Shown one piece after another: positions 1-56,395 of a DNA stretch of 56,395 bases. The DNA lies in the NCBI GenBank assembly GCA_030611105.1, contig JAUWQL010000005.1, positions 1-56,395 of the forward strand, written 5' to 3'. The notes under the pieces are model-generated. The model had not been told where the DNA came from, searched no databases, and saw only the letters and a list, made by a program, of their open reading frames with translations. Source of the stretch: Bacteroidales bacterium. GTDB lineage: Bacteria > Bacteroidota > Bacteroidia > Bacteroidales > UBA12077. Position 1 is the first letter of the stretch, and each line of letters starts with the position of its first letter. The position numbers and the translations under genes were made by a program.

Positions 1-123
1 GCTTAGCGCCTGCCTGCCGCAGGCAGGGATTTGTTAACTGGTAGATAATAAGACTGTTAATTTTTGAAGTGTTTTGTAAAATTAACCGCTTAGCACCTTT
101 TTTTACTAAATTGAATTTACATA
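1..123. repeat. composite intergenic repeat upstream of the amylase
   Basis: Positions 1-32 contain a GC-rich palindrome (GCCTGCC..GGCAGG core) preceded by GCTTAGC. Positions 88-102 contain a second block, GCTTAGCACCTTTTT. The same two blocks occur in the same relative order, inverted, at 39066-39165: the first matches at 31 of 32 positions, and CTTAGCACCTTTTT matches exactly. The DNA between the blocks is not similar. No convincing promoter for the downstream gene was found. The function is unknown; it looks like a member of a dispersed intergenic repeat family. Confidence 0.6.
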
Positions 124-2880
124 ATGAATATGAATTTTAAAAAAGAGATTTTAACTTTAATTCTATTAATTACAAGTTTGTTATCAGCCTTTTCTCAGGT
201 TGTAACAACCGACCCTGAATTTCCAACAGCCGATAATGCCGTTACTATTTATTTTGATGCTGCCCAGGGAAATCAGGCATTAAAAGATTATACAGGTGAT
301 ATTTATGCTCATACAGGACTTATCACTGATCAAAGTTCCGGCGATTGGAAGTATGTTATTGCAGGCTGGAGCGAAAATACCGATAAGGCAAAACTAACAG
401 AAGTATCAACAAATTTGTATAAACTAGAAATACAACCAAGTATAAAAGAATTTTACGTTGTGGACGAAGGTGAAGAAATTTTACAATTAGCTTTCGTGTT
501 CAGGAATTCTGATGGCTCACTGGTTGGACGTGAAGCTGATGGTGGTGATATCTTTGCAGATGTTTATCCTCCAGGTTTAAATGTTAGTATTTCTTCTCCA
601 ACAGATGATTATATTATTTTGCCCGGAGAACAGATCAATATTAGCGCATCATCTAACGATGCTGATAGCATGCATTTATGGATTGATGATGTTTTGATTT
701 CAAAACTTGCAGGAACATCAATTGATTATGCATATACAGAGAATATTGCCGGATCGCATAAAATAATTGTTAAGGCAAAAAACACCGATGAAACTGCCAC
801 CGATTCTGTTTATTATTTTGCACGAGGAAATAATACAGTTGCTGAATTACCTTCCGGCTGGATTAAAGGAATAAATTATTTATCTGACGATTCGGTTGGT
901 TTAGTTCTTTTTGCTCCAAATAAGGAATTTATATTTGTTATAGGAGATTTTACCGATTGGAGATTGAATGAGAACTACATGATGAATGTTACTCCAAATG
1001 ATTCAATATATTGGTTAAGTATTGGGGGCCTAACTTCCGGAAAGGAATATATTTTTCAATACTATATCGATGGAGAGTTGCGAATTGCAGATCCTTATAC
1101 AGAAAAAACAAGCGATCCGAATGATAAATATATTTCAGAAGAAACATATCCGGGATTAATTGAATATCCGGCTACAAAGACCACTAATATTGCATCGGTT
1201 TTGCAAACAAATCAAACAGAATATCAATGGCAAAATACAGATTTTATTGCACCTGAAAAGGAGAATCTGATTATTTACGAATTGCTCGTAAGAGATTTTG
1301 TTGCTAAACACGATTATCAAACACTAATTGATACACTTAATTACTTGGATTCTCTAGGTGTTAAAGCAATAGAATTAATGCCATTTAACGAATTTGAAGG
1401 AAATGAGAGCTGGGGTTACAATACAAGCTTTTATTTTGCTCCCGATAAATATTACGGTACAAAAGAAGATTTAAAAGAATTTATTGATTCCTGTCATGGA
1501 AGAGGAATAGCAGTTATTATGGATATGGTTTTAAATCATTCATATAGCCAGTCGCCTTTAGTTCAAATGTATTTTGACGGGGAAAAACCTACATCAGAAA
1601 ACCCTTGGTATAATATACAATCGCCTAATTCAACTTATTCGTGGGGATATGATTTTAATCATGAGAGCGATTACACGAAAGAATTTGTTGATAGCGTTAA
1701 TAGATTTTGGTTAGAGGTTTATAAAATAGATGGGTTTCGATTCGATTTTACCAAGGGTTTTACTAATACTTCAGGTGATGGTTGGCCTTATGATGCATCA
1801 AGGATTTCTATTTTAAAAAGAATGGCAATGAGTATCTGGAGTATAAATCCAAGTGCTTATGTTATACTTGAGCATCTTACTGATAATTCAGAAGAAAAAG
1901 TACTTGCCGAATTTGGAATGTTACTCTGGGGGAATATGAATCATGAATATGCCGAAGCTTCAATGGGGTATTCATCAGATATTGACTGGGCTTCATACAA
2001 GGAAAGAAACTGGTCTGTTCCGCATGTAGTTGCTTATATGGAAAGCCACGATGAAGAGAGATTAATGTATAAAAATTTACAGTGGGGGAATTCTGGTGAA
2101 TGGTATAATATTAAAGATTTGCATACAGCCCTACATCGTGTTGAACTTGCAGCTAATTTCTTTATTCCAATTCCGGGGCCTAAAATGATATGGCAATTTG
2201 GAGAATTAGGATACGATTATTCTATTGACTATGACTGCAGAGTATGTAATAAACCTATACGATGGGATTATTTTACGTCTAACAGGGAAAAGTTATACTA
2301 CGTGTTTAAAGCACTGAATAATCTAAAAACCACTTATGATGTTTTTAGTACTTCCGATTTCACAATTACTCAAGTAGGAAAAACAAAGTCTATTCATTTA
2401 TTCGATGATGAAATGGATGTGGTTATTTTAGGAAATTTTGATGTGGAAACAAAGGAGATTAATCCGGATTTCCCTAACACAGGTAATTGGTATGAATATT
2501 ATACCAGCGACACATTGAATGTTACTGCTACCGACGAATATATCTCTCTTTTACCCGGAGAATACAGACTTTATACAAGTGTTAAATTAGAACAACCAGA
2601 TATTCCGGCTTCTATATTTAATATTTTTTCATCAAATCAAATTTCTGTAAATGTATTTCCAAATCCATCATCGGATATATTCTTTTTCGATATTAATGAA
2701 GAACTTAATAATGGTAGCGTATTATATCTTTATGATATTCAGGGTCAATTGAAATTTGAGAAGATAAGTTACGAACAGGATATTATTGAGTTGGAAGCAA
2801 CAGGATTAGAGAACGGTATATATTTCTATAAATTAATAGTTAACAATAATATTTATACGGGGAAAATACTTAAAAATTAG
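124..2880 (+). CDS. T9SS-secreted GH13 alpha-amylase family protein
   Basis: 918 residues. A signal peptide (about 1-24, ending SAFSQ) is followed by a beta-rich domain typical of secreted Bacteroidota amylases (about 30-150), an Ig-like segment (155-235), a CBM48/E-set-like domain (about 250-335, GDFTDWRLN), a GH13 barrel (about 380-720), and a C-terminal T9SS type A sorting domain (about 845-918, VFPNPSSD to the end). GH13 regions are intact: D467xxxNH472, nucleophile D541 in GFRFDF, acid/base E583, and H642-D643. It should hydrolyse alpha-1,4-glucan outside the cell, exported by SecYEG then T9SS with likely surface attachment or release. No Shine-Dalgarno is seen, as usual in this phylum. 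A GGDEF gene begins 9 bp downstream and is probably co-transcribed. Exact bond specificity (alpha-amylase versus pullulanase type) cannot be read from the sequence. Confidence 0.9.
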   Translation: MNMNFKKEILTLILLITSLLSAFSQVVTTDPEFPTADNAVTIYFDAAQGNQALKDYTGDIYAHTGLITDQSSGDWKYVIAGWSENTDKAKLTEVSTNLYKLEIQPSIKEFYVVDEGEEILQLAFVFRNSDGSLVGREADGGDIFADVYPPGLNVSISSPTDDYIILPGEQINISASSNDADSMHLWIDDVLISKLAGTSIDYAYTENIAGSHKIIVKAKNTDETATDSVYYFARGNNTVAELPSGWIKGINYLSDDSVGLVLFAPNKEFIFVIGDFTDWRLNENYMMNVTPNDSIYWLSIGGLTSGKEYIFQYYIDGELRIADPYTEKTSDPNDKYISEETYPGLIEYPATKTTNIASVLQTNQTEYQWQNTDFIAPEKENLIIYELLVRDFVAKHDYQTLIDTLNYLDSLGVKAIELMPFNEFEGNESWGYNTSFYFAPDKYYGTKEDLKEFIDSCHGRGIAVIMDMVLNHSYSQSPLVQMYFDGEKPTSENPWYNIQSPNSTYSWGYDFNHESDYTKEFVDSVNRFWLEVYKIDGFRFDFTKGFTNTSGDGWPYDASRISILKRMAMSIWSINPSAYVILEHLTDNSEEKVLAEFGMLLWGNMNHEYAEASMGYSSDIDWASYKERNWSVPHVVAYMESHDEERLMYKNLQWGNSGEWYNIKDLHTALHRVELAANFFIPIPGPKMIWQFGELGYDYSIDYDCRVCNKPIRWDYFTSNREKLYYVFKALNNLKTTYDVFSTSDFTITQVGKTKSIHLFDDEMDVVILGNFDVETKEINPDFPNTGNWYEYYTSDTLNVTATDEYISLLPGEYRLYTSVKLEQPDIPASIFNIFSSNQISVNVFPNPSSDIFFFDINEELNNGSVLYLYDIQGQLKFEKISYEQDIIELEATGLENGIYFYKLIVNNNIYTGKILKN

Positions 2881-2889
2881 TTTTGATTA

Positions 2890-3483
2890 ATGATAGATTT
2901 TAACTTAAATAGTTTATTAATTATATTCATATCGATTTCCATTGGATTTGTATTGGCTTTCTGGCGATTTAAGGGAAGAATCGCCAGTTTAAAAAGCCTT
3001 GCATTTTCAGATGATCTTGGTATTTATAATCATCGTGAACTAAAAACAAAATTGAAATCATTAATCAAAAATTCTTCTATTAATTCTTTAGTATTTATTC
3101 TTATCGACATTGATCGATTTAAAAATTATAATGATCATTATGGATACGATAAAGCCGATGTTATATTGCAAGAATTTGTAAATATTACAAAAGGATTTAT
3201 TCGAAAATCAGACATGTTTTTTCGATATAAAAATGGAGATGAATTTGTACTCATTTTTACAAATATTGGCATAGATGAAGCAAAAGAGGTAGGTAATCGT
3301 TTACGCAGAGTAATTGCTTACCATCAATTCGAGATTGACAATCAGCAAGTTAATCTGACTGTTAGCATGGGAATTACAAGCTCTTATAAAAATGATTCTC
3401 CTGATAATATAAGAAAAAGAGCCGAAGCAGCCTTGCAAGAAGCAAAACAATCAAAAAATACTGTAGTACTAATTGAAAAATAA
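2890..3483 (+). CDS. membrane-anchored GGDEF-domain protein (putative diguanylate cyclase)
   Basis: 197 residues. One transmembrane helix (about 7-25) is followed by a GGDEF domain (about 35-195) with no separate sensory domain. DDLGIYNHR (41-49) matches the usual D.LTG..NR start. The metal/substrate motif DIDRFKNYND (73-82) is intact, and an RxxD inhibitory-site motif sits at R105-D108. The signature loop is unusual: RYKNGDEF (112-119) instead of RYGGDEF, so the first glycine is replaced and there is one extra residue. It may make c-di-GMP, have reduced activity, or act as a receptor. The gene follows the secreted amylase by 9 bp, suggesting co-transcription. A short stem-loop (3502-3523) lies 18 bp after the stop. 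GGDEF proteins are sparse in many Bacteroidota, so this one stands out. Confidence 0.85.
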   Translation: MIDFNLNSLLIIFISISIGFVLAFWRFKGRIASLKSLAFSDDLGIYNHRELKTKLKSLIKNSSINSLVFILIDIDRFKNYNDHYGYDKADVILQEFVNITKGFIRKSDMFFRYKNGDEFVLIFTNIGIDEAKEVGNRLRRVIAYHQFEIDNQQVNLTVSMGITSSYKNDSPDNIRKRAEAALQEAKQSKNTVVLIEK

Positions 3484-3501
3484 AAAACTGCATTATTTGT
3501 A

Positions 3502-3523
3502 CAACGCACATTCCTGTGCGTTG
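3502..3523 (+). terminator. short stem-loop after the GGDEF gene
   Basis: A perfect 9-bp stem (CAACGCACA / TGTGCGTTG) with a TTCC loop lies 18 bp after the GGDEF stop codon. It is followed by a weak T-rich run (GTTTGTT). It could end the amylase-GGDEF transcript, but it may simply belong to the cluster of palindromic repeats that continues to 3706. Confidence 0.4.
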
Positions 3524-3584
3524 GTTTGTTATTAAATGAAATTGTATAATCTGCTTGCTGGAAGACCAATGTCAATAAGTTAAC

Positions 3585-3709
3585 AGATTCCGCATCAAGT
3601 GCGGAATGACAGGAGCTGTGAAAAGGCACTTCTGCCTGTCATTCCTGCGAAAGCAGGAATCTATTTTGTTTTAGATTCCTGAACTTCGTTTCACTTCGTC
3701 AGGAATGAC
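3585..3709. repeat. cluster of three short palindromes
   Basis: Three hairpins stand in a row: ATTCCGCA/TGCGGAAT (3587-3607), ATTCCTGC-gaaa-GCAGGAAT (3641-3660), and ATTCCTGA/TCAGGAAT (3675-3706). Each is joined to the motif AATGACA or its complement. This has the look of a dispersed intergenic repeat known from many bacterial genomes. It lies between convergent genes and contains no plausible gene. Confidence 0.7.
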
Positions 3710-3770
3710 AATTATTAATATTCTGAATACTTTTAGTAATATTTAAATTATGCCAGACAGCTCTGGTTAC

Positions 3771-5150
3771 TTATTCGGTTTTAAAAACTTTATATCCCCA
3801 GGCTTCAAGTTTATAGTTATTTGAAAACTCTTCGCCTGTAAATAATTCGGTTAACTCAATATTAATCGGATTTGTAAATTCGAATTCTATTTCCTCTGGT
3901 GATAAATTCAAAATTGTAATAATCTGGTTGTCATCTTTTGTACGTGAGAATGCAAAGATTTTGTCATCGGCAGTTGTGGTAATTCTCTCCATTGTTCCAC
4001 CAAAATCGCCATTCCAAAGTGCCGGGTTTTCTTTTTTCAATTTGAGAAGATCAGTATATAATTCTTTCAGGCAACATTCTTTTTCCCAGTTTATAGTATC
4101 TTTTTCAAAGAACAAAAGCTTCTTATCTAAACATGCTTCCTGTCCGCTATATATTAAAGGCATTCCAGTAGCCGTAACCGACAAAACAGCAAATACTTTT
4201 GTTGCATCTCCTAATCGTTCAAATACAGTTCCTTTCCACGAGTTCTCATCATGGTTACTGGTAAAGTTCAGCCTGTAGTCAGATGAATTGTATTTAGTTT
4301 TTTCAGTTTCGTATTGATTAACTAAATCATCAACTGTTTTTTTACCTTGAGCAATTTCATTCCATATAAAATGCATAGTCCATGCATATGTCATATCAAA
4401 GGCATACTCGTGTAACTCAGGTTCATCAGCTTCGGCAAGCATAAAAACAGGTTTTATTTTATCAAGTTCATATCTTGCATTGTTCCAAAATTCAACAGGA
4501 ACCATTCCGGCAACATCACACCTGTAACCATCAATATTAAAATTCTTAACCCAGTATTTTAATGCATCAATCATATAATCCTGCATTTCAGGAATTTCAT
4601 AGTTGAAACCTGCTACATCAGACCAGTCTGGAACCGGAGGAATAATATTACCTTCTCCATCTTTTTTGTACCATTCCGGATGTTTATTTATTAACTCATT
4701 ATCCCAGGCCGAATGATTTGCAACCCAATCAATTATAACATACATTTCTAGTTCATGTATTTTATTGATAAGATTTAAAAAATCTTCTTTGGTTCCAAAC
4801 TCAGGATTAATTCCATAATAATCTTTTACAGCATAATAACTACCCATTGTTCCTTTCCTGTTTTTTTCTCCAATCGGGTGAATTGGCATTAACCACAAAA
4901 TATCAGTTCCTAATTCTTTTAACCTGGGTAAATGCTCGGCAAAGGCATTAAAGGTTCCTTCAGGAGTATATTGTCTTATATTAACTTCATATATACTTAG
5001 ATTCTTACTCCATTCTACATGTTTAACCTTTTGATATTCGGTATTTTTTTCTTGATTATTTGTTGCAGGCTTACATCCTACAAACAAAGTTAAAGTTAAG
5101 ATGTAGATTATCAACGTTTTGGCTTTAAGTGTCAGCTTTTGTGTTTTCAT
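3771..5150 (-). CDS. GH13 alpha-amylase family lipoprotein
   Basis: 459 residues, a compact GH13 enzyme. The N-terminus is a lipoprotein signal with lipobox LFVGC (Cys26), placing it in the periplasm or on the outer membrane. The catalytic barrel starts near residue 50 and has all four conserved regions: D141WVANH146, GYRCD with nucleophile D212, acid/base E240 (FMLAE), and H300-D301. A short C-terminal beta domain follows (about 380-459). There is no CBM48 domain, unlike its two neighbours. It probably trims malto-oligosaccharides made by the secreted amylase at 124-2880. It is transcribed alone and divergently from phosphofructokinase, with 204 bp between the starts. Amylase, cyclomaltodextrinase or neopullulanase activity are all possible. 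Confidence 0.88.
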   Translation of the reverse strand: MKTQKLTLKAKTLIIYILTLTLFVGCKPATNNQEKNTEYQKVKHVEWSKNLSIYEVNIRQYTPEGTFNAFAEHLPRLKELGTDILWLMPIHPIGEKNRKGTMGSYYAVKDYYGINPEFGTKEDFLNLINKIHELEMYVIIDWVANHSAWDNELINKHPEWYKKDGEGNIIPPVPDWSDVAGFNYEIPEMQDYMIDALKYWVKNFNIDGYRCDVAGMVPVEFWNNARYELDKIKPVFMLAEADEPELHEYAFDMTYAWTMHFIWNEIAQGKKTVDDLVNQYETEKTKYNSSDYRLNFTSNHDENSWKGTVFERLGDATKVFAVLSVTATGMPLIYSGQEACLDKKLLFFEKDTINWEKECCLKELYTDLLKLKKENPALWNGDFGGTMERITTTADDKIFAFSRTKDDNQIITILNLSPEEIEFEFTNPINIELTELFTGEEFSNNYKLEAWGYKVFKTE

Positions 5151-5354
5151 GTTAAATAATTTTGAATTTTTATAATATTAAGGTCTTAAAATTGTGATAA
5201 ATCAAGCTTTTTGTTATTTTTACCATTGCTAATTTTGCTTTTTAAAGATAATATATTATAAGCAAAAAATTGCATGAAATGCAGACTAATTAAAGAGAAT
5301 AGAGTGTTTTCTCCCCTAATAAAAATAATTAAATAATCAAATAAAAAAATTACA

Positions 5355-6449
5355 ATGAAACGTGTTTTAATTGCAACAGCGGGTGGAGATTGCCCCGGTT
5401 TAAATGCTGTTATAAGAGCAATTGTAAAAAGAGCATCTCGAGAACGTGACTGGGAAGTAATAGGAAGCATACAGGCTTTTAATGGAATTTTGTGGGAACC
5501 TACAGAAATTAAGATATTAGATGAACAAGCTGTAGCAGGAATTCATTTCCGAGGAGGAACTATTATTGAGACTACAAACAAAGGAGGTCCTTTTGCCTGG
5601 CCAATAAAAGACAAAAATGGAAAATGGTCAACGGTTGATCGTTCCGAAGAAATGATTCGTAAACTTATGTATATGGGTGTTGATGCCGTGATAAATATAG
5701 GAGGTGACGGTTCACAGCAAATATCTCAGGCTTTGTATGAAAAAGGGTTAAATATAATTGGTGTTCCGAAAACTATTGATAATGATTTATTGGCAACTGA
5801 TACCACTTTTGGATATCAAACTGCTATTCAGATTGCTACTGAAGCTGTTGATAAATTAGTAACTACTGCGGCCAGTCATAATAGAGTTATGGTTCTTGAA
5901 GTTATGGGACGCGATGCAGGCTGGATTGCCATGAATGCTGCTGTTGCAGGCGGTGCTGAGATTTGCCTTATTCCTGAAATACCATACGACATTGACAAAG
6001 TTCTTGAAAAAATCAATAATAGGTTTAGAAGAGATCGTGGATTTACTATAATTGTTATTGCAGAAGGTGCTAGTGCCATTGGCAAGGAGAGTTCAAAAGA
6101 AAAGAATGATGAAATAGGATATAGGAATGCTAAATTATCTGGTGCTGCTTCCAGACTTGTTGAAGAGTTAAAAGAAGCTGGAATTAAGCATGATATGCGT
6201 AAAGCGGTATTAGGACATATTCAACGTGGAGGAGTTCCAATTGCTTATGACCGTGTTCTGGCAACACAGTTTGGAGTGCATGCCTTTGAAATGGTATTGG
6301 AGGGTAAATTTGGAGAAATGGTTTCGTATCGTCATCCTTATATTACATCTGTTCCATTTAAGGAAGCCATTAAAAACCCAAATTTAGTAACTCCGGATAC
6401 AGCATTAATGATAAATGCCCGAGGTGTTGGTATTAGTTTTGGAGATTAA
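5355..6449 (+). CDS. pfkA: 6-phosphofructokinase
   Basis: 364 residues. It phosphorylates fructose-6-phosphate to fructose-1,6-bisphosphate in cytosolic glycolysis. Visible motifs are GGDCPGLNAVIR (10-21), GGDGS (116-120), PKTIDND (138-144, containing the catalytic Asp) and MGRDAGW (about 184-190). A Gly in GGDGS argues for ATP as donor, whereas the Lys in PKTIDND is more typical of PPi-type or mixed-clade enzymes. This G/K combination is known from ATP-using group III PFKs, so ATP is likelier but not certain. A -7-like TAATTTTG is at 5230-5237, but its -33 partner is poorly spaced. A clear terminator follows. It lies between starch genes, which fits shared use in glucan catabolism, though it is probably a housekeeping gene. 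Confidence 0.93.
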   Translation: MKRVLIATAGGDCPGLNAVIRAIVKRASRERDWEVIGSIQAFNGILWEPTEIKILDEQAVAGIHFRGGTIIETTNKGGPFAWPIKDKNGKWSTVDRSEEMIRKLMYMGVDAVINIGGDGSQQISQALYEKGLNIIGVPKTIDNDLLATDTTFGYQTAIQIATEAVDKLVTTAASHNRVMVLEVMGRDAGWIAMNAAVAGGAEICLIPEIPYDIDKVLEKINNRFRRDRGFTIIVIAEGASAIGKESSKEKNDEIGYRNAKLSGAASRLVEELKEAGIKHDMRKAVLGHIQRGGVPIAYDRVLATQFGVHAFEMVLEGKFGEMVSYRHPYITSVPFKEAIKNPNLVTPDTALMINARGVGISFGD

Positions 6450-6466
6450 ATATTATTTATAAAAAT

Positions 6467-6504
6467 AAAAACGGCACTTAAAAATATAAGGGCCGTTTTC
6501 TTTT
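6467..6504 (+). terminator. pfkA: rho-independent terminator after pfkA
   Basis: The stem AAAACGGC (6468-6475) pairs with GCCGTTTT (6492-6499), followed by CTTTT. It lies 18 bp after the pfkA stop and between convergent genes. The A-run on the left means it may also serve the leftward maltose operon ending at 6524. Confidence 0.8.
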
Positions 6505-6523
6505 GTTCAAATTAACTCTCTTC

Positions 6524-8875
6524 CTAATTGTTGTTCAGAATTTCAAATGAGAAAGCTTTTAAATTTATAATTAGTTGATTTTCTTCATTTAAAGTATAAT
6601 TGTTTTTGAAGTTAGAATTCCAAACATTATAGTTTAAAGATTCCGGTAAATCAATTGTGATATACTTTTCATGACCGCTTTTATTAAAGGCTATTATACT
6701 TACTTCGTCGAAATATTTTCTTGCATAAACTAAACTCTCATTATCGGAGTACAAAATAATGATATCGCCATAAATGAGTTCCAGATTATTTCTTCGTAAC
6801 TTAACTATTTTACTTGTATTATCTTTTACTAACTTTTCAAGTTTTGTTAAGTTATCAAACTTCATAGGCCTTCTGTTATCCGGATCTCCAGCTCCCGGCA
6901 TACCTATTTCGTCGCCGTAATATATAACCGGAATGCCTGGAATCGTATTTATAAAAGTAGTTACTTGTAATAGTCTGTAATATCCGGCTGTATCCTTAAT
7001 CTGAATATCTCGATTCCATCCTGCTTCTTTATCATCTTCATCAAATTTTAAAGCCCCGCTTGCAAAAGTGATAAATCTTGGAAGATCGTGATTTCCGGTA
7101 ATATTACCCATTAGAGAATGATGTCCATAATATTTTAAACTTTCTTTAAGTGATGCTGTTAGGTTTGATAAAGGTTCTGATTCCTGGGCAAAATTATTCC
7201 GCATATCAAAATACAGATTAAAATCAAACTGGCCGTCTAACATATCTGTACCAACATAACTTCTGATTAGTTCCCGGCTTCCAAAAGTTTCTCCAATCTG
7301 GAAAATGAATTCTTTATTAGTTCCATCTCTTAGTTTTTTCGTTAGAGATCTCCAGTATGGTTTAGGAATGTGTTTGGTGGCATCGTGTCTGAATCCATCA
7401 ACATTATAATTGTCGATCCAAAATTTAGCCGAATCAGACATTAATTCTTCAACTTCAGGAATATCAAAGTTTAAAGTAGGCAGAAAAGTATCGAACCAGG
7501 TTGTTAGCCTATGCTCATCCCAAATTCTGATATTTTTTGTGCCATCAGGTAAATCAAGAGTTGTAGCCCATTCAGGATGTGTTTGGTATATTTTATTTTT
7601 TTCGTGAACATGATTTGAAACATAGTCCAGGATGATATTCATATCATTTTTGTGTGTAACATCAACTAAAGTATGTAAATCATCAGGGTTGCCGAACCTA
7701 TGGTCTATAGTTGTTAATGTTATTGGCCAATATCCATGATATCCTGAATATTTTCTATGAGGCGCAGGATACTCAACATAACCTTCAAGCGGATTTTGAG
7801 TAATAGGAGAGAGCCATATCATGCTTATTCCTAAGTCAGAAAAATATCCATCATTTACTTTTTCTGTAATTCCTTGAATATCTCCTCCCATGTAGTTAGC
7901 CTTTTCGGCAATTTCCAGATCATCAATTGGATTGTCTATTTCTTTATTCCCGTTATTAAATCGATCTACAAGCATAAAATAAAGAACTTGTGCATGTTTG
8001 TCGGTACGTTTAATTTCGGAGATATCAGAAATTACCTTGCCATAGTTTAACGGAATTAAAATATCATTCGAATATCCATTTTTATTACATGCCCATACTC
8101 TTATAAAAGATCTTTCCTTTGATTTAGCAATATTCGGAATTGTAATTTGAATTTTATTTTCAATAATTTTTGTTGGAATTGAAAAATTGTCCCAAAGAGC
8201 AATTATTGAGTTAATATTGCCAGATAGATTGATATTAATTTGATCATTAGAAAAACTATCAGTTAAAAGTTTAGGTGCATTAACATTCGGATCATCAATA
8301 GTTAATACGGAATTAAATCCTCCTATATTATTACTTTCTTTTACAGGATTTGCGGGATCAAGCATCCATTTTTCATCAACAACCAGTTGATAATGATATT
8401 TACCGGGTGCAAGTTTTAATTTATATTTCCAAACACCTTCTTTTAAAATAAAGTTTTCGCCGGGTGTCCAGGCATTAAAGTTTCCGGCAATTTGTACTGT
8501 TTTATAATCTCTGTTTTTTGGATCAAATTGAATTGTATATTCTACTTTTTTATCGAGCAATATTACAAGTGAATATGAATAACTATTTATCCAAACCGTT
8601 AGTTTTTCAATTGCTCTTGCATTTTCCGATGGTGAGATTTTTAACCGTTTTTTATCTTTTGTCAGATCAGCAGTATAATTTATAATAGTTACGGAATCTA
8701 TTAAATCAGCTTTTTTTAAATAACCATTAAGAAATATATCAGTTCCTTCTTCACTTGCATAAACCGGTGATGCAAACTCATACATTTCTGAATCTATAGG
8801 AATTTTGGTGTTATTCTTTATACAGCTTGTAAAAGCTATAACAACTGTTAAAACAATAAGGATAATTTTTTTCAT
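6524..8875 (-). CDS. GH13 amylase-family lipoprotein with CBM48-like domain
   Basis: 783 residues. The lipoprotein signal has its lipobox ending at Cys18 (AFTSC). Two N-terminal beta domains include a glycogen-binding-like E-set at about 115-195 (TVQIAGNFNAWTP). The GH13 barrel runs about 285-690 and ends with a beta domain. Conserved residues are D417xxxNH422, GFRHD with nucleophile D498, acid/base E529 (QIGE), and H596-D597. It resembles neopullulanase/cyclomaltodextrinase-type enzymes but is longer because of the extra N-terminal domains. It is the last gene of the leftward operon MFS-pgmB-GH65-GH13, starting 12 bp after the GH65 stop. The lipoprotein signal places it outside the cytoplasm, where it would produce maltose for the symporter. 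Confidence 0.9.
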   Translation of the reverse strand: MKKIILIVLTVVIAFTSCIKNNTKIPIDSEMYEFASPVYASEEGTDIFLNGYLKKADLIDSVTIINYTADLTKDKKRLKISPSENARAIEKLTVWINSYSYSLVILLDKKVEYTIQFDPKNRDYKTVQIAGNFNAWTPGENFILKEGVWKYKLKLAPGKYHYQLVVDEKWMLDPANPVKESNNIGGFNSVLTIDDPNVNAPKLLTDSFSNDQININLSGNINSIIALWDNFSIPTKIIENKIQITIPNIAKSKERSFIRVWACNKNGYSNDILIPLNYGKVISDISEIKRTDKHAQVLYFMLVDRFNNGNKEIDNPIDDLEIAEKANYMGGDIQGITEKVNDGYFSDLGISMIWLSPITQNPLEGYVEYPAPHRKYSGYHGYWPITLTTIDHRFGNPDDLHTLVDVTHKNDMNIILDYVSNHVHEKNKIYQTHPEWATTLDLPDGTKNIRIWDEHRLTTWFDTFLPTLNFDIPEVEELMSDSAKFWIDNYNVDGFRHDATKHIPKPYWRSLTKKLRDGTNKEFIFQIGETFGSRELIRSYVGTDMLDGQFDFNLYFDMRNNFAQESEPLSNLTASLKESLKYYGHHSLMGNITGNHDLPRFITFASGALKFDEDDKEAGWNRDIQIKDTAGYYRLLQVTTFINTIPGIPVIYYGDEIGMPGAGDPDNRRPMKFDNLTKLEKLVKDNTSKIVKLRRNNLELIYGDIIILYSDNESLVYARKYFDEVSIIAFNKSGHEKYITIDLPESLNYNVWNSNFKNNYTLNEENQLIINLKAFSFEILNNN

Positions 8876-8887
8876 TATTTTCTTAAT

Positions 8888-11200
8888 TTAATTACAGTAA
8901 AATTCTATTGATTCTCTTTCTTTTATGTTGTATTCTACACCACGGATAAATACTTTGGCAGGTTTTCCGTTTTGATTCATGACAACAATTTTTTCTTTTG
9001 TAACTTCAACTTTTATATGGTTTCCCCTGTATTTTACTATAAACGAATATAATTTCCATTTTTCGGGGATGAATGGATTAAAATGCAATTCTTCATTTTT
9101 TAATCTCATGCCTCCAAAGCCTTCAACAATAGACAGGTACGCCCCAGCCATACTTGTAATATGCAAACCCTGATCAACTTCATCGTTATAATCATCAATA
9201 TCTAACCGCGCTGTACGAAGGTATAACTCATAAGCTTTTTCCTTGTATCCTAACTTTGCTGCTAATATATTATGAATACAAGGAGACAATGATGATTCAT
9301 GAACAGTTTTGGGCTCATAAAAATCGAAGTTTCGCTTTATAGTGTCTAAATCGTAATTCTCCTCGAACAAATAAATTCCTTGTAAAACATCTGCTTGTTT
9401 AATAAAACACGAACGCAATATTCTGTCCCACGACCATTTTTGATTTATTGGACGTTCTTTAGGATCAAGGTCTATAACATTAATTAATTCCTTATCCATA
9501 TAGCCGTCTTGCTGTAAGAAAATTCCGAGATCTTCATTTTCAGGAAGATACGCTTTGTCAAGAATGTTTGTCCAGATTCCAACTTCTTTTAGTTCATTAA
9601 AACTGATTTTTTCTTTAAGTTTTTTATATTTCTCAGGAGCCAGGCTTTGAATTTTAGTAATTGATTTAAGAGTGTAGTCTAAACACCATAAGGCAATAGT
9701 ACTCGTGTACCAGTTATTATTTACATTATTCTCGTACTCGTTCGGTCCTGTTACTCCGAGCATTACATATTTATTTTTTTCTCGGGAGAAGTTAAAGCGT
9801 TGTGCCCAAAAACGGCTAATAGCAATTAAAACTTCCAGTCCGTAATCTTCTAAGTATGATTCATCGCCGGTGTATCTGGTATAATTATATATTGCATAAG
9901 CAATTGCTCCATTGCGATGTATTTCTTCAAAAGTTATTTCCCACTCGTTATGACATTCTTCACCATTCATGGTTACCATTGGGTATAATGCGGCACCATC
10001 GGTAAACCCTAACTTTTCTGCATTTTCAATTGCTTTGGGTAAATGTCTGTATCGATATAATAAAAGGTTTCGTGAAACTTTTTTATCTGATGTACGCAAA
10101 TAAAATGGTAAGCAATATGCTTCGGTATCCCAGTATGTGCTACCGCCATATTTTTCGCCGGTAAATCCTTTAGGCCCGATATTTAATTTTTCATCGTCAC
10201 CTGTATATGTCTGGTATAACTGAAAAATATTAAACCTGATTGCTTGTTGCGCGGCAACGTCACCTTTTATTACAATATCACTATCGGTCCATTTGTTTTT
10301 CCAGGCATTTGCATGTTCTGCAAAAAGTTTATCGAATCCTTTTTCGTAAGATCTTTGCAAAACATTATGAGCTGCCATCATTAATGTTTCTTTATCATGA
10401 TTTTCAGAATTTGTTATAGCAGCATATTTATAAATGGTAATAATATCATCCGGCTTAATATCTAACCTAACACTCTGAGCAATATATTTCTTTTTTTGTT
10501 CTTCTTTTATATCATCATTTATTTCTGTTCCATTTTTTTCAATATTAAATTTCATGCTTGTGCAAACATGAAAATCCAGTTTTTTTGTTTTAGCAGTTAC
10601 ATATGCTTCTCCCGGTTTGCTTTCTATTGATATTTCTTCCCAGAATTTTTCCTGGTAATTAGAGTCTTCATTAATAACATCTGCATCAATGTATGGTATG
10701 ATAGTAATTTTATCATTAACACTTATACTTTTTATTTCATATTTAATACAACCAAGCTCATTTTCTGTTATACTAATAAAACGTTTAGATGTAACTTCAA
10801 TAATATTTTCATTGTCAAATTCTGCTGTAAAAGATCGTTCAAGGTAACCTTCTTGCATGTTTAAAACACGGCGGAAATTTTCAACTTTTACTTTAGAAAG
10901 GTCTAATTCCTTTTTTCCAACGATGATATTAATTCCAATCCAATTTGGAGCATTAAGAACTTTAGCAAAATATTCAGGATAACCGTTTTTCCACCAACCA
11001 ACTTTGGTTTTGTCGGGGTAATAAATTCCGGCAATATAGTTTCCTTGTAGTGAATTACCACTATATTTCTCTTCGAAGTTTGCTCTTTGTCCAATATGTC
11101 CGTTACCAAGCGAAAATATACTTTCAGAAGATCGTTGATTATCAGGATTAAATCCTTCTTCAATTATACACCAATCGTCATGTTTTAAATATTCGTTCAT
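8888..11200 (-). CDS. mapA: GH65 maltose phosphorylase-type enzyme
   Basis: 770 residues with no signal peptide, so cytoplasmic. GH65 enzymes of this type split maltose with phosphate into glucose and beta-glucose-1-phosphate. The N-terminal beta-sandwich (about 10-260) carries SLGNGHIGQRANFEE at 30-44. The (alpha/alpha)6 catalytic domain follows (about 310-690), with WDTE (357-360) and the acid-containing motif NGEECHNEWEITFEEIHRN (412-430), which is the maltose phosphorylase form. The neighbouring beta-phosphoglucomutase gene, 30 bp upstream, supports phosphorolysis rather than hydrolysis, because it consumes the beta anomer released here. Kojibiose, trehalose or nigerose phosphorylases share the fold, so substrate is inferred from motif and context. 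Confidence 0.9.
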   Translation of the reverse strand: MNEYLKHDDWCIIEEGFNPDNQRSSESIFSLGNGHIGQRANFEEKYSGNSLQGNYIAGIYYPDKTKVGWWKNGYPEYFAKVLNAPNWIGINIIVGKKELDLSKVKVENFRRVLNMQEGYLERSFTAEFDNENIIEVTSKRFISITENELGCIKYEIKSISVNDKITIIPYIDADVINEDSNYQEKFWEEISIESKPGEAYVTAKTKKLDFHVCTSMKFNIEKNGTEINDDIKEEQKKKYIAQSVRLDIKPDDIITIYKYAAITNSENHDKETLMMAAHNVLQRSYEKGFDKLFAEHANAWKNKWTDSDIVIKGDVAAQQAIRFNIFQLYQTYTGDDEKLNIGPKGFTGEKYGGSTYWDTEAYCLPFYLRTSDKKVSRNLLLYRYRHLPKAIENAEKLGFTDGAALYPMVTMNGEECHNEWEITFEEIHRNGAIAYAIYNYTRYTGDESYLEDYGLEVLIAISRFWAQRFNFSREKNKYVMLGVTGPNEYENNVNNNWYTSTIALWCLDYTLKSITKIQSLAPEKYKKLKEKISFNELKEVGIWTNILDKAYLPENEDLGIFLQQDGYMDKELINVIDLDPKERPINQKWSWDRILRSCFIKQADVLQGIYLFEENYDLDTIKRNFDFYEPKTVHESSLSPCIHNILAAKLGYKEKAYELYLRTARLDIDDYNDEVDQGLHITSMAGAYLSIVEGFGGMRLKNEELHFNPFIPEKWKLYSFIVKYRGNHIKVEVTKEKIVVMNQNGKPAKVFIRGVEYNIKERESIEFYCN

Positions 11201-11230
11201 TTGAAGGGATTATTTATAATTTTAGATTTA

Positions 11231-11890
11231 TTAATTCGTTAAATTTTCAATCATAAAAACATTGATATCGTTGAAATCAGGAATAACTTTATCAGCATTT
11301 GAAAGATTCTCATATTTGCCAACACCTATAGCCAGCATGCCTGCTTTTTTTGCAGCTTCTATTCCGGCTGCTGCATCTTCAAAAACCAAGCAATTTTCAG
11401 GATCAATATTTAATTCATTTGCAGCTTTTATGAAAACTTCAGGGTCTGGTTTTGAGTTGGTAATTTTCAGGCCATCAATAACAGAATCAAAAAATCCATC
11501 AAGACCAATTTTTTCTAATATTGTACCAGCATTTTTACTTGAAGATCCTATAGCTATTTTATAGTTTGTATTTTTAAGATCAATAAGAAAATTCTTAACT
11601 CCAGGAAGAATATCATTAGGAGTCATTTTCAATATATTTTCTCTGTACCATTTATTTTTTTTATTTGCCACACGATTTTTTTCTTCAGCTGAACTAATTT
11701 CAATTCCTCCTATAGAAAGCAAAATTTCTAATGATTCAAGTCTGCTAATTCCTTTTAATCTTTCGTTTTGTTCAGGGGTAAAATCAAATCCATATTCATT
11801 GGCTAATCTTTTCCATGCCTGGTAATGAAAAATGGCAGTATCGACAATAACTCCGTCTAAGTCGAAAATAATTGCTTTAATTTTTTGCAT
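11231..11890 (-). CDS. pgmB: beta-phosphoglucomutase
   Basis: 219 residues, HAD superfamily. It converts beta-glucose-1-phosphate to glucose-6-phosphate in the cytoplasm. The nucleophile motif DLDGVIVDT is at 10-18, the substrate-binding LKGISR at about 44-49, the phosphate-binding GSSSKNA at about 115-121, and FEDAAAGIEAAKKAGM near 168-183. DxD spacing and the cap-domain length fit the family. It starts 2 bp after the stop of the MFS symporter gene and is followed by the GH65 phosphorylase, the classical maltose phosphorolysis pairing. This context makes pgmB much likelier than a generic HAD phosphatase. Confidence 0.93.
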   Translation of the reverse strand: MQKIKAIIFDLDGVIVDTAIFHYQAWKRLANEYGFDFTPEQNERLKGISRLESLEILLSIGGIEISSAEEKNRVANKKNKWYRENILKMTPNDILPGVKNFLIDLKNTNYKIAIGSSSKNAGTILEKIGLDGFFDSVIDGLKITNSKPDPEVFIKAANELNIDPENCLVFEDAAAGIEAAKKAGMLAIGVGKYENLSNADKVIPDFNDINVFMIENLTN

Positions 11891-11892
11891 AA

Positions 11893-13395
11893 CTAATCTC
11901 TATCTTTTACAAATACAACCAAAATCCCTGCTATGACCATTGAAAAACCACCTAGTACCAATGCATAAATCGGTTGGTTACTAAACAGTGATTTAACCAG
12001 GAATCCTAAAATGCTTGCAGCTAAAATTTGTGGGATCACGATAAAGAAATTAAATATCCCCATATATACTCCCATTTTATGTGAAGGAAGGGATCCTGTT
12101 AAGATAGCATAAGGCATGGCAAGTATACTGGCCCAGGCTAAACCTATTCCAACAAATGGTAATAATAGCATTGTTGGATTATTAATCAAAAATATAGATG
12201 CTAAGCTTAAACCACCTATTATTAATGAAATTGAATGCGTAATTTTTCTATTGGTTAGTTTTGCCAATAAAATTAACAAGAAAGCAAAAAGTGCTGCAAA
12301 ACCATTGTAAATCCCAAAACAGATACCTACCCAGTTTGCGCCGTCATTATATAGTTCAGATGTCGGATCTGTTGTACCGTAAACATGACTGGTTACACCT
12401 GATGTAGTGTAAATCCACATGGCAAAAAGTGCGAACCACGAAAAGAATTGAACAAGAGCCAGTTGCTTCATTGTCGAAGGCATAGTGTTAAAATCTGAAA
12501 TTACAGCAACAAAGCCATTCTTTATTTTGCCCGATTGTTTTAACAATCCTGATGTTAGCTCAAGTAAACCGAAAAGGCTTAAACCTAAAGATAATATATA
12601 AACTTGTTCATCTACATGAATCAAGTATAAAATAAAGGTAAGAATTAAACCTGTTAACAGAAATATAGTTCCAATTTTAAAATCACTTTTAGAGTTTTTA
12701 ATATTCTTTAATTCTTCTTCTTTCATTTGCTCTTCCAGTTCTGTATCTGCAAATTCGGCTAATTCTTTAGGAGAGTATTCTTTAGTTGAAAAAACAGTCC
12801 ATAATACTGATGCAAGAAAAACGCCACCTCCAATATAAAATGCCAATTTAACCGATAAAGGAATTTCTCCGGCTGGAGCAGTATTCGAAATACCAAGCCA
12901 TTCTGTAAAAATGTAAGGTAGGAATGAAGCAATAATGGCTCCTGTTCCAATAAAGAAACTTTGCATACTAAATCCAATGGTTCTTTGTTTTGATGGAAGC
13001 ATATCGCCAACAAAAGCCCTAAATGGTTCCATTGATATATTAATAGATGCATCCATTATCCAGAGCATTCCGGCAGCTATCCAAAGGGCTGGTGAGTTTG
13101 GCATTATGAACAAAGCTATTGTGGCAAGTATGGCTCCTATTAAAAAGAATGGCCTTCTGCGTCCCAAGCGAGTCCAGGTATTATCGCTTAAATGTCCGAT
13201 AATAGGTTGTACTATTAATCCTGTTATAGGGGCGGCAATCCATAAAATAGGAATGTCATCTATTTTTGCTCCTAATGTTTCGAATATTCTACTTACGTTA
13301 GCATTTTGAAGGGCAAAGCCAAACTGAATTCCCAAAAAACCGAAACTCATGTTCCATATTTGCCAAAAACTCAATGATTTCTTCTCTTTTTTCAT
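11893..13395 (-). CDS. MFS sugar symporter (GPH/SLC45-like), probable maltose uptake
   Basis: 500 residues with about 12 transmembrane helices. The MFS loop motif appears as [17 protein letters not shown] (about 67-83), close to the sequence in sucrose/maltose proton symporters of the glycoside-pentoside-hexuronide/SLC45 type. It has a long charged cytoplasmic loop in the middle (about 200-235). It is the first gene of the operon and would bring maltose or malto-oligosaccharides across the inner membrane for GH65. A -7 element (13436-13443) and a LacI-like palindrome (13525-13534) lie upstream. Substrate is inferred from operon partners, not from the protein alone. Confidence 0.85.
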
Positions 13396-13435
13396 GGATT
13401 ATATTTGATAAAGAATTTAATAATTTCTATATATT

Positions 13436-13443
13436 CAAAGATA
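13436..13443 (-). promoter_or_regulatory. -7 promoter element of the maltose operon
   Basis: On the minus strand this reads TATCTTTG, a perfect match to the Bacteroidota -7 consensus TAnnTTTG and identical to the -7 of the promoter at 28511. It is 40 bp upstream of the symporter ATG. No TTTG is found at the expected 19-21 bp, so the -33 half is weak, which may mean that an activator is needed. Confidence 0.45.
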
Positions 13444-13524
13444 CGAAAAAAAAACAAAGAAACTATGCATGTAACTATAAAGCAGGTGATTACAAAAATC
13501 AGGAATAAGCCAAGAGTGTTGTTT

Positions 13525-13534
13525 CAAACGTTTG
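13525..13534. promoter_or_regulatory. LacI-family (MalR-like) operator candidate
   Basis: CAAACGTTTG is a perfect 10-bp palindrome with a central CG, extended by TTTC on the left and CGAAA on the right. LacI-family operators have this shape, and the published MalR/CcpA-type boxes share the AAACGTTT centre. It lies about 130 bp upstream of the maltose symporter ATG and about 85 bp beyond the -7 element. No other copy was noticed in the window's intergenic regions. No LacI-family gene is in this window. Confidence 0.5.
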
Positions 13535-13550
13535 CGAAATGAAAAAAAGT

Positions 13551-13601
13551 GCAGGATTTTTTTATAAAAAATCCTGCATCATTTATTTGATGCAGGATTT
13601 G
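13551..13601 (-). terminator. double hairpin terminator after the POT transporter
   Basis: Read leftward, AATCCTGCATCA pairs with TGATGCAGGATT and is followed by a run of T, a standard intrinsic terminator 27 bp after the transporter stop codon. A third copy of the arm (GCAGGAT at 13551-13557) can pair with the middle arm instead, so two mutually exclusive hairpins are possible. The palindromic operator candidate sits just beyond. Confidence 0.8.
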
Positions 13602-13627
13602 AGTTGTTATAATTTTAATGAGTTATT

Positions 13628-15151
13628 TTATTTAGCTACACGTTCAAGCCACTTGATCATAAACATGATTGTAAACATAGAAATTGCCGTCGCAACAATA
13701 AAGATACTCCAAGTCATCCAGATTGGAATAGTCTCATAAAGAATAGCACCAATAAATAATAATCCATTACCTAAAGCTGTTGCACCAAGCCATCCACCTT
13801 GCATCATTCCTTGATACTGTGGTGGAGATACTTTTGAAACAAATGAAATACCCATAGGACTTATGAATAACTCAGCAACAGTCAAAATAAAATAGGTTCC
13901 TAATAGCAAGAAAGGAGTTACTCGAAAAGTGTTTTCAAGAGGTACCCCACCCATTTGAGGATTAATAGTTTTAAACAAAGGTAATCCAAAAGAGCCAAAA
14001 GCCATTACAACAAATGCTAATGATGCTATACCCATACCGATAGCAATCTTTTTTGGAGTTGAAGGTTCCATACCCTTACTACGTAACCAGCCAAATATTC
14101 CAACTATAATAGGAGTTAAGAATACAACAAAAAATGGATTCATAGACTGGAATATCTCAGCAGAAAATTCCCATGTGCCAATTTTAAGTAAAGTATAATC
14201 TTTAGCAAATAGAGTTAATGTTAATCCATTTTGATGGAATGAAAACCAGAAGAAAATTACAACACCAAATACAGCTAATAACGCATACATACGTTGCTTA
14301 ATTTCTTTTGCTTCCATTTTAATTCCGTCTTTAGTATGCTCTGTACTTTCCCCAACTCCTTTTGGATTAGGGAATTTCTTTTTGTTTTTCATATAAATAA
14401 CAAGAGAAATAGCCATAGCTATAATTGCAGTAGCAAATGCATAATGAAATCCAGTATTAAATACATCTAAATAATTATTTGCAAATGCTGATAAATCAGC
14501 AACAGGAGCACCACTTGCTTTATCTGCGTACTCTTGAAATGATACTATAGATGATTCTGAAATTGAACCGTTAAGAAAACTATGACAATATTCAGGTAAA
14601 TTTGCATTATATTCTAATTTGTTTTTTCCTAACCACCAATTTCTCATAAGTATAGCTGCAATAGGAGCAAAAATAGCACCTATATTAATAAATGCATAGA
14701 ATAAAGAAAAACCAGAATCTCTTCTCGATTCATATTTATCATTATCATACATTTGTCCAACTAAAGCTTGTAAATTACCTTTAAATAATCCATTACCAAA
14801 AGCAATAACAAATAATCCTACTAATGAAATTGTTAGGAATAAAGGTACGCTTGAAACAGGAGTAGGAGTAGGAATAGCTAGGATGACATAACCCGCAGCC
14901 ATCAATAATAATCCCGCCAAAATGGTTCCTTTGTAATTCTTTAATTTATCAGCAATTATACCTCCTACTAAAGCTAGTATATAAATAGAGAAATAAAAGA
15001 TTGAGTAAATAATTCCAGCATTTGTTCCAGAAAGGCCAAATTTTGCTTGCAAAAACAGAACCAGTATTGCCATCATAGTGTAAAAACCAAAACGTTCCCC
15101 CATATTGGCTAGTGCTGCGGGAATTAATCCTTTCGGATGTCCTTTAAACAT
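13628..15151 (-). CDS. POT-family proton-dependent oligopeptide transporter
   Basis: 507 residues, MFS fold with about 14 helices. Family signatures are visible: the GERFGFYTMMAILVLFLQ segment near the N-terminus (ExxER proton-coupling motif region), GNGLFKGNLQALVGQMY around 118-134, and a FYAFINIGAIFAP segment around 149-161 (PTR2 signature). It imports di- and tripeptides with protons across the inner membrane. It is a single gene with its own promoter candidate (15206-15236) and terminator (13551-13601). Nothing links it to the sugar operon except position. Confidence 0.92.
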   Translation of the reverse strand: MFKGHPKGLIPAALANMGERFGFYTMMAILVLFLQAKFGLSGTNAGIIYSIFYFSIYILALVGGIIADKLKNYKGTILAGLLLMAAGYVILAIPTPTPVSSVPLFLTISLVGLFVIAFGNGLFKGNLQALVGQMYDNDKYESRRDSGFSLFYAFINIGAIFAPIAAILMRNWWLGKNKLEYNANLPEYCHSFLNGSISESSIVSFQEYADKASGAPVADLSAFANNYLDVFNTGFHYAFATAIIAMAISLVIYMKNKKKFPNPKGVGESTEHTKDGIKMEAKEIKQRMYALLAVFGVVIFFWFSFHQNGLTLTLFAKDYTLLKIGTWEFSAEIFQSMNPFFVVFLTPIIVGIFGWLRSKGMEPSTPKKIAIGMGIASLAFVVMAFGSFGLPLFKTINPQMGGVPLENTFRVTPFLLLGTYFILTVAELFISPMGISFVSKVSPPQYQGMMQGGWLGATALGNGLLFIGAILYETIPIWMTWSIFIVATAISMFTIMFMIKWLERVAK

Positions 15152-15205
15152 AATTTTATTATTTTTAGTTAATATTAATTTTCAATATCTTAAATTTAGG
15201 AATGA

Positions 15206-15236
15206 CAAATATAAAAATCTTTTTTTTGAGACCAAG
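15206..15236 (-). promoter_or_regulatory. promoter of the POT transporter
   Basis: On the minus strand CTTG (15233-15236) is followed by 19 bp and TATATTTG (15206-15213). This fits the Bacteroidota housekeeping consensus TTTG-N19..21-TAnnTTTG with one mismatch. Transcription would start about 48 bp before the ATG. Confidence 0.5.
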
Positions 15237-15237
15237 T

Positions 15238-15267
15238 TTTTAATTAAAGGTTTAAGCATTAAATTTG
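15238..15267 (+). promoter_or_regulatory. promoter candidate for the NAD(P)HX repair gene
   Basis: TAAATTTG at 15260-15267 is a perfect -7 element. A TTTT at 15238-15241, 18-19 bp upstream, is one base off the -33 TTTG. The start codon is 20 bp after the -7. It is back to back with the promoter of the POT transporter. Confidence 0.35.
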
Positions 15268-15286
15268 TTTAAAAAGAATTTATAAA

Positions 15287-16795
15287 ATGAAAATACTTAA
15301 ATCATCTCAAATAAGAGAAGTGGATGCATTTACAATAGAAAACGAACCCATTGTTTCAATTGATTTAATGGAAAGGGCTGCAAAGACTATTTCCGGATGG
15401 ATTTCGGAAAATATTTCAAAGGAGAAGATTATTAAAATATTTGTTGGCCCGGGTAATAATGGAGGTGATGGTTTGGCGGTTGCTCGTCAACTTATGGATT
15501 CTGATTATGCGGTTGAGGTTTTTTTACTGAAAATATCCAATAATTTATCAAATGATTGTCAAATTAATTTAGACAGATTCAAAATAATAAAAAACAGTTT
15601 AATCAGAGAAATTAGTAAAAAATCTGATTTTCCTGAGATAAGGCAAAATGATGTTCTCGTAGATGGATTGTTTGGATCGGGTTTAACAAGGAAATTAGAG
15701 GGACTGCCTAAAGACTTAGTTCAGTTTTTAAATAATTCAAGTGCAGATATTATTGCAATTGATATTCCATCGGGCTTGTTTGGTGAAAATAATTCAGGGA
15801 ACGATTTTGATGCAATCATTAAAGCTAAGTATACTTTTTCCTTTCAATTACCTAAACTATCTTTCTTTTTTCCTGAAAATGAGATATTTGCAGGCTGTTG
15901 GGGAATATTACCAATAGGGCTAAATAAAGATTTTATTGATAATTTAGATTCTGAGTTTTATATGATAGATTCAGAATATGTGAAAAGCAGAATTATTCAT
16001 CGTAAAAAGTTTTCTCATAAAGGAACCTATGGCCATGTGATATTAATTGCCGGAAGTTATGGAAAAATGGGAGCAGCTATATTAGCTGCGAAGGCTTGTT
16101 TGCGTACCGGATCGGGATTAGTTACTGTTCATGTTCCAAAAATAGGATATGAAATTATACAAACCGCTTTACCGGAAGCTATGATTAGTATCGATTGGTC
16201 AGATATAATATTTACCAATGTTCCAGATGCTGAAAATTATACTTGTGTAGGAATTGGTCCTGGAATTGGAACTAAGCCAAATACTAAAAAAGCTTTATCA
16301 AATTTATTTGAAAAACTTTCAACACCAATGGTTATTGATGCCGATGGTTTAAATATTTTATCAGAACAAAAAGGGCTTATAGAGAAAGTTCCTAAGAATA
16401 GTATTTTAACACCACATCCAAAAGAATTTGAAAGATTGGTTGGAGAAACATCAGGAGGTTATGACAGGATTCAAACTCAGATAAAATTTTCTGTTGATAA
16501 CCAGTTATTTGTTGTATTAAAAGGTGCTCATACATCAATAACTTGCCCCGATGGTTCTTGTTATTTTAATAGTAGTGGTAATCCGGGAATGGCAACTGCA
16601 GGAAGTGGTGATGTACTAACCGGTATAATTCTTTCGTTATTAGGGCAGGGTTATGATCCCAAAGATGCTGCAATACTTGGTGTATATTTACATGGTTTGG
16701 CTGGTGATATTGCCTCTGAGAAAATAGGGCAGGAGGCAATAATAGCATCAGATATTGTCGATAATTTGGGTCCTGCTTATTTAAGAATTAAATAA
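15287..16795 (+). CDS. nnrD: bifunctional NAD(P)HX epimerase/dehydratase
   Basis: 502 residues. It repairs hydrated NADH/NADPH. The N-terminal YjeF_N epimerase domain (about 1-215) contains GPGNNGGDGLAVARQL (about 56-71). The C-terminal ribokinase-like ADP-dependent dehydratase domain (about 225-500) contains KGTYGHVILIAGSYGKMGAA, VIDADGLNIL, a TPHPKEF segment and the anion-hole motif AGSGDVLTG. The length is typical of the fused form. The downstream DUF4831-like gene starts 8 bp after its stop, so the two are probably one transcript. Confidence 0.95.
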   Translation: MKILKSSQIREVDAFTIENEPIVSIDLMERAAKTISGWISENISKEKIIKIFVGPGNNGGDGLAVARQLMDSDYAVEVFLLKISNNLSNDCQINLDRFKIIKNSLIREISKKSDFPEIRQNDVLVDGLFGSGLTRKLEGLPKDLVQFLNNSSADIIAIDIPSGLFGENNSGNDFDAIIKAKYTFSFQLPKLSFFFPENEIFAGCWGILPIGLNKDFIDNLDSEFYMIDSEYVKSRIIHRKKFSHKGTYGHVILIAGSYGKMGAAILAAKACLRTGSGLVTVHVPKIGYEIIQTALPEAMISIDWSDIIFTNVPDAENYTCVGIGPGIGTKPNTKKALSNLFEKLSTPMVIDADGLNILSEQKGLIEKVPKNSILTPHPKEFERLVGETSGGYDRIQTQIKFSVDNQLFVVLKGAHTSITCPDGSCYFNSSGNPGMATAGSGDVLTGIILSLLGQGYDPKDAAILGVYLHGLAGDIASEKIGQEAIIASDIVDNLGPAYLRIK

Positions 16796-16803
16796 AATAA
16801 AAT

Positions 16804-17952
16804 ATGAGAAATATAAAAACGTTTATTTTTTTAAGTTTGGTGGTTCTTTTTTCATGTAAATCAACCTCAGAAACTCGGGTATCTAAAATTGAAAACTCTA
16901 ATCTGATACCTGAAAGTGGAATTATTTATGCCTTACCACGAACTAATTTAAAATTTACTATTGAAGCTTCACGAACAGATATTATACCGGGACCTTATTG
17001 TGAATATGCCGAAAAATATATGGGAATAGAAGATGTTCCTGAAGAGGAAATATCAATTTGGCAAATTACTGATATTTCAATTCATACTTATAATGATATT
17101 GATCCCGAGCAGTATTATATTCTTGAACCGGAGGGTAAAATAAATATTGATTTTAATAAGCTTATTCAAAATGGAAATGTATTACCTGTAAATAAATCAT
17201 TAGAAAGTAATTTCGCTAATGAGTTTTATGGAATAAATAATACTGAAAATGAAATTGTATTTACTGATTTAAGTATTACTAAATATGTTGGAGAAGAAAA
17301 GTTTACGTACTTTAAACGTGTGCAAAGAGATTCTTTGTTTGCAAAGGTGCCAGTTACTCAAACCAAATCTGTGTATAAATCTTTTGAAGATAAGGCAGAA
17401 GAGGCTGCTAATTTTATCTTCATGATTCGTGAAAAAAGATTTGAACTCTTAACCGGAATGGCAGATTTTTATCCGGAAGGTAAATCCTTAGAAGTTGCAA
17501 TTAATGAATTAAACAGACTGGAAAATGACTATTTAGCTTTGTTTATTGGTAAACGATTTACAAGTAACTATAGTGCGGGATTCGAATTTGCACCAACGGA
17601 AACAGAACTTAACCAACCATATATTTTATTCAGATTTAGTGAAGACAGAGGAGTATTACCACCAAACGATTTAAGAGGTCGTCCAATTATAGTTGAATTA
17701 GATAAAAAGGATCAAACTAAAAATCTGTCATATTTAATGTCTGATCAAATTAATAGAGAAGGCACTGTTTATAAAGATAAATTATATTATAGGATTCCTG
17801 ATGTGGCACAAGTGAAAGTATTCGATGGAAATACCATATTAGCCACGCGTAAAGTAAATATAGAACAGTATGGTATTGTAGTTCCTTTTCCTGCCATGTT
17901 TTTAATGGAAGACGAAAAATTCATTGAGTTTTATAGGGAGGATGATAAATAA
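16804..17952 (+). CDS. DUF4831-like lipoprotein
   Basis: 382 residues. The N-terminus has a lipobox (VLFSC, Cys19), so the protein is a predicted envelope lipoprotein. The segment ALPRTNLKFTIEASR...PGPYCEYAEKYMGI (about 42-77) resembles the start of DUF4831 proteins, a Bacteroidota family of unknown function. The rest is beta-rich with no catalytic motif that I recognise. It follows the NAD(P)HX repair gene by 8 bp; co-transcription is likely, but a functional link is not evident. Confidence 0.75.
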   Translation: MRNIKTFIFLSLVVLFSCKSTSETRVSKIENSNLIPESGIIYALPRTNLKFTIEASRTDIIPGPYCEYAEKYMGIEDVPEEEISIWQITDISIHTYNDIDPEQYYILEPEGKINIDFNKLIQNGNVLPVNKSLESNFANEFYGINNTENEIVFTDLSITKYVGEEKFTYFKRVQRDSLFAKVPVTQTKSVYKSFEDKAEEAANFIFMIREKRFELLTGMADFYPEGKSLEVAINELNRLENDYLALFIGKRFTSNYSAGFEFAPTETELNQPYILFRFSEDRGVLPPNDLRGRPIIVELDKKDQTKNLSYLMSDQINREGTVYKDKLYYRIPDVAQVKVFDGNTILATRKVNIEQYGIVVPFPAMFLMEDEKFIEFYREDDK

Positions 17953-18014
17953 CTTGAGTTCGACTTAAGAAACTAATGAATAGTCTGATAGTGTGTAAAA
18001 TACATTTAGGGATT

Positions 18015-18078
18015 TCAAATTTCAAATTTCAAGCTGTGAACCGTGAGCTGCAAACTGTAAACTGTAAACTGCCGCTGC
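18015..18078. repeat. short direct repeats between convergent genes
   Basis: The sequence contains ATTTCAAATTTCAAATTTCAAG followed by several degenerate copies of a roughly 8-bp unit (AACTGTAA, AACCGTGA, AACTGTAA, AACTGC). Purine/pyrimidine composition differs from the surrounding AT-rich DNA. No gene is present. It may be slippage-generated or a dispersed repeat. Confidence 0.5.
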
Positions 18079-18103
18079 CACCTGAATATGTTACTCAATT
18101 ATT

Positions 18104-18640
18104 TTAGTTTGTTTTAGCACCACTCTTGAAATTCTTTTGATACTCCTCGAAAGATTGAGATTTAAAAGCATCCTTAGCAAAGAACATTAAGATTGGCTCA
18201 AGATTGTCAGCAGTATAATATCCGGGAACTGCAGTTAAAAGTTGATTATCTTCATTTAAATACGCTATCGAAGGGTAAGACATTTTTCCTTGTAATAAGG
18301 CAACAGCCAGTTGATGTGGAGACCTGTTTCTTCCACCTTCATTAATAAATTGTCTTCCTGCAAAATCAATTGTATCGTTAGTTTCAGCATCGAACCTAAC
18401 AGCATAATATTCTTCATTCAGTATTTTTGCAATTGCAGGATGAGTAAAAGTTGTTGCTTCCATCTTTTTGCACCAGCCACACCAATCAGTATATACATCA
18501 ATAAATATTTTCCGATGTTCGGTTTTATTCAATTCTACTGCTTCTTCGAATGAATACCATTTTACTTCTGTTTCTTGGGCACTGCTTATTTTAATTAGCC
18601 CCAAACTCACTATAACCAATAAAAAAACTATCCTCTTCAT
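18104..18640 (-). CDS. periplasmic thioredoxin-like protein
   Basis: 178 residues with a signal peptide (about 1-21, ending ISSA). The mature part is a thioredoxin fold of the DsbD-C/thioredoxin_7 type. The redox motif is CGWC (54-57) in DVYTDWCGWCKKM, followed by a helix and the strand YYAVRFDAE. The cis-Pro region appears as MSYPSIAYL (about 134-142). It likely reduces or exchanges disulfides in the periplasm. It is monocistronic and divergent from pepD across a 350-bp gap. Confidence 0.88.
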   Translation of the reverse strand: MKRIVFLLVIVSLGLIKISSAQETEVKWYSFEEAVELNKTEHRKIFIDVYTDWCGWCKKMEATTFTHPAIAKILNEEYYAVRFDAETNDTIDFAGRQFINEGGRNRSPHQLAVALLQGKMSYPSIAYLNEDNQLLTAVPGYYTADNLEPILMFFAKDAFKSQSFEEYQKNFKSGAKTN

Positions 18641-18866
18641 ATCTTCCTACTTTCAATTTTTATCGAGAAAAAATAAAATATATACATATTTGTATACATG
18701 TTAATATTAAACACAAATAAAATTATTTTGTTTCAAAAATGCAATATTTTTTTTCAAAACAAAAATTATTGTGGTAGTTAGACAGATGAAAAGCAAAAAA
18801 GTTTCTCTTTGTTAATCGTTTTTATGTTAAGAATTGTTAAGGAAAAAAAATAAAACTTTTTGATCT

Positions 18867-18897
18867 TTAGTAAGCCCGTATTTTTTTTCTAAATTTG
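18867..18897 (+). promoter_or_regulatory. pepD: promoter candidate for pepD
   Basis: TTAG (18867-18870), 19 bp, then TAAATTTG (18890-18897). The -7 half is perfect and the -33 half has one mismatch. This leaves a 5' leader of roughly 85 bp. Confidence 0.4.
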
Positions 18898-18978
18898 AGC
18901 TTGCTAATTTTCGAAAAAGAATTAAACATTTCTTGAAATAATTAGTCTATGTATAAATATTAATTTAAATAAATAAAC

Positions 18979-18983
18979 GGAGG
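18979..18983 (+). promoter_or_regulatory. pepD: strong Shine-Dalgarno of pepD
   Basis: GGAGG lies 7 bp before the ATG at 18991. Most genes in this window lack any recognisable Shine-Dalgarno, so this one is unusual and fixes the start codon. Confidence 0.7.
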
Positions 18984-18990
18984 AATTATA

Positions 18991-20448
18991 ATGAGTGAAA
19001 TTCGGAATTTAGAACCAAAAGCTGTTTGGGAAATATTTCAACAATTATGCGACATACCACGTCCATCGAAAAAAGAACAAAAAGCAGTAGAATTTGCTAA
19101 GAAGTTTGGTGAAGATCTTGGATTAGAAACAATTGTCGATGAAATACAAAATGTTATAATTAAAAAGCCGGCAACACCGGGAATGGAAGATCGAAAAACC
19201 GTTGTTCTACAAGGGCACTTAGATATGGTTCCTCAAAAAAACAGTCATATCGATCATGATTTCGAAAAAGATCCTATTCAGGCTTATGTTGATGGCGAAT
19301 GGGTTACCGCAAAAGATACAACTTTAGGTGCTGATAATGGTATTGGAGTTGCAGCTTCATTAGCTGTTCTTAAAGCTACAGATGTAGTTCATGGCCCTCT
19401 TGAGGTTTTATTAACTATTGATGAAGAAACCGGAATGACCGGAGCTGAAAATTTAAAAGCAGGAGTTTTAAATGCTGATATTTTAATAAATACAGACTCT
19501 GAAGACGAAGGTGAATTATATATTGGCTGTGCAGGAGGTGTTGATACTAATGCAAAATTCCATTTTAAGGAGGAAGAAGTTCCGGCTGATTCTGTAGCAT
19601 TCAGAATTGATGTTAAAGGATTAAAAGGAGGACACTCAGGATTGGATATTCCATTAGGTCGTGGGAATTCTAACAAGCTTTTGAATAGAATTTTATATAC
19701 GATAAATAAATCATTGGATATTCGCCTGGCTGATATCCAGTCAGGAAGTTTACGTAATGCAATTCCACGCGAAGGTTTCGTAATAGTAACTGTTCCTAAT
19801 GCTCAGGTTGGTGAATTTAAAACTTTTATTGATGAACTTGTTCCTCAAATTAAAAGTGAGCTTTCAGTTACAGAGCCTGATTTAGAAATTACCTATACAG
19901 AAACTGATATGCCTGCGAAAGTTATTGATGAAAAAACGCTTAATAATTTGATTAAAGCTATTTACGGAATTCCAAATGGAGTTATTCGTATGAGTGATGC
20001 AATGGAAGGTTTGATTGAGACATCTACTAACCTGGCTATTGTTAAAAAGGAGGATGGATTTATTGAACTTGCTTCGTTACAGCGTAGCTCAGTTGAGAGT
20101 GCTAAGGAAGATTTGGCTAATATGATTCGTTGCGTATTAGAACTAGCAGGTGCTGAGGTTGTTCACGAAGGTGCTTATCCCGGATGGAAACCAAATATCA
20201 ATTCACAAATACTGAAAACTATGCAGGATGTTTACAATAATAAATGGGGTAAAATCCCTGAAATTAAAGGTATACACGCAGGTTTAGAATGTGGAATTAT
20301 AATGGAAAATTATCCAAATTTGGATACCATTTCATTTGGACCAACAATTCGTTATCCACACTCTCCTGACGAGAAAGTAAATATTAAAACTGTAGGATTG
20401 TTCTACGAATTCTTAGTTGAAACTCTTAAAAATATTCCTAAAAAATAA
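18991..20448 (+). CDS. pepD: aminoacyl-histidine dipeptidase (M20C, PepD)
   Basis: 485 residues, a zinc metallopeptidase that cleaves dipeptides such as Xaa-His in the cytoplasm. Metal and catalytic residues are visible: HLD with H76/D78, bridging D115 in GADNG, catalytic E145 with E146 (IDEE), D169 (NTDSEDEG), and a C-terminal His in the GPTIRYPHSP segment. GGHSGLDI at about 213-220 is the dimerisation-domain signature. The length matches the family. The start is set by the GGAGG at 18979. A terminator follows at 20467-20520. It could work with the nearby POT peptide importer, but the genes are not in one operon. Confidence 0.95.
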   Translation: MSEIRNLEPKAVWEIFQQLCDIPRPSKKEQKAVEFAKKFGEDLGLETIVDEIQNVIIKKPATPGMEDRKTVVLQGHLDMVPQKNSHIDHDFEKDPIQAYVDGEWVTAKDTTLGADNGIGVAASLAVLKATDVVHGPLEVLLTIDEETGMTGAENLKAGVLNADILINTDSEDEGELYIGCAGGVDTNAKFHFKEEEVPADSVAFRIDVKGLKGGHSGLDIPLGRGNSNKLLNRILYTINKSLDIRLADIQSGSLRNAIPREGFVIVTVPNAQVGEFKTFIDELVPQIKSELSVTEPDLEITYTETDMPAKVIDEKTLNNLIKAIYGIPNGVIRMSDAMEGLIETSTNLAIVKKEDGFIELASLQRSSVESAKEDLANMIRCVLELAGAEVVHEGAYPGWKPNINSQILKTMQDVYNNKWGKIPEIKGIHAGLECGIIMENYPNLDTISFGPTIRYPHSPDEKVNIKTVGLFYEFLVETLKNIPKK

Positions 20449-20466
20449 TAAGTCTTTGATAAAATT

Positions 20467-20520
20467 TAAGGGTGTTTCCCGATCTCGATATTTATCGTGA
20501 CGGGATGACACCCTTTTTTT
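20467..20520 (+). terminator. pepD: rho-independent terminator after pepD, with embedded palindrome
   Basis: The outer stem AAGGGTGT (20468-20475) pairs with ACACCCTT (20508-20515), followed by T7. An inner palindrome (CCCGAT..ATCGTGACGGG) sits in the loop, as if a dispersed CCCGAT/ATCGGG element had inserted into the terminator loop. A related CCCCGATA/TATCGGGG hairpin is at 22744-22764. Confidence 0.85.
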
Positions 20521-20588
20521 ATTGTATCATAAAATTTACTTTCTAACATTTTATTTGTAAATTGGCTAATAATCAATATCATGATGTT

Positions 20589-21236
20589 ATGAGACGTAAT
20601 CTGATTATATTGCTAGTCATGGTCTTTATTATTGGCTGTGGGCCATATATTTGGTTTAAAGTACCACAACCGGAATGGAGAGAAAATCTTTCAGAATTCC
20701 CTGATGAATTAACAGGTAAATATTCTTCGGTTTATGATACATCTACTATACGAATTGAGTCTGATAAAATAATCAGAGAATATCGGGAAAATTTGTTAAT
20801 GACCAAAGTTGAGTTTCGCGAAGAAACAGGGGATTCAATTTCGGAAGATACATCGTTTACTTTTGCAGATAATTGGGATATTACAGTTAAATCGTTTGGT
20901 GACTCTGTTAAAGTGTTTTCCCGAAAGGACGAGGAATTATTTAAAATCTCAGATCAACAAATTCTTCGGGAGTACAAAGGATATTATTTCCTAAATTATA
21001 AGGATACTAACGATTACTGGAAAGTGAAAATCCTGAACCTGGTAAAAGATACACTGGAATTTGACGATATTCTTTCTGATGATGATATGGAAAATATCAG
21101 AAATATTACCATGGTAGAAACTGTTCAGGATAGTACTGAAGAATCGTCGAAGTATTTCTTACAGCCTACAAAAAGAGAGTTGAAGAAGATTTTAAAAAAG
21201 CGGTTAACTGGTGATAAGTTCATAAAACTCAACTAA
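20589..21236 (+). CDS. lipoprotein of unknown function
   Basis: 215 residues from the ATG at 20589. This start gives a clean lipoprotein signal (MRRNLIILLVMVFIIGC, Cys17), whereas a longer frame from a TTG at 20562 would only add a charged tail. The mature protein is acidic and beta-rich (repeated IRI/VEFRE/DITVKSF strands) with a basic C-terminus (KRELKKILKKR). I recognise no family. It stands alone between the pepD terminator and the GH114 gene. Confidence 0.7.
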   Translation: MRRNLIILLVMVFIIGCGPYIWFKVPQPEWRENLSEFPDELTGKYSSVYDTSTIRIESDKIIREYRENLLMTKVEFREETGDSISEDTSFTFADNWDITVKSFGDSVKVFSRKDEELFKISDQQILREYKGYYFLNYKDTNDYWKVKILNLVKDTLEFDDILSDDDMENIRNITMVETVQDSTEESSKYFLQPTKRELKKILKKRLTGDKFIKLN

Positions 21237-21365
21237 TAATCGAAATCATTTTTAATGTTTTAGTAACCATTTTAATTTTTACCGCTCAAGGGTTTTATGA
21301 AATTTAGATTTACTTCTTTATTTTAATGTTGTAACTTGTTATATTATTAATAAATATAATAAGCT

Positions 21366-22346
21366 ATGAGAAAAACTATTTATTTACTTACTCTTTTGCT
21401 TTTAATATTTTCATGTTCAGATGATGAAGATGATTCTCCCGATTATGATCTTGATTTTAAACAGGAAATGCGTGATTTTGTGATTGCGCTTAGCCAATAT
21501 GCAAAAGCTGAAAATTCTAATTTTGTAATTATTCCACAAAATGGTCATGAGTTGGTATCTTCTGATGGTGATACAGAAGGTTCACCTGATATAAATTATA
21601 ATAGAGCAATTGATGCTTGTGGGCAGGAAGATTTATTTTACGGTTACGAAGATGATGATATTGCCACCAACACGGAAGATAATGAATATCTGATGGCCTT
21701 ATTGGATATTGCAAAATCAGCAGGGAATGTGATTTTAGTTACAGATTATTGTTATACAAATTCCAAAATGGATGATTCGTATTCAAAGAATAATACAAAA
21801 GATTATATTTCTTTTGCTGCCGATGACAGAGAACTTAGCCAAATTCCCGATTATCCTTTAAATCCGTATGACGAAAACACAAATAGTATAGCGAATATTT
21901 CAGAAGTAAAAAACTTTCTTTATCTAATTAATCCTGAAAATTATGCTACAAAATCGGATTTCATTAATGCTATTATAGCCACAAACTATGATCTGTTGAT
22001 TATAGATTTTTTCTTCGGTGATGACAACCAGGAATTTACTGTAACCGAAGTTGAACAGTTAAAACAAAAAGCGAATGGAGGTACTAGATTATTAATATCT
22101 TATATGAGCATAGGAGAAGCAGAAGATTACCGTTATTATTGGAATGAATCATGGACTGTTGGTTCTCCTGAATGGATTGAAGCAGAAAATTCCGAATGGG
22201 AAGGAAATTATAAAGTGCAATATTGGAATTCAGAATGGCAAAGTATCATTTTCGGAGATGAAAATGCATATTTAGATAAAATTATTAATGCTGGATTTGA
22301 TGGTGTTTATCTGGATATTATTGAAGGATTTGAATATTTTGAGTAA
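21366..22346 (+). CDS. GH114-like (TM1410/endo-alpha-1,4-polygalactosaminidase family) lipoprotein
   Basis: 326 residues. Lipobox FSC (Cys17) is followed by an acidic stretch (SDDEDDSPDYD), a surface-lipoprotein export-like signal. The C-terminal two thirds look like a TIM barrel of the GH114/TM1410 family: LLIIDFFFGDD near 218-228, LISYMSIGEAEDYRYYW near 244-260, and GFDGVYLDIIEGFEYF at the very end. The family is proposed to act on galactosaminogalactan-like polysaccharide. The chain ends right after the last conserved motif and may lack the final helix seen in longer members. A cupin gene follows by 10 bp. Confidence 0.75.
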   Translation: MRKTIYLLTLLLLIFSCSDDEDDSPDYDLDFKQEMRDFVIALSQYAKAENSNFVIIPQNGHELVSSDGDTEGSPDINYNRAIDACGQEDLFYGYEDDDIATNTEDNEYLMALLDIAKSAGNVILVTDYCYTNSKMDDSYSKNNTKDYISFAADDRELSQIPDYPLNPYDENTNSIANISEVKNFLYLINPENYATKSDFINAIIATNYDLLIIDFFFGDDNQEFTVTEVEQLKQKANGGTRLLISYMSIGEAEDYRYYWNESWTVGSPEWIEAENSEWEGNYKVQYWNSEWQSIIFGDENAYLDKIINAGFDGVYLDIIEGFEYFE

Positions 22347-22356
22347 AATAATTAAA

Positions 22357-22719
22357 ATGATAAAATTAATAAAGTCGCCATCTATAATTAAAGCTGCAGG
22401 AACAAGAGGGAAAATTATTGAAGAATTTTTTGGCAGGATAAATAGTAATGATTCTGATGTTAGCATAGCAAGAATGAAAAGCTCTGAAGGTTGGGAAGAA
22501 CCGGGACAAGAACCTGAATTTGATGAGTACACTGTTGTTTTAAAGGGAACAATAAAAGTAAAAACTAAAACAGAAGAGTATAATGTAATTGCAGGTCAGG
22601 GAATATTTACCGGTAAAAATGAATGGGTACAATACAGCACTCCATTTGCGGGAGGAGCAGAATATGTTGCTATATGTTTGCCAGCTTTTTCACCGGATAT
22701 AGTACATAGAGACGAATAA
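22357..22719 (+). CDS. cupin-domain protein
   Basis: 120 residues from the ATG at 22357, 10 bp after the GH114 stop. A longer in-frame start at 22288 would overlap the GH114 gene by about 60 bp and is unlikely. A single cupin barrel is seen, with FDEYTVVLKGTIKVKT (strand motif 1) and AGQGIFTGKNEWVQYSTP, ending CLPAFSPDIVHRDE. The classical cupin His pair is not obvious; a His is present only at the C-terminus, so metal binding is uncertain. Similar small cytoplasmic cupins are common and mostly uncharacterised. Confidence 0.8.
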   Translation: MIKLIKSPSIIKAAGTRGKIIEEFFGRINSNDSDVSIARMKSSEGWEEPGQEPEFDEYTVVLKGTIKVKTKTEEYNVIAGQGIFTGKNEWVQYSTPFAGGAEYVAICLPAFSPDIVHRDE

Positions 22720-22732
22720 TAATTTAAAGTCG

Positions 22733-22816
22733 TTGCAAGTGAGCCCCGATAGATTCTATCGGGGGAGCGAAGCAATCTTTTGAATATACTACAGATTACT
22801 TCACTTTGTTCGCAAG
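22733..22816. repeat. dispersed hairpin repeat
   Basis: CCCCGATA (22744-22751) pairs with TATCGGGG (22757-22764), flanked by TTGCAAGTGAG and GAGCGAAGCAATC. TTCGCAAGGAC follows near 22808. This has the form of a repeat seen between genes in many Bacteroidota. It sits between two convergent genes and may act in transcript ending. Confidence 0.6.
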
Positions 22817-22821
22817 GACTT

Positions 22822-25800
22822 TTAGAATTTTATACCGATAAAAATTATATCATCAATTTGATATAATTTGCCTTTCCATTTTTCAAACCTTTCTTCCATG
22901 ATTTGCTTTTGGTCAGCCATAGGCTTGTCCTGGATTTCCAATAACAGCTTTTTTACATTTGTGCTCTTGAATTTAGTTTCTCCGGGTCCACCAAACTGAT
23001 CAACAAAACCATCGGAGAATATATAAATTGCATCACCTTTTTTAATTTTAATTTCGTGGTTTGTGAAACTATCTTTTTCAACATGATATATGCCAACTGG
23101 CATTCTGTCTGCTTTATATTCGTGCAATTCACCATCTCTGATTAGGTATAAAGGATTATAAGCCCCGGCATATTCAAGAATATTTTTCTTTTTATGTAAA
23201 ATACACAGAGCCATATCCATACCATCCTTATTTTCTCCTTCTTTACCGGTTTGGTGCAATGAGAATTTTATTTTTTCCCGTAATTGGTTAAGGATTTTGT
23301 TTGCTGTGAGTTTATCACTTTTGCTACCAAAAATTTCGTTTAGTGATGATATGCCAAGCATGCTCATAAATGCTCCCGGAACTCCATGTCCGGTACAATC
23401 AGCTGCAGTAAAATAGAGTTTGTCCTTATCTTCAGCTATCCAGTAAAAATCGCCACTAACAATATCGCGTGGTTTGAAAAGAATAAAATGATCACTAAAT
23501 GCATTATCAAAATGATCATTTATTGGCAAAACAGCATTCTGAATCCGGCTTGCATAATTTATGCTGGCGGTAATATCTTCTTTTTGCTCAAGAATCGTAT
23601 CATGTTGGACTATAATCTCGTCACGTTGAGTTTCAATTTCTTCTTTTTGTTCCTGAATTTCAATAGTTCGTTCTTTAACTTTTTGTTCTAAAACTTTTTT
23701 ATCATACTTTAATTTACGCTCCCTTATTTTTGATATAAATAAAAATAAGGCGATAATCCCAATTCCGATTAGCACATAAAATAAAGTGCTTTCTGTAAAA
23801 GGAGGTTCAATAATAAATTGGAACGATTTTATTTCGCTTCTGGTACCCCAAATATCTTTTGCTCTTACGTGCAGCGTATAATTTCCCGATTCAACAATTA
23901 AGTTAATATCCTGATTAATGCTCCATGCCGACCAGTCATTCATCAAACCCTCTACAAAGTACTGATACTTTGTGGAATTTTTCTTTAGATAATATGGAGC
24001 CATTATTTTAACATTAACAGCCTTATTTTCAGGATCAAATCTTAAATTTGAAAGTTCGAACGAAATCCCTTTTTCATTTTTAATATTATTAAAAAATACG
24101 TTAAAATTAGGTTTCAGAATTTTGAACCTGGAGTGATTTATTTTATATAACTGATTATTGTTATTTATAATCCAGATATTCTGATTATTATCAGAAATTA
24201 TCGATGAAATATTATCAAAGAGTTTTAAAATAGATTTTTCCTGTTCTGTCCATACATGTTTTGAATCTAAACATATCCAGTCATTTTCTTTTTTTACCCA
24301 GGGCACACTTTGCTGATTTAATAAAAACTTGAATCTGAATTGGTCCCCAAGATAATCCGATATGAAAAGTTTAAACGAATCTACTTTTATATCATAATAA
24401 TATAGATCTGATTCCAGGAATAAATAAAGTGAATCGTTAATAAAATCGAGTTTGTATTGTTCAGGATAATCAGTATTTACGCTATAACTTTTAAAATCTG
24501 TAGGTTCGCCAAGTGAGTCAATTAAAAAGGAGTAAACATGATCGTCTCCACCCAGCCATGCTTTATTTTCGTTTAAAATATTAATAGAATATACAGGTTC
24601 GGTAAAATCAACAAAACTATATTCGGGTTGCCATTTCTTATCTTTGTAAATTACCGAAAACAGTCCATCTGTAGTAGAAATATAATAACTACTCTTACCG
24701 GTTTTATCACTAATTTGATTTATATACCTGTTACCAACAATTTCATTTGATTTATGTTCCTCAATATGATAAAGACCATTATTCGAAGCAGCAAGTATGC
24801 CATGTTCGGTCGATACCAGTTGGTTACACTTATCATTAAGGCCTTCAACCTTTTTATATATATAATTAATTGCTTTTAATTTACTTATAGTCTTTTTTAC
24901 ATAGCGCGGCTTCGTTCTAGTAGTTTTTTTGGTTGATTCTGGTTTTTTTTCCTCGCCTGCCGGACGGGCAGGTTCTACTGCGGTTGTTTCTGTCTTTTTG
25001 CTAAAAAGTTTTGAAAATAATTTTCTTGAAGGTCGCTGTGTTTTGGTTTCTTCACTTTTTGATGTTTTAGTCGTTGTAGGTGTTCTTCTTCGTACAGGGC
25101 TGGTTTTTACCCAAATATCTACTTCGTTATAATCTTTAACCTCAGAAAGGTAATAAATACCTTCGTTTGTAGCTACATATAGTTCGTTATTATGCCAGAC
25201 AGATGAAATTAAGTTTCCTTTTAATCCCGGATAAGTTGTATAATTACGCAAGGGTAAATCGAAATCAACCCTGCTTACTCCAAATTCATGTGATATCCAT
25301 AAACCATTATTATTATCAAGTCCTAAAGAATAGATTTCATCGTCAGGTAATCCGTTCTGATAATTGACTGTGTAAACTATTTTTCCAGTCTTTTTATTAA
25401 CTACCTCTACACCACCATATAAGGTTCCGAAAGCATATAGAGTATCGGATATTATTTGTCCATCTGCTAAAATGCTTTCTTCTAAATAACCATCATCATT
25501 AATATCGTAATTGTAATATTTTATTCCGTCGAATGTGTATAATTCACTATTATCAGTACCGACCAATACTCTCTTATCATTATAAGGCAAGCTAAAAAGA
25601 ATTTCACTATTTTCGGTATAAAAGCCTGTTACAATAGGGAAAAGGGTATCGCTTTCCAATCGGTATAATCCCTCGCCATAAACATTAAAGAAAGTATTTT
25701 TATGGGTTGTGAGCATGCCAGTAAATGGTTTGAAATCTTCCGATTGCCATCTTTTATATTTTTCAGGATTATCTGTAAAATGACGTGTAATTGTTTTTTC

Positions 25801-26217
25801 TCCATAAAAGAAAATAGTTGAATCGGTAAAAATAATTTTAGAAATAACACCTATATCGGCTGTGTCTGACGATAATGATTTGTACTCAATAAATCCTTTT
25901 AAGTTTCTTTCAAGGTAGCCATAGTTATTATTGGCTCCGACATAAACCTTATTATCAAAAGGGTTTTTGTTAAGAGCAAATGGAATGTATGGAAGTTTAA
26001 TAATATCCCAGTTTTGCCCATCGAATGTAAGAATACCTCTTCGGTTAGCAAATAACATAACATTCTGGTTGTCCTGACTTATAGCCCAGTTTTGTGTCTC
26101 AATTTCTTTACACTCATTAAAATGAGTAATAAACGGAGTTCCATCTTGCGAGTATATATCTGTTATGCAAACTAAAGTAGCAAATACGAAAAGAAAATAT
26201 TTTATTCGTAATACCAT
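22822..26217 (-). CDS. two-component-type propeller sensor fused to SpoIIE/PP2C phosphatase
   Basis: 1131 residues. A signal peptide (about 1-24) leads into a long periplasmic beta-propeller of Reg_prop type (about 30-730), a Y_Y_Y-like beta-sandwich (about 735-800), one transmembrane helix (about 811-829), a coiled coil (about 832-885) and a cytoplasmic SpoIIE phosphatase domain (888-1131). PP2C metal motifs are intact: GDFYW (D922), ADCTGHGVPG, SDGFVDQ and a DD near 1123. It would dephosphorylate a Ser/Thr-phosphorylated partner, typically an anti-anti-sigma factor, in response to an outside signal. No partner gene lies nearby. The propeller is interrupted by a basic low-complexity stretch (about 375-450) that contains a palindrome-encoded PARPAG (24951-24972). 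It is monocistronic. Confidence 0.88.
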   Translation of the reverse strand: MVLRIKYFLFVFATLVCITDIYSQDGTPFITHFNECKEIETQNWAISQDNQNVMLFANRRGILTFDGQNWDIIKLPYIPFALNKNPFDNKVYVGANNNYGYLERNLKGFIEYKSLSSDTADIGVISKIIFTDSTIFFYGEKTITRHFTDNPEKYKRWQSEDFKPFTGMLTTHKNTFFNVYGEGLYRLESDTLFPIVTGFYTENSEILFSLPYNDKRVLVGTDNSELYTFDGIKYYNYDINDDGYLEESILADGQIISDTLYAFGTLYGGVEVVNKKTGKIVYTVNYQNGLPDDEIYSLGLDNNNGLWISHEFGVSRVDFDLPLRNYTTYPGLKGNLISSVWHNNELYVATNEGIYYLSEVKDYNEVDIWVKTSPVRRRTPTTTKTSKSEETKTQRPSRKLFSKLFSKKTETTAVEPARPAGEEKKPESTKKTTRTKPRYVKKTISKLKAINYIYKKVEGLNDKCNQLVSTEHGILAASNNGLYHIEEHKSNEIVGNRYINQISDKTGKSSYYISTTDGLFSVIYKDKKWQPEYSFVDFTEPVYSINILNENKAWLGGDDHVYSFLIDSLGEPTDFKSYSVNTDYPEQYKLDFINDSLYLFLESDLYYYDIKVDSFKLFISDYLGDQFRFKFLLNQQSVPWVKKENDWICLDSKHVWTEQEKSILKLFDNISSIISDNNQNIWIINNNNQLYKINHSRFKILKPNFNVFFNNIKNEKGISFELSNLRFDPENKAVNVKIMAPYYLKKNSTKYQYFVEGLMNDWSAWSINQDINLIVESGNYTLHVRAKDIWGTRSEIKSFQFIIEPPFTESTLFYVLIGIGIIALFLFISKIRERKLKYDKKVLEQKVKERTIEIQEQKEEIETQRDEIIVQHDTILEQKEDITASINYASRIQNAVLPINDHFDNAFSDHFILFKPRDIVSGDFYWIAEDKDKLYFTAADCTGHGVPGAFMSMLGISSLNEIFGSKSDKLTANKILNQLREKIKFSLHQTGKEGENKDGMDMALCILHKKKNILEYAGAYNPLYLIRDGELHEYKADRMPVGIYHVEKDSFTNHEIKIKKGDAIYIFSDGFVDQFGGPGETKFKSTNVKKLLLEIQDKPMADQKQIMEERFEKWKGKLYQIDDIIFIGIKF
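24951..24972. repeat. 22-bp palindromic element inside a coding sequence
   Basis: The 22-bp GC-rich unit (core GCCTGCCGGACGGGCAGG) matches the intergenic copy at 39371-39392 at 21 of 22 positions and the copy in tonB at 54195-54216 closely. In the sensor gene it encodes PARPAG on the minus strand within a low-complexity linker and keeps the frame open. Confidence 0.8.
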
Positions 26218-26423
26218 GCGAAAAAGGAATTTGATGTTTAGATTATAATTTGATAAGTTACTAAAAAATATTTAATCTGGAGTTTTATTTTTAATAATTC
26301 TGTATAAAAGAATATCTTCAAGAAATAAAAAAGAAGCTGTCCCAAAAGTTCAAAAAATATAAAAATTTACTAATTATTATCACAAAGTAGCACTAAGACT
26401 TATTGGATAGCCTCTTAAAATAT

Positions 26424-28325
26424 TTAAAATTTGCTAATTTCATCGAGATTTTCACTATTAGTAATTTCTTTGGCGTCCGAAGTAAACAGGTATTCAAGTT
26501 TTTTATTATGATATTCAACTATTTTTCCTCGCACCATTTTTAGTGTTGAGTTTATTAATCTATTTTCTTCGGAGAATGGTTCTCCAATAATAGCAGTAGC
26601 AGCAGGCAACCAACGCTCAGGAAATTGTCCTTCAAATTTGCCACCCTTTTTAAATTCGTCGATTTCTTCCTGAATTTTATTTAAAGCTAGTTTCTGTCCT
26701 TCCTCGGTATTTATGTTGAGGTTATTTTCAATTACATACTTTTTCAGTGCTTCTTTTCTTGGAACAATTAATCCAACCGTATAAGGACTTTGTTCATTAT
26801 ATAACATTACCTGATCAATATATTTTGTTTGTTCAACCAAAGCTTCTTCTATTGTTTCAGGACTATATTTTTCTCCATCATCACCAATAAGCAGGCTTTT
26901 AAACCGGCCTAAAACATAAAGGAAACCGTCTTTATCCATATAGCCTAAGTCCCCTGTATATAACCAGCCATCTTTAAGTGCTTCGTTTGTAGCTTTTTCA
27001 TTTTCCCAGTATCCTGCCATAATATTTTCGCCACGTACAATTATCTCCCCTTTTTCACCAACAGGTAGTTCATTACCATCATCATCACAAATTTTAAGAT
27101 CGAGATTTGTAACCAAATAACCTGAAGAACCAAGTTTATGTTTTTTCATCGAATTAGATGATATAATCGGTGCAGATTCTGACAGACCATAACCTTGAAA
27201 CATAGGCATACCTATAGCATAATAAAATCGTTGAAGTTCAATATCAAGTAAGGCGCCACCACCAATAAAGAAATCAAGTTTACCACCAAAGCCTTCACGA
27301 ATTTTACTAAATAAAATTTTGTCGAAGAGTTTAAGAAACGGCTTTTTCCAGAAATGCAGGACGCCTCCTTTATTAAATCCTTCTTTATTATAACTATATG
27401 CCAGTTTTAATGCAAAATTGAATAATTTTTCAGCTGTTGCTCCTTTATCTTTTATCCCTTTCTCAATATTCTTTTTAAAATTCTTAGCAAGAGCCGGAAC
27501 GCTCAATAATAAATTTGGTTTTATTTCCTTAATATTTTGAGGTATATTTTTTATTGTCTCCATGGCCGATTTCCCCGATTGTATAAAAGCTAAACTCGCT
27601 CCGTACGCCATAAAACTATATATGCCTGCTGTATGGGCAAATGAATGATCCAAAGGAAGTATCAGCAAAGTTTTATAAGTGTCGGGGATATCCATTAAAC
27701 TACAGGCTTGCTCAACATTGGCAGTATAATTCCGGTGAGTTAACATTATGCCTTTGGGATCGGCCGTTGTTCCCGATGTATAACTAATATTTGCAAGATC
27801 ATCAGGTTTAATAGTGGATTTTGTTTTTTCGAAATCATTCTTATGAGATTTTAGATAATCCGTGCCCAAACTAATAATATCATCAATAAAAACTTCGTCT
27901 TTTTCATAATTATCCTGAGGATCGAGGTATATTATTTTTTCAAGATTAGGTAAGTCATTTTTTATTTGCCTTATTTTATGAGCTTGTGCATTTGAAATAA
28001 TTATCATCTTTGTGCCCGAATGTTCAAGTCTGAAACGAAGATCAGTACCGGCGTCTAATTTTACTGATAAAGGAACATTAATTGCTCCTGTATATAAAAT
28101 GGCCAGCTCACTCATAACCCAGTAATTCCTACCTTCGGATAAAAGAGCTATTCTATCTCCTTTTTTTATGTTAAGGCTAATTAAACCGGCAGCTAATATT
28201 TTAGTTTGCTCAAGAACTTCTCCATAAGTTAAGGATTCATATTTATCCGTTTTTTTCTCCCATAGAAACGGATTATTAGAATATTTACTAACACTGTTTT
28301 CGAAAAGATCAATAATAGTTGTCAT
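26424..28325 (-). CDS. fadD: long-chain acyl-CoA synthetase (AMP-binding)
   Basis: 633 residues, ANL superfamily. It activates fatty acids to acyl-AMP then acyl-CoA. The P-loop YTSGTTADPKGIMLTH is at about 182-197, the A5 motif GYGLSESAPII near 378-388, and GWLYTGDLGYMDKDGFLYVLGR near 455-476. The C-terminal lysine region is rearranged, as in the long-chain (FAA1-like) clade: the chain ends NRLINSTLKMVRGKIVEYH. The protein appears cytoplasmic or peripheral. It is monocistronic; upstream is a 255-bp gap shared with the divergent SPOR gene. Confidence 0.93.
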   Translation of the reverse strand: MTTIIDLFENSVSKYSNNPFLWEKKTDKYESLTYGEVLEQTKILAAGLISLNIKKGDRIALLSEGRNYWVMSELAILYTGAINVPLSVKLDAGTDLRFRLEHSGTKMIIISNAQAHKIRQIKNDLPNLEKIIYLDPQDNYEKDEVFIDDIISLGTDYLKSHKNDFEKTKSTIKPDDLANISYTSGTTADPKGIMLTHRNYTANVEQACSLMDIPDTYKTLLILPLDHSFAHTAGIYSFMAYGASLAFIQSGKSAMETIKNIPQNIKEIKPNLLLSVPALAKNFKKNIEKGIKDKGATAEKLFNFALKLAYSYNKEGFNKGGVLHFWKKPFLKLFDKILFSKIREGFGGKLDFFIGGGALLDIELQRFYYAIGMPMFQGYGLSESAPIISSNSMKKHKLGSSGYLVTNLDLKICDDDGNELPVGEKGEIIVRGENIMAGYWENEKATNEALKDGWLYTGDLGYMDKDGFLYVLGRFKSLLIGDDGEKYSPETIEEALVEQTKYIDQVMLYNEQSPYTVGLIVPRKEALKKYVIENNLNINTEEGQKLALNKIQEEIDEFKKGGKFEGQFPERWLPAATAIIGEPFSEENRLINSTLKMVRGKIVEYHNKKLEYLFTSDAKEITNSENLDEISKF

Positions 28326-28510
28326 GTTATTTAGCGTTTATTTTGACTTCACAAGTTAAAAAAAATCATTAAAATTTGGAGATATTTATTTTATAATATT
28401 GCTCTTCAGCTCTAACGGACAATAAACCAGAATATTGCAACTAACTGATGTAGTTTTTATTTTCATATTAATACATAAATATTTCAAATACAGTTTTTTA
28501 TAATAATATT

Positions 28511-28543
28511 TTTGATTGTCACAAGTATTTTTATATATCTTTG
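28511..28543 (+). promoter_or_regulatory. consensus Bacteroidota promoter
   Basis: TTTG (28511-28514), 21 bp, TATCTTTG (28536-28543): an exact match to the Bacteroidota housekeeping promoter. Transcription would start near 28550, about 30 bp before the ATG at 28581. This rules against the upstream TTG at 28512 as the true start of the SPOR gene. Confidence 0.75.
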
Positions 28544-28580
28544 TATTATAAACTCAAAATCAACATTTAATCGGAATAGT

Positions 28581-29033
28581 ATGAGAAATTTAGTTATAGT
28601 ATTAAGTTTATTGGTTATTCTTAGCTCAGGATGTGAAATGTTTGGCAAGAAAAAACGTGCCGAACAAGCAGCTATTGAACTAAAAGCAAAAAATGATAGT
28701 ATTGCAAAAGCTAAGAAGAAAGCAAAAGCTTTAGAGCTTAAAAAGCAAAAAGAAGCGAAAGCAAAACAAGACGCTATCAGAAAAGCTGAAGAAGAAAGGA
28801 AAAAATTATATAAGTTTCATATCATAGTTGGAAGTTTTAAAACTCCGCAATATGCAACTGCTTATAACGATTTTATAGGGAAGAAAGGTTATCAAACAGA
28901 AATGTATACCAATAGATACAATTTCCAGATGGTTAGTATTGGAGCTTATAAATCGTGGAGGGAAGCCGTTGTAGAACTTAAAAAGGCAAGAGAAGCGATT
29001 GAACCAAGTTCGTGGATTTATATTCGGGAATAA
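28581..29033 (+). CDS. SPOR-domain lipoprotein
   Basis: 150 residues from the ATG at 28581. That start is chosen because a consensus promoter lies just upstream and because it gives a clean lipobox (LSSGC, Cys18). A highly charged Lys/Ala/Glu coiled coil follows (about 24-75), then a SPOR domain (about 76-150, FHIIVGSFKTPQYATAY to the end), which binds denuded glycan strands of septal peptidoglycan. It is likely a cell-envelope protein linked to division or wall turnover. A terminator lies 30 bp downstream. Confidence 0.88.
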   Translation: MRNLVIVLSLLVILSSGCEMFGKKKRAEQAAIELKAKNDSIAKAKKKAKALELKKQKEAKAKQDAIRKAEEERKKLYKFHIIVGSFKTPQYATAYNDFIGKKGYQTEMYTNRYNFQMVSIGAYKSWREAVVELKKAREAIEPSSWIYIRE

Positions 29034-29054
29034 TAATTACTACTTTATATATGC

Positions 29055-29095
29055 TAGAAGCTGGTCCTGATAATTATCGGAGCCGGCTTTTTTTA
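29055..29095 (+). terminator. terminator after the SPOR lipoprotein
   Basis: AAGCTGGTCC pairs with GGAGCCGGCTT (with G-T pairs) and is followed by T6. Confidence 0.75.
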
Positions 29096-29233
29096 TTTGG
29101 TACTTATTAACAATTCCTTGATAATATTTTGGTGTTTTACGTCCATATTTAGGACAAATCATTTTTTAAAACGATGAATTATTTTATATTCGCAAGATGT
29201 TTTTTGAAAAATATTTAACAAATTAATATAATT

Positions 29234-30628
29234 ATGACTGAAAAAATAGTGCAATCTCTAAGAGATTCTAAAGGTGCTCGTTGGGGAGCCTTAGCTGTTG
29301 TATCCTTTACAATGATGACAGGTTATTACATCAATTATGTAATATCACCTTTAAAACCTCTTTTCGAAGAAGCTTTTGGCTGGAATAGTGTTGATTTTGG
29401 CTTGTGGAATAGTGCATACGGTTGGTTTAATGTTTTCTTTTTAATGTTAATTTTTGGAGGAATAATATTAGATAAAATTGGTGTAAGGTTTACTGGTCTT
29501 GGGGCCGCATTTACGATGATTATTGGAACTATTTTGCAATATTTAGCAATTGAGGGTTTAGTTCCTATGAATGATGTCTTTTTTGAAGGGACTTTTTTAG
29601 AAATGAAATCTCAAATTTTTTATGGTGCGCTTGGATTTGCTATTTTTGGAGTTGGTGTTGAAATTGCTGGAATAACTGTTTCAAAAGTAATTGTAAAGTG
29701 GTTTAAAGGTAAGGAATTAGCACTTGCAATGGGATTAGAAATGGCAACTGCCCGTATGGGAACAGCTCTTGCATTAGCATTACCTTACCCTATGGCAACA
29801 GTTTGGTTCGGAACAAGATCTGAACCTGCACTTTCTGCTCCGGTTATGCTTGGTCTTGGCCTTTTAGTTGCTGGCTTTGTTGCTTTTATCTGGTATACAT
29901 TCATGGATAAAAAATTAGAAGCTTCAGAAGGTGCTGACAAGGCTTCCGAAGAAGATGAATTTAAAGTAAGTGACATTTTTAATATATTAACAAATAAAGG
30001 TTTTTGGTTAATTGCATTATTATGTGTGTTATTTTACTCAGGAGTATTTCCATTTTTATATTACGCTACAGATTTAATGATTAATAAGTATGGTGTTAGT
30101 CCTGATTTTGCAGGAACTATCCCCGGACTTTTACCATTCGGAACTATTTTATTAACTCCAATATTTGGTAGTATTTACGATAGAAAAGGAAAAGGAGCTA
30201 CAATTATGTTAATTGGTTCTGTTATGCTATTAATTGCTCATATAATCTTTTCAATTCCATTTATTAATAATTATGTTGTTGCTATTGCACTAATATTATT
30301 CTTAGGAGTTACTTTTTCTTTAGTGCCTTCAGCAATGTGGCCTTCAGTTCCAAAAATTATTCCTGAAAAACAATTAGGAACTGCCTATGCTCTTATTTTC
30401 TGGGTTCAAAACTGGGGATTGATGGGAATGCCATTATTAATTGGGTGGTCTTTAGAAAAATACGGACGTGTAGCAGATGAGTCAATAAAAGGATATCATT
30501 ACGACTATACTATTCCTATGATGATATTTGCTGCTACAGGCTTTTTAGCTATTATCGTTGCTATTATGCTTAAAGCAGAAGATAAGAAAAAAGGATATGG
30601 TCTTGAGTTACCAAATATTCAAAAATAA
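29234..30628 (+). CDS. MFS transporter, MFSD1-like (first of three)
   Basis: 464 residues with about 12 helices. The motif-A region appears as GGIILDKIGVRFTG (about 75-88), and the helix-4/5 loop reads VKWFKGKELALAMGLEMATARMG (about 154-176), reminiscent of the MFSD1 dipeptide-transporter branch of MFS. A charged cytoplasmic loop (about 225-250) divides the two halves. It and the two genes after it share the N-terminal pattern ETIK..LKDSKG.RW, the WFKG motif and the ending KKGYGLELP, so they arose by tandem duplication. It is ended by its own terminator. Substrate is unknown; peptides are only an inference from the family resemblance. Confidence 0.8.
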   Translation: MTEKIVQSLRDSKGARWGALAVVSFTMMTGYYINYVISPLKPLFEEAFGWNSVDFGLWNSAYGWFNVFFLMLIFGGIILDKIGVRFTGLGAAFTMIIGTILQYLAIEGLVPMNDVFFEGTFLEMKSQIFYGALGFAIFGVGVEIAGITVSKVIVKWFKGKELALAMGLEMATARMGTALALALPYPMATVWFGTRSEPALSAPVMLGLGLLVAGFVAFIWYTFMDKKLEASEGADKASEEDEFKVSDIFNILTNKGFWLIALLCVLFYSGVFPFLYYATDLMINKYGVSPDFAGTIPGLLPFGTILLTPIFGSIYDRKGKGATIMLIGSVMLLIAHIIFSIPFINNYVVAIALILFLGVTFSLVPSAMWPSVPKIIPEKQLGTAYALIFWVQNWGLMGMPLLIGWSLEKYGRVADESIKGYHYDYTIPMMIFAATGFLAIIVAIMLKAEDKKKGYGLELPNIQK

Positions 30629-30648
30629 TTGATAATGAATAAATGAAT

Positions 30649-30680
30649 ATAAAGGCTGCTTTTTTTAGCAGCCTTTTTTA
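30649..30680 (+). terminator. terminator after the first MFS gene
   Basis: AAAGGCTGCT pairs with AGCAGCCTTT around a T6 loop and is followed by T-rich sequence, 22 bp after the stop. Confidence 0.85.
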
Positions 30681-30798
30681 ATTACTTTTGACTCTTTGTT
30701 AGTAAAAAATCGTAAAATTATATTATGTATTTGTTTGTATTACAATATGATATGAAAATTGAAGATAAATAAATAATTATAATGTTAACCTAAATATT

Positions 30799-32460
30799 AT
30801 GACAGAAACAATAAAAAGAACAATTAAAGATTCGGCTGGAATACGTTGGATAGTATTAATTCTTATTAGTGGTTTAACATTTGGAACATACTGGTTTCAG
30901 GATTTCTTCTCAGGAATAAAACCATTAATGATTACTGAAATGGGTATTACCAGTAGTCAGTTTGGTACATTAATTCAGTGGACTACCTGGGCAAATGTAT
31001 TTGGAATGATTATTATTGGTGGAATTATTCTCGATAAATGGGGAATAAGACGAACAGGGATTGTATTTGGTTTATTAGCAACTCTTGGTGCAGCATTAAC
31101 AGCTTTAGGTGCTGCCGGCACATTTACAACTGATACATCCGGACAGTTATGGGTGATGATGATCGGAAGATTATTATTTGGTTCCGGTTTAGAAATAGTT
31201 TGTGTAATTGTAATGCGTACAGTGGTAAAATGGTTTAAAGGTTATGAGCTTGCATTGGCAATGGCTATCAATATGGGTTTTGGCCGGTTAGGATCAACAT
31301 TAGCACAGGCTTTATCAATTGATATTGGCCATGGGGTAGTATCTCCGGCAGTAAATTTTGCTGCAACTCTTATTGGTATTGGTTTAATTATGTTCTTTAT
31401 TTATATCATCTTTGATTTAAAACTTGATAAACAACGTAAAGGCCAAGCTGTAGATGATGAAGAGGAAAAATTTAGATTTTCTGATTTAATTAAGCTGGTT
31501 ACGAACAGGTCATTTCTTTTAATCGCATTACTTTGCGTAACATTTTATTCTGCAGTATTTCCATTTATGCAATATGCGCCTGATCTTTTAATTAATAAAT
31601 TTAATTTTACTTATGATCTTCCCGAGAGTGCAACTATAATGGTATTGGGGAGCAAAACTTTAGGTAACTTATCAATTTATCTCGGGCTATTTATTTTTGC
31701 TTTGGCAATAACGTTGGTTCCTTCAAATATAAAAAAGAAAAGTACTAAGTTTTTTTCTATTATAGTTATTTTAGTATTATTTGTAACCTTTATTTCTTCG
31801 TTTGCCGATACTTTTGGCATGTGGTTGAAAAATGGCCCAAAAACAGCCAGCTTAATACCGTTAGGTTCAATTTTGTTTACACCAATTTTTGGGAATCTTG
31901 TTGATAAAAAGGGGAAAGCAGCATCATTGATGATTTTAGGTGCATTATTATTGATTTTCGCGCATTTAGCCTTATCAGTATTTAATAGTATTACACTTGG
32001 ATATTTAGGATTATTAGCTCTTGGAATTGCATTTTCTCTTGTTCCTGCTGCCATGTGGCCTTCTGTTGCAAAAATTGTTGCCGAAAACAGGCTTGGAACA
32101 GCCTATGCTGTAATGTTTACAATCCAGAACTGGGGATTAAATGTTTTCTTTAAAGGAATTGGATGGGTACTTGATAAAGCAAATCCGGAAGTTGTTGAAA
32201 AAATTGAAACAACAAGGCAAGCTCTAGAAGCAAAAGGTTTAAGTAATGTTGAGATTAGTGTAATTATGCAAGAAATGCAGCAGGTAACACATGAAATCCC
32301 TGCTTTTAATTATACTACACCTATATTAATGTTAGTAGGTTTAGGAGTTGTTGCCATATTCTTAGCTTTCTTACTAAAAAAAGCTGGTGCTAAACAAGGA
32401 TATGGATTAGAATTACCTTCTGGTGCGGAAGCTCCAAATGGAGAAAACAGTGAAGAATAA
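30799..32460 (+). CDS. MFS transporter, MFSD1-like, with extra membrane insert (second of three)
   Basis: 553 residues, about 90 longer than its two neighbours. Conserved parts are GGIILDKWGIRRTG (about 74-87), VKWFKGYELALAMAINMGFGRLG (143-165) and the C-terminal AKQGYGLELP. Between the paralogues' shared PDLLINKF and LTPIFG segments, this one has an additional roughly 77 residues (about 271-347) with two more hydrophobic helices and a basic KKKSTK link, suggesting 14 helices. A second, hydrophilic insert lies at about 450-485. Reading frame and composition are continuous, so it is not a frameshift artefact. The substrate is unknown. Confidence 0.78.
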   Translation: MTETIKRTIKDSAGIRWIVLILISGLTFGTYWFQDFFSGIKPLMITEMGITSSQFGTLIQWTTWANVFGMIIIGGIILDKWGIRRTGIVFGLLATLGAALTALGAAGTFTTDTSGQLWVMMIGRLLFGSGLEIVCVIVMRTVVKWFKGYELALAMAINMGFGRLGSTLAQALSIDIGHGVVSPAVNFAATLIGIGLIMFFIYIIFDLKLDKQRKGQAVDDEEEKFRFSDLIKLVTNRSFLLIALLCVTFYSAVFPFMQYAPDLLINKFNFTYDLPESATIMVLGSKTLGNLSIYLGLFIFALAITLVPSNIKKKSTKFFSIIVILVLFVTFISSFADTFGMWLKNGPKTASLIPLGSILFTPIFGNLVDKKGKAASLMILGALLLIFAHLALSVFNSITLGYLGLLALGIAFSLVPAAMWPSVAKIVAENRLGTAYAVMFTIQNWGLNVFFKGIGWVLDKANPEVVEKIETTRQALEAKGLSNVEISVIMQEMQQVTHEIPAFNYTTPILMLVGLGVVAIFLAFLLKKAGAKQGYGLELPSGAEAPNGENSEE

Positions 32461-32532
32461 ATATTCGAATTATTAAATTTCTAACTTGAATTGTTCGTTT
32501 TGGGCTAAAGCCCTTCTTGTTAGTTAGTTAAC

Positions 32533-32558
32533 TAACCCCAGCCTTAAGGCTGGGGTTA
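32533..32558. repeat. perfect 26-bp palindrome
   Basis: TAACCCCAGCCTT followed by its exact complement AAGGCTGGGGTTA. It is the strongest perfect palindrome noticed in the window. It resembles REP-like elements that are often mobilised by REP-associated transposases; no such transposase is in the window. Confidence 0.75.
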
Positions 32559-32667
32559 AGCAATAATGCAGGATATCAGGACTTTAGTTCGAAATTTCGG
32601 AATTTATGAACCACGAATTACGAAGTAATCGGCGAAGCCAACTGCTCAATGAAGCTAATTAATCAGG

Positions 32668-32702
32668 CTAAAGCTGTCTGTAAAGGCAGCTTTTCTCATT
32701 TT
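32668..32702 (+). terminator. terminator-like hairpin upstream of the third MFS gene
   Basis: AAAGCTGTC and GGCAGCTTTT can pair around TGTAAA and are followed by CTCATTTTT. It most likely ends the second MFS transcript. Confidence 0.6.
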
Positions 32703-32737
32703 TATTTGTATAATTGTGTTTCTAATAAATTTATAAT

Positions 32738-34093
32738 ATGGAAACTTTAAAGAAAAATTTGAACGATTCTAAATACTTGAAATGGTTTATACTGTTACTT
32801 GTTGGCTTTATTTTATTTACTAACTATTATTTTTATGATGCGTTTTCACCTTTGTTTTCACTTTTGAGAAGTGAGTTTGGATTTACAAATACTCAATATG
32901 GTTTTTTTAGTTCGGCATATAGCATACCTAATACGTTTCTGGCTATGGCTGTTATTGGTGGAATAATTCTCGATAGATTTGGAGTTCGACCAACAGGTTT
33001 TATGTTTATTTCATTTATGACAATAGGGGCATTGATAACTGCATATGGTGCATCTGATATATATAGAGCTGGTGGATTTGGATACGCTACACTAAGTAAT
33101 ATATTTCCTCAATATTCTCCGGAACTTAAAATGATGCTTATCGGAAGATTCTTTTATGGATTAGGTGCTGAAACAAGTATTGTTGTTATAAGTAAGGTCT
33201 TGGTAAAGTGGTTTAAAGGGAAAGATTTAGCATTAGCATTTGGCCTTAAAGTTGGTTTTGGACGTTTAGGTACATTTTTAGCTTTTAGAGGGCAACCTTC
33301 AATAAGTACTGAACATGGTTTAAATATTGCAATCTGGTTTGCTGCAATGTTAGTATTAATAGGATTATTAGTGTTTATGTTTTATATGATTTTCGATATT
33401 AAACTTGATAAGCAAATTGTTAAAAAAAGCGAACTCTCAGAAAAAAATAAATTTAAATTTTCTGATGTTTTTGGACTATTTTCTAATAGAGCATATATTT
33501 ATATAGCGCTTCTGTGTTTAGCTTTCTATTCTGCAGTTTTTCCGTTTAATCAATTTGCTCCTGATTTTTTTCTGAATAAATTTGGAGTTTCACTCGAAGT
33601 AAGTGGTAAGATGGCATCATGGATGCCTGCAGCTACTGCTATTATGACACCTGTAATTGGAATGTTTATTGACCGAATAGGTAAAGGTGTAACTGTTATG
33701 ATTTATGGATCAATTATATTAATTGTAGTTCATTTATCATTTGCTTTAACAATGTTTTCTCCGTATATACTTATGATATTATTAGGTATAGCATTTTCTT
33801 TAGTGCCGGCTTCTATGTGGCCTACAATGGTGAGTATGGTAAAAGAATCTCAAATAGGAGCTGCTTATGGTTTAATGTATTCAATACAGAACTTAGGTTT
33901 GTGGGGATTTCCTATTTTGGCAGGACTTATTCTCGATGCTGCAAATCCGGGTAATCCTGAAGTGTTAAATTATAAATATACAATTCTGATGTTTGCAGCT
34001 TTAGGCTTATTGGGGCTGTTTTTTGCGGTAATGTTAAAAAGAACAGATAAAAAATTTAATTTGGGAATTGATAAACCTTTAAATAAAAAATAA
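32738..34093 (+). CDS. MFS transporter, MFSD1-like (third of three)
   Basis: 451 residues with about 12 helices and no large insert. Shared features are GGIILDRFGVRPTG (about 74-87), LIGRFFYGLGAETS, VKWFKGKDLALAFGLKVGFGRLG, PFNQFAPDFFLNKFG and AFSLVPASMWPT. The start ATG at 32738 is supported by alignment with the paralogues' first residues (ETLKKNLNDSKYLKW). A terminator follows the stop. Three paralogues with separate terminators suggest independent regulation rather than one complex. Confidence 0.8.
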   Translation: METLKKNLNDSKYLKWFILLLVGFILFTNYYFYDAFSPLFSLLRSEFGFTNTQYGFFSSAYSIPNTFLAMAVIGGIILDRFGVRPTGFMFISFMTIGALITAYGASDIYRAGGFGYATLSNIFPQYSPELKMMLIGRFFYGLGAETSIVVISKVLVKWFKGKDLALAFGLKVGFGRLGTFLAFRGQPSISTEHGLNIAIWFAAMLVLIGLLVFMFYMIFDIKLDKQIVKKSELSEKNKFKFSDVFGLFSNRAYIYIALLCLAFYSAVFPFNQFAPDFFLNKFGVSLEVSGKMASWMPAATAIMTPVIGMFIDRIGKGVTVMIYGSIILIVVHLSFALTMFSPYILMILLGIAFSLVPASMWPTMVSMVKESQIGAAYGLMYSIQNLGLWGFPILAGLILDAANPGNPEVLNYKYTILMFAALGLLGLFFAVMLKRTDKKFNLGIDKPLNKK

Positions 34094-34112
34094 ATACCAG
34101 ATACTTATAATA

Positions 34113-34140
34113 AAAAAGGCACGTAAAAAACGTGCCTTTC
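34113..34140 (+). terminator. terminator after the third MFS gene
   Basis: AAAGGCACG pairs with CGTGCCTTT around an A-rich loop, 20 bp after the stop codon. The trailing T-run is short. Confidence 0.7.
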
Positions 34141-34827
34141 CAGTATGTGTTAAGAAAAGTTTTATTTGGTTACATTAAAAATATCATCAAACAATTCTTT
34201 ATTTTCTTTCCTGTTTTCCGCACTTTTTCAGCATCAATTTACAAGTATCATTAAATCTGCGTGTTAAGTGCATGTATTTGGATAATTGGGTGCCTCGAGT
34301 TAATTTTGGTAGTGTTTATTAAAAAAATTACTAAAAATGGTATCAAAACTTATCTTTATTTGAAACAGTCTGAATTTTGTATATCATTTATTTGTTGAAA
34401 GTGGTGGCCTGTCCAAACGGCGAGCCATAGGTAGGGTGAATTAGTAATCACTTAAAATAGCAGGAAAGAGGCTTGTCCAGCTTTTGTAGCTATTTTTGAG
34501 ATTACTAAGAGCGCATGGAAGCATCGTTTAGACTTGAACTTTGGTTCTTTGTTTTAAGACAAAGAACATGAAAAAATATAAAACAACTTGGTATTCCTAA
34601 CTTTTCTAATTTGATCCATGGATTATTAAAGAAAATAAAATTGAAAAATAATAAAACTCAACAGGAAATATTAGACATTATTAATAATGAGTTCTGATTT
34701 GGGTACCTCGTTGCGGAAAACAGGAAGTTTTCTTCCTCAAATCTCACACTCTATTTGCTTTCTATAAATTAATTCTTATACCGAACTCAGGTTAATACTG
34801 ATTAGTTACAATAATTTATTTTTTTGT
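34141..34827. other. long gene-free region with inverted repeat
   Basis: 687 bp between the MFS triplet and purA without a credible gene. The perfect inverted repeat (34208-34222 / 34712-34726) brackets most of it. Only very short open frames exist, for example 24 codons on the minus strand at 34199-34273 and about 40 startless codons ending near 34696. Both are too short to call. GGGTGCCTCG (34288-34297) and GGGTACCTCG (34701-34710) repeat directly near the two ends. It looks like a decayed or non-coding mobile element. Confidence 0.55.
34208..34726. mobile_element. candidate MITE or decayed IS bounded by 15-bp inverted repeats
   Basis: TTCCTGTTTTCCGCA at 34208-34222 is the exact reverse complement of 34712-34726. 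TTTTCT stands directly outside the left arm (34202-34207) and one base outside the right arm (34728-34733), possibly a target-site duplication, though AT-rich. There is no transposase inside. Confidence 0.4.
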
Positions 34828-36090
34828 TTATTTAAAAATGGTTTGTTTTCTATCAGGTCCAACCGAAATAATTTTAATTGGTACTTTTACTTCGTTTTCA
34901 ACGTAATTTAAATAATCTTTAAATTCGGCAGGAAGTTGATCGTAAACGTCAATTTTAGAAATATCTTCTTTCCAGCCTTTAAATTCTTTGAATACCGGTT
35001 CTAATAGCTCGTTTATTTCATAAGGTAAATAATTAATTTTTTTGCCATTTAACATATAATGTGTACATACTTTTATGGTGTCAAAACCTGTTAAAACATC
35101 GGCTTTGGTAATAATAAGCTCTGTAACACCATTAAGCATTACAGCATATTTAAGTGCAGGTAAATCGAGCCATCCGCAACGGCGTGGGCGGCCGGTTGTA
35201 GCACCAAATTCGTGTCCTTGTTTACGTAATATTTCACCTTCTTCGTTTTCCAGTTCGGTTGGAAAAGGACCGCTGCCAACACGTGTACAATAGGCTTTAA
35301 AAATACCAATAACACTCCCAATTTTATTAGGAGCTACACCTAATCCTGTACAAGCTCCCGCGCAAATGGTATTCGATGATGTTACAAAAGGATACGAACC
35401 AAAATCAATATCGAGTAAAGTACCTTGTGCTCCTTCAGCTAAAATTAATTTTCCTTCTTCAATATAATTATTTATTTCATGTTCACTTTCAATAATCCTG
35501 AACGATTTTATTAATTCGATGCCTTTAAACCAGTTTTCCTCATATTCCTTAAGATCATACTCAAAATCGTATTGTTTTAACAGACCTTTGTGTTTATTAG
35601 TCAGAGAAACATATTTTTCTTTAAATCCGGGATTAATGATATCTCCAATTCGCAATCCGTTTCGGCCGGTTTTATCCATATATGTTGGTCCAATACCTTT
35701 TAAGGTAGAACCGATTTTTGTTTTTCCTTTAGCAGCTTCCGAAGCAGCATCAAGAATACGGTGCGATGGTAATATTAGATGTGCCCGTTTTGATATGAAA
35801 AGATTTTTAGTTAAATCAACATTTAGTTCCTGAAGTTCTTCAATTTCCTTCATAAATATTACAGGATCTATAACAACTCCGTTTCCAATAATATTTATAG
35901 TTTCATGACGAAAAACTCCTGATGGTATAGTATGCAACACATGTTTTATTTTGTTAAATTCTAATGTATGCCCGGCATTCGGACCTCCCTGGAAACGAGC
36001 TATAACATCATATTTGGGAGCCAGAACATCCACAATTTTTCCTTTACCTTCGTCACCCCACTGAAGGCCTAACAATACATTTAATTTCAT
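34828..36090 (-). CDS. purA: adenylosuccinate synthetase
   Basis: 420 residues. It joins IMP and aspartate with GTP hydrolysis, the first committed step to AMP, in the cytoplasm. GLQWGDEGKGK (8-18) carries the catalytic Asp and the loop Lys. GGPNAGHT (about 35-42), GPTYMDKTGRNGLRIGD and TTGRPRRCGWLD are all intact. The length matches the family. It is the third gene in the leftward series RSH-fur-purA, starting 108 bp after the fur stop. Confidence 0.97.
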   Translation of the reverse strand: MKLNVLLGLQWGDEGKGKIVDVLAPKYDVIARFQGGPNAGHTLEFNKIKHVLHTIPSGVFRHETINIIGNGVVIDPVIFMKEIEELQELNVDLTKNLFISKRAHLILPSHRILDAASEAAKGKTKIGSTLKGIGPTYMDKTGRNGLRIGDIINPGFKEKYVSLTNKHKGLLKQYDFEYDLKEYEENWFKGIELIKSFRIIESEHEINNYIEEGKLILAEGAQGTLLDIDFGSYPFVTSSNTICAGACTGLGVAPNKIGSVIGIFKAYCTRVGSGPFPTELENEEGEILRKQGHEFGATTGRPRRCGWLDLPALKYAVMLNGVTELIITKADVLTGFDTIKVCTHYMLNGKKINYLPYEINELLEPVFKEFKGWKEDISKIDVYDQLPAEFKDYLNYVENEVKVPIKIISVGPDRKQTIFK

Positions 36091-36198
36091 ATATTAATCT
36101 GATTTAAAAATACGTTTGCAAATTACAACAAAAGCTTAAAAATAAAAAAAATCCCCACGTTAAGAATGGAGATTTTTAAATGTTTTATAAAATATTTA

Positions 36199-36672
36199 TT
36201 AACTTTTTTTGTTTTGTTTTTTTACTACACAATCTTTACATATTCCATAAAAATACAAGGAGTGATATCCAATTTTGAATTCCATCATTTCAGCAGCCGT
36301 TTCCTGTATTTCGTGAATACGGGGATCGCAGAATTCAAGAACCTTACCACATTCCTGGCAAATTAAATGATCGTGCTGGCTACAATTATGTGCTTTTTCG
36401 AATTGAGCGATATTTTTACCGAACTGGTGTTTAATTACCAGGTTACTTTCAAGCAATAATTCAATGGTATTATATAAAGTGGCACGGCTTACTCTGTAGT
36501 TTTTATTTTTCATCGAAATATATAAGGATTCGATATCAAAATGATTATCTCGTGAATATATTTCATCAAGAATGGCGAAACGTTCCGGAGTTTTTCTATG
36601 TCCCCGCTTTTCCAGATATTCAATAAAAATTATTTTTACGGTATCTTTTGTATTACTACAAATCATAAACAA
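36199..36672 (-). CDS. fur: Fur-family transcriptional regulator
   Basis: 157 residues. The winged-helix DNA-binding domain (about 10-90, including [18 protein letters not shown]) is followed by a dimerisation domain with the metal motif [15 protein letters not shown] (about 98-112) and a C-terminal CKDC pair. It probably senses iron or peroxide and represses genes in the cytoplasm; Fur, PerR and Zur cannot be separated with certainty. It lies between RSH (66 bp upstream) and purA, an arrangement common in Bacteroidales. The first residues (MFMICSN) allow ATG choices two codons apart. Confidence 0.9.
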
Positions 36673-36737
36673 CCATTTAATAACGATTGCTAAAAGTATG
36701 AATTATTTTTGTTATTTAGAATTAATTTAAAGAAAAA

Positions 36738-39029
36738 TTATTTTGTTATTTCTTCGTTACGTTTTACTGAATTAACACCTTTAATTTTGCTAATATTCAT
36801 TATAAGGTTGTTAAGGTCTTTTACATTATGAACGTACAACTCAATTTCGCCTTCGAAAATGCCATCATGTGTTTCAATAAAGATTTTACGTATATTTACT
36901 GTAAGTTCATTGGAGATAATTGTGGTAATATCAGAGGTAATGCCAATTCGGTCGATACCGTTTAAAGTTAATTTTGCAAGCGATGAAAGAAATTTTTGTG
37001 ATGTCCATTTTGCAGGAACAATATAATTACCTTCGCTTGACATTATACGAATAGCAGTAGGACACTTTGCTTTGTGAATAATCACAAAATCATCATTAGG
37101 ATTTTTATATCCGACAACATCATCGCCGGGGATAGGATTACAACATTTAGCAATTTGTATTTTATTACTTTCCTGATCAGAATTGTCGTTAATAATTAAA
37201 TGATCCTTATAATTGAATTTTTGTTTTTGTTTAGAAACCTTACTATCTTTTTTAGTTTTACTTGACGATGTAGTTTTTGAAATTTGCAAGCCCCAATATC
37301 GAATGATTTTATTTTTAGTATTCTTTTTAAGAATTTTTTTAAGATTATCAAGTTTTACGATTCCGCTACCAATTTTACTATATAGTTCGTCTTTGTTAAC
37401 AGCTTCATATTCAGGTAATATTTTTCTTAATACTCGTCCGCTTGGATGAACTTTAAGTTCTTTTAATTTGGATTCAAGTATTGATTTCCCTTTTTGTATA
37501 CGATCTTTAGTTTCGGCTTTAATGGCATCGGTTATGCTGGTTTTAGCTTTAGCTGTTTGCACATGATCGAGCCATTCTTTCTGAATCTTTTGTTTGTTTG
37601 ATGTGATGATTTCAACCTGATCTCCACTTCTTAAAACATGATTTAACGGAACGAGTTTATGATTTACTTTGGCTCCAATGGCTTTATTTCCAATTTCACT
37701 ATGTATTTCGTAAGCAAAATCAAGACTTGTTGAATATTTAGGTAAAGTTTTTAAATCGCCTTTCGGTGTAAAAACTATAATTTCGGCCGAAAAAAGATTC
37801 ATTTTAAATTCATCGAGGAATTCCAGAGCATCGGAATTGGGATTTTCCAGCATCTCGCGAATTTTCTTAATCCATTTATCTAATTCGCTTTCGTCCGATT
37901 TTTCTCCTTTATATTTCCAATGAGCAGCAAACCCACGTTCTGCAATTGCGTCCATTCGTTCCGAGCGAATCTGAATTTCGACCCACTTACCATTAGGTCC
38001 CATAACTGTTGTATGCAGTGCTTCGTAACCATTAACTTTTGGAGAACTTATCCAATCGCGTATTCTGTCAGGTTTAGGAGTGTAGGTGTCTGTAATAAGA
38101 GAATAAATTTGCCAACATTGTGCTTTTTCTGTTTCTCTGTTAAGTGATTTAAAAACAATTCGGATAGCCATTAAATCATATACTTCTTCGAACAGTATGT
38201 TTTTTTTCTGCATTTTATTCCAGATCGAGCATATTGATTTTGGGCGGCCGTTAATATCAAATTCTATATTGTTTTGCTCAAGTTTTTCGATTAATGGTAA
38301 TGAGAATTTATTAATTTCCTGTTGGCGTTTTTTCTCATTATATTTTATTTTATTAGTAATTTCATCGAAAATGTTTGGGTGGCGATATTTTAAACTTAAA
38401 TCTTCGAGTTCGGTTTTTATGGCATATAAACCCAAACGATGTGCCAGTGGAGCATATAAATAAATGGTTTCACCGGCTATTTTTAATTGTTTGTTTGGGG
38501 GCATCGAGTCAAGTGTACGCATATTATGCAATCGGTCAGCAAGCTTTATGAGTATAACACGTACATCATCCGATAATGTCAAGAGCATTTTTCTGAAATT
38601 CTCGGCCTGCAGTGATGAGCGCTTATCAAATACACCGGAAATTTTAGTTAAGCCATCGATAATAGAAGTGATTTTTTCACCAAAAAAATGTTCGATATTT
38701 TCTAAAGTATATTCAGTATCTTCAACAACATCGTGTAATAAAGCACATGTAATAGAGGTACCTCCTAATCCTATTTCTGAAGTAACAATTTTTGCTACAG
38801 CTACAGGATGTACAATATATGGTTCTCCTGATTTTCGTTTTACCCCTCTGTGTGATTCTTTTGCCAGATCAAAAGCTTTTCTTATAAGTTTAATGTCTTT
38901 AACTTTAACATGTTTTGAGCAGCTTAATATAAGATCTTTATACAATTCTTCTGCATAAGCATCTTCATCGACAATATTATTTTTAACTATGGAATCTTTA
39001 CTACTCATAAGTTTTAGATCAATACGCAA
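36738..39029 (-). CDS. spoT: RelA/SpoT bifunctional (p)ppGpp synthetase/hydrolase
   Basis: 763 residues. Domains in order are an HD hydrolase (about 50-200, with the intact ALLHDVVEDT motif), a synthetase (about 250-370, with VNGYEALHTTVMG and EIQIRSERMDAIAERGFAAHWKYKG), TGS (about 410-470), a helical region with CCNPIPGDDVVGY, and a C-terminal ACT (about 690-760). An intact HD motif means hydrolase activity is likely as well as synthesis. It controls the stringent response. The frame begins at 39029, but a -7 element (TAAATTTG on the minus strand, 39034-39041) is only 5 bp away, so the ATG at 39008 (MSSKDSI) is a plausible true start. Confidence 0.93.
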   Translation of the reverse strand: MRIDLKLMSSKDSIVKNNIVDEDAYAEELYKDLILSCSKHVKVKDIKLIRKAFDLAKESHRGVKRKSGEPYIVHPVAVAKIVTSEIGLGGTSITCALLHDVVEDTEYTLENIEHFFGEKITSIIDGLTKISGVFDKRSSLQAENFRKMLLTLSDDVRVILIKLADRLHNMRTLDSMPPNKQLKIAGETIYLYAPLAHRLGLYAIKTELEDLSLKYRHPNIFDEITNKIKYNEKKRQQEINKFSLPLIEKLEQNNIEFDINGRPKSICSIWNKMQKKNILFEEVYDLMAIRIVFKSLNRETEKAQCWQIYSLITDTYTPKPDRIRDWISSPKVNGYEALHTTVMGPNGKWVEIQIRSERMDAIAERGFAAHWKYKGEKSDESELDKWIKKIREMLENPNSDALEFLDEFKMNLFSAEIIVFTPKGDLKTLPKYSTSLDFAYEIHSEIGNKAIGAKVNHKLVPLNHVLRSGDQVEIITSNKQKIQKEWLDHVQTAKAKTSITDAIKAETKDRIQKGKSILESKLKELKVHPSGRVLRKILPEYEAVNKDELYSKIGSGIVKLDNLKKILKKNTKNKIIRYWGLQISKTTSSSKTKKDSKVSKQKQKFNYKDHLIINDNSDQESNKIQIAKCCNPIPGDDVVGYKNPNDDFVIIHKAKCPTAIRIMSSEGNYIVPAKWTSQKFLSSLAKLTLNGIDRIGITSDITTIISNELTVNIRKIFIETHDGIFEGEIELYVHNVKDLNNLIMNISKIKGVNSVKRNEEITK

Positions 39030-39065
39030 ACTACAAATTTAATGAAAAAAAGATGAGTTTAGTTT

Positions 39066-39165
39066 AAAAAGGTGCTAAGTGGCTTATTTTATCCTTCGAC
39101 AGGTTCAGAATAACGTTTAGTCAGCTTGTTAGTAAATCCCTGCCTGTGGCAGGCAGGCGCTAAGC
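39066..39165. repeat. composite repeat, inverted copy of 1-102
   Basis: AAAAAGGTGCTAAG at 39066-39079 and the 32-bp block at 39134-39165 are reverse complements of blocks at the window start. The spacing is similar, but the sequence between differs. Confidence 0.65.
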
Positions 39166-39171
39166 ACATAA

Positions 39172-39191
39172 CCTGCCTGTCGGCAGACAGG
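39172..39191. repeat. GC-rich palindrome
   Basis: CCTGCCTGTCGGCAGACAGG. A partial copy (GCCTGCCTGTCGGCAGATC) is at 47609-47627. Confidence 0.65.
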
Positions 39192-39370
39192 AGTGCAATT
39201 GTTTTAGTTTCAGAACTCTTAGCGTAAAGTCTTTGTTGCAATTACCGCCTGTTATATCTTATTTTTTTGAATGTAGAATAATGATTATTCACTCCGTTCA
39301 TGAGAGAAGTTAACGAATGTCGAATGATGAAGTTAAGTACAGTATATAACCGTAACATCAAATCTTAAAT

Positions 39371-39392
39371 CCCCGCCTGCCGGACGGGCAGG
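39371..39392. repeat. 22-bp palindromic element (intergenic copy)
   Basis: This is the intergenic form of the element found in frame at 24951-24972 and 54195-54216, on the same strand as both. Confidence 0.8.
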
Positions 39393-39439
39393 AATATTCG
39401 GTGTTCGATATTCTTTATTCAAAAAGCGACACAATAATA

Positions 39440-40885
39440 TTACGGATAGATAACCATAATGTTCCCTCTTTCTTCTATAATTTGATCGTTGGGTGATTTA
39501 ATTCGAAGATAATAAATGTACGCTCCGGCAGGAGCAGAGTTCCCATTTGGTTCCTTACCATTCCAGGCTTTTGTATAATCACCTGTTTCAAAAATTACAT
39601 TTCCCCATCTATTGTAAATTCTTAATTCATAATCCTTAGGTACGAAAGTAAATACAGGTTGAAATAAATCATTTATGCCATCGTCGTTGGGAGTAAATGC
39701 TTCGGGAATAAAAATCCGGGGTTTTAAATAAACACAAACAGTATTTGATTGACTGTAATCACTTTCGGAAGCACTTTGCTCGGTTGCTCTGACAAAATAG
39801 CAAAACTGACTGTAGTTTTGTAATGACTCAATATTGTCGTCAAAAAAAATAAAGTTACGAGATCCTATCAACTCAGGTTCCGAATTGCTTACGATTCTAT
39901 AAATATCATAATCTACCAAATTACCTTCTTTAAAAATATTCCAGGTTAAAGCATTATTAAATTCTTCTTGTTCAACTTCAAGAACAATGTTATTGATTAT
40001 ATTGGAACTGGTAGTTTCGTTTCCGCATGCATTAACCGAAATTAATCTATAATAACTTATTTTAGTATCTGGTTCTGAATCTGTATCGCTTGTTGTTATT
40101 TCAGTATCAGTTGTTATAAATGTTTCCAGTGTATCAAAACTACCTGTTTGAGAACTAGATTTTAAAAGCTTATATGTGTCTAACTCTGAATTAGGATCAA
40201 TTTCGAATTTTAAATTGGTATTATTGCCTTCAACTGATGCTGAAATAGCATTAATATAATCAGGGCTCAAAGGCATTTGGGTAAATTTTGCAATTGGATT
40301 GGAAAAACTTGTTGAGCCTGTATTATCCCATTGTGTTTCAATAAAAATTGTATAATTTGTATTTTCCAGAATATTTTGTACCGCATATTCCAAATTGGAT
40401 GTATCAACATTTATTATCGGTTGTAAATTCCCATCTTCTATCATATTAATTCTGAACTGAGATGGAGTCCATTCATTTGTAGTAAAATCAGCTTCTAAAT
40501 CGTTCCAGCTCAGATTCATTTGTCGCAGGCAGGAATCGTAGTTAAAAGTTAAATGGTATGTTGAAACTATTTTTGATTTTATTGAATTATCATTTTCGAC
40601 ATTAATTTTATATGACCTTGGTTTTTTGTGTGTTTGAGCAGTATAATCAATAAATGAAGTTATTGAAAGATCGGTAATTGTATGTAATGGTGATAAATTG
40701 TTTATCTCTAAACTGTCCCTGAAAATCTTTAAATTTTCAGAACCATTATATTCCCACGATATTCTTACATGTCCCTGATCGTTAATGACACTAACGTTTT
40801 TAATAGTTAATGTTTGTGATCTTCCTTTTTTATTAATCAGAATAAAAGAAAGTATAATTAATATTGAAATTAATAATTTTTGCAT
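39440..40885 (-). CDS. T9SS type B (CHU_C) surface protein with Fn3-like domains
   Basis: 481 residues from the second in-frame ATG (40885), preferred because it begins a normal signal peptide (MQKLLISILIILSFILI, cleavage after GRSQ). A start at 40900 would add five residues. The middle consists of several fibronectin-III-like repeats. The C-terminus (about 395-481) is a gliding-motility-type CHU_C domain: FIPEAFTPNDDGINDLF, LRIYNRWGNVIFE, WNGK..G..APAGAYIYYL. T9SS exports and anchors such proteins at the cell surface. It follows the M16 peptidase pair by about 37 bp and may be transcribed with it. Confidence 0.88.
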   Translation of the reverse strand: MQKLLISILIILSFILINKKGRSQTLTIKNVSVINDQGHVRISWEYNGSENLKIFRDSLEINNLSPLHTITDLSITSFIDYTAQTHKKPRSYKINVENDNSIKSKIVSTYHLTFNYDSCLRQMNLSWNDLEADFTTNEWTPSQFRINMIEDGNLQPIINVDTSNLEYAVQNILENTNYTIFIETQWDNTGSTSFSNPIAKFTQMPLSPDYINAISASVEGNNTNLKFEIDPNSELDTYKLLKSSSQTGSFDTLETFITTDTEITTSDTDSEPDTKISYYRLISVNACGNETTSSNIINNIVLEVEQEEFNNALTWNIFKEGNLVDYDIYRIVSNSEPELIGSRNFIFFDDNIESLQNYSQFCYFVRATEQSASESDYSQSNTVCVYLKPRIFIPEAFTPNDDGINDLFQPVFTFVPKDYELRIYNRWGNVIFETGDYTKAWNGKEPNGNSAPAGAYIYYLRIKSPNDQIIEERGNIMVIYP

Positions 40886-40922
40886 AATTAAGTAATACAA
40901 TTCACTAACGAAAATAAGAATA

Positions 40923-42212
40923 TTAATTGTATTTCCCGGCTATAGTTTTAATTAAAGTATCTTCTTGTAGATATTTATTTGCAATAAGAATTATTTCATT
41001 AGGTGTTATTGTTCTTATGGCCTCAATGGCTTTATCATAATAATTAGTGTCGAGCCCTAAATCTATTATGTTTATAAAGCTGGCTGATATTTCAAAAGGG
41101 CCGTCGAAAGATCTTAGCAGATCGCCAAGCATATAATTTTTAACCAGATCGAGTTCTTTTTGACTAACTGGTTTGTCTCTTAATTTTTTAATTTCAGTTA
41201 TAACATCAGTAATAGCATTTTTAGCAACATTGGCTCCTACTTCAGATAAAATTACAAGATATCCGGCATGTTTTAATGAAACCAAAACCGAACTAATTCC
41301 ATAAGTATAGCCTTTTTCTTCGCGAATGGTTTTCATTAAACGTGAGCCAAAATATCCGCCTAAAATGGTATTAACAACATCTAATTTATGATAATCGGGA
41401 TGATCTTTGTTGATAATTATTTTCCCTAAACGTATGGCAGACTGTGTTACGTTTTCTTTTTCAACAAACGATTCCATCTTAGGCTGATGCGTTATATCGA
41501 AATTTAATGATTTAGCTTCAGTTTTTATATTCCAGTCCTTACTTCCCAAATACTGATTAAGAAGTTTAATGTCAGAATCATCAATTTTTCCTGACAGAAT
41601 TATTTTGCAATTTCCTGAATGGTAAAGCCTTTTATGAAACCGAACAATATCTTCGCGATTAACAAAATCGTAATTTTTAAGTTTTGTTTTTTTGCCATAA
41701 GGATGATTTTCGCCAAAAAGTTGTTCGTTGAATTCGCGACGTGCAATATTTGTAACTTTTTCTAACTCAATCTGAAATTGTTGCTTCCTTTTGCTCAGAA
41801 AAGTTTTCAGTTCATTTTCAGGAAATATAGGATGTTTAATGATATCATTAAGAATTTTTATTGTTTCCGGTAAATATTTCTTAAGTGTATACAAGGTAAT
41901 ATTTCCAGAATCCTTGGTTGGGTTGGGATGAATAAAGGCTCCATAATAATCCAGTTTTTCAGCAATTTGTTGGGATGTCATGCTTTTAGTTCCTTCAATG
42001 AGCATCTCATTTACAATGGTTGCAATCAAAGGTTTTTCCTGATACCAACTTCCCGCGTTAAATATTATATCTATTTTAATAATCTCTTGTGTTCCTGCAT
42101 TTATAATATAGGTTTCAATTCCATTGTCAAGATTTATTTTTTCAGGAACAGGAATATTTATATTCTCTATATTTTTAAATTCAGGCTGTTGCTTTCTGTT
42201 TAACTTCATCAC
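40923..42212 (-). CDS. M16-family peptidase homologue, non-catalytic subunit
   Basis: 429 residues. The fold is M16 (two-domain pitrilysin/processing-peptidase type), but the HxxEH zinc motif is replaced (IVNEMLIEGT at the matching place), so it is probably inactive by itself. The glycine-rich loop region GGYFGSRLMKTIREEKGYTYGI (about 290-311) is well preserved, as in beta/alpha processing-peptidase partners. No signal peptide is seen. Its ATG is 1 bp after the stop of the catalytic gene, a sign of translational coupling and a heterodimer. Confidence 0.88.
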   Translation of the reverse strand: MMKLNRKQQPEFKNIENINIPVPEKINLDNGIETYIINAGTQEIIKIDIIFNAGSWYQEKPLIATIVNEMLIEGTKSMTSQQIAEKLDYYGAFIHPNPTKDSGNITLYTLKKYLPETIKILNDIIKHPIFPENELKTFLSKRKQQFQIELEKVTNIARREFNEQLFGENHPYGKKTKLKNYDFVNREDIVRFHKRLYHSGNCKIILSGKIDDSDIKLLNQYLGSKDWNIKTEAKSLNFDITHQPKMESFVEKENVTQSAIRLGKIIINKDHPDYHKLDVVNTILGGYFGSRLMKTIREEKGYTYGISSVLVSLKHAGYLVILSEVGANVAKNAITDVITEIKKLRDKPVSQKELDLVKNYMLGDLLRSFDGPFEISASFINIIDLGLDTNYYDKAIEAIRTITPNEIILIANKYLQEDTLIKTIAGKYN

Positions 42213-42213
42213 A

Positions 42214-43452
42214 TTATTTTTTAGATAAATAGTAAAGCGTAGATGAGTTTTTTTCGCTGAACAAACTCGATGTGACTGTTACAATTTCTTCTTTGGTTAC
42301 ACTCCTGTATTTTTCAACTTCGTGATTTATACGGTTAGCATTGCCTAGAAGCTCATGGTAAGCCAAATCCATAGCCTTGTTCAAAGCACTTACCTGTCCG
42401 AATTGGTATACTGATTCAAACTTATTCTTTACTTTTTCTATTTCGTAATCATCTATGTTACCGGTCGTAATTTGATTAAGCTCTTCATTAATTGCTTTTT
42501 CTGCATCTTCCATTTTCACATGGTTCATTAGTTTGCCCGTAACAATGAAAAGACCTGCATCAATATCGCCGGTAATGTATGCGTTGATATCGCTGAACAA
42601 TTTTTTATTTTTAACAAGGTTCTGGTATAATCTCGATGATTTACCATTTGACAAAATATCAGAAATTAAATCCGTCACATAATATTCGTTTTTCATTTTA
42701 GAACTCATGTGGAATGCTTTATAAATAGCATCAAAAGGTACATTTCGTTCCACTGTCTGTGTTCGGGATTCATTTTGCTCAGGTTCCTCAGGAATATTTC
42801 TTTTAGCAATTTCCTGTTTTTTAATAGGTACAAACCATTTTTCTGCCAGTTGTTCAATTTCGCTTGTAGTAACATTTCCTGCAATACTTAAAATCGCATT
42901 ATTAGGTGCATAGTGATGATTAAAAAAATCTTTTACATCATCTAAACTTGCATTTTTTATATGTGAGATTTCTTTACCGATAGTTGGCCAACGGTAAGGA
43001 TGTACTTTATAGGCCAAAGGTTTTAGTAATAATGATGTATCGCCATAAGGCTGGTTTAAATATCTTTGGTTAAATTCTTCAATAACAACGTTTTTTTGTA
43101 TTTCAAGTTTTTGTTCCGAAAAATCCAAACCTGACATCCGGTCTGATTCCAGCCAGAATGCGGTTTCGATATTTTCTTTTGGCAGTGTTATGTAATAATT
43201 AGTTATATCGTTTGTGGTAAAAGCATTGTTTTCTCCACCAGCCAGTTGCAACGGTTCGTCGTACGACGGAATATTAATGCTCCCTTCAAACATTAAATGT
43301 TCGAATAAATGCGCAAATCCAGTTTTTTCAGGATTTTCATCTCTGGCACCAACATCATATAAAATATTAAATGCAACTAAGGTTGTTGATGGATCGTGAT
43401 GTACAATAACTTTTAATCCGTTTCTTAACGTAAACTTTTCGAATTTTATCAT
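42214..43452 (-). CDS. M16-family zinc peptidase, catalytic subunit
   Basis: 412 residues. The inverted zinc motif HLFEH (48-52, catalytic E51) is intact, with the distal Glu in VVIEEFNQRY about 75 residues further on. The second domain keeps GKSSRLYQNLV. No signal peptide is visible, so the location is probably cytoplasmic, although M16 proteins of this phylum are often periplasmic. It pairs with the inactive homologue directly downstream. A -7 element (43475-43482) lies 23 bp upstream. Confidence 0.9.
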   Translation of the reverse strand: MIKFEKFTLRNGLKVIVHHDPSTTLVAFNILYDVGARDENPEKTGFAHLFEHLMFEGSINIPSYDEPLQLAGGENNAFTTNDITNYYITLPKENIETAFWLESDRMSGLDFSEQKLEIQKNVVIEEFNQRYLNQPYGDTSLLLKPLAYKVHPYRWPTIGKEISHIKNASLDDVKDFFNHHYAPNNAILSIAGNVTTSEIEQLAEKWFVPIKKQEIAKRNIPEEPEQNESRTQTVERNVPFDAIYKAFHMSSKMKNEYYVTDLISDILSNGKSSRLYQNLVKNKKLFSDINAYITGDIDAGLFIVTGKLMNHVKMEDAEKAINEELNQITTGNIDDYEIEKVKNKFESVYQFGQVSALNKAMDLAYHELLGNANRINHEVEKYRSVTKEEIVTVTSSLFSEKNSSTLYYLSKK

Positions 43453-43474
43453 CAGTAAATTTTATAAACTAGTG

Positions 43475-43482
43475 CAAACATA
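43475..43482 (-). promoter_or_regulatory. -7 element of the M16 pair
   Basis: TATGTTTG on the minus strand, a perfect TAnnTTTG, 23 bp before the ATG. The -33 half is not recognisable. Confidence 0.35.
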
Positions 43483-43595
43483 AATAATTAACTAATATGA
43501 TATTATTTGTAAGTATAAATGTTAATTATTTATAGGATATTAAGAAAAATTGATTTTTTTTACATTCTTGTTAAAAATAAAAAAACAAAATTAAT

Positions 43596-45374
43596 ATGGC
43601 GGTAATTTCATCATTGATAAAACGTTTCCTGATTTGGCGTGTCAGGAAAATCGATGATAGAAAATTTATGATGTTTTTAAGTGTAGTGGTTGGTATAATT
43701 GTTGGGTTTGCCGCTGTGATTATTAAAAATTCTGTACATTTTATTCAAAGCCTGCTTACAAATGATTTTGGTCAGCGATATCATAACTACATGTATTTTG
43801 CTTATCCGGCTATTGGTGTTTTACTGGTTTATATTTTTACAAAATATATCCTAAAAAGACCTGTTGGACATGGTATTCCAACAACACTTTATGCTATTTC
43901 CAAGAATAATGGAAAAATAAAACAACACAATATGTTTTCTTCCATTATTACAAGTGCTTTAACTGTGGGTTTTGGAGGTTCGGTTGGCCTTGAAGGCCCG
44001 ACAGTTGCAACGGGTGCAGCGTGGGGCTCAAATATCGGACGTTTTTTTCATTTGAATTACAGGCAAGTTTTATTACTTCTGACTTGTGCCGGAGCCGGAG
44101 CTATGTCTGCTATTTTTAAAGCGCCTATTGCAGCAATTGTTTTTGTTTTGGAAGTATTAATGCTTGATTTAACTATAGCTTCACTGTTACCATTATTGTT
44201 TGCATCTGTTACAGCCGCTATTACTTCATATCTTTTTTTAGGAATGGATGTATTGTATCCGATTGAAATAACAGAGAAATTTAATATCAGTTTGACTCCA
44301 TACTATATTTTATTAGGAATTTTTGCCGGTTTAGTTTCAGTTTATTTTACTAGGATTTATAAATTCTTACAGGACTGGTTCGACAAACAAAATAATAGTT
44401 TTTATAAATGGCTTATTGGGGGTTCAACTTTAGGATTGCTAATATTTTTATTTCCTTCGTTATATGGTGAGGGCTACGAGGCCATAAACGGTTGTTTACA
44501 TGGTACAAATGATCACTTATTTAATAATAGTATATTTTATAACCTTCAGGATAATATGTTCTGGGTATTTACCATTTTTGCTTTAGTCATAATTTTTAAG
44601 GTAGTAGCAACTTCTGTTACATTTGGAGCGGGTGGTGTTGGTGGTATTTTTGCTCCAACCTTATTTATTGGAGCAAATACAGGTTTGTTATTTGCACAGA
44701 TACTTAATTATTTTGGTTTTAAAGAATTGCCGTACAGTAATTTTGCATTAGTTGGAATGGTTGGGTTAATATCAGGCGTTTTACATGCTCCGCTTACTGC
44801 AATATTTTTAATAGCAGAAATTACGGGAGGATATAGTTTAATTTTACCTTTAATGATTGGCGCCAGTGTTTCCTTTGCTATAACAAGATTGTTCGAAAAA
44901 TACTCAGTATATACTTATCAATTAGCACGAAGAGGTGAATTATTTACTCATGATAAAGACAAGGTTGTTCTTTCGATCCTAAAAGTTACAAAGCTTATTG
45001 AAACAGACTTTTTAACAATCTGCGAAGAAGCAACATTAGGAGATCTGGTTAAAGTAATTGCCAAATCGAAAAGAAATATTGTTCCGGTAATTGATGAAGA
45101 AAACATTCTTTTAGGTATTGTCTTTATAAATGATATTCGTGAAATCATGTTTAAACGCGAAATGTACGATTCTGTTTATGTTAATGAACTGATGTATATG
45201 CCATCGCCAATGATTTCGCCCGATGAATCTATGGAAGATGTAGCGAAAAAATTTAAAATGACCAATAATTATAATCTTCCCGTTGTTGATAATGGTAAAT
45301 ACATTGGTTTTGTCAGCCGTGCAAATGTATTTTCAGCTTACCGTAATTTGTTAAAAAAATTCTCCGAAGAGTAA
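43596..45374 (+). CDS. CLC chloride channel/transporter with CBS pair (first of three)
   Basis: 592 residues. CLC membrane core (about 20-440), then two CBS domains (about 460-590). Selectivity-filter motifs are GHGIP (91-95, His at the usual Ser place), GLEGP (131-135, gating Glu133 kept) and GVGGIFAPTLF (about 349-359). The intracellular proton glutamate found in exchangers is Val187 (VLEVLM), and the pore Tyr is kept in VYTYQLARRG. The Val suggests channel-like or weakly coupled transport, although some exchangers lack this Glu. CBS domains imply nucleotide or ionic-strength control. Confidence 0.9.
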   Translation: MAVISSLIKRFLIWRVRKIDDRKFMMFLSVVVGIIVGFAAVIIKNSVHFIQSLLTNDFGQRYHNYMYFAYPAIGVLLVYIFTKYILKRPVGHGIPTTLYAISKNNGKIKQHNMFSSIITSALTVGFGGSVGLEGPTVATGAAWGSNIGRFFHLNYRQVLLLLTCAGAGAMSAIFKAPIAAIVFVLEVLMLDLTIASLLPLLFASVTAAITSYLFLGMDVLYPIEITEKFNISLTPYYILLGIFAGLVSVYFTRIYKFLQDWFDKQNNSFYKWLIGGSTLGLLIFLFPSLYGEGYEAINGCLHGTNDHLFNNSIFYNLQDNMFWVFTIFALVIIFKVVATSVTFGAGGVGGIFAPTLFIGANTGLLFAQILNYFGFKELPYSNFALVGMVGLISGVLHAPLTAIFLIAEITGGYSLILPLMIGASVSFAITRLFEKYSVYTYQLARRGELFTHDKDKVVLSILKVTKLIETDFLTICEEATLGDLVKVIAKSKRNIVPVIDEENILLGIVFINDIREIMFKREMYDSVYVNELMYMPSPMISPDESMEDVAKKFKMTNNYNLPVVDNGKYIGFVSRANVFSAYRNLLKKFSEE

Positions 45375-45725
45375 AAGACCAAAATTTCGTATTTGACAAT
45401 ATTTTACTATGTTTCAGAAGTTTATACAAAACGCATGATTGTTAATGAGTAGAATTCTAAAGCATTACATATTTCATTTTTAATTTCTTATTTTTTGTGG
45501 GTTTTAGTGTCTTAGTGTTTTAGTGGCTATTTCTTTTTGCCACGAAAGCACTAAAACACCAAATTACACGAAACTCAAAACATCTACATAGCATCCTCTA
45601 TGTTTCACATTGTTTAACAATTACTAATGTTTGAAATAAGTGCAAAATATTAGTAAAAAAATATCCGATAACAGGATATTAAATACATCATTTGATTACT
45701 TTTGCATAGTTTTTAAAATATCAAA
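45375..45725. other. 351-bp intergenic region with hairpin repeat
   Basis: A dispersed hairpin (45515-45559) with the phrase TTAGTGTCTTAGTGTTTTAGTGGC stands in the middle. A perfect -7 element, TACTTTTG, is at 45697-45704 with no matching -33. No gene is seen. Confidence 0.6.
45500..45572. repeat. hairpin repeat of the TTAGTG...CACTAA type
   Basis: GTGTTTTAGTG (45515-45525) pairs with CACTAAAACAC (45549-45559), with an inner TGGC/GCCA. Similar TTAGTG phrases occur between genes in many Bacteroidota. Confidence 0.6.
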
Positions 45726-47516
45726 ATGCTCTCTTTCATAAATTTAAAAAGACAACGGTTTTCGAGACGAATACTAATATGGCGTAACAAGAAAATAAGC
45801 GAACGAAAGTTTGTCCTTATTTTGAGTTTTATTGTTGGTATTTTAAGTGGACTTGCCGCTGTTCTTTTAAAATCTACAGTGCATCATACGCATCATTTTC
45901 TGACAAAAAGCTTTGCCGAAGGATTTAATTTTACTTTTTTAATTTTTCCGCTTATAGGAATTATTCTAACCGTGTTATATGTAAAATTTTTCGTCAAAGA
46001 TAACATTGGGCATGGTGTTTCGCGGATTTTATATGCCCTTTCAAAAAATAACGGACGAATAAAAGCACATAATAATTACTCATCTATAGTTGCAAGTACA
46101 CTTACTATTGGTTTTGGAGGATCAGTGGGAGTTGAGGCGCCAATTGTATTAACCGGAGCGTCAATTGGATCAACTCTGGGACATTATTTTCGGTTAAACT
46201 TTAAATCTATTGCATTATTAGTAGCCTGTGGTGCTGCCGGAGCCATAGGAGGTATTTTTAAAGCTCCGATAGCAGGTATGATTTTTACTTTGGAAGTTCT
46301 TATGTTAGATTTAACCTTAACTTCTATAGTTCCATTATTGATTTCTTCGGTAACGGGTGCCACTGTAGCATATTTTCTGATGGGCGAGGGGGTTGTTTTA
46401 TCAGTTGCAAATACACAGAATTTTGATTTGAATTTTATACCCTTTTATATTTTACTCGGATTGTTTTCCGGTTTGATTTCTTTCTATTTTACCAAAACCA
46501 CAATGCAAATTGAGTCTGCTTTAAAAAAAGTAAAAAATGTTTTTGTGAAGATTTTAATTGGAGGAACTGTTCTGGCAGGATTAATATTCTTATTTCCTTC
46601 GCTTTATGGAGAGGGGACTCAAACTTTACAATCGTTGTTAAACGGAAATACCGAAGGTTTACCGATAGATAAAATCTTTTCGTTTGTAATGCAAAACAAC
46701 TGGTATATATTAATTTATCTGGGAATGTTGATTTTACTTAAGGTTGTTGCAATGGCCATTACCAATGGCAGTGGTGGTGTTGGTGGAATTTTTGGACCTA
46801 CATTATTTGTTGGTGGCGTTACAGGTTATTGGCTTTCTAATTTTATTAACTCGTTTGGTTTTGTTAAGTTACCGGAAGGTAATTTTGCACTGGTTGGCAT
46901 GGCCGGTTTAATGGCAGGAGTTATGCATGCTCCGTTAACCGCAATATTCCTGATTGCCGAAATAACAGGTGGTTATAGTTTGTTCATTCCATTAATGATT
47001 ACTTCAACAATTGCATATATTACAATTCTTTGGTTTACCAAACATTCAATTTATACGCACAGGTTAGCTGAGCGGGGAGAGCTTCTTACACATCATAAAG
47101 ATGAAGTTGTACTTACCTTAATGAAACTAGATAGTGTTATCGAAAAAGATTTTGAAACTGTAAGTATTGATGATTCTCTTGGTCAATTGATAAAAGCTGT
47201 ATCAAAATCGAAAAGAAATATTTTTCCGGTATTAAATAACGAAGATGAATTAGTTGGCATTGTGCTTTTGGATAATATTAGAGAAGTTATGTTCCAGCGC
47301 GAGAAATATGAAGAAACATTAGTTTCGGATGTTATGATTTCTCCACCCGAAATTGTTGATGTGACTGACAATATGGACATTGTAATGAAGAAGTTTAATT
47401 CCAGTGGTGCATGGAATTTACCTGTTATGAAAGAGGGGAAATATGTTGGTTTTGTTTCAAAATCTAAAATCTTTAATACATACCGCGACGTTTTAGTTCA
47501 GGTTTCCGAATATTAA
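45726..47516 (+). CDS. CLC chloride channel/transporter with CBS pair (second of three)
   Basis: 596 residues. CLC core (about 25-445), CBS pair (about 465-596). Motifs have drifted: GHGVS in place of GSGIP, GVEAP in place of G(R/K)EGP (gating Glu138 kept, neighbouring Gly to Ala), and GVGGIFGPTLF. The Val after the conserved Glu (TLEVLM) and the Tyr in IYTHRLAERG match the first copy. It has the same order and near-identical length as its neighbours, so it arose by tandem duplication. Its separate upstream region suggests independent expression. Confidence 0.9.
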   Translation: MLSFINLKRQRFSRRILIWRNKKISERKFVLILSFIVGILSGLAAVLLKSTVHHTHHFLTKSFAEGFNFTFLIFPLIGIILTVLYVKFFVKDNIGHGVSRILYALSKNNGRIKAHNNYSSIVASTLTIGFGGSVGVEAPIVLTGASIGSTLGHYFRLNFKSIALLVACGAAGAIGGIFKAPIAGMIFTLEVLMLDLTLTSIVPLLISSVTGATVAYFLMGEGVVLSVANTQNFDLNFIPFYILLGLFSGLISFYFTKTTMQIESALKKVKNVFVKILIGGTVLAGLIFLFPSLYGEGTQTLQSLLNGNTEGLPIDKIFSFVMQNNWYILIYLGMLILLKVVAMAITNGSGGVGGIFGPTLFVGGVTGYWLSNFINSFGFVKLPEGNFALVGMAGLMAGVMHAPLTAIFLIAEITGGYSLFIPLMITSTIAYITILWFTKHSIYTHRLAERGELLTHHKDEVVLTLMKLDSVIEKDFETVSIDDSLGQLIKAVSKSKRNIFPVLNNEDELVGIVLLDNIREVMFQREKYEETLVSDVMISPPEIVDVTDNMDIVMKKFNSSGAWNLPVMKEGKYVGFVSKSKIFNTYRDVLVQVSEY

Positions 47517-47828
47517 TAATTTGAGTTTGATATAACTTGATTTCTTAATAATCTAAATATGTGAGTTTTACAAAAAGAGACTGCATGGTATCAAGTAGTA
47601 AGATACAAGCCTGCCTGTCGGCAGATCAATGTCAGGATAAATTTCTTCAAAAGTCTTGAATCTTGATACTTTTGTCTTGATACTCAAACATTACTTTCTG
47701 CAAATTATTAACATTATGGATATTAGCTAACTTCTTATTTCAAACTCACGTTAATACCTATTTACTTTAATCGAAAAAATCATTAAATTTATTGAGTTAA
47801 GCGATAAAATCTTAACCTGATATATTTT
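47517..47828. other. 312-bp intergenic region
   Basis: Contains a partial GC-rich palindrome (47609-47627), direct repeats of TCTTGATACT (about 47660-47690), and TTATTTCAAACTCACGTTAATACC (about 47738-47761), which resembles TTATACCGAACTCAGGTTAATAC near 34777. No gene is seen. Confidence 0.55.
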
Positions 47829-49598
47829 ATGACAAAAAGAACAGCTTTAATTCGATTTCTTATTTGGAGAAAACAGAAGATTAGTCAGCGAAACTTTATA
47901 CTTATATTAAGTTTTATCGTTGGCTTGGCCGGAGGAATAGTTGCGCTTACCCTTAAAACTTCAGTTTTTTATTTACACGATTTATTACTTGAAGATAAAG
48001 GATTTGATGAGTATAATCTTTTAATATTTATATACCCGTTTATTGGAATTGCTTTAACTCTTTTTTTTACGAAATATATTCTTCGCGATAGTGTTAAACA
48101 TAATATTGCTTCAATTTTATATGCTATTTCTAAACGAAACAGTTTAATGCGTGCACATAAAATTTTTTCATCCATAATTGGTGGAATATTAACTGCAGGT
48201 TTTGGCGGATCAATTGGTTTAGAGTCTCCGATTATTTCTTCCGGATCTTCAATAGGATCAAATATTGGACGTTTATTGAGGTTAAGTTATAAAGAAGTAA
48301 CCTTGTTATTATCCTGTGGTGCTGCCGGAGCAATATCAGCAATATTTCACACTCCATTAGCTGCAATTGTTTTTGCAATTGAAGTATTGTTAATTGATTT
48401 GACCCGGTTTAGTTTAATTCCTTTATTAATTGCTTCGGTGAGTGGAGCAATAGTTACAAATGTTTTTTTTCATGATGAAATCTTATTTGAATTTATTCTG
48501 AAAGATCCATACGAAGTTCATCATACTATATTTTATCTTTTGCTTGGTATTTTTACAGGATTAGTTTCGGTTTATTTTTCAAAAGTATTTTTTAAGATTG
48601 AAAGCATTACAAATAGAATTTCTGATATCCGAAGATTATTTATTGGAGGATTAGTATTAGGCGTGATAATATTCTTATTTCCTCCGTTATATGGTGAAGG
48701 TTATCACATTATTAAAGCTATTTTTGCCGAAAACTTTTCTTCAGTTATGGAGTCCAATATTAGCTTTGGATTGGCAAGCTATCAGTGGTTTTTTTACATC
48801 TTTTTTATATCGCTTCTTTTATTAAAAGCTGTTGCTACTTCAATAACTATTACCAGTGGTGGTGTTGGCGGAATAATTGCACCTTCATTATTTACAGGAG
48901 CAATTGTAGGAATGCTATTTTCGCATAGTTTAAACTTACTGGGACTCAACATTTCAGAAAGTAATTTTGCTCTGGTAGGGATGGCTGGTGTGTTAAGCGG
49001 TGTTTTACATGCTCCCTTAACAGCTATATTTCTAATTGCTGAAACGACCAAAGGATACGAGTTAATTGTTCCATTAATGCTTACAGCAATAGTTTCTTTC
49101 GTAACAGTCAAGTTTTTTGAGCCTAATTCAATATTTACTCTTCAATTAGCAAAACGTGGTGAGTTGATAACACATCATAAAGACAAGGCTGTCCTGAATT
49201 TTATGAAACTTAAATCGGTTATTGAAACAGATTTTGTGACTGTTCACGTTGATTCGAATTTGGGTAATCTGGTAAAAGAAATTTCAAAATCGAAAAGAAA
49301 TATATTTCCGGTTATTGATGACGAAGGAATATTGATAGGTATTATTCTGATGGATCATATTCGTGAAATTATGTTTGAGAAAGATATGTATGATACAACT
49401 ATGGTTAGTAATTTAATGATTTTACCACCTGCTTATATTGCTTATAAAGATACCATGAAGGATGTTATTGAAAAATTTGAAACCACCGGGGCGTGGAACT
49501 TACCTGTAATTGATAATGCTAAATATATTGGAATGGTATCTAAATCGAAATTATTTTCTGCTTACCGTAATTTACTACTTGAAATATCAGATGAATAA
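47829..49598 (+). CDS. CLC chloride channel/transporter with CBS pair (third of three)
   Basis: 589 residues. The most diverged copy: KHNIA stands where GSGIP is expected, GLESP keeps the gating Glu132 but changes Gly to Ser, and GVGGIIAPSLF replaces GxFAP-type. The pore Tyr is Phe (IFTLQLAKRG), and the proton-Glu place is Val (AIEVLL). Its CBS pair (about 460-589) is as well kept as in the others. Loss of the Ser and Tyr chloride contacts suggests altered anion choice or a regulatory role. It is still full length, with no stop or frameshift. Confidence 0.88.
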   Translation: MTKRTALIRFLIWRKQKISQRNFILILSFIVGLAGGIVALTLKTSVFYLHDLLLEDKGFDEYNLLIFIYPFIGIALTLFFTKYILRDSVKHNIASILYAISKRNSLMRAHKIFSSIIGGILTAGFGGSIGLESPIISSGSSIGSNIGRLLRLSYKEVTLLLSCGAAGAISAIFHTPLAAIVFAIEVLLIDLTRFSLIPLLIASVSGAIVTNVFFHDEILFEFILKDPYEVHHTIFYLLLGIFTGLVSVYFSKVFFKIESITNRISDIRRLFIGGLVLGVIIFLFPPLYGEGYHIIKAIFAENFSSVMESNISFGLASYQWFFYIFFISLLLLKAVATSITITSGGVGGIIAPSLFTGAIVGMLFSHSLNLLGLNISESNFALVGMAGVLSGVLHAPLTAIFLIAETTKGYELIVPLMLTAIVSFVTVKFFEPNSIFTLQLAKRGELITHHKDKAVLNFMKLKSVIETDFVTVHVDSNLGNLVKEISKSKRNIFPVIDDEGILIGIILMDHIREIMFEKDMYDTTMVSNLMILPPAYIAYKDTMKDVIEKFETTGAWNLPVIDNAKYIGMVSKSKLFSAYRNLLLEISDE

Positions 49599-49773
49599 TG
49601 TAAATGGTTATCAAGCAGTTCTGAGGTTAATAATCAAAAACATAAATAGTTGTTTTTTTTGAATCATAAATTTTTGTAGATTTATCTTAATTTAAAATAA
49701 CGTAATAATTATTTGAATTAAATTTAAATTACAAACATTATCTTTATTAATATAACCTTAAAAATTAAATGTT

Positions 49774-50469
49774 ATGGATAACAAGAGTTTTAATTTTAAC
49801 AAATTTTTCCAAGATTCAAAAAAAGTACTTTTATCTCCTAAGGAATATTTTTCTACAATGGAAATTACTGGAGGGATGGGAGAGCCTATCATTAAAGCAT
49901 TAATATATGGTGCAATAGCAGGTGTTTTTGCATTGCTTTGGAGCTTATTAAGCTTATCAGGGGTTTCAGGTTTATTTGGAGGAGCTGTTGGTTTTCTTGC
50001 TCTCATATGGTCAATTGTTGCTGCTGTTATTGGTGTATTTATTGGAGGAGTAATCGTTTTAATTATTTCATCAATTTGTAAAGGAAATTCAGAGTTTGAA
50101 CCTAGTATGAGGGTTGCCGCTGCGTTAATGGTAATTATGCCAATAAGCGCATTCTTCGGTTTCTTAGGTGGTATTCATCTTCTTAGTTCTGTTATTAGTC
50201 TTGCAATTAACTTGTATGCATTGTATTTATTATATATTGCTGTTACTATTACGCTTAAAGGTACTGATAAGCCTGCAAAAATAGTTTCTTATGTTTTAGG
50301 AGGTTTGCTGGCATTATTTTTTATTATTGGATTAGGAACAAGATCTGCTGTAAATAAATATTCTAAATTTCCTGAAAAAGAAATTAATAAAGTGTTAGAT
50401 GATTACAAAGAAGCGGCAGAAGATGTAGCAAAAGAGCTTGAGAAAGCTGTAAAAGATGCAGAGGATTAG
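49774..50469 (+). CDS. Yip1-domain membrane protein
   Basis: 231 residues. A short cytoplasmic start (FFQDSKKVLLSPKEYFSTM) leads into five hydrophobic segments (about 45-200) and an acidic, Lys/Glu-rich C-terminal helix (about 200-231). The PxxF/Y..M entry and five-helix layout match bacterial Yip1/YIF1 proteins. Function is unknown. It is single, with a strong terminator right after. Confidence 0.75.
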   Translation: MDNKSFNFNKFFQDSKKVLLSPKEYFSTMEITGGMGEPIIKALIYGAIAGVFALLWSLLSLSGVSGLFGGAVGFLALIWSIVAAVIGVFIGGVIVLIISSICKGNSEFEPSMRVAAALMVIMPISAFFGFLGGIHLLSSVISLAINLYALYLLYIAVTITLKGTDKPAKIVSYVLGGLLALFFIIGLGTRSAVNKYSKFPEKEINKVLDDYKEAAEDVAKELEKAVKDAED

Positions 50470-50486
50470 TTAGTATATTGGAAAGT

Positions 50487-50518
50487 TAAAAAGCTGTCTT
50501 TTTAGACAGCTTTTTTAT
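50487..50518. terminator. terminator after the Yip1 protein
   Basis: AAAAAGCTGTC pairs with GACAGCTTTTTT. It lies between convergent genes and, with A- and T-runs on both sides, could work in both directions. Confidence 0.85.
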
Positions 50519-50542
50519 TATAGATTGTGATAATATTTAATA

Positions 50543-50812
50543 TTAGAACATCGATGCCGCCCCAAGACCTAATAAGCCTACTGCCAATAATATAAGAAAA
50601 GCAATGCCTATAAGACTTATTATTAAACCAGCAATTGCTAAACCTTTTCCTTTTCCCTCAACTTTTTTAGCTTTGGCCAAACCTACACTACTAAATATTA
50701 AACCAAGCAACCAAATAATCCAACCTAATACAGGTATCCATCCTAAAAAGATTGTAATTAAAGCTAATACAAAACCTGCGGTCGCCATTCCATTTTTTAA
50801 TTGATTGTCCAT
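50543..50812 (-). CDS. small DUF4190-like membrane protein
   Basis: 89 residues with two hydrophobic hairpins (about 8-48 and 58-86) and a central basic link KAKKVEGKGKG. The pattern GMATAGFVLALI..GWIPVLGWIIWLLGLIFS..GLAKAKK..GKGLAIAGLIISLIG fits DUF4190/short membrane proteins. No function is known. It is convergent with the Yip1 gene across a shared terminator. Confidence 0.75.
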   Translation of the reverse strand: MDNQLKNGMATAGFVLALITIFLGWIPVLGWIIWLLGLIFSSVGLAKAKKVEGKGKGLAIAGLIISLIGIAFLILLAVGLLGLGAASMF

Positions 50813-50924
50813 AATTCTAATTTTAGAGTTAATAATTTAATGTTAAATATAAAAAAAAATGAATAACAATTTTATTACTACATAACATAATTGTTGATGC
50901 AAAAAGTTTTAAATTTTCAAACTA

Positions 50925-50977
50925 CGTGTTTTTGTCGTTTATCAACAAAAAATAACGGTTTGTTGACAAATAACACG
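50925..50977. promoter_or_regulatory. long interrupted palindrome upstream of the receiver gene
   Basis: CGTGTT and TTTGTC pair with GACAAAT and AACACG; an unpaired GTTTATC follows; then AACAAA pairs with TTTGTT around a 9-base loop. The motif TTGTC..AACAA occurs on both strands. It lies between divergent genes, 83 bp before the receiver-protein ATG. An operator or a small hairpin element is possible. Confidence 0.45.
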
Positions 50978-51059
50978 CATTCGTCAAAAAAAAGTTTGTA
51001 AAATAATTGGAAATTAGAATAGTTATATTTATAATTGGTTGATTTTTTAAAATCGGGGA

Positions 51060-51485
51060 ATGAATCTTTATAAATCGCTTATTGAAAAGAGTACTGTAAA
51101 TGATGTAAACCATAATTTCAAAGTTCTGATTGTTGAGGATGATGATATTGGTTATATTCTTCTGTATGAGATATTATCTTCGTATCCAATAAAAATAGTC
51201 AGGGCTTTTAACGGCGAAGAAGCAATTGATAATTTCCAGAACGACAAATCTGCTTTTGATCTTGTATTAATGGATATTCGTTTACCAAAAGTAAATGGCT
51301 ATGCGGCTACACGACAAATAAAGGAAATTAATCCTTCAGTTCCAATAGTAGCTATTACAGCTTATGCTCATTCTCAAGGAGTAATAGATTGTTTTGATTC
51401 AGGCTGTGATGAGTTTATAGCTAAACCATTTGATATCAAAAGAATCGTTAAAGTTGTCGAGAATTATTTAGTTCTCAGAAATTAA
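51060..51485 (+). CDS. single-domain response regulator (REC only)
   Basis: 141 residues. One CheY-like receiver domain (about 21-140) with the acidic pair EDD (26-28), phospho-acceptor D72 (LMDIRLP), T100 (AITAYA) and K122 (AKPF), all in place. There is no output domain, so it must act through protein contacts, as in phosphorelays or with hybrid kinases. No kinase is nearby. An unusual interrupted palindrome lies upstream. The 20 residues before the domain are not conserved-looking and could mean a later start, but no better ATG exists. Confidence 0.9.
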   Translation: MNLYKSLIEKSTVNDVNHNFKVLIVEDDDIGYILLYEILSSYPIKIVRAFNGEEAIDNFQNDKSAFDLVLMDIRLPKVNGYAATRQIKEINPSVPIVAITAYAHSQGVIDCFDSGCDEFIAKPFDIKRIVKVVENYLVLRN

Positions 51486-51531
51486 GAAAATCCTTCCTAC
51501 TTCATAATCAGTTGAATCAAAATAAAATTAA

Positions 51532-51563
51532 TTTTTTATTCATTATATAATTCTCTAATTTTG
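51532..51563 (+). promoter_or_regulatory. glyA: promoter candidate for glyA
   Basis: TTTT (51532-51535), 20 bp, TAATTTTG (51556-51563): perfect -7 and one mismatch in -33. Leader about 31 bp. Confidence 0.45.
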
Positions 51564-51600
51564 GGAAATTGTTTTTGAAATTATTTAAAAATTATAAATC

Positions 51601-52881
51601 ATGATTAGAGACACAAAAATATTTGACTTAATTCAGAAAGAAAAAGAAAGACAAATAAATGGTATTGAGCTTATTGCTTCGGAAAATTTTGTAAGCGATC
51701 AGGTTTTAGAAGCTATGGGTTCAGTAATGACCAATAAATATGCTGAAGGATATCCTGGCAAAAGATATTATGGTGGTTGCGAAATAGTTGATCAGTCGGA
51801 AGATTTGGCACGCGAAAGATTAAAGCAATTATATAATGCAGAATGGGTAAATGTTCAGCCGCACTCAGGCGCACAGGCAAATGCCGCAGTTTTTATGGCA
51901 ATTTTAAATCCCGGGGATACTTTCATGGGATTGGATTTGGCCCATGGTGGCCATTTGTCACACGGTTCGCCTGTTAACTTATCAGGTATTTTATACCATG
52001 CTGTTTCGTATGGTGTTAAAGAAGAAACCGGAATGGTTGACTATGATATGATGGAAGAAGTTGCTCTGAAAGAAAAACCAAAAATGATTGTTGGTGGTGC
52101 ATCAGCTTATTCTCGCGAGTGGGATTATAAAAGAATGAGAGAAATTGCTGATAAAGTTGGTGCAATTTTAATGATTGATATGGCGCATCCTGCCGGATTA
52201 ATCGCTGTCGGATTATTAAGTAATCCACTGGAATATGCTCATGTTGTAACGTCAACTACTCACAAAACATTACGTGGACCCAGAGGAGGTATTATTTTAA
52301 TGGGTAAAGATTTTGATAATCCATTCGGAAAAACAACTCCAAAAGGAGTAATCAGGAAAATGTCTTCATTGCTTGATTCCGGGATTTTTCCGGGAACACA
52401 AGGCGGACCGCTTGAACATATTATAGCTGCTAAGGCAGTTGCTTTTAGTGAAGCTTTAGCTCCTGAATTTAAAGAGTATCAAACACAGGTAAAAAAGAAT
52501 GCTGCTGTTATGGCTGATGAATTTATTGCTAAAGGATATAAGGTTATTTCCGGTGGTACCGATAATCACTCTATGTTAATTGATTTAAGAACCAAATTCC
52601 CTGAAATTACCGGTAAAATTGTTGAAAATACACTTGTTAAAGCTCATATAACAATTAACAAAAATATGGTTCCTTTCGATTCTCGTTCACCATTCCAGAC
52701 ATCTGGTTTCAGAGTTGGAACATCAGCAATTACTACTCGTGGAATTAAAGAAGATAAGATTGCAACAATTGTTGATTTTATTGATCAGGTAATTAGTAAT
52801 ATTGAAGACGAGGCTGTAATTAACAAAGTTGGAAATGATATAAAAGAAATGATGAGTAAATATCCATTATTTGCTTATTAA
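51601..52881 (+). CDS. glyA: serine hydroxymethyltransferase
   Basis: 426 residues. A PLP enzyme that moves a one-carbon unit from serine to tetrahydrofolate, giving glycine, in the cytoplasm. The PLP lysine is K222 in [14 protein letters not shown]. Other landmarks are the start [35 protein letters not shown], and [13 protein letters not shown]-type residues. The length fits bacterial GlyA. It is monocistronic with promoter and terminator both visible. Confidence 0.97.
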
Positions 52882-52900
52882 AAATATCGTTCAAATAATT

Positions 52901-52930
52901 CAAAGCTGCCCGAAAAGGCAGCTTTTTTTA
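52901..52930 (+). terminator. glyA: terminator after glyA
   Basis: AAAGCTGCC pairs with GGCAGCTTT around CGAAAA, followed by T-run. Confidence 0.9.
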
Positions 52931-52976
52931 TCCTTAAATTTTACTTCTATATTTACAAAAACTAAATATTTTAAAA

Positions 52977-53753
52977 ATGGAATGGTATCTTATTGTAGCT
53001 GTAATAGGAGTTGGTTTTATTGCGGGATTTATTAATACCCTTGCAGGTAGTGGATCTTTATTAACTCTGCCATTGTTGATGTTTCTTGGATTACCTGCTA
53101 ATGTTGCCAATGGAACAAACCGTATTGCAATTCTTTTACAGAATGTTGTTGGTGTTGCTAGTTTTAAAAAGCAAAAGGTACTGGATGTTAAACATGGATT
53201 ATGGTTAGGAATTCCGGCCGTTGTAGGATCTCTAATTGGAGCGCAAATCGCAATTAATCTGAACGAAGAGATCATGAGGAATACTATCGGTGGAGTACTG
53301 GTATTTATGTTTTTTCTAATAATATATAAACCCGATAAATGGATAAAAGAGAAAGCAGGGGAGGTTAATCCAAAGCCGGGTATATTACAAATGATTATTT
53401 TCTTTTTTATTGGAATTTATGGAGGTTTTATTCAGGCAGGAGTTGGTTTGTTTCTATTGGCAGGCTTGGTATTAGGAACAGGTCTTGATTTAGTGCGGGC
53501 AAATGCATTAAAAGTATTTATTATACTACTTTATACACCAATAGCATTGGTTATTTTTATGATCTATAACCAGGTTGATTATAAACTGGGATTAATACTT
53601 GCAGTTGGGAATATGCTTGGAGCATTTGTTGGAGCCAAAGCAACAGTAAGCTGGGGGCCAAAATTTGTTCGATATATACTTTTAATTGCTATATCGGTTT
53701 CAGCTATAAAACTTCTTGGATTATTTGATTTAATAAAATCTATTGTAGCTTGA
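52977..53753 (+). CDS. TSUP (TauE/SafE) family membrane transporter
   Basis: 258 residues with about 8 helices. The duplicated TSUP signature is visible near the start of each half: GFIAGFINTLAGSGSLLTLPLL (about 13-34) and GIYGGFIQAGVGLFLLAGLVLG (about 145-166). The family exports sulfite, sulfoacetate or similar organic acids; the substrate here is unknown. The last 14 bp overlap the end of the oppositely oriented tonB gene, so the two transcripts must share 3' ends. Confidence 0.9.
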   Translation: MEWYLIVAVIGVGFIAGFINTLAGSGSLLTLPLLMFLGLPANVANGTNRIAILLQNVVGVASFKKQKVLDVKHGLWLGIPAVVGSLIGAQIAINLNEEIMRNTIGGVLVFMFFLIIYKPDKWIKEKAGEVNPKPGILQMIIFFFIGIYGGFIQAGVGLFLLAGLVLGTGLDLVRANALKVFIILLYTPIALVIFMIYNQVDYKLGLILAVGNMLGAFVGAKATVSWGPKFVRYILLIAISVSAIKLLGLFDLIKSIVA

Positions 53754-54582
53754 AGAAATATGTAATAGTTCCTTTTTGATAAGCAGGAGCATCTGGTTTT
53801 TTATCAAATTTTGCTTTTAGTGCAGCTTTTTTAGCAGCAGACAATAAATTAGCATCTAAAGTTGTACTTCCTTTTACTCCCGAAACGGCATTGGTTACAT
53901 TTCCGTATTTATCAACGGTAATTTCAACAACAACTTTTCCTTCAATCTGGTAAATATATTCGGGTTTAGGCAGTGATTCAGGATTCCTGCCAGCAAGACT
54001 AAAGCTTGTACCGCTTGTTCCCATACTGTTTCCTCCAGCGTGATTTTGAGAATCTACAGAACCGGTTGTTGAACCTTGATTATCTTCTCCTGTTGTTTCT
54101 CCTTCGCTCGAACTGTTATTATTGTTTCTATTTCTTCCGGTAAATAAAGCTTGTTCGTTAACTTTTCTCTCTTCAATAACTTCCTTTTTTTCTTCCCCGC
54201 CTGCGGAACGGGCAGGTTTTTCAGGTTCCGGTTTTGTTTCAGTTTTTGTTTCTTCGGTTTTTTCTTTTTTGCCCTGTTCTTTTACAGCCGGAGCTTCTTC
54301 ATAATCCTGAGTGATTGAACCATCATCTGTAGGCGATGTTGTTGTTTCAGGAACAGATTCCTGATTTTCTTCGACGGATTCTTGTTGCACCGATTCAGAA
54401 TATCTTGGTTCAATCTGACCAAAGCCTTCATCACTGTCGCCAAAATTTATTAAGATACCTTCTTCATCAGGCAAAGGGAGAGGTGTTGAGTAACCAAAAA
54501 TCATAAAAACAGCACCAATAATTATATGAAAAATTATTGTTCCGATTATACCATTTTTATGTTCTCTGATCTTAAATGACAT
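53740..54582 (-). CDS. tonB: TonB-type energy transducer with palindrome-derived linker segment
   Basis: 280 residues. An N-terminal membrane anchor (about 12-30) is followed by a long disordered linker rich in Glu, Lys, Thr, Pro, then Asn/Ser/Gly (about 50-200), and a C-terminal TonB domain (about 210-280) with the usual VVVEITVDKYGNVTNA pattern. It passes proton-motive energy from ExbBD to outer-membrane receptors. The linker contains PARSAG encoded by a 22-bp palindrome (54195-54216) shared with a sensor gene and an intergenic site. It starts 1 bp after the exbD stop. Its 3' end overlaps the TSUP gene by 14 bp. Confidence 0.88.
   Translation of the reverse strand: MSFKIREHKNGIIGTIIFHIIIGAVFMIFGYSTPLPLPDEEGILINFGDSDEGFGQIEPRYSESVQQESVEENQESVPETTTSPTDDGSITQDYEEAPAVKEQGKKEKTEETKTETKPEPEKPARSAGGEEKKEVIEERKVNEQALFTGRNRNNNNSSSEGETTGEDNQGSTTGSVDSQNHAGGNSMGTSGTSFSLAGRNPESLPKPEYIYQIEGKVVVEITVDKYGNVTNAVSGVKGSTTLDANLLSAAKKAALKAKFDKKPDAPAYQKGTITYFFKLQ
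54195..54216. repeat. tonB: 22-bp palindromic element inside tonB
   Basis: Differs from the intergenic copy at 39371-39392 at two positions. Read on the minus strand in frame, it encodes PARSAG, the same frame as PARPAG at 24951-24972. Confidence 0.8.
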
Positions 54583-54583
54583 A

Positions 54584-54982
54584 TTAATTTGCTTGTGTTG
54601 CTAAAATTAATTTCCACTTATTGTTTTTGGCAATATTCATAATTCTTACTACTTCTTGTATAGGAACAGTTCTGTGAACGTGTAAAGAAATTGTAGGTTC
54701 TGCAATTTGTTCGTTTGAAAATCTATAGTGTAAAATTCCCTCAATATCTTCTAAAGGAATTTGTGTTGCCTCAATGTAATAATTTAAATCTTCTGTAATT
54801 GAAATAGTTGTTATAGCAGAAGCTGATGTTTGTTGTGAGCTTTGCGGTAACAATAATTTTAATGCATTGGGTGCTATTAAAGTTGATGTTACCATAAAAA
54901 ATATAAGTAACAAAAATACTATGTCGGTCATTGACGACATACTGAAATTAGGATTTACTTTAGTTCTTCGTTTTAACGCCAT
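54584..54982 (-). CDS. exbD: ExbD/TolR-type biopolymer transport protein
   Basis: 132 residues. A basic cytoplasmic start (MALKRRTKVN) leads to one transmembrane helix (about 19-42) carrying the essential D20 in MTDIVFLLLIFF, then a small periplasmic domain ending KWKLILATQ. It forms the proton channel complex with ExbB. It lies between exbB (16 bp) and tonB (1 bp) in one leftward operon. TolR is an alternative name, but the downstream TonB-domain gene favours ExbD. Confidence 0.92.
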   Translation of the reverse strand: MALKRRTKVNPNFSMSSMTDIVFLLLIFFMVTSTLIAPNALKLLLPQSSQQTSASAITTISITEDLNYYIEATQIPLEDIEGILHYRFSNEQIAEPTISLHVHRTVPIQEVVRIMNIAKNNKWKLILATQAN

Positions 54983-54998
54983 AACTGATTAAATTTCA

Positions 54999-55697
54999 TT
55001 ATTCCACAGGTTCGTTAAGCAGATCCATAAATTCAGAAGTGTTTGCTTCCAGTTGAAACACAACTTTTTCGACTTTAGCTACTAAAATATTGTATGCCAG
55101 ATAAGCTATAATACCTACCATTAATCCTGCAACAGTAGTTACCATGGCTGTATATATACCATTTGATAATAAACTTACATCGATATTATTTCCTGCTTTT
55201 GACATGTCGTAAAATGCACGAATCATTCCTATAACTGTACCAAGGAAACCTATCATTGGAGCAGCACCGGAAACAGTTGCAAGTGCTGGTAAACTTTTTT
55301 CCAATGTTGAAATTTCCAGATTTCCAACAGTTTCTATGGCAGCATTAATGTCGTTTAACGGACGACCTATACGTTGCAAACCTTTTTCGATCATTCTTGC
55401 AACAGGACTATTGGTTGACTGACATAATGCTAAAGCCGAATCAATTTTATCATCGTGTATATAATCTTTAATTTTATTCATGAAATTAATATCGGTTTGG
55501 GAAGCTTGTTTAATTGCAAAATATCTTTCTATAAAAATATATACCGCAATAATTGAGAGTACTGCTATAGGGATCATGATCCATCCCCCTTTAAGTGCTA
55601 ATTCCCAATATGATAATTTTATTTCTCCTGCTTCTGCAACAGTAGTATTAATGCTATCGGTTAAGTTTATTTGTAAAAGCATGAATAAGTTATTCAT
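54999..55697 (-). CDS. exbB: ExbB/TolQ/MotA-type proton channel protein
   Basis: 232 residues. Three transmembrane helices (about 34-55, 143-165 and 185-207). The conserved MotA/TolQ/ExbB region is present: LATVSGAAPMIGFLGTVIGMIRAF (about 138-161). It is the first gene of exbB-exbD-tonB. The first residues contain two possible starts (MNNLFM), with the first giving the full predicted N-terminus. No clear promoter is found in the 180 bp upstream. Confidence 0.92.
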   Translation of the reverse strand: MNNLFMLLQINLTDSINTTVAEAGEIKLSYWELALKGGWIMIPIAVLSIIAVYIFIERYFAIKQASQTDINFMNKIKDYIHDDKIDSALALCQSTNSPVARMIEKGLQRIGRPLNDINAAIETVGNLEISTLEKSLPALATVSGAAPMIGFLGTVIGMIRAFYDMSKAGNNIDVSLLSNGIYTAMVTTVAGLMVGIIAYLAYNILVAKVEKVVFQLEANTSEFMDLLNEPVE

Positions 55698-55878
55698 ATT
55701 ATTTTTGTTTTAGTCTGATTATTAAAACGATTATTTAGACATATTATTTTAAAAATTTTATTTTTTAAAGTTACAAAAAATGTAACCATTCACGGCATAA
55801 ACCTAAAGTACAATTGAATAATGGTTCTATTGCTATCCGTCGGTCAATGGATTATTCTATTGCCCGATTGTTCTATTG

Positions 55879-56250
55879 TTAGACTTTTAATTTTAGGTTT
55901 GTGTATTTGATAAGTTGATTTAGTTCTTTTGGCAACTTATCTAATTCTCTGAAAATATGATTATATTCTTTATTGGACAACAGATTTCTAATTTTCGATT
56001 TTTCATTCCAGTCAAGAGATTCTTTGATGGAACCACTGCTGTAGCGATAAAACCTAATTTTATCTTTTTTATGATAACGTCCAAAACCCTCTGCAATATT
56101 TGCAGAGATTGAATCAATTGCCTCAACAAATTGTCCGCCAATGTGTTTTTTGCAAACCAGTCCCATTTAACAACAATTTCCCACACATAATTGCTTAAAT
56201 TAAAAGATGTTTTATAAGCATCTATATCGTTGAGTTGTAAATACTTTTTT
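55879..56250 (-). pseudogene. broken four-helix-bundle (23S rRNA IVP-like) gene
   Basis: The C-terminal part (frame 55879-56166) reads GGQFVEAIDSISANIAEGFGRYHKK..., the signature of S23/IVP four-helix-bundle proteins. The N-terminal part continues in another frame upstream: KYLQLNDIDAYKTSF...VWEIVVKWDWFAKNT. Joining them needs a one-base shift near 56135-56150. No ATG precedes the N-terminal part: where MKY is expected, the DNA reads AAAAAAAGTAT and a stop lies eight codons before the Asp-Ile-Asp motif. Both the start and the frame are lost, so the gene is probably dead. A sequencing error could explain the shift but not the missing start. Free-standing members are common in Bacteroidota; function is unknown. 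Confidence 0.75.
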
Positions 56251-56299
56251 TGGTGTGTTTACATATAAACAATTATATTTGCCTATAAAATAAATAAGT

Positions 56300-56395
56300 A
56301 TGGAAATATTTAAAGGAGAAAACTTCATAGAATTTACTGAACGTTTTTCAAGTGATGATTTATGCAGGCAGTATCTCGCTGATATTAAATGGGAA
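56300..56395 (+). CDS. IS1595-like transposase, N-terminal fragment (cut by window end)
   Basis: 32 codons are visible from the ATG at 56300 (MEIFKGENFIEFTERF..DDLCRQYLADIKW). The pattern, a short helix ending ..C..YLA.IKW before an expected zinc-ribbon CxxC, is that of ISXO2/IS1595-family transposases. The zinc ribbon and DDE core are outside the window. The left end of the element should lie between the start of the broken IVP gene and this ATG. Confidence 0.6.
   Translation, partial: MEIFKGENFIEFTERFSSDDLCRQYLADIKWE

Follow-up and report, generated by a model that had tools for sequence, protein, structure and literature searches.

A 21-bp palindrome, probably a non-autonomous REP-like mobile element, lies in frame in genes of a Bacteroidales bacterium and recurs across many phyla

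The window, the whole 56,395-bp stretch of DNA that was analysed, is contig 58 of the 3.77-Mb draft genome (G000) of a Bacteroidales bacterium. It holds three copies of one 21-bp element family, CCCGCCTGCCGGACGGGCAGG, which reads CCTGCCCGTCCGGCAGGCGGG in the coding orientation of the host genes. Two copies lie in frame in genes and are exact insertions relative to same-genus orthologues: the copy at 24952..24972 (minus strand) encodes PARPAGE in a propeller sensor gene with Reg_prop and SpoIIE phosphatase domains (22822..26217, minus strand), and the variant CCTGCCCGTTCCGCAGGCGGG at 54196..54216 (minus strand) encodes PARSAGG in tonB (TonB_C; 53740..54582, minus strand), within an exbB-exbD-tonB cluster. 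The third copy, identified by sequence match, is intergenic at 39372..39392 (minus strand), upstream of a relA/spoT gene. The initial annotation had placed three copies of the same orientation at 24951-24972, 39371-39392, and 54195-54216, and all three are present there; its judgment that chance recurrence is very unlikely agrees with the 3 matches at up to three mismatches in the window, compared to 0.00 in window shuffles. As it had also claimed, both genic copies are read in one frame and continue into acidic and lysine residues, the minus-strand readings being PARPAGEEKK (sensor) and PARSAGGEEKK (TonB). The unit length of 22 bp given there has to be corrected to 21 bp, the length obtained from the empty sites in orthologues.

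Three related GC-rich palindromes, for which no strand is given, accompany these copies in the window: CCTGCCTGTCGGCAGACAGG (39172..39191, intergenic) and two members of a sister family, CCTGCCTGTGGCAGGCAGG (39139..39157, intergenic) and CCTGCCTGCCGCAGGCAGG (9..27, at the contig end). The sister palindrome measures 19 bp, which is not a multiple of a codon, and none of its 17 sites is genic; since some of these sites belong to copies of a single longer repeat, this is weak support. A 38-bp inverted repeat (92%) of window positions 1-38 with 39128-39165, with the core CCTGCCTGC..GCAGGCAGG, ties the contig end to the intergenic region, and the longer repeat family GCTTAGCGCCTGCC...GGATTTGTT recurs elsewhere in the genome. 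What remains of CCTTCGACAGGTTCAGAATAACG, a common intergenic repeat, lies at 39090-39120; elsewhere, the 21-mer sits in such repeats.

The element is an imperfect palindrome that can be drawn as a hairpin with a 6-bp stem, a 5-base loop, and a CCCG end that is left unpaired. The end, CCCG/CGGG, is conserved, and the length is fixed at 21 bp. The 21-mer corresponds to seven codons and contains a stop codon in none of its six frames, so that the frame of the host gene is kept upon insertion. The flanks of most copies are unrelated to one another, and a profile of the flanks of all copies reveals no target consensus beyond weak trends.

DNA alignments with same-genus orthologues of the sensor, tonB, and glycyl-tRNA synthetase (GlyRS) genes served as the test for empty sites. 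All three genes contain exactly 21 extra bp with intact flanks and without a target duplication, the empty sites being GTAAAA^AAAGAA (GlyRS), GAAAAA^GAGGAA (tonB), and GTAGAA^GAAAAA (sensor). Among the aligned genomes, the inserts in the sensor and tonB genes are found only in that of the window, and the segment is precisely absent from the orthologues of close relatives, whose proteins are 88-89% (sensor) and 96% (tonB) identical. The observation that the initial annotation had named as a refutation, the same peptide encoded by unrelated codons in orthologues, was not made for either protein. The GlyRS insert is present in G000 and, at the shared position and with substitutions, in G023; it is found in no other genome aligned, including G015 and G020, placed together with G000 in the GlyRS tree (bootstrap of 98). 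This distribution implies that the GlyRS site was hit twice, lost its insert precisely once, or was recombined. Two further empty sites were read from the sequence of other repeats, a tRNA remnant (TGGTAGA^GCAACTCC) and an intergenic repeat (TTGAGCG^AAGTCGAAA).

In the genome of the window, CGCCTGCCGGACGGGCAGG has 45 matches at up to three mismatches, with 0 in a backward-read control, and the enrichment anticipated by the initial annotation is thereby confirmed. A survey of the genus at one mismatch found the 21-mer in 16 of 20 genomes, compared to 0 of 5 in the sister genus. The exact 21-mer occurs in at least 119 stretches of GTDB species genomes; the matches listed include Bacteroidota, Ignavibacteria, Parcubacteria and other CPR groups, Nitrospirota, Omnitrophota, Elusimicrobia, Bacillota, Planctomycetota, and others. 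Isolates of Mucilaginibacter, Flavivirga, Maribacter, and Aequorivita from different laboratories are among the exact matches listed, which argues against an assembly artefact. Copy numbers per whole genome at up to two mismatches reach 154, 102, 83, 40, and 38, with a control of zero in each case, and copies are shared with the Bacteroidales metagenome-assembled genomes CSMAG_3001 and CSMAG_801, from which a Bacteroidales genus is inferred as the source of the window. About half of the copies sampled in the own genus are genic (35/64), and some copies lie within duplicated longer repeats (L202). Viral contigs also carry the 21-mer. One of these, the prophage-like termite-gut contig IMGVR_UViG_2820306284_000004 (L238, positions 1-13963), is extremely dense in copies: its 14 kb carry 13, most of them in frame, and a single open reading frame of 1059 codons contains up to five.

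Further host proteins in the own genome are the ribosomal proteins S1 (two copies), S16, and L17, a Glu/Gln-tRNA synthetase, PlsY, and a SPOR/HU protein (three copies); alanyl-tRNA synthetase (AlaRS) and threonine synthase are also among the host proteins. Comparison with solved homologues places exactly 7 extra residues in AlaRS (FGD-PARPAGG-YFK, three genera) and in GlyRS. In threonine synthase and MetRS, an insertion is likewise clear, but the edges of the gap are not placed as sharply. An AlphaFold2 model of GlyRS built with 17 close orthologues reached a mean pLDDT of 42 and is unusable, so that the position of the insert in this enzyme rests on the alignment to solved homologues.

Reading frames were counted in strict, deduplicated sets without genomes of more than 55% GC, which were excluded because genic calls based on open reading frames can err, notably there. 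In the own genus, the PARPAGG frame accounts for 12 of 20 genic copies (P=1.5e-5), and the flanks of genic copies consist of 37% Lys plus Glu, compared to 14% in the proteins of the window. Frame use in other taxa is also nonuniform (P=1.1e-5), with 22 copies read as RLPDGQ, 19 as PPAGRAG, 10 as PARPAGG, 6 as LPVRQAG, 5 as CPSGRR, and 2 as PACRTGR. Cysteine-containing frames are depleted there (7/64, with one third expected; P=3.4e-5), pointing to selection after insertion. These biases show that persisting genic copies mostly encode small, hydrophilic peptides (PARPAGG, RLPDGQ, and PPAGRAG), in the own genus within Lys/Glu-rich stretches. They are what the purging of damaging insertions would leave, and no benefit is shown; of the alternatives offered by the initial annotation, a palindrome tolerated in coding sequence fits the data, and one selected for is not demonstrated.

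AlaRS presents a recurrent case. The enzymes of Chitinophagaceae and of a Mucilaginibacter (L406-L435) carry 7-residue inserts at FGD|YFK with the sequences PARPAGG, PNNPSAG, PDAPEEG, PAQPKAG, and PQNPEAG. The inserts of the P..P..G type other than PARPAGG, from other Bacteroidota, use other codons, and in the AlaRS gene tree insert carriers are scattered next to insert-free relatives. Three alaS genes from three genera contain the exact 21-mer with flanks that are only 68-76% identical. The scattered inserts in GlyRS and AlaRS need recurrent insertion, precise loss, or recombination, which the present data do not separate; the diverged AlaRS peptides may derive from old insertions that retained P..P..G.

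Covariation between positions was analysed in 299 copies representing 67 variants against 500 shuffles, which do not remove the relatedness between copies. The terminal CGGG (positions 18-21) covaries with the internal CCCG (positions 5-8), with 27 changes on both sides compared to a shuffle mean of 2.0 and a maximum of 8; on distinct variants only, the values are 17, 3.9, and 10, respectively. No compensatory change was seen in the obvious stem, CCTGCC/GGCAGG, among the same 299 copies and 67 variants. Eight sites, all but one from the own genus, carry the change from C6-G20 to T6-A20. The sister palindrome does not account for it, but the sites may represent one amplified subfamily. The covariation from C7-G19 to T7-A19 could derive partly from the sister family, with its arms CCTGCCTG/CAGGCAGG. 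In IS608, the tetranucleotide at the end pairs with an internal guide tetranucleotide. The CGGG/CCCG covariation resembles this end/guide pairing of Y1 single-strand transposons, a likeness drawn from sequence comparison without biochemical data.

The search for a linked mobilizer gave no candidate. A GIY-YIG nuclease seemed to lie near copies of the element and was rejected as a partner: the 21-mer is missing from 30 loci of this GIY-YIG family, and the nearby copies inspected had inserted into repeats, tRNA-derived or other. At two loci (L121:4540-4910 and L033:1470-2015), GIY-YIG nuclease genes adjoin or sit between duplicated tRNA parts, which suggests a separate tRNA-associated element, and the tRNA remnants there carry the 21-mer or a relative. 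No recurrent neighbor gene suggestive of a mobilizer was found. Y1_Tnp, with nine matches in G000, was likewise rejected as a linked mobilizer: it was undetected in the draft genomes of three carriers with 154, 83, and 25 copies (G028, G047, and G041), and none of 39 Y1 loci, 9 in the own genome and 30 elsewhere, is flanked by the element. Taken together, the undetected Y1 gene, the lack of flanked Y1 loci, and the lack of a recurrent neighbor make a mover acting in trans most likely. Such an enzyme would move the element probably via folded single-stranded DNA, and the end would be recognized by pairing of the terminal CGGG with the internal CCCG, as in Y1 (IS200/IS605-type) transposases with guide bases. 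This scheme is inferred, its enzyme has not been identified, and it is put forward tentatively, at somewhat worse than even odds; an HUH-type single-strand enzyme is a best guess as the mover and not a result.

The explanation favored for the feature as a whole, with a probability of roughly 0.8, is a mobile palindrome that is REP-like and non-autonomous, measures exactly 21 bp, and keeps the frame in genes. The closest competitor, itself rather unlikely, regards the 21-mer as a REP sequence proper that is moved by a host REP-associated tyrosine transposase (RAYT, TnpA_REP). Its size, the imperfect hairpin whose unpaired 4-base end is conserved, the intergenic dispersion, the clean insertion without duplication, the end/guide-like covariation, and the Y1_Tnp matches in G000 would all suit such a system. 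So would the nesting in other hairpin repeats, although this targeting of hairpin loops is only a modest excess among intergenic copies (7/84 at a stem score of at least 7, compared to 0.7% of controls). The missing GTAG and CGTC tags, the three carriers in which Y1_Tnp is undetected, and the Y1 loci devoid of flanking elements speak against it. Spread solely by homologous recombination and by host genes or flanking repeats being transferred horizontally, without insertion of the 21-mer itself, is improbable: copies in duplicated longer repeats and the insertion common to the alaS genes of three genera, with flanks 68-76% identical, speak for it, and the unrelated flanks of most copies and the intact flanks at the empty sites of close relatives speak against it.

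A mobile palindrome is also to be distinguished from a protein motif, namely a P..P..G loop that is conserved or has arisen by convergence and from which the likeness of the DNA would merely follow. The AlaRS inserts that share a site and use other codons are the one observation in its favor, and even these can be older, decayed insertions. All six frames of the 21-mer are in use, with unrelated peptides, and copies also lie between genes, which largely refutes a motif. Its third codon positions are conserved, and the peptide is missing in TonB, sensor, and GlyRS orthologues; a motif is very improbable. An assembly or library artefact of adapter-like sequence might be suspected since most of the genomes are metagenome assemblies and unrelated taxa share an identical 21-mer, yet isolate genomes carry it, diverged variants exist, the GlyRS copy of G023 combines the shared position with substitutions, and genic copies preserve the frame; an artefact can be practically dismissed.

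Among known systems, Rickettsia palindromic elements (Ogata et al. 2000) are either ∼150 bp long (RPE-1 type) or CGTC tagged (RPE-4 and RPE-6) and were described from Rickettsia (PMC10969869, PMC3733652). The comparison with them made by the initial annotation holds for behavior, that is, a palindrome that enters unrelated and often essential genes without shifting their frame, is absent in orthologues, and has intergenic copies as well. It does not extend to membership: the 21-mer lacks CGTC at the hairpin end, is not ∼150 bp long, contains no stop codon in any of its six frames, and is identical across many phyla. GTAG/CGTC-tagged REPs are dispersed hairpins of 20 to 40 bp with a 4-base unpaired end, the CGTC group being without a linked transposase (PMC3733652), and intragenic REPs occur in several species, including in tRNA synthetase genes (Di Nocera et al. 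2013, PMC3733652). The 21-mer is likewise a short, many-copy dispersed hairpin with a 4-base unpaired end that is sometimes genic, but it is free of tags according to the flank profile of all copies, ends in CCCG/CGGG, is fixed at 21 bp, and is genic in about half of the sampled own-genus copies. In contrast to RAYT/REPtron systems, it flanks none of the 39 Y1 loci inspected. With IS200/IS605 Y1 elements, for which TnpA_REP systems provide a further comparison (PMC8266576), it shares the absence of a target duplication and the hairpin, and the covariation hints at a pairing of end and internal tetranucleotides as well; it differs in that no associated Y1 gene was found, in lacking a clear target tetranucleotide, and in a size far below that of any known IS. 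Unlike a MITE, which has the terminal inverted repeats of a known IS and a target duplication, the 21-mer is a single hairpin without target duplication, the comparison with IS ends being limited to Y1 loci. A literature search, from which most subscription journals were excluded, returned no relevant match for the 21-mer or its peptides, the single PARPAGG match being unrelated. The CGGG/CCCG covariation is new here.

In-frame genic palindromes have so far been seen mainly as a peculiarity of Rickettsia, with scattered REP examples. The present data place one 21-mer in many phyla and in genes whose loss would scarcely be tolerated, with clean presence or absence between close relatives. For annotation, this is a warning that seven-residue insertions such as PARPAGG, RLPDGQ, and PPAGRAG can be mobile DNA and not protein motifs. 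It is possible, if short of an even chance, that a codon-sized element of many phyla, moved by an unidentified single-strand enzyme in trans via end/guide pairing, is a recurrent source of seven-residue inserts in essential proteins, recurring at one AlaRS site. With the present data, two old questions become testable: how tiny palindromes move, and whether they feed small insertions to protein evolution.
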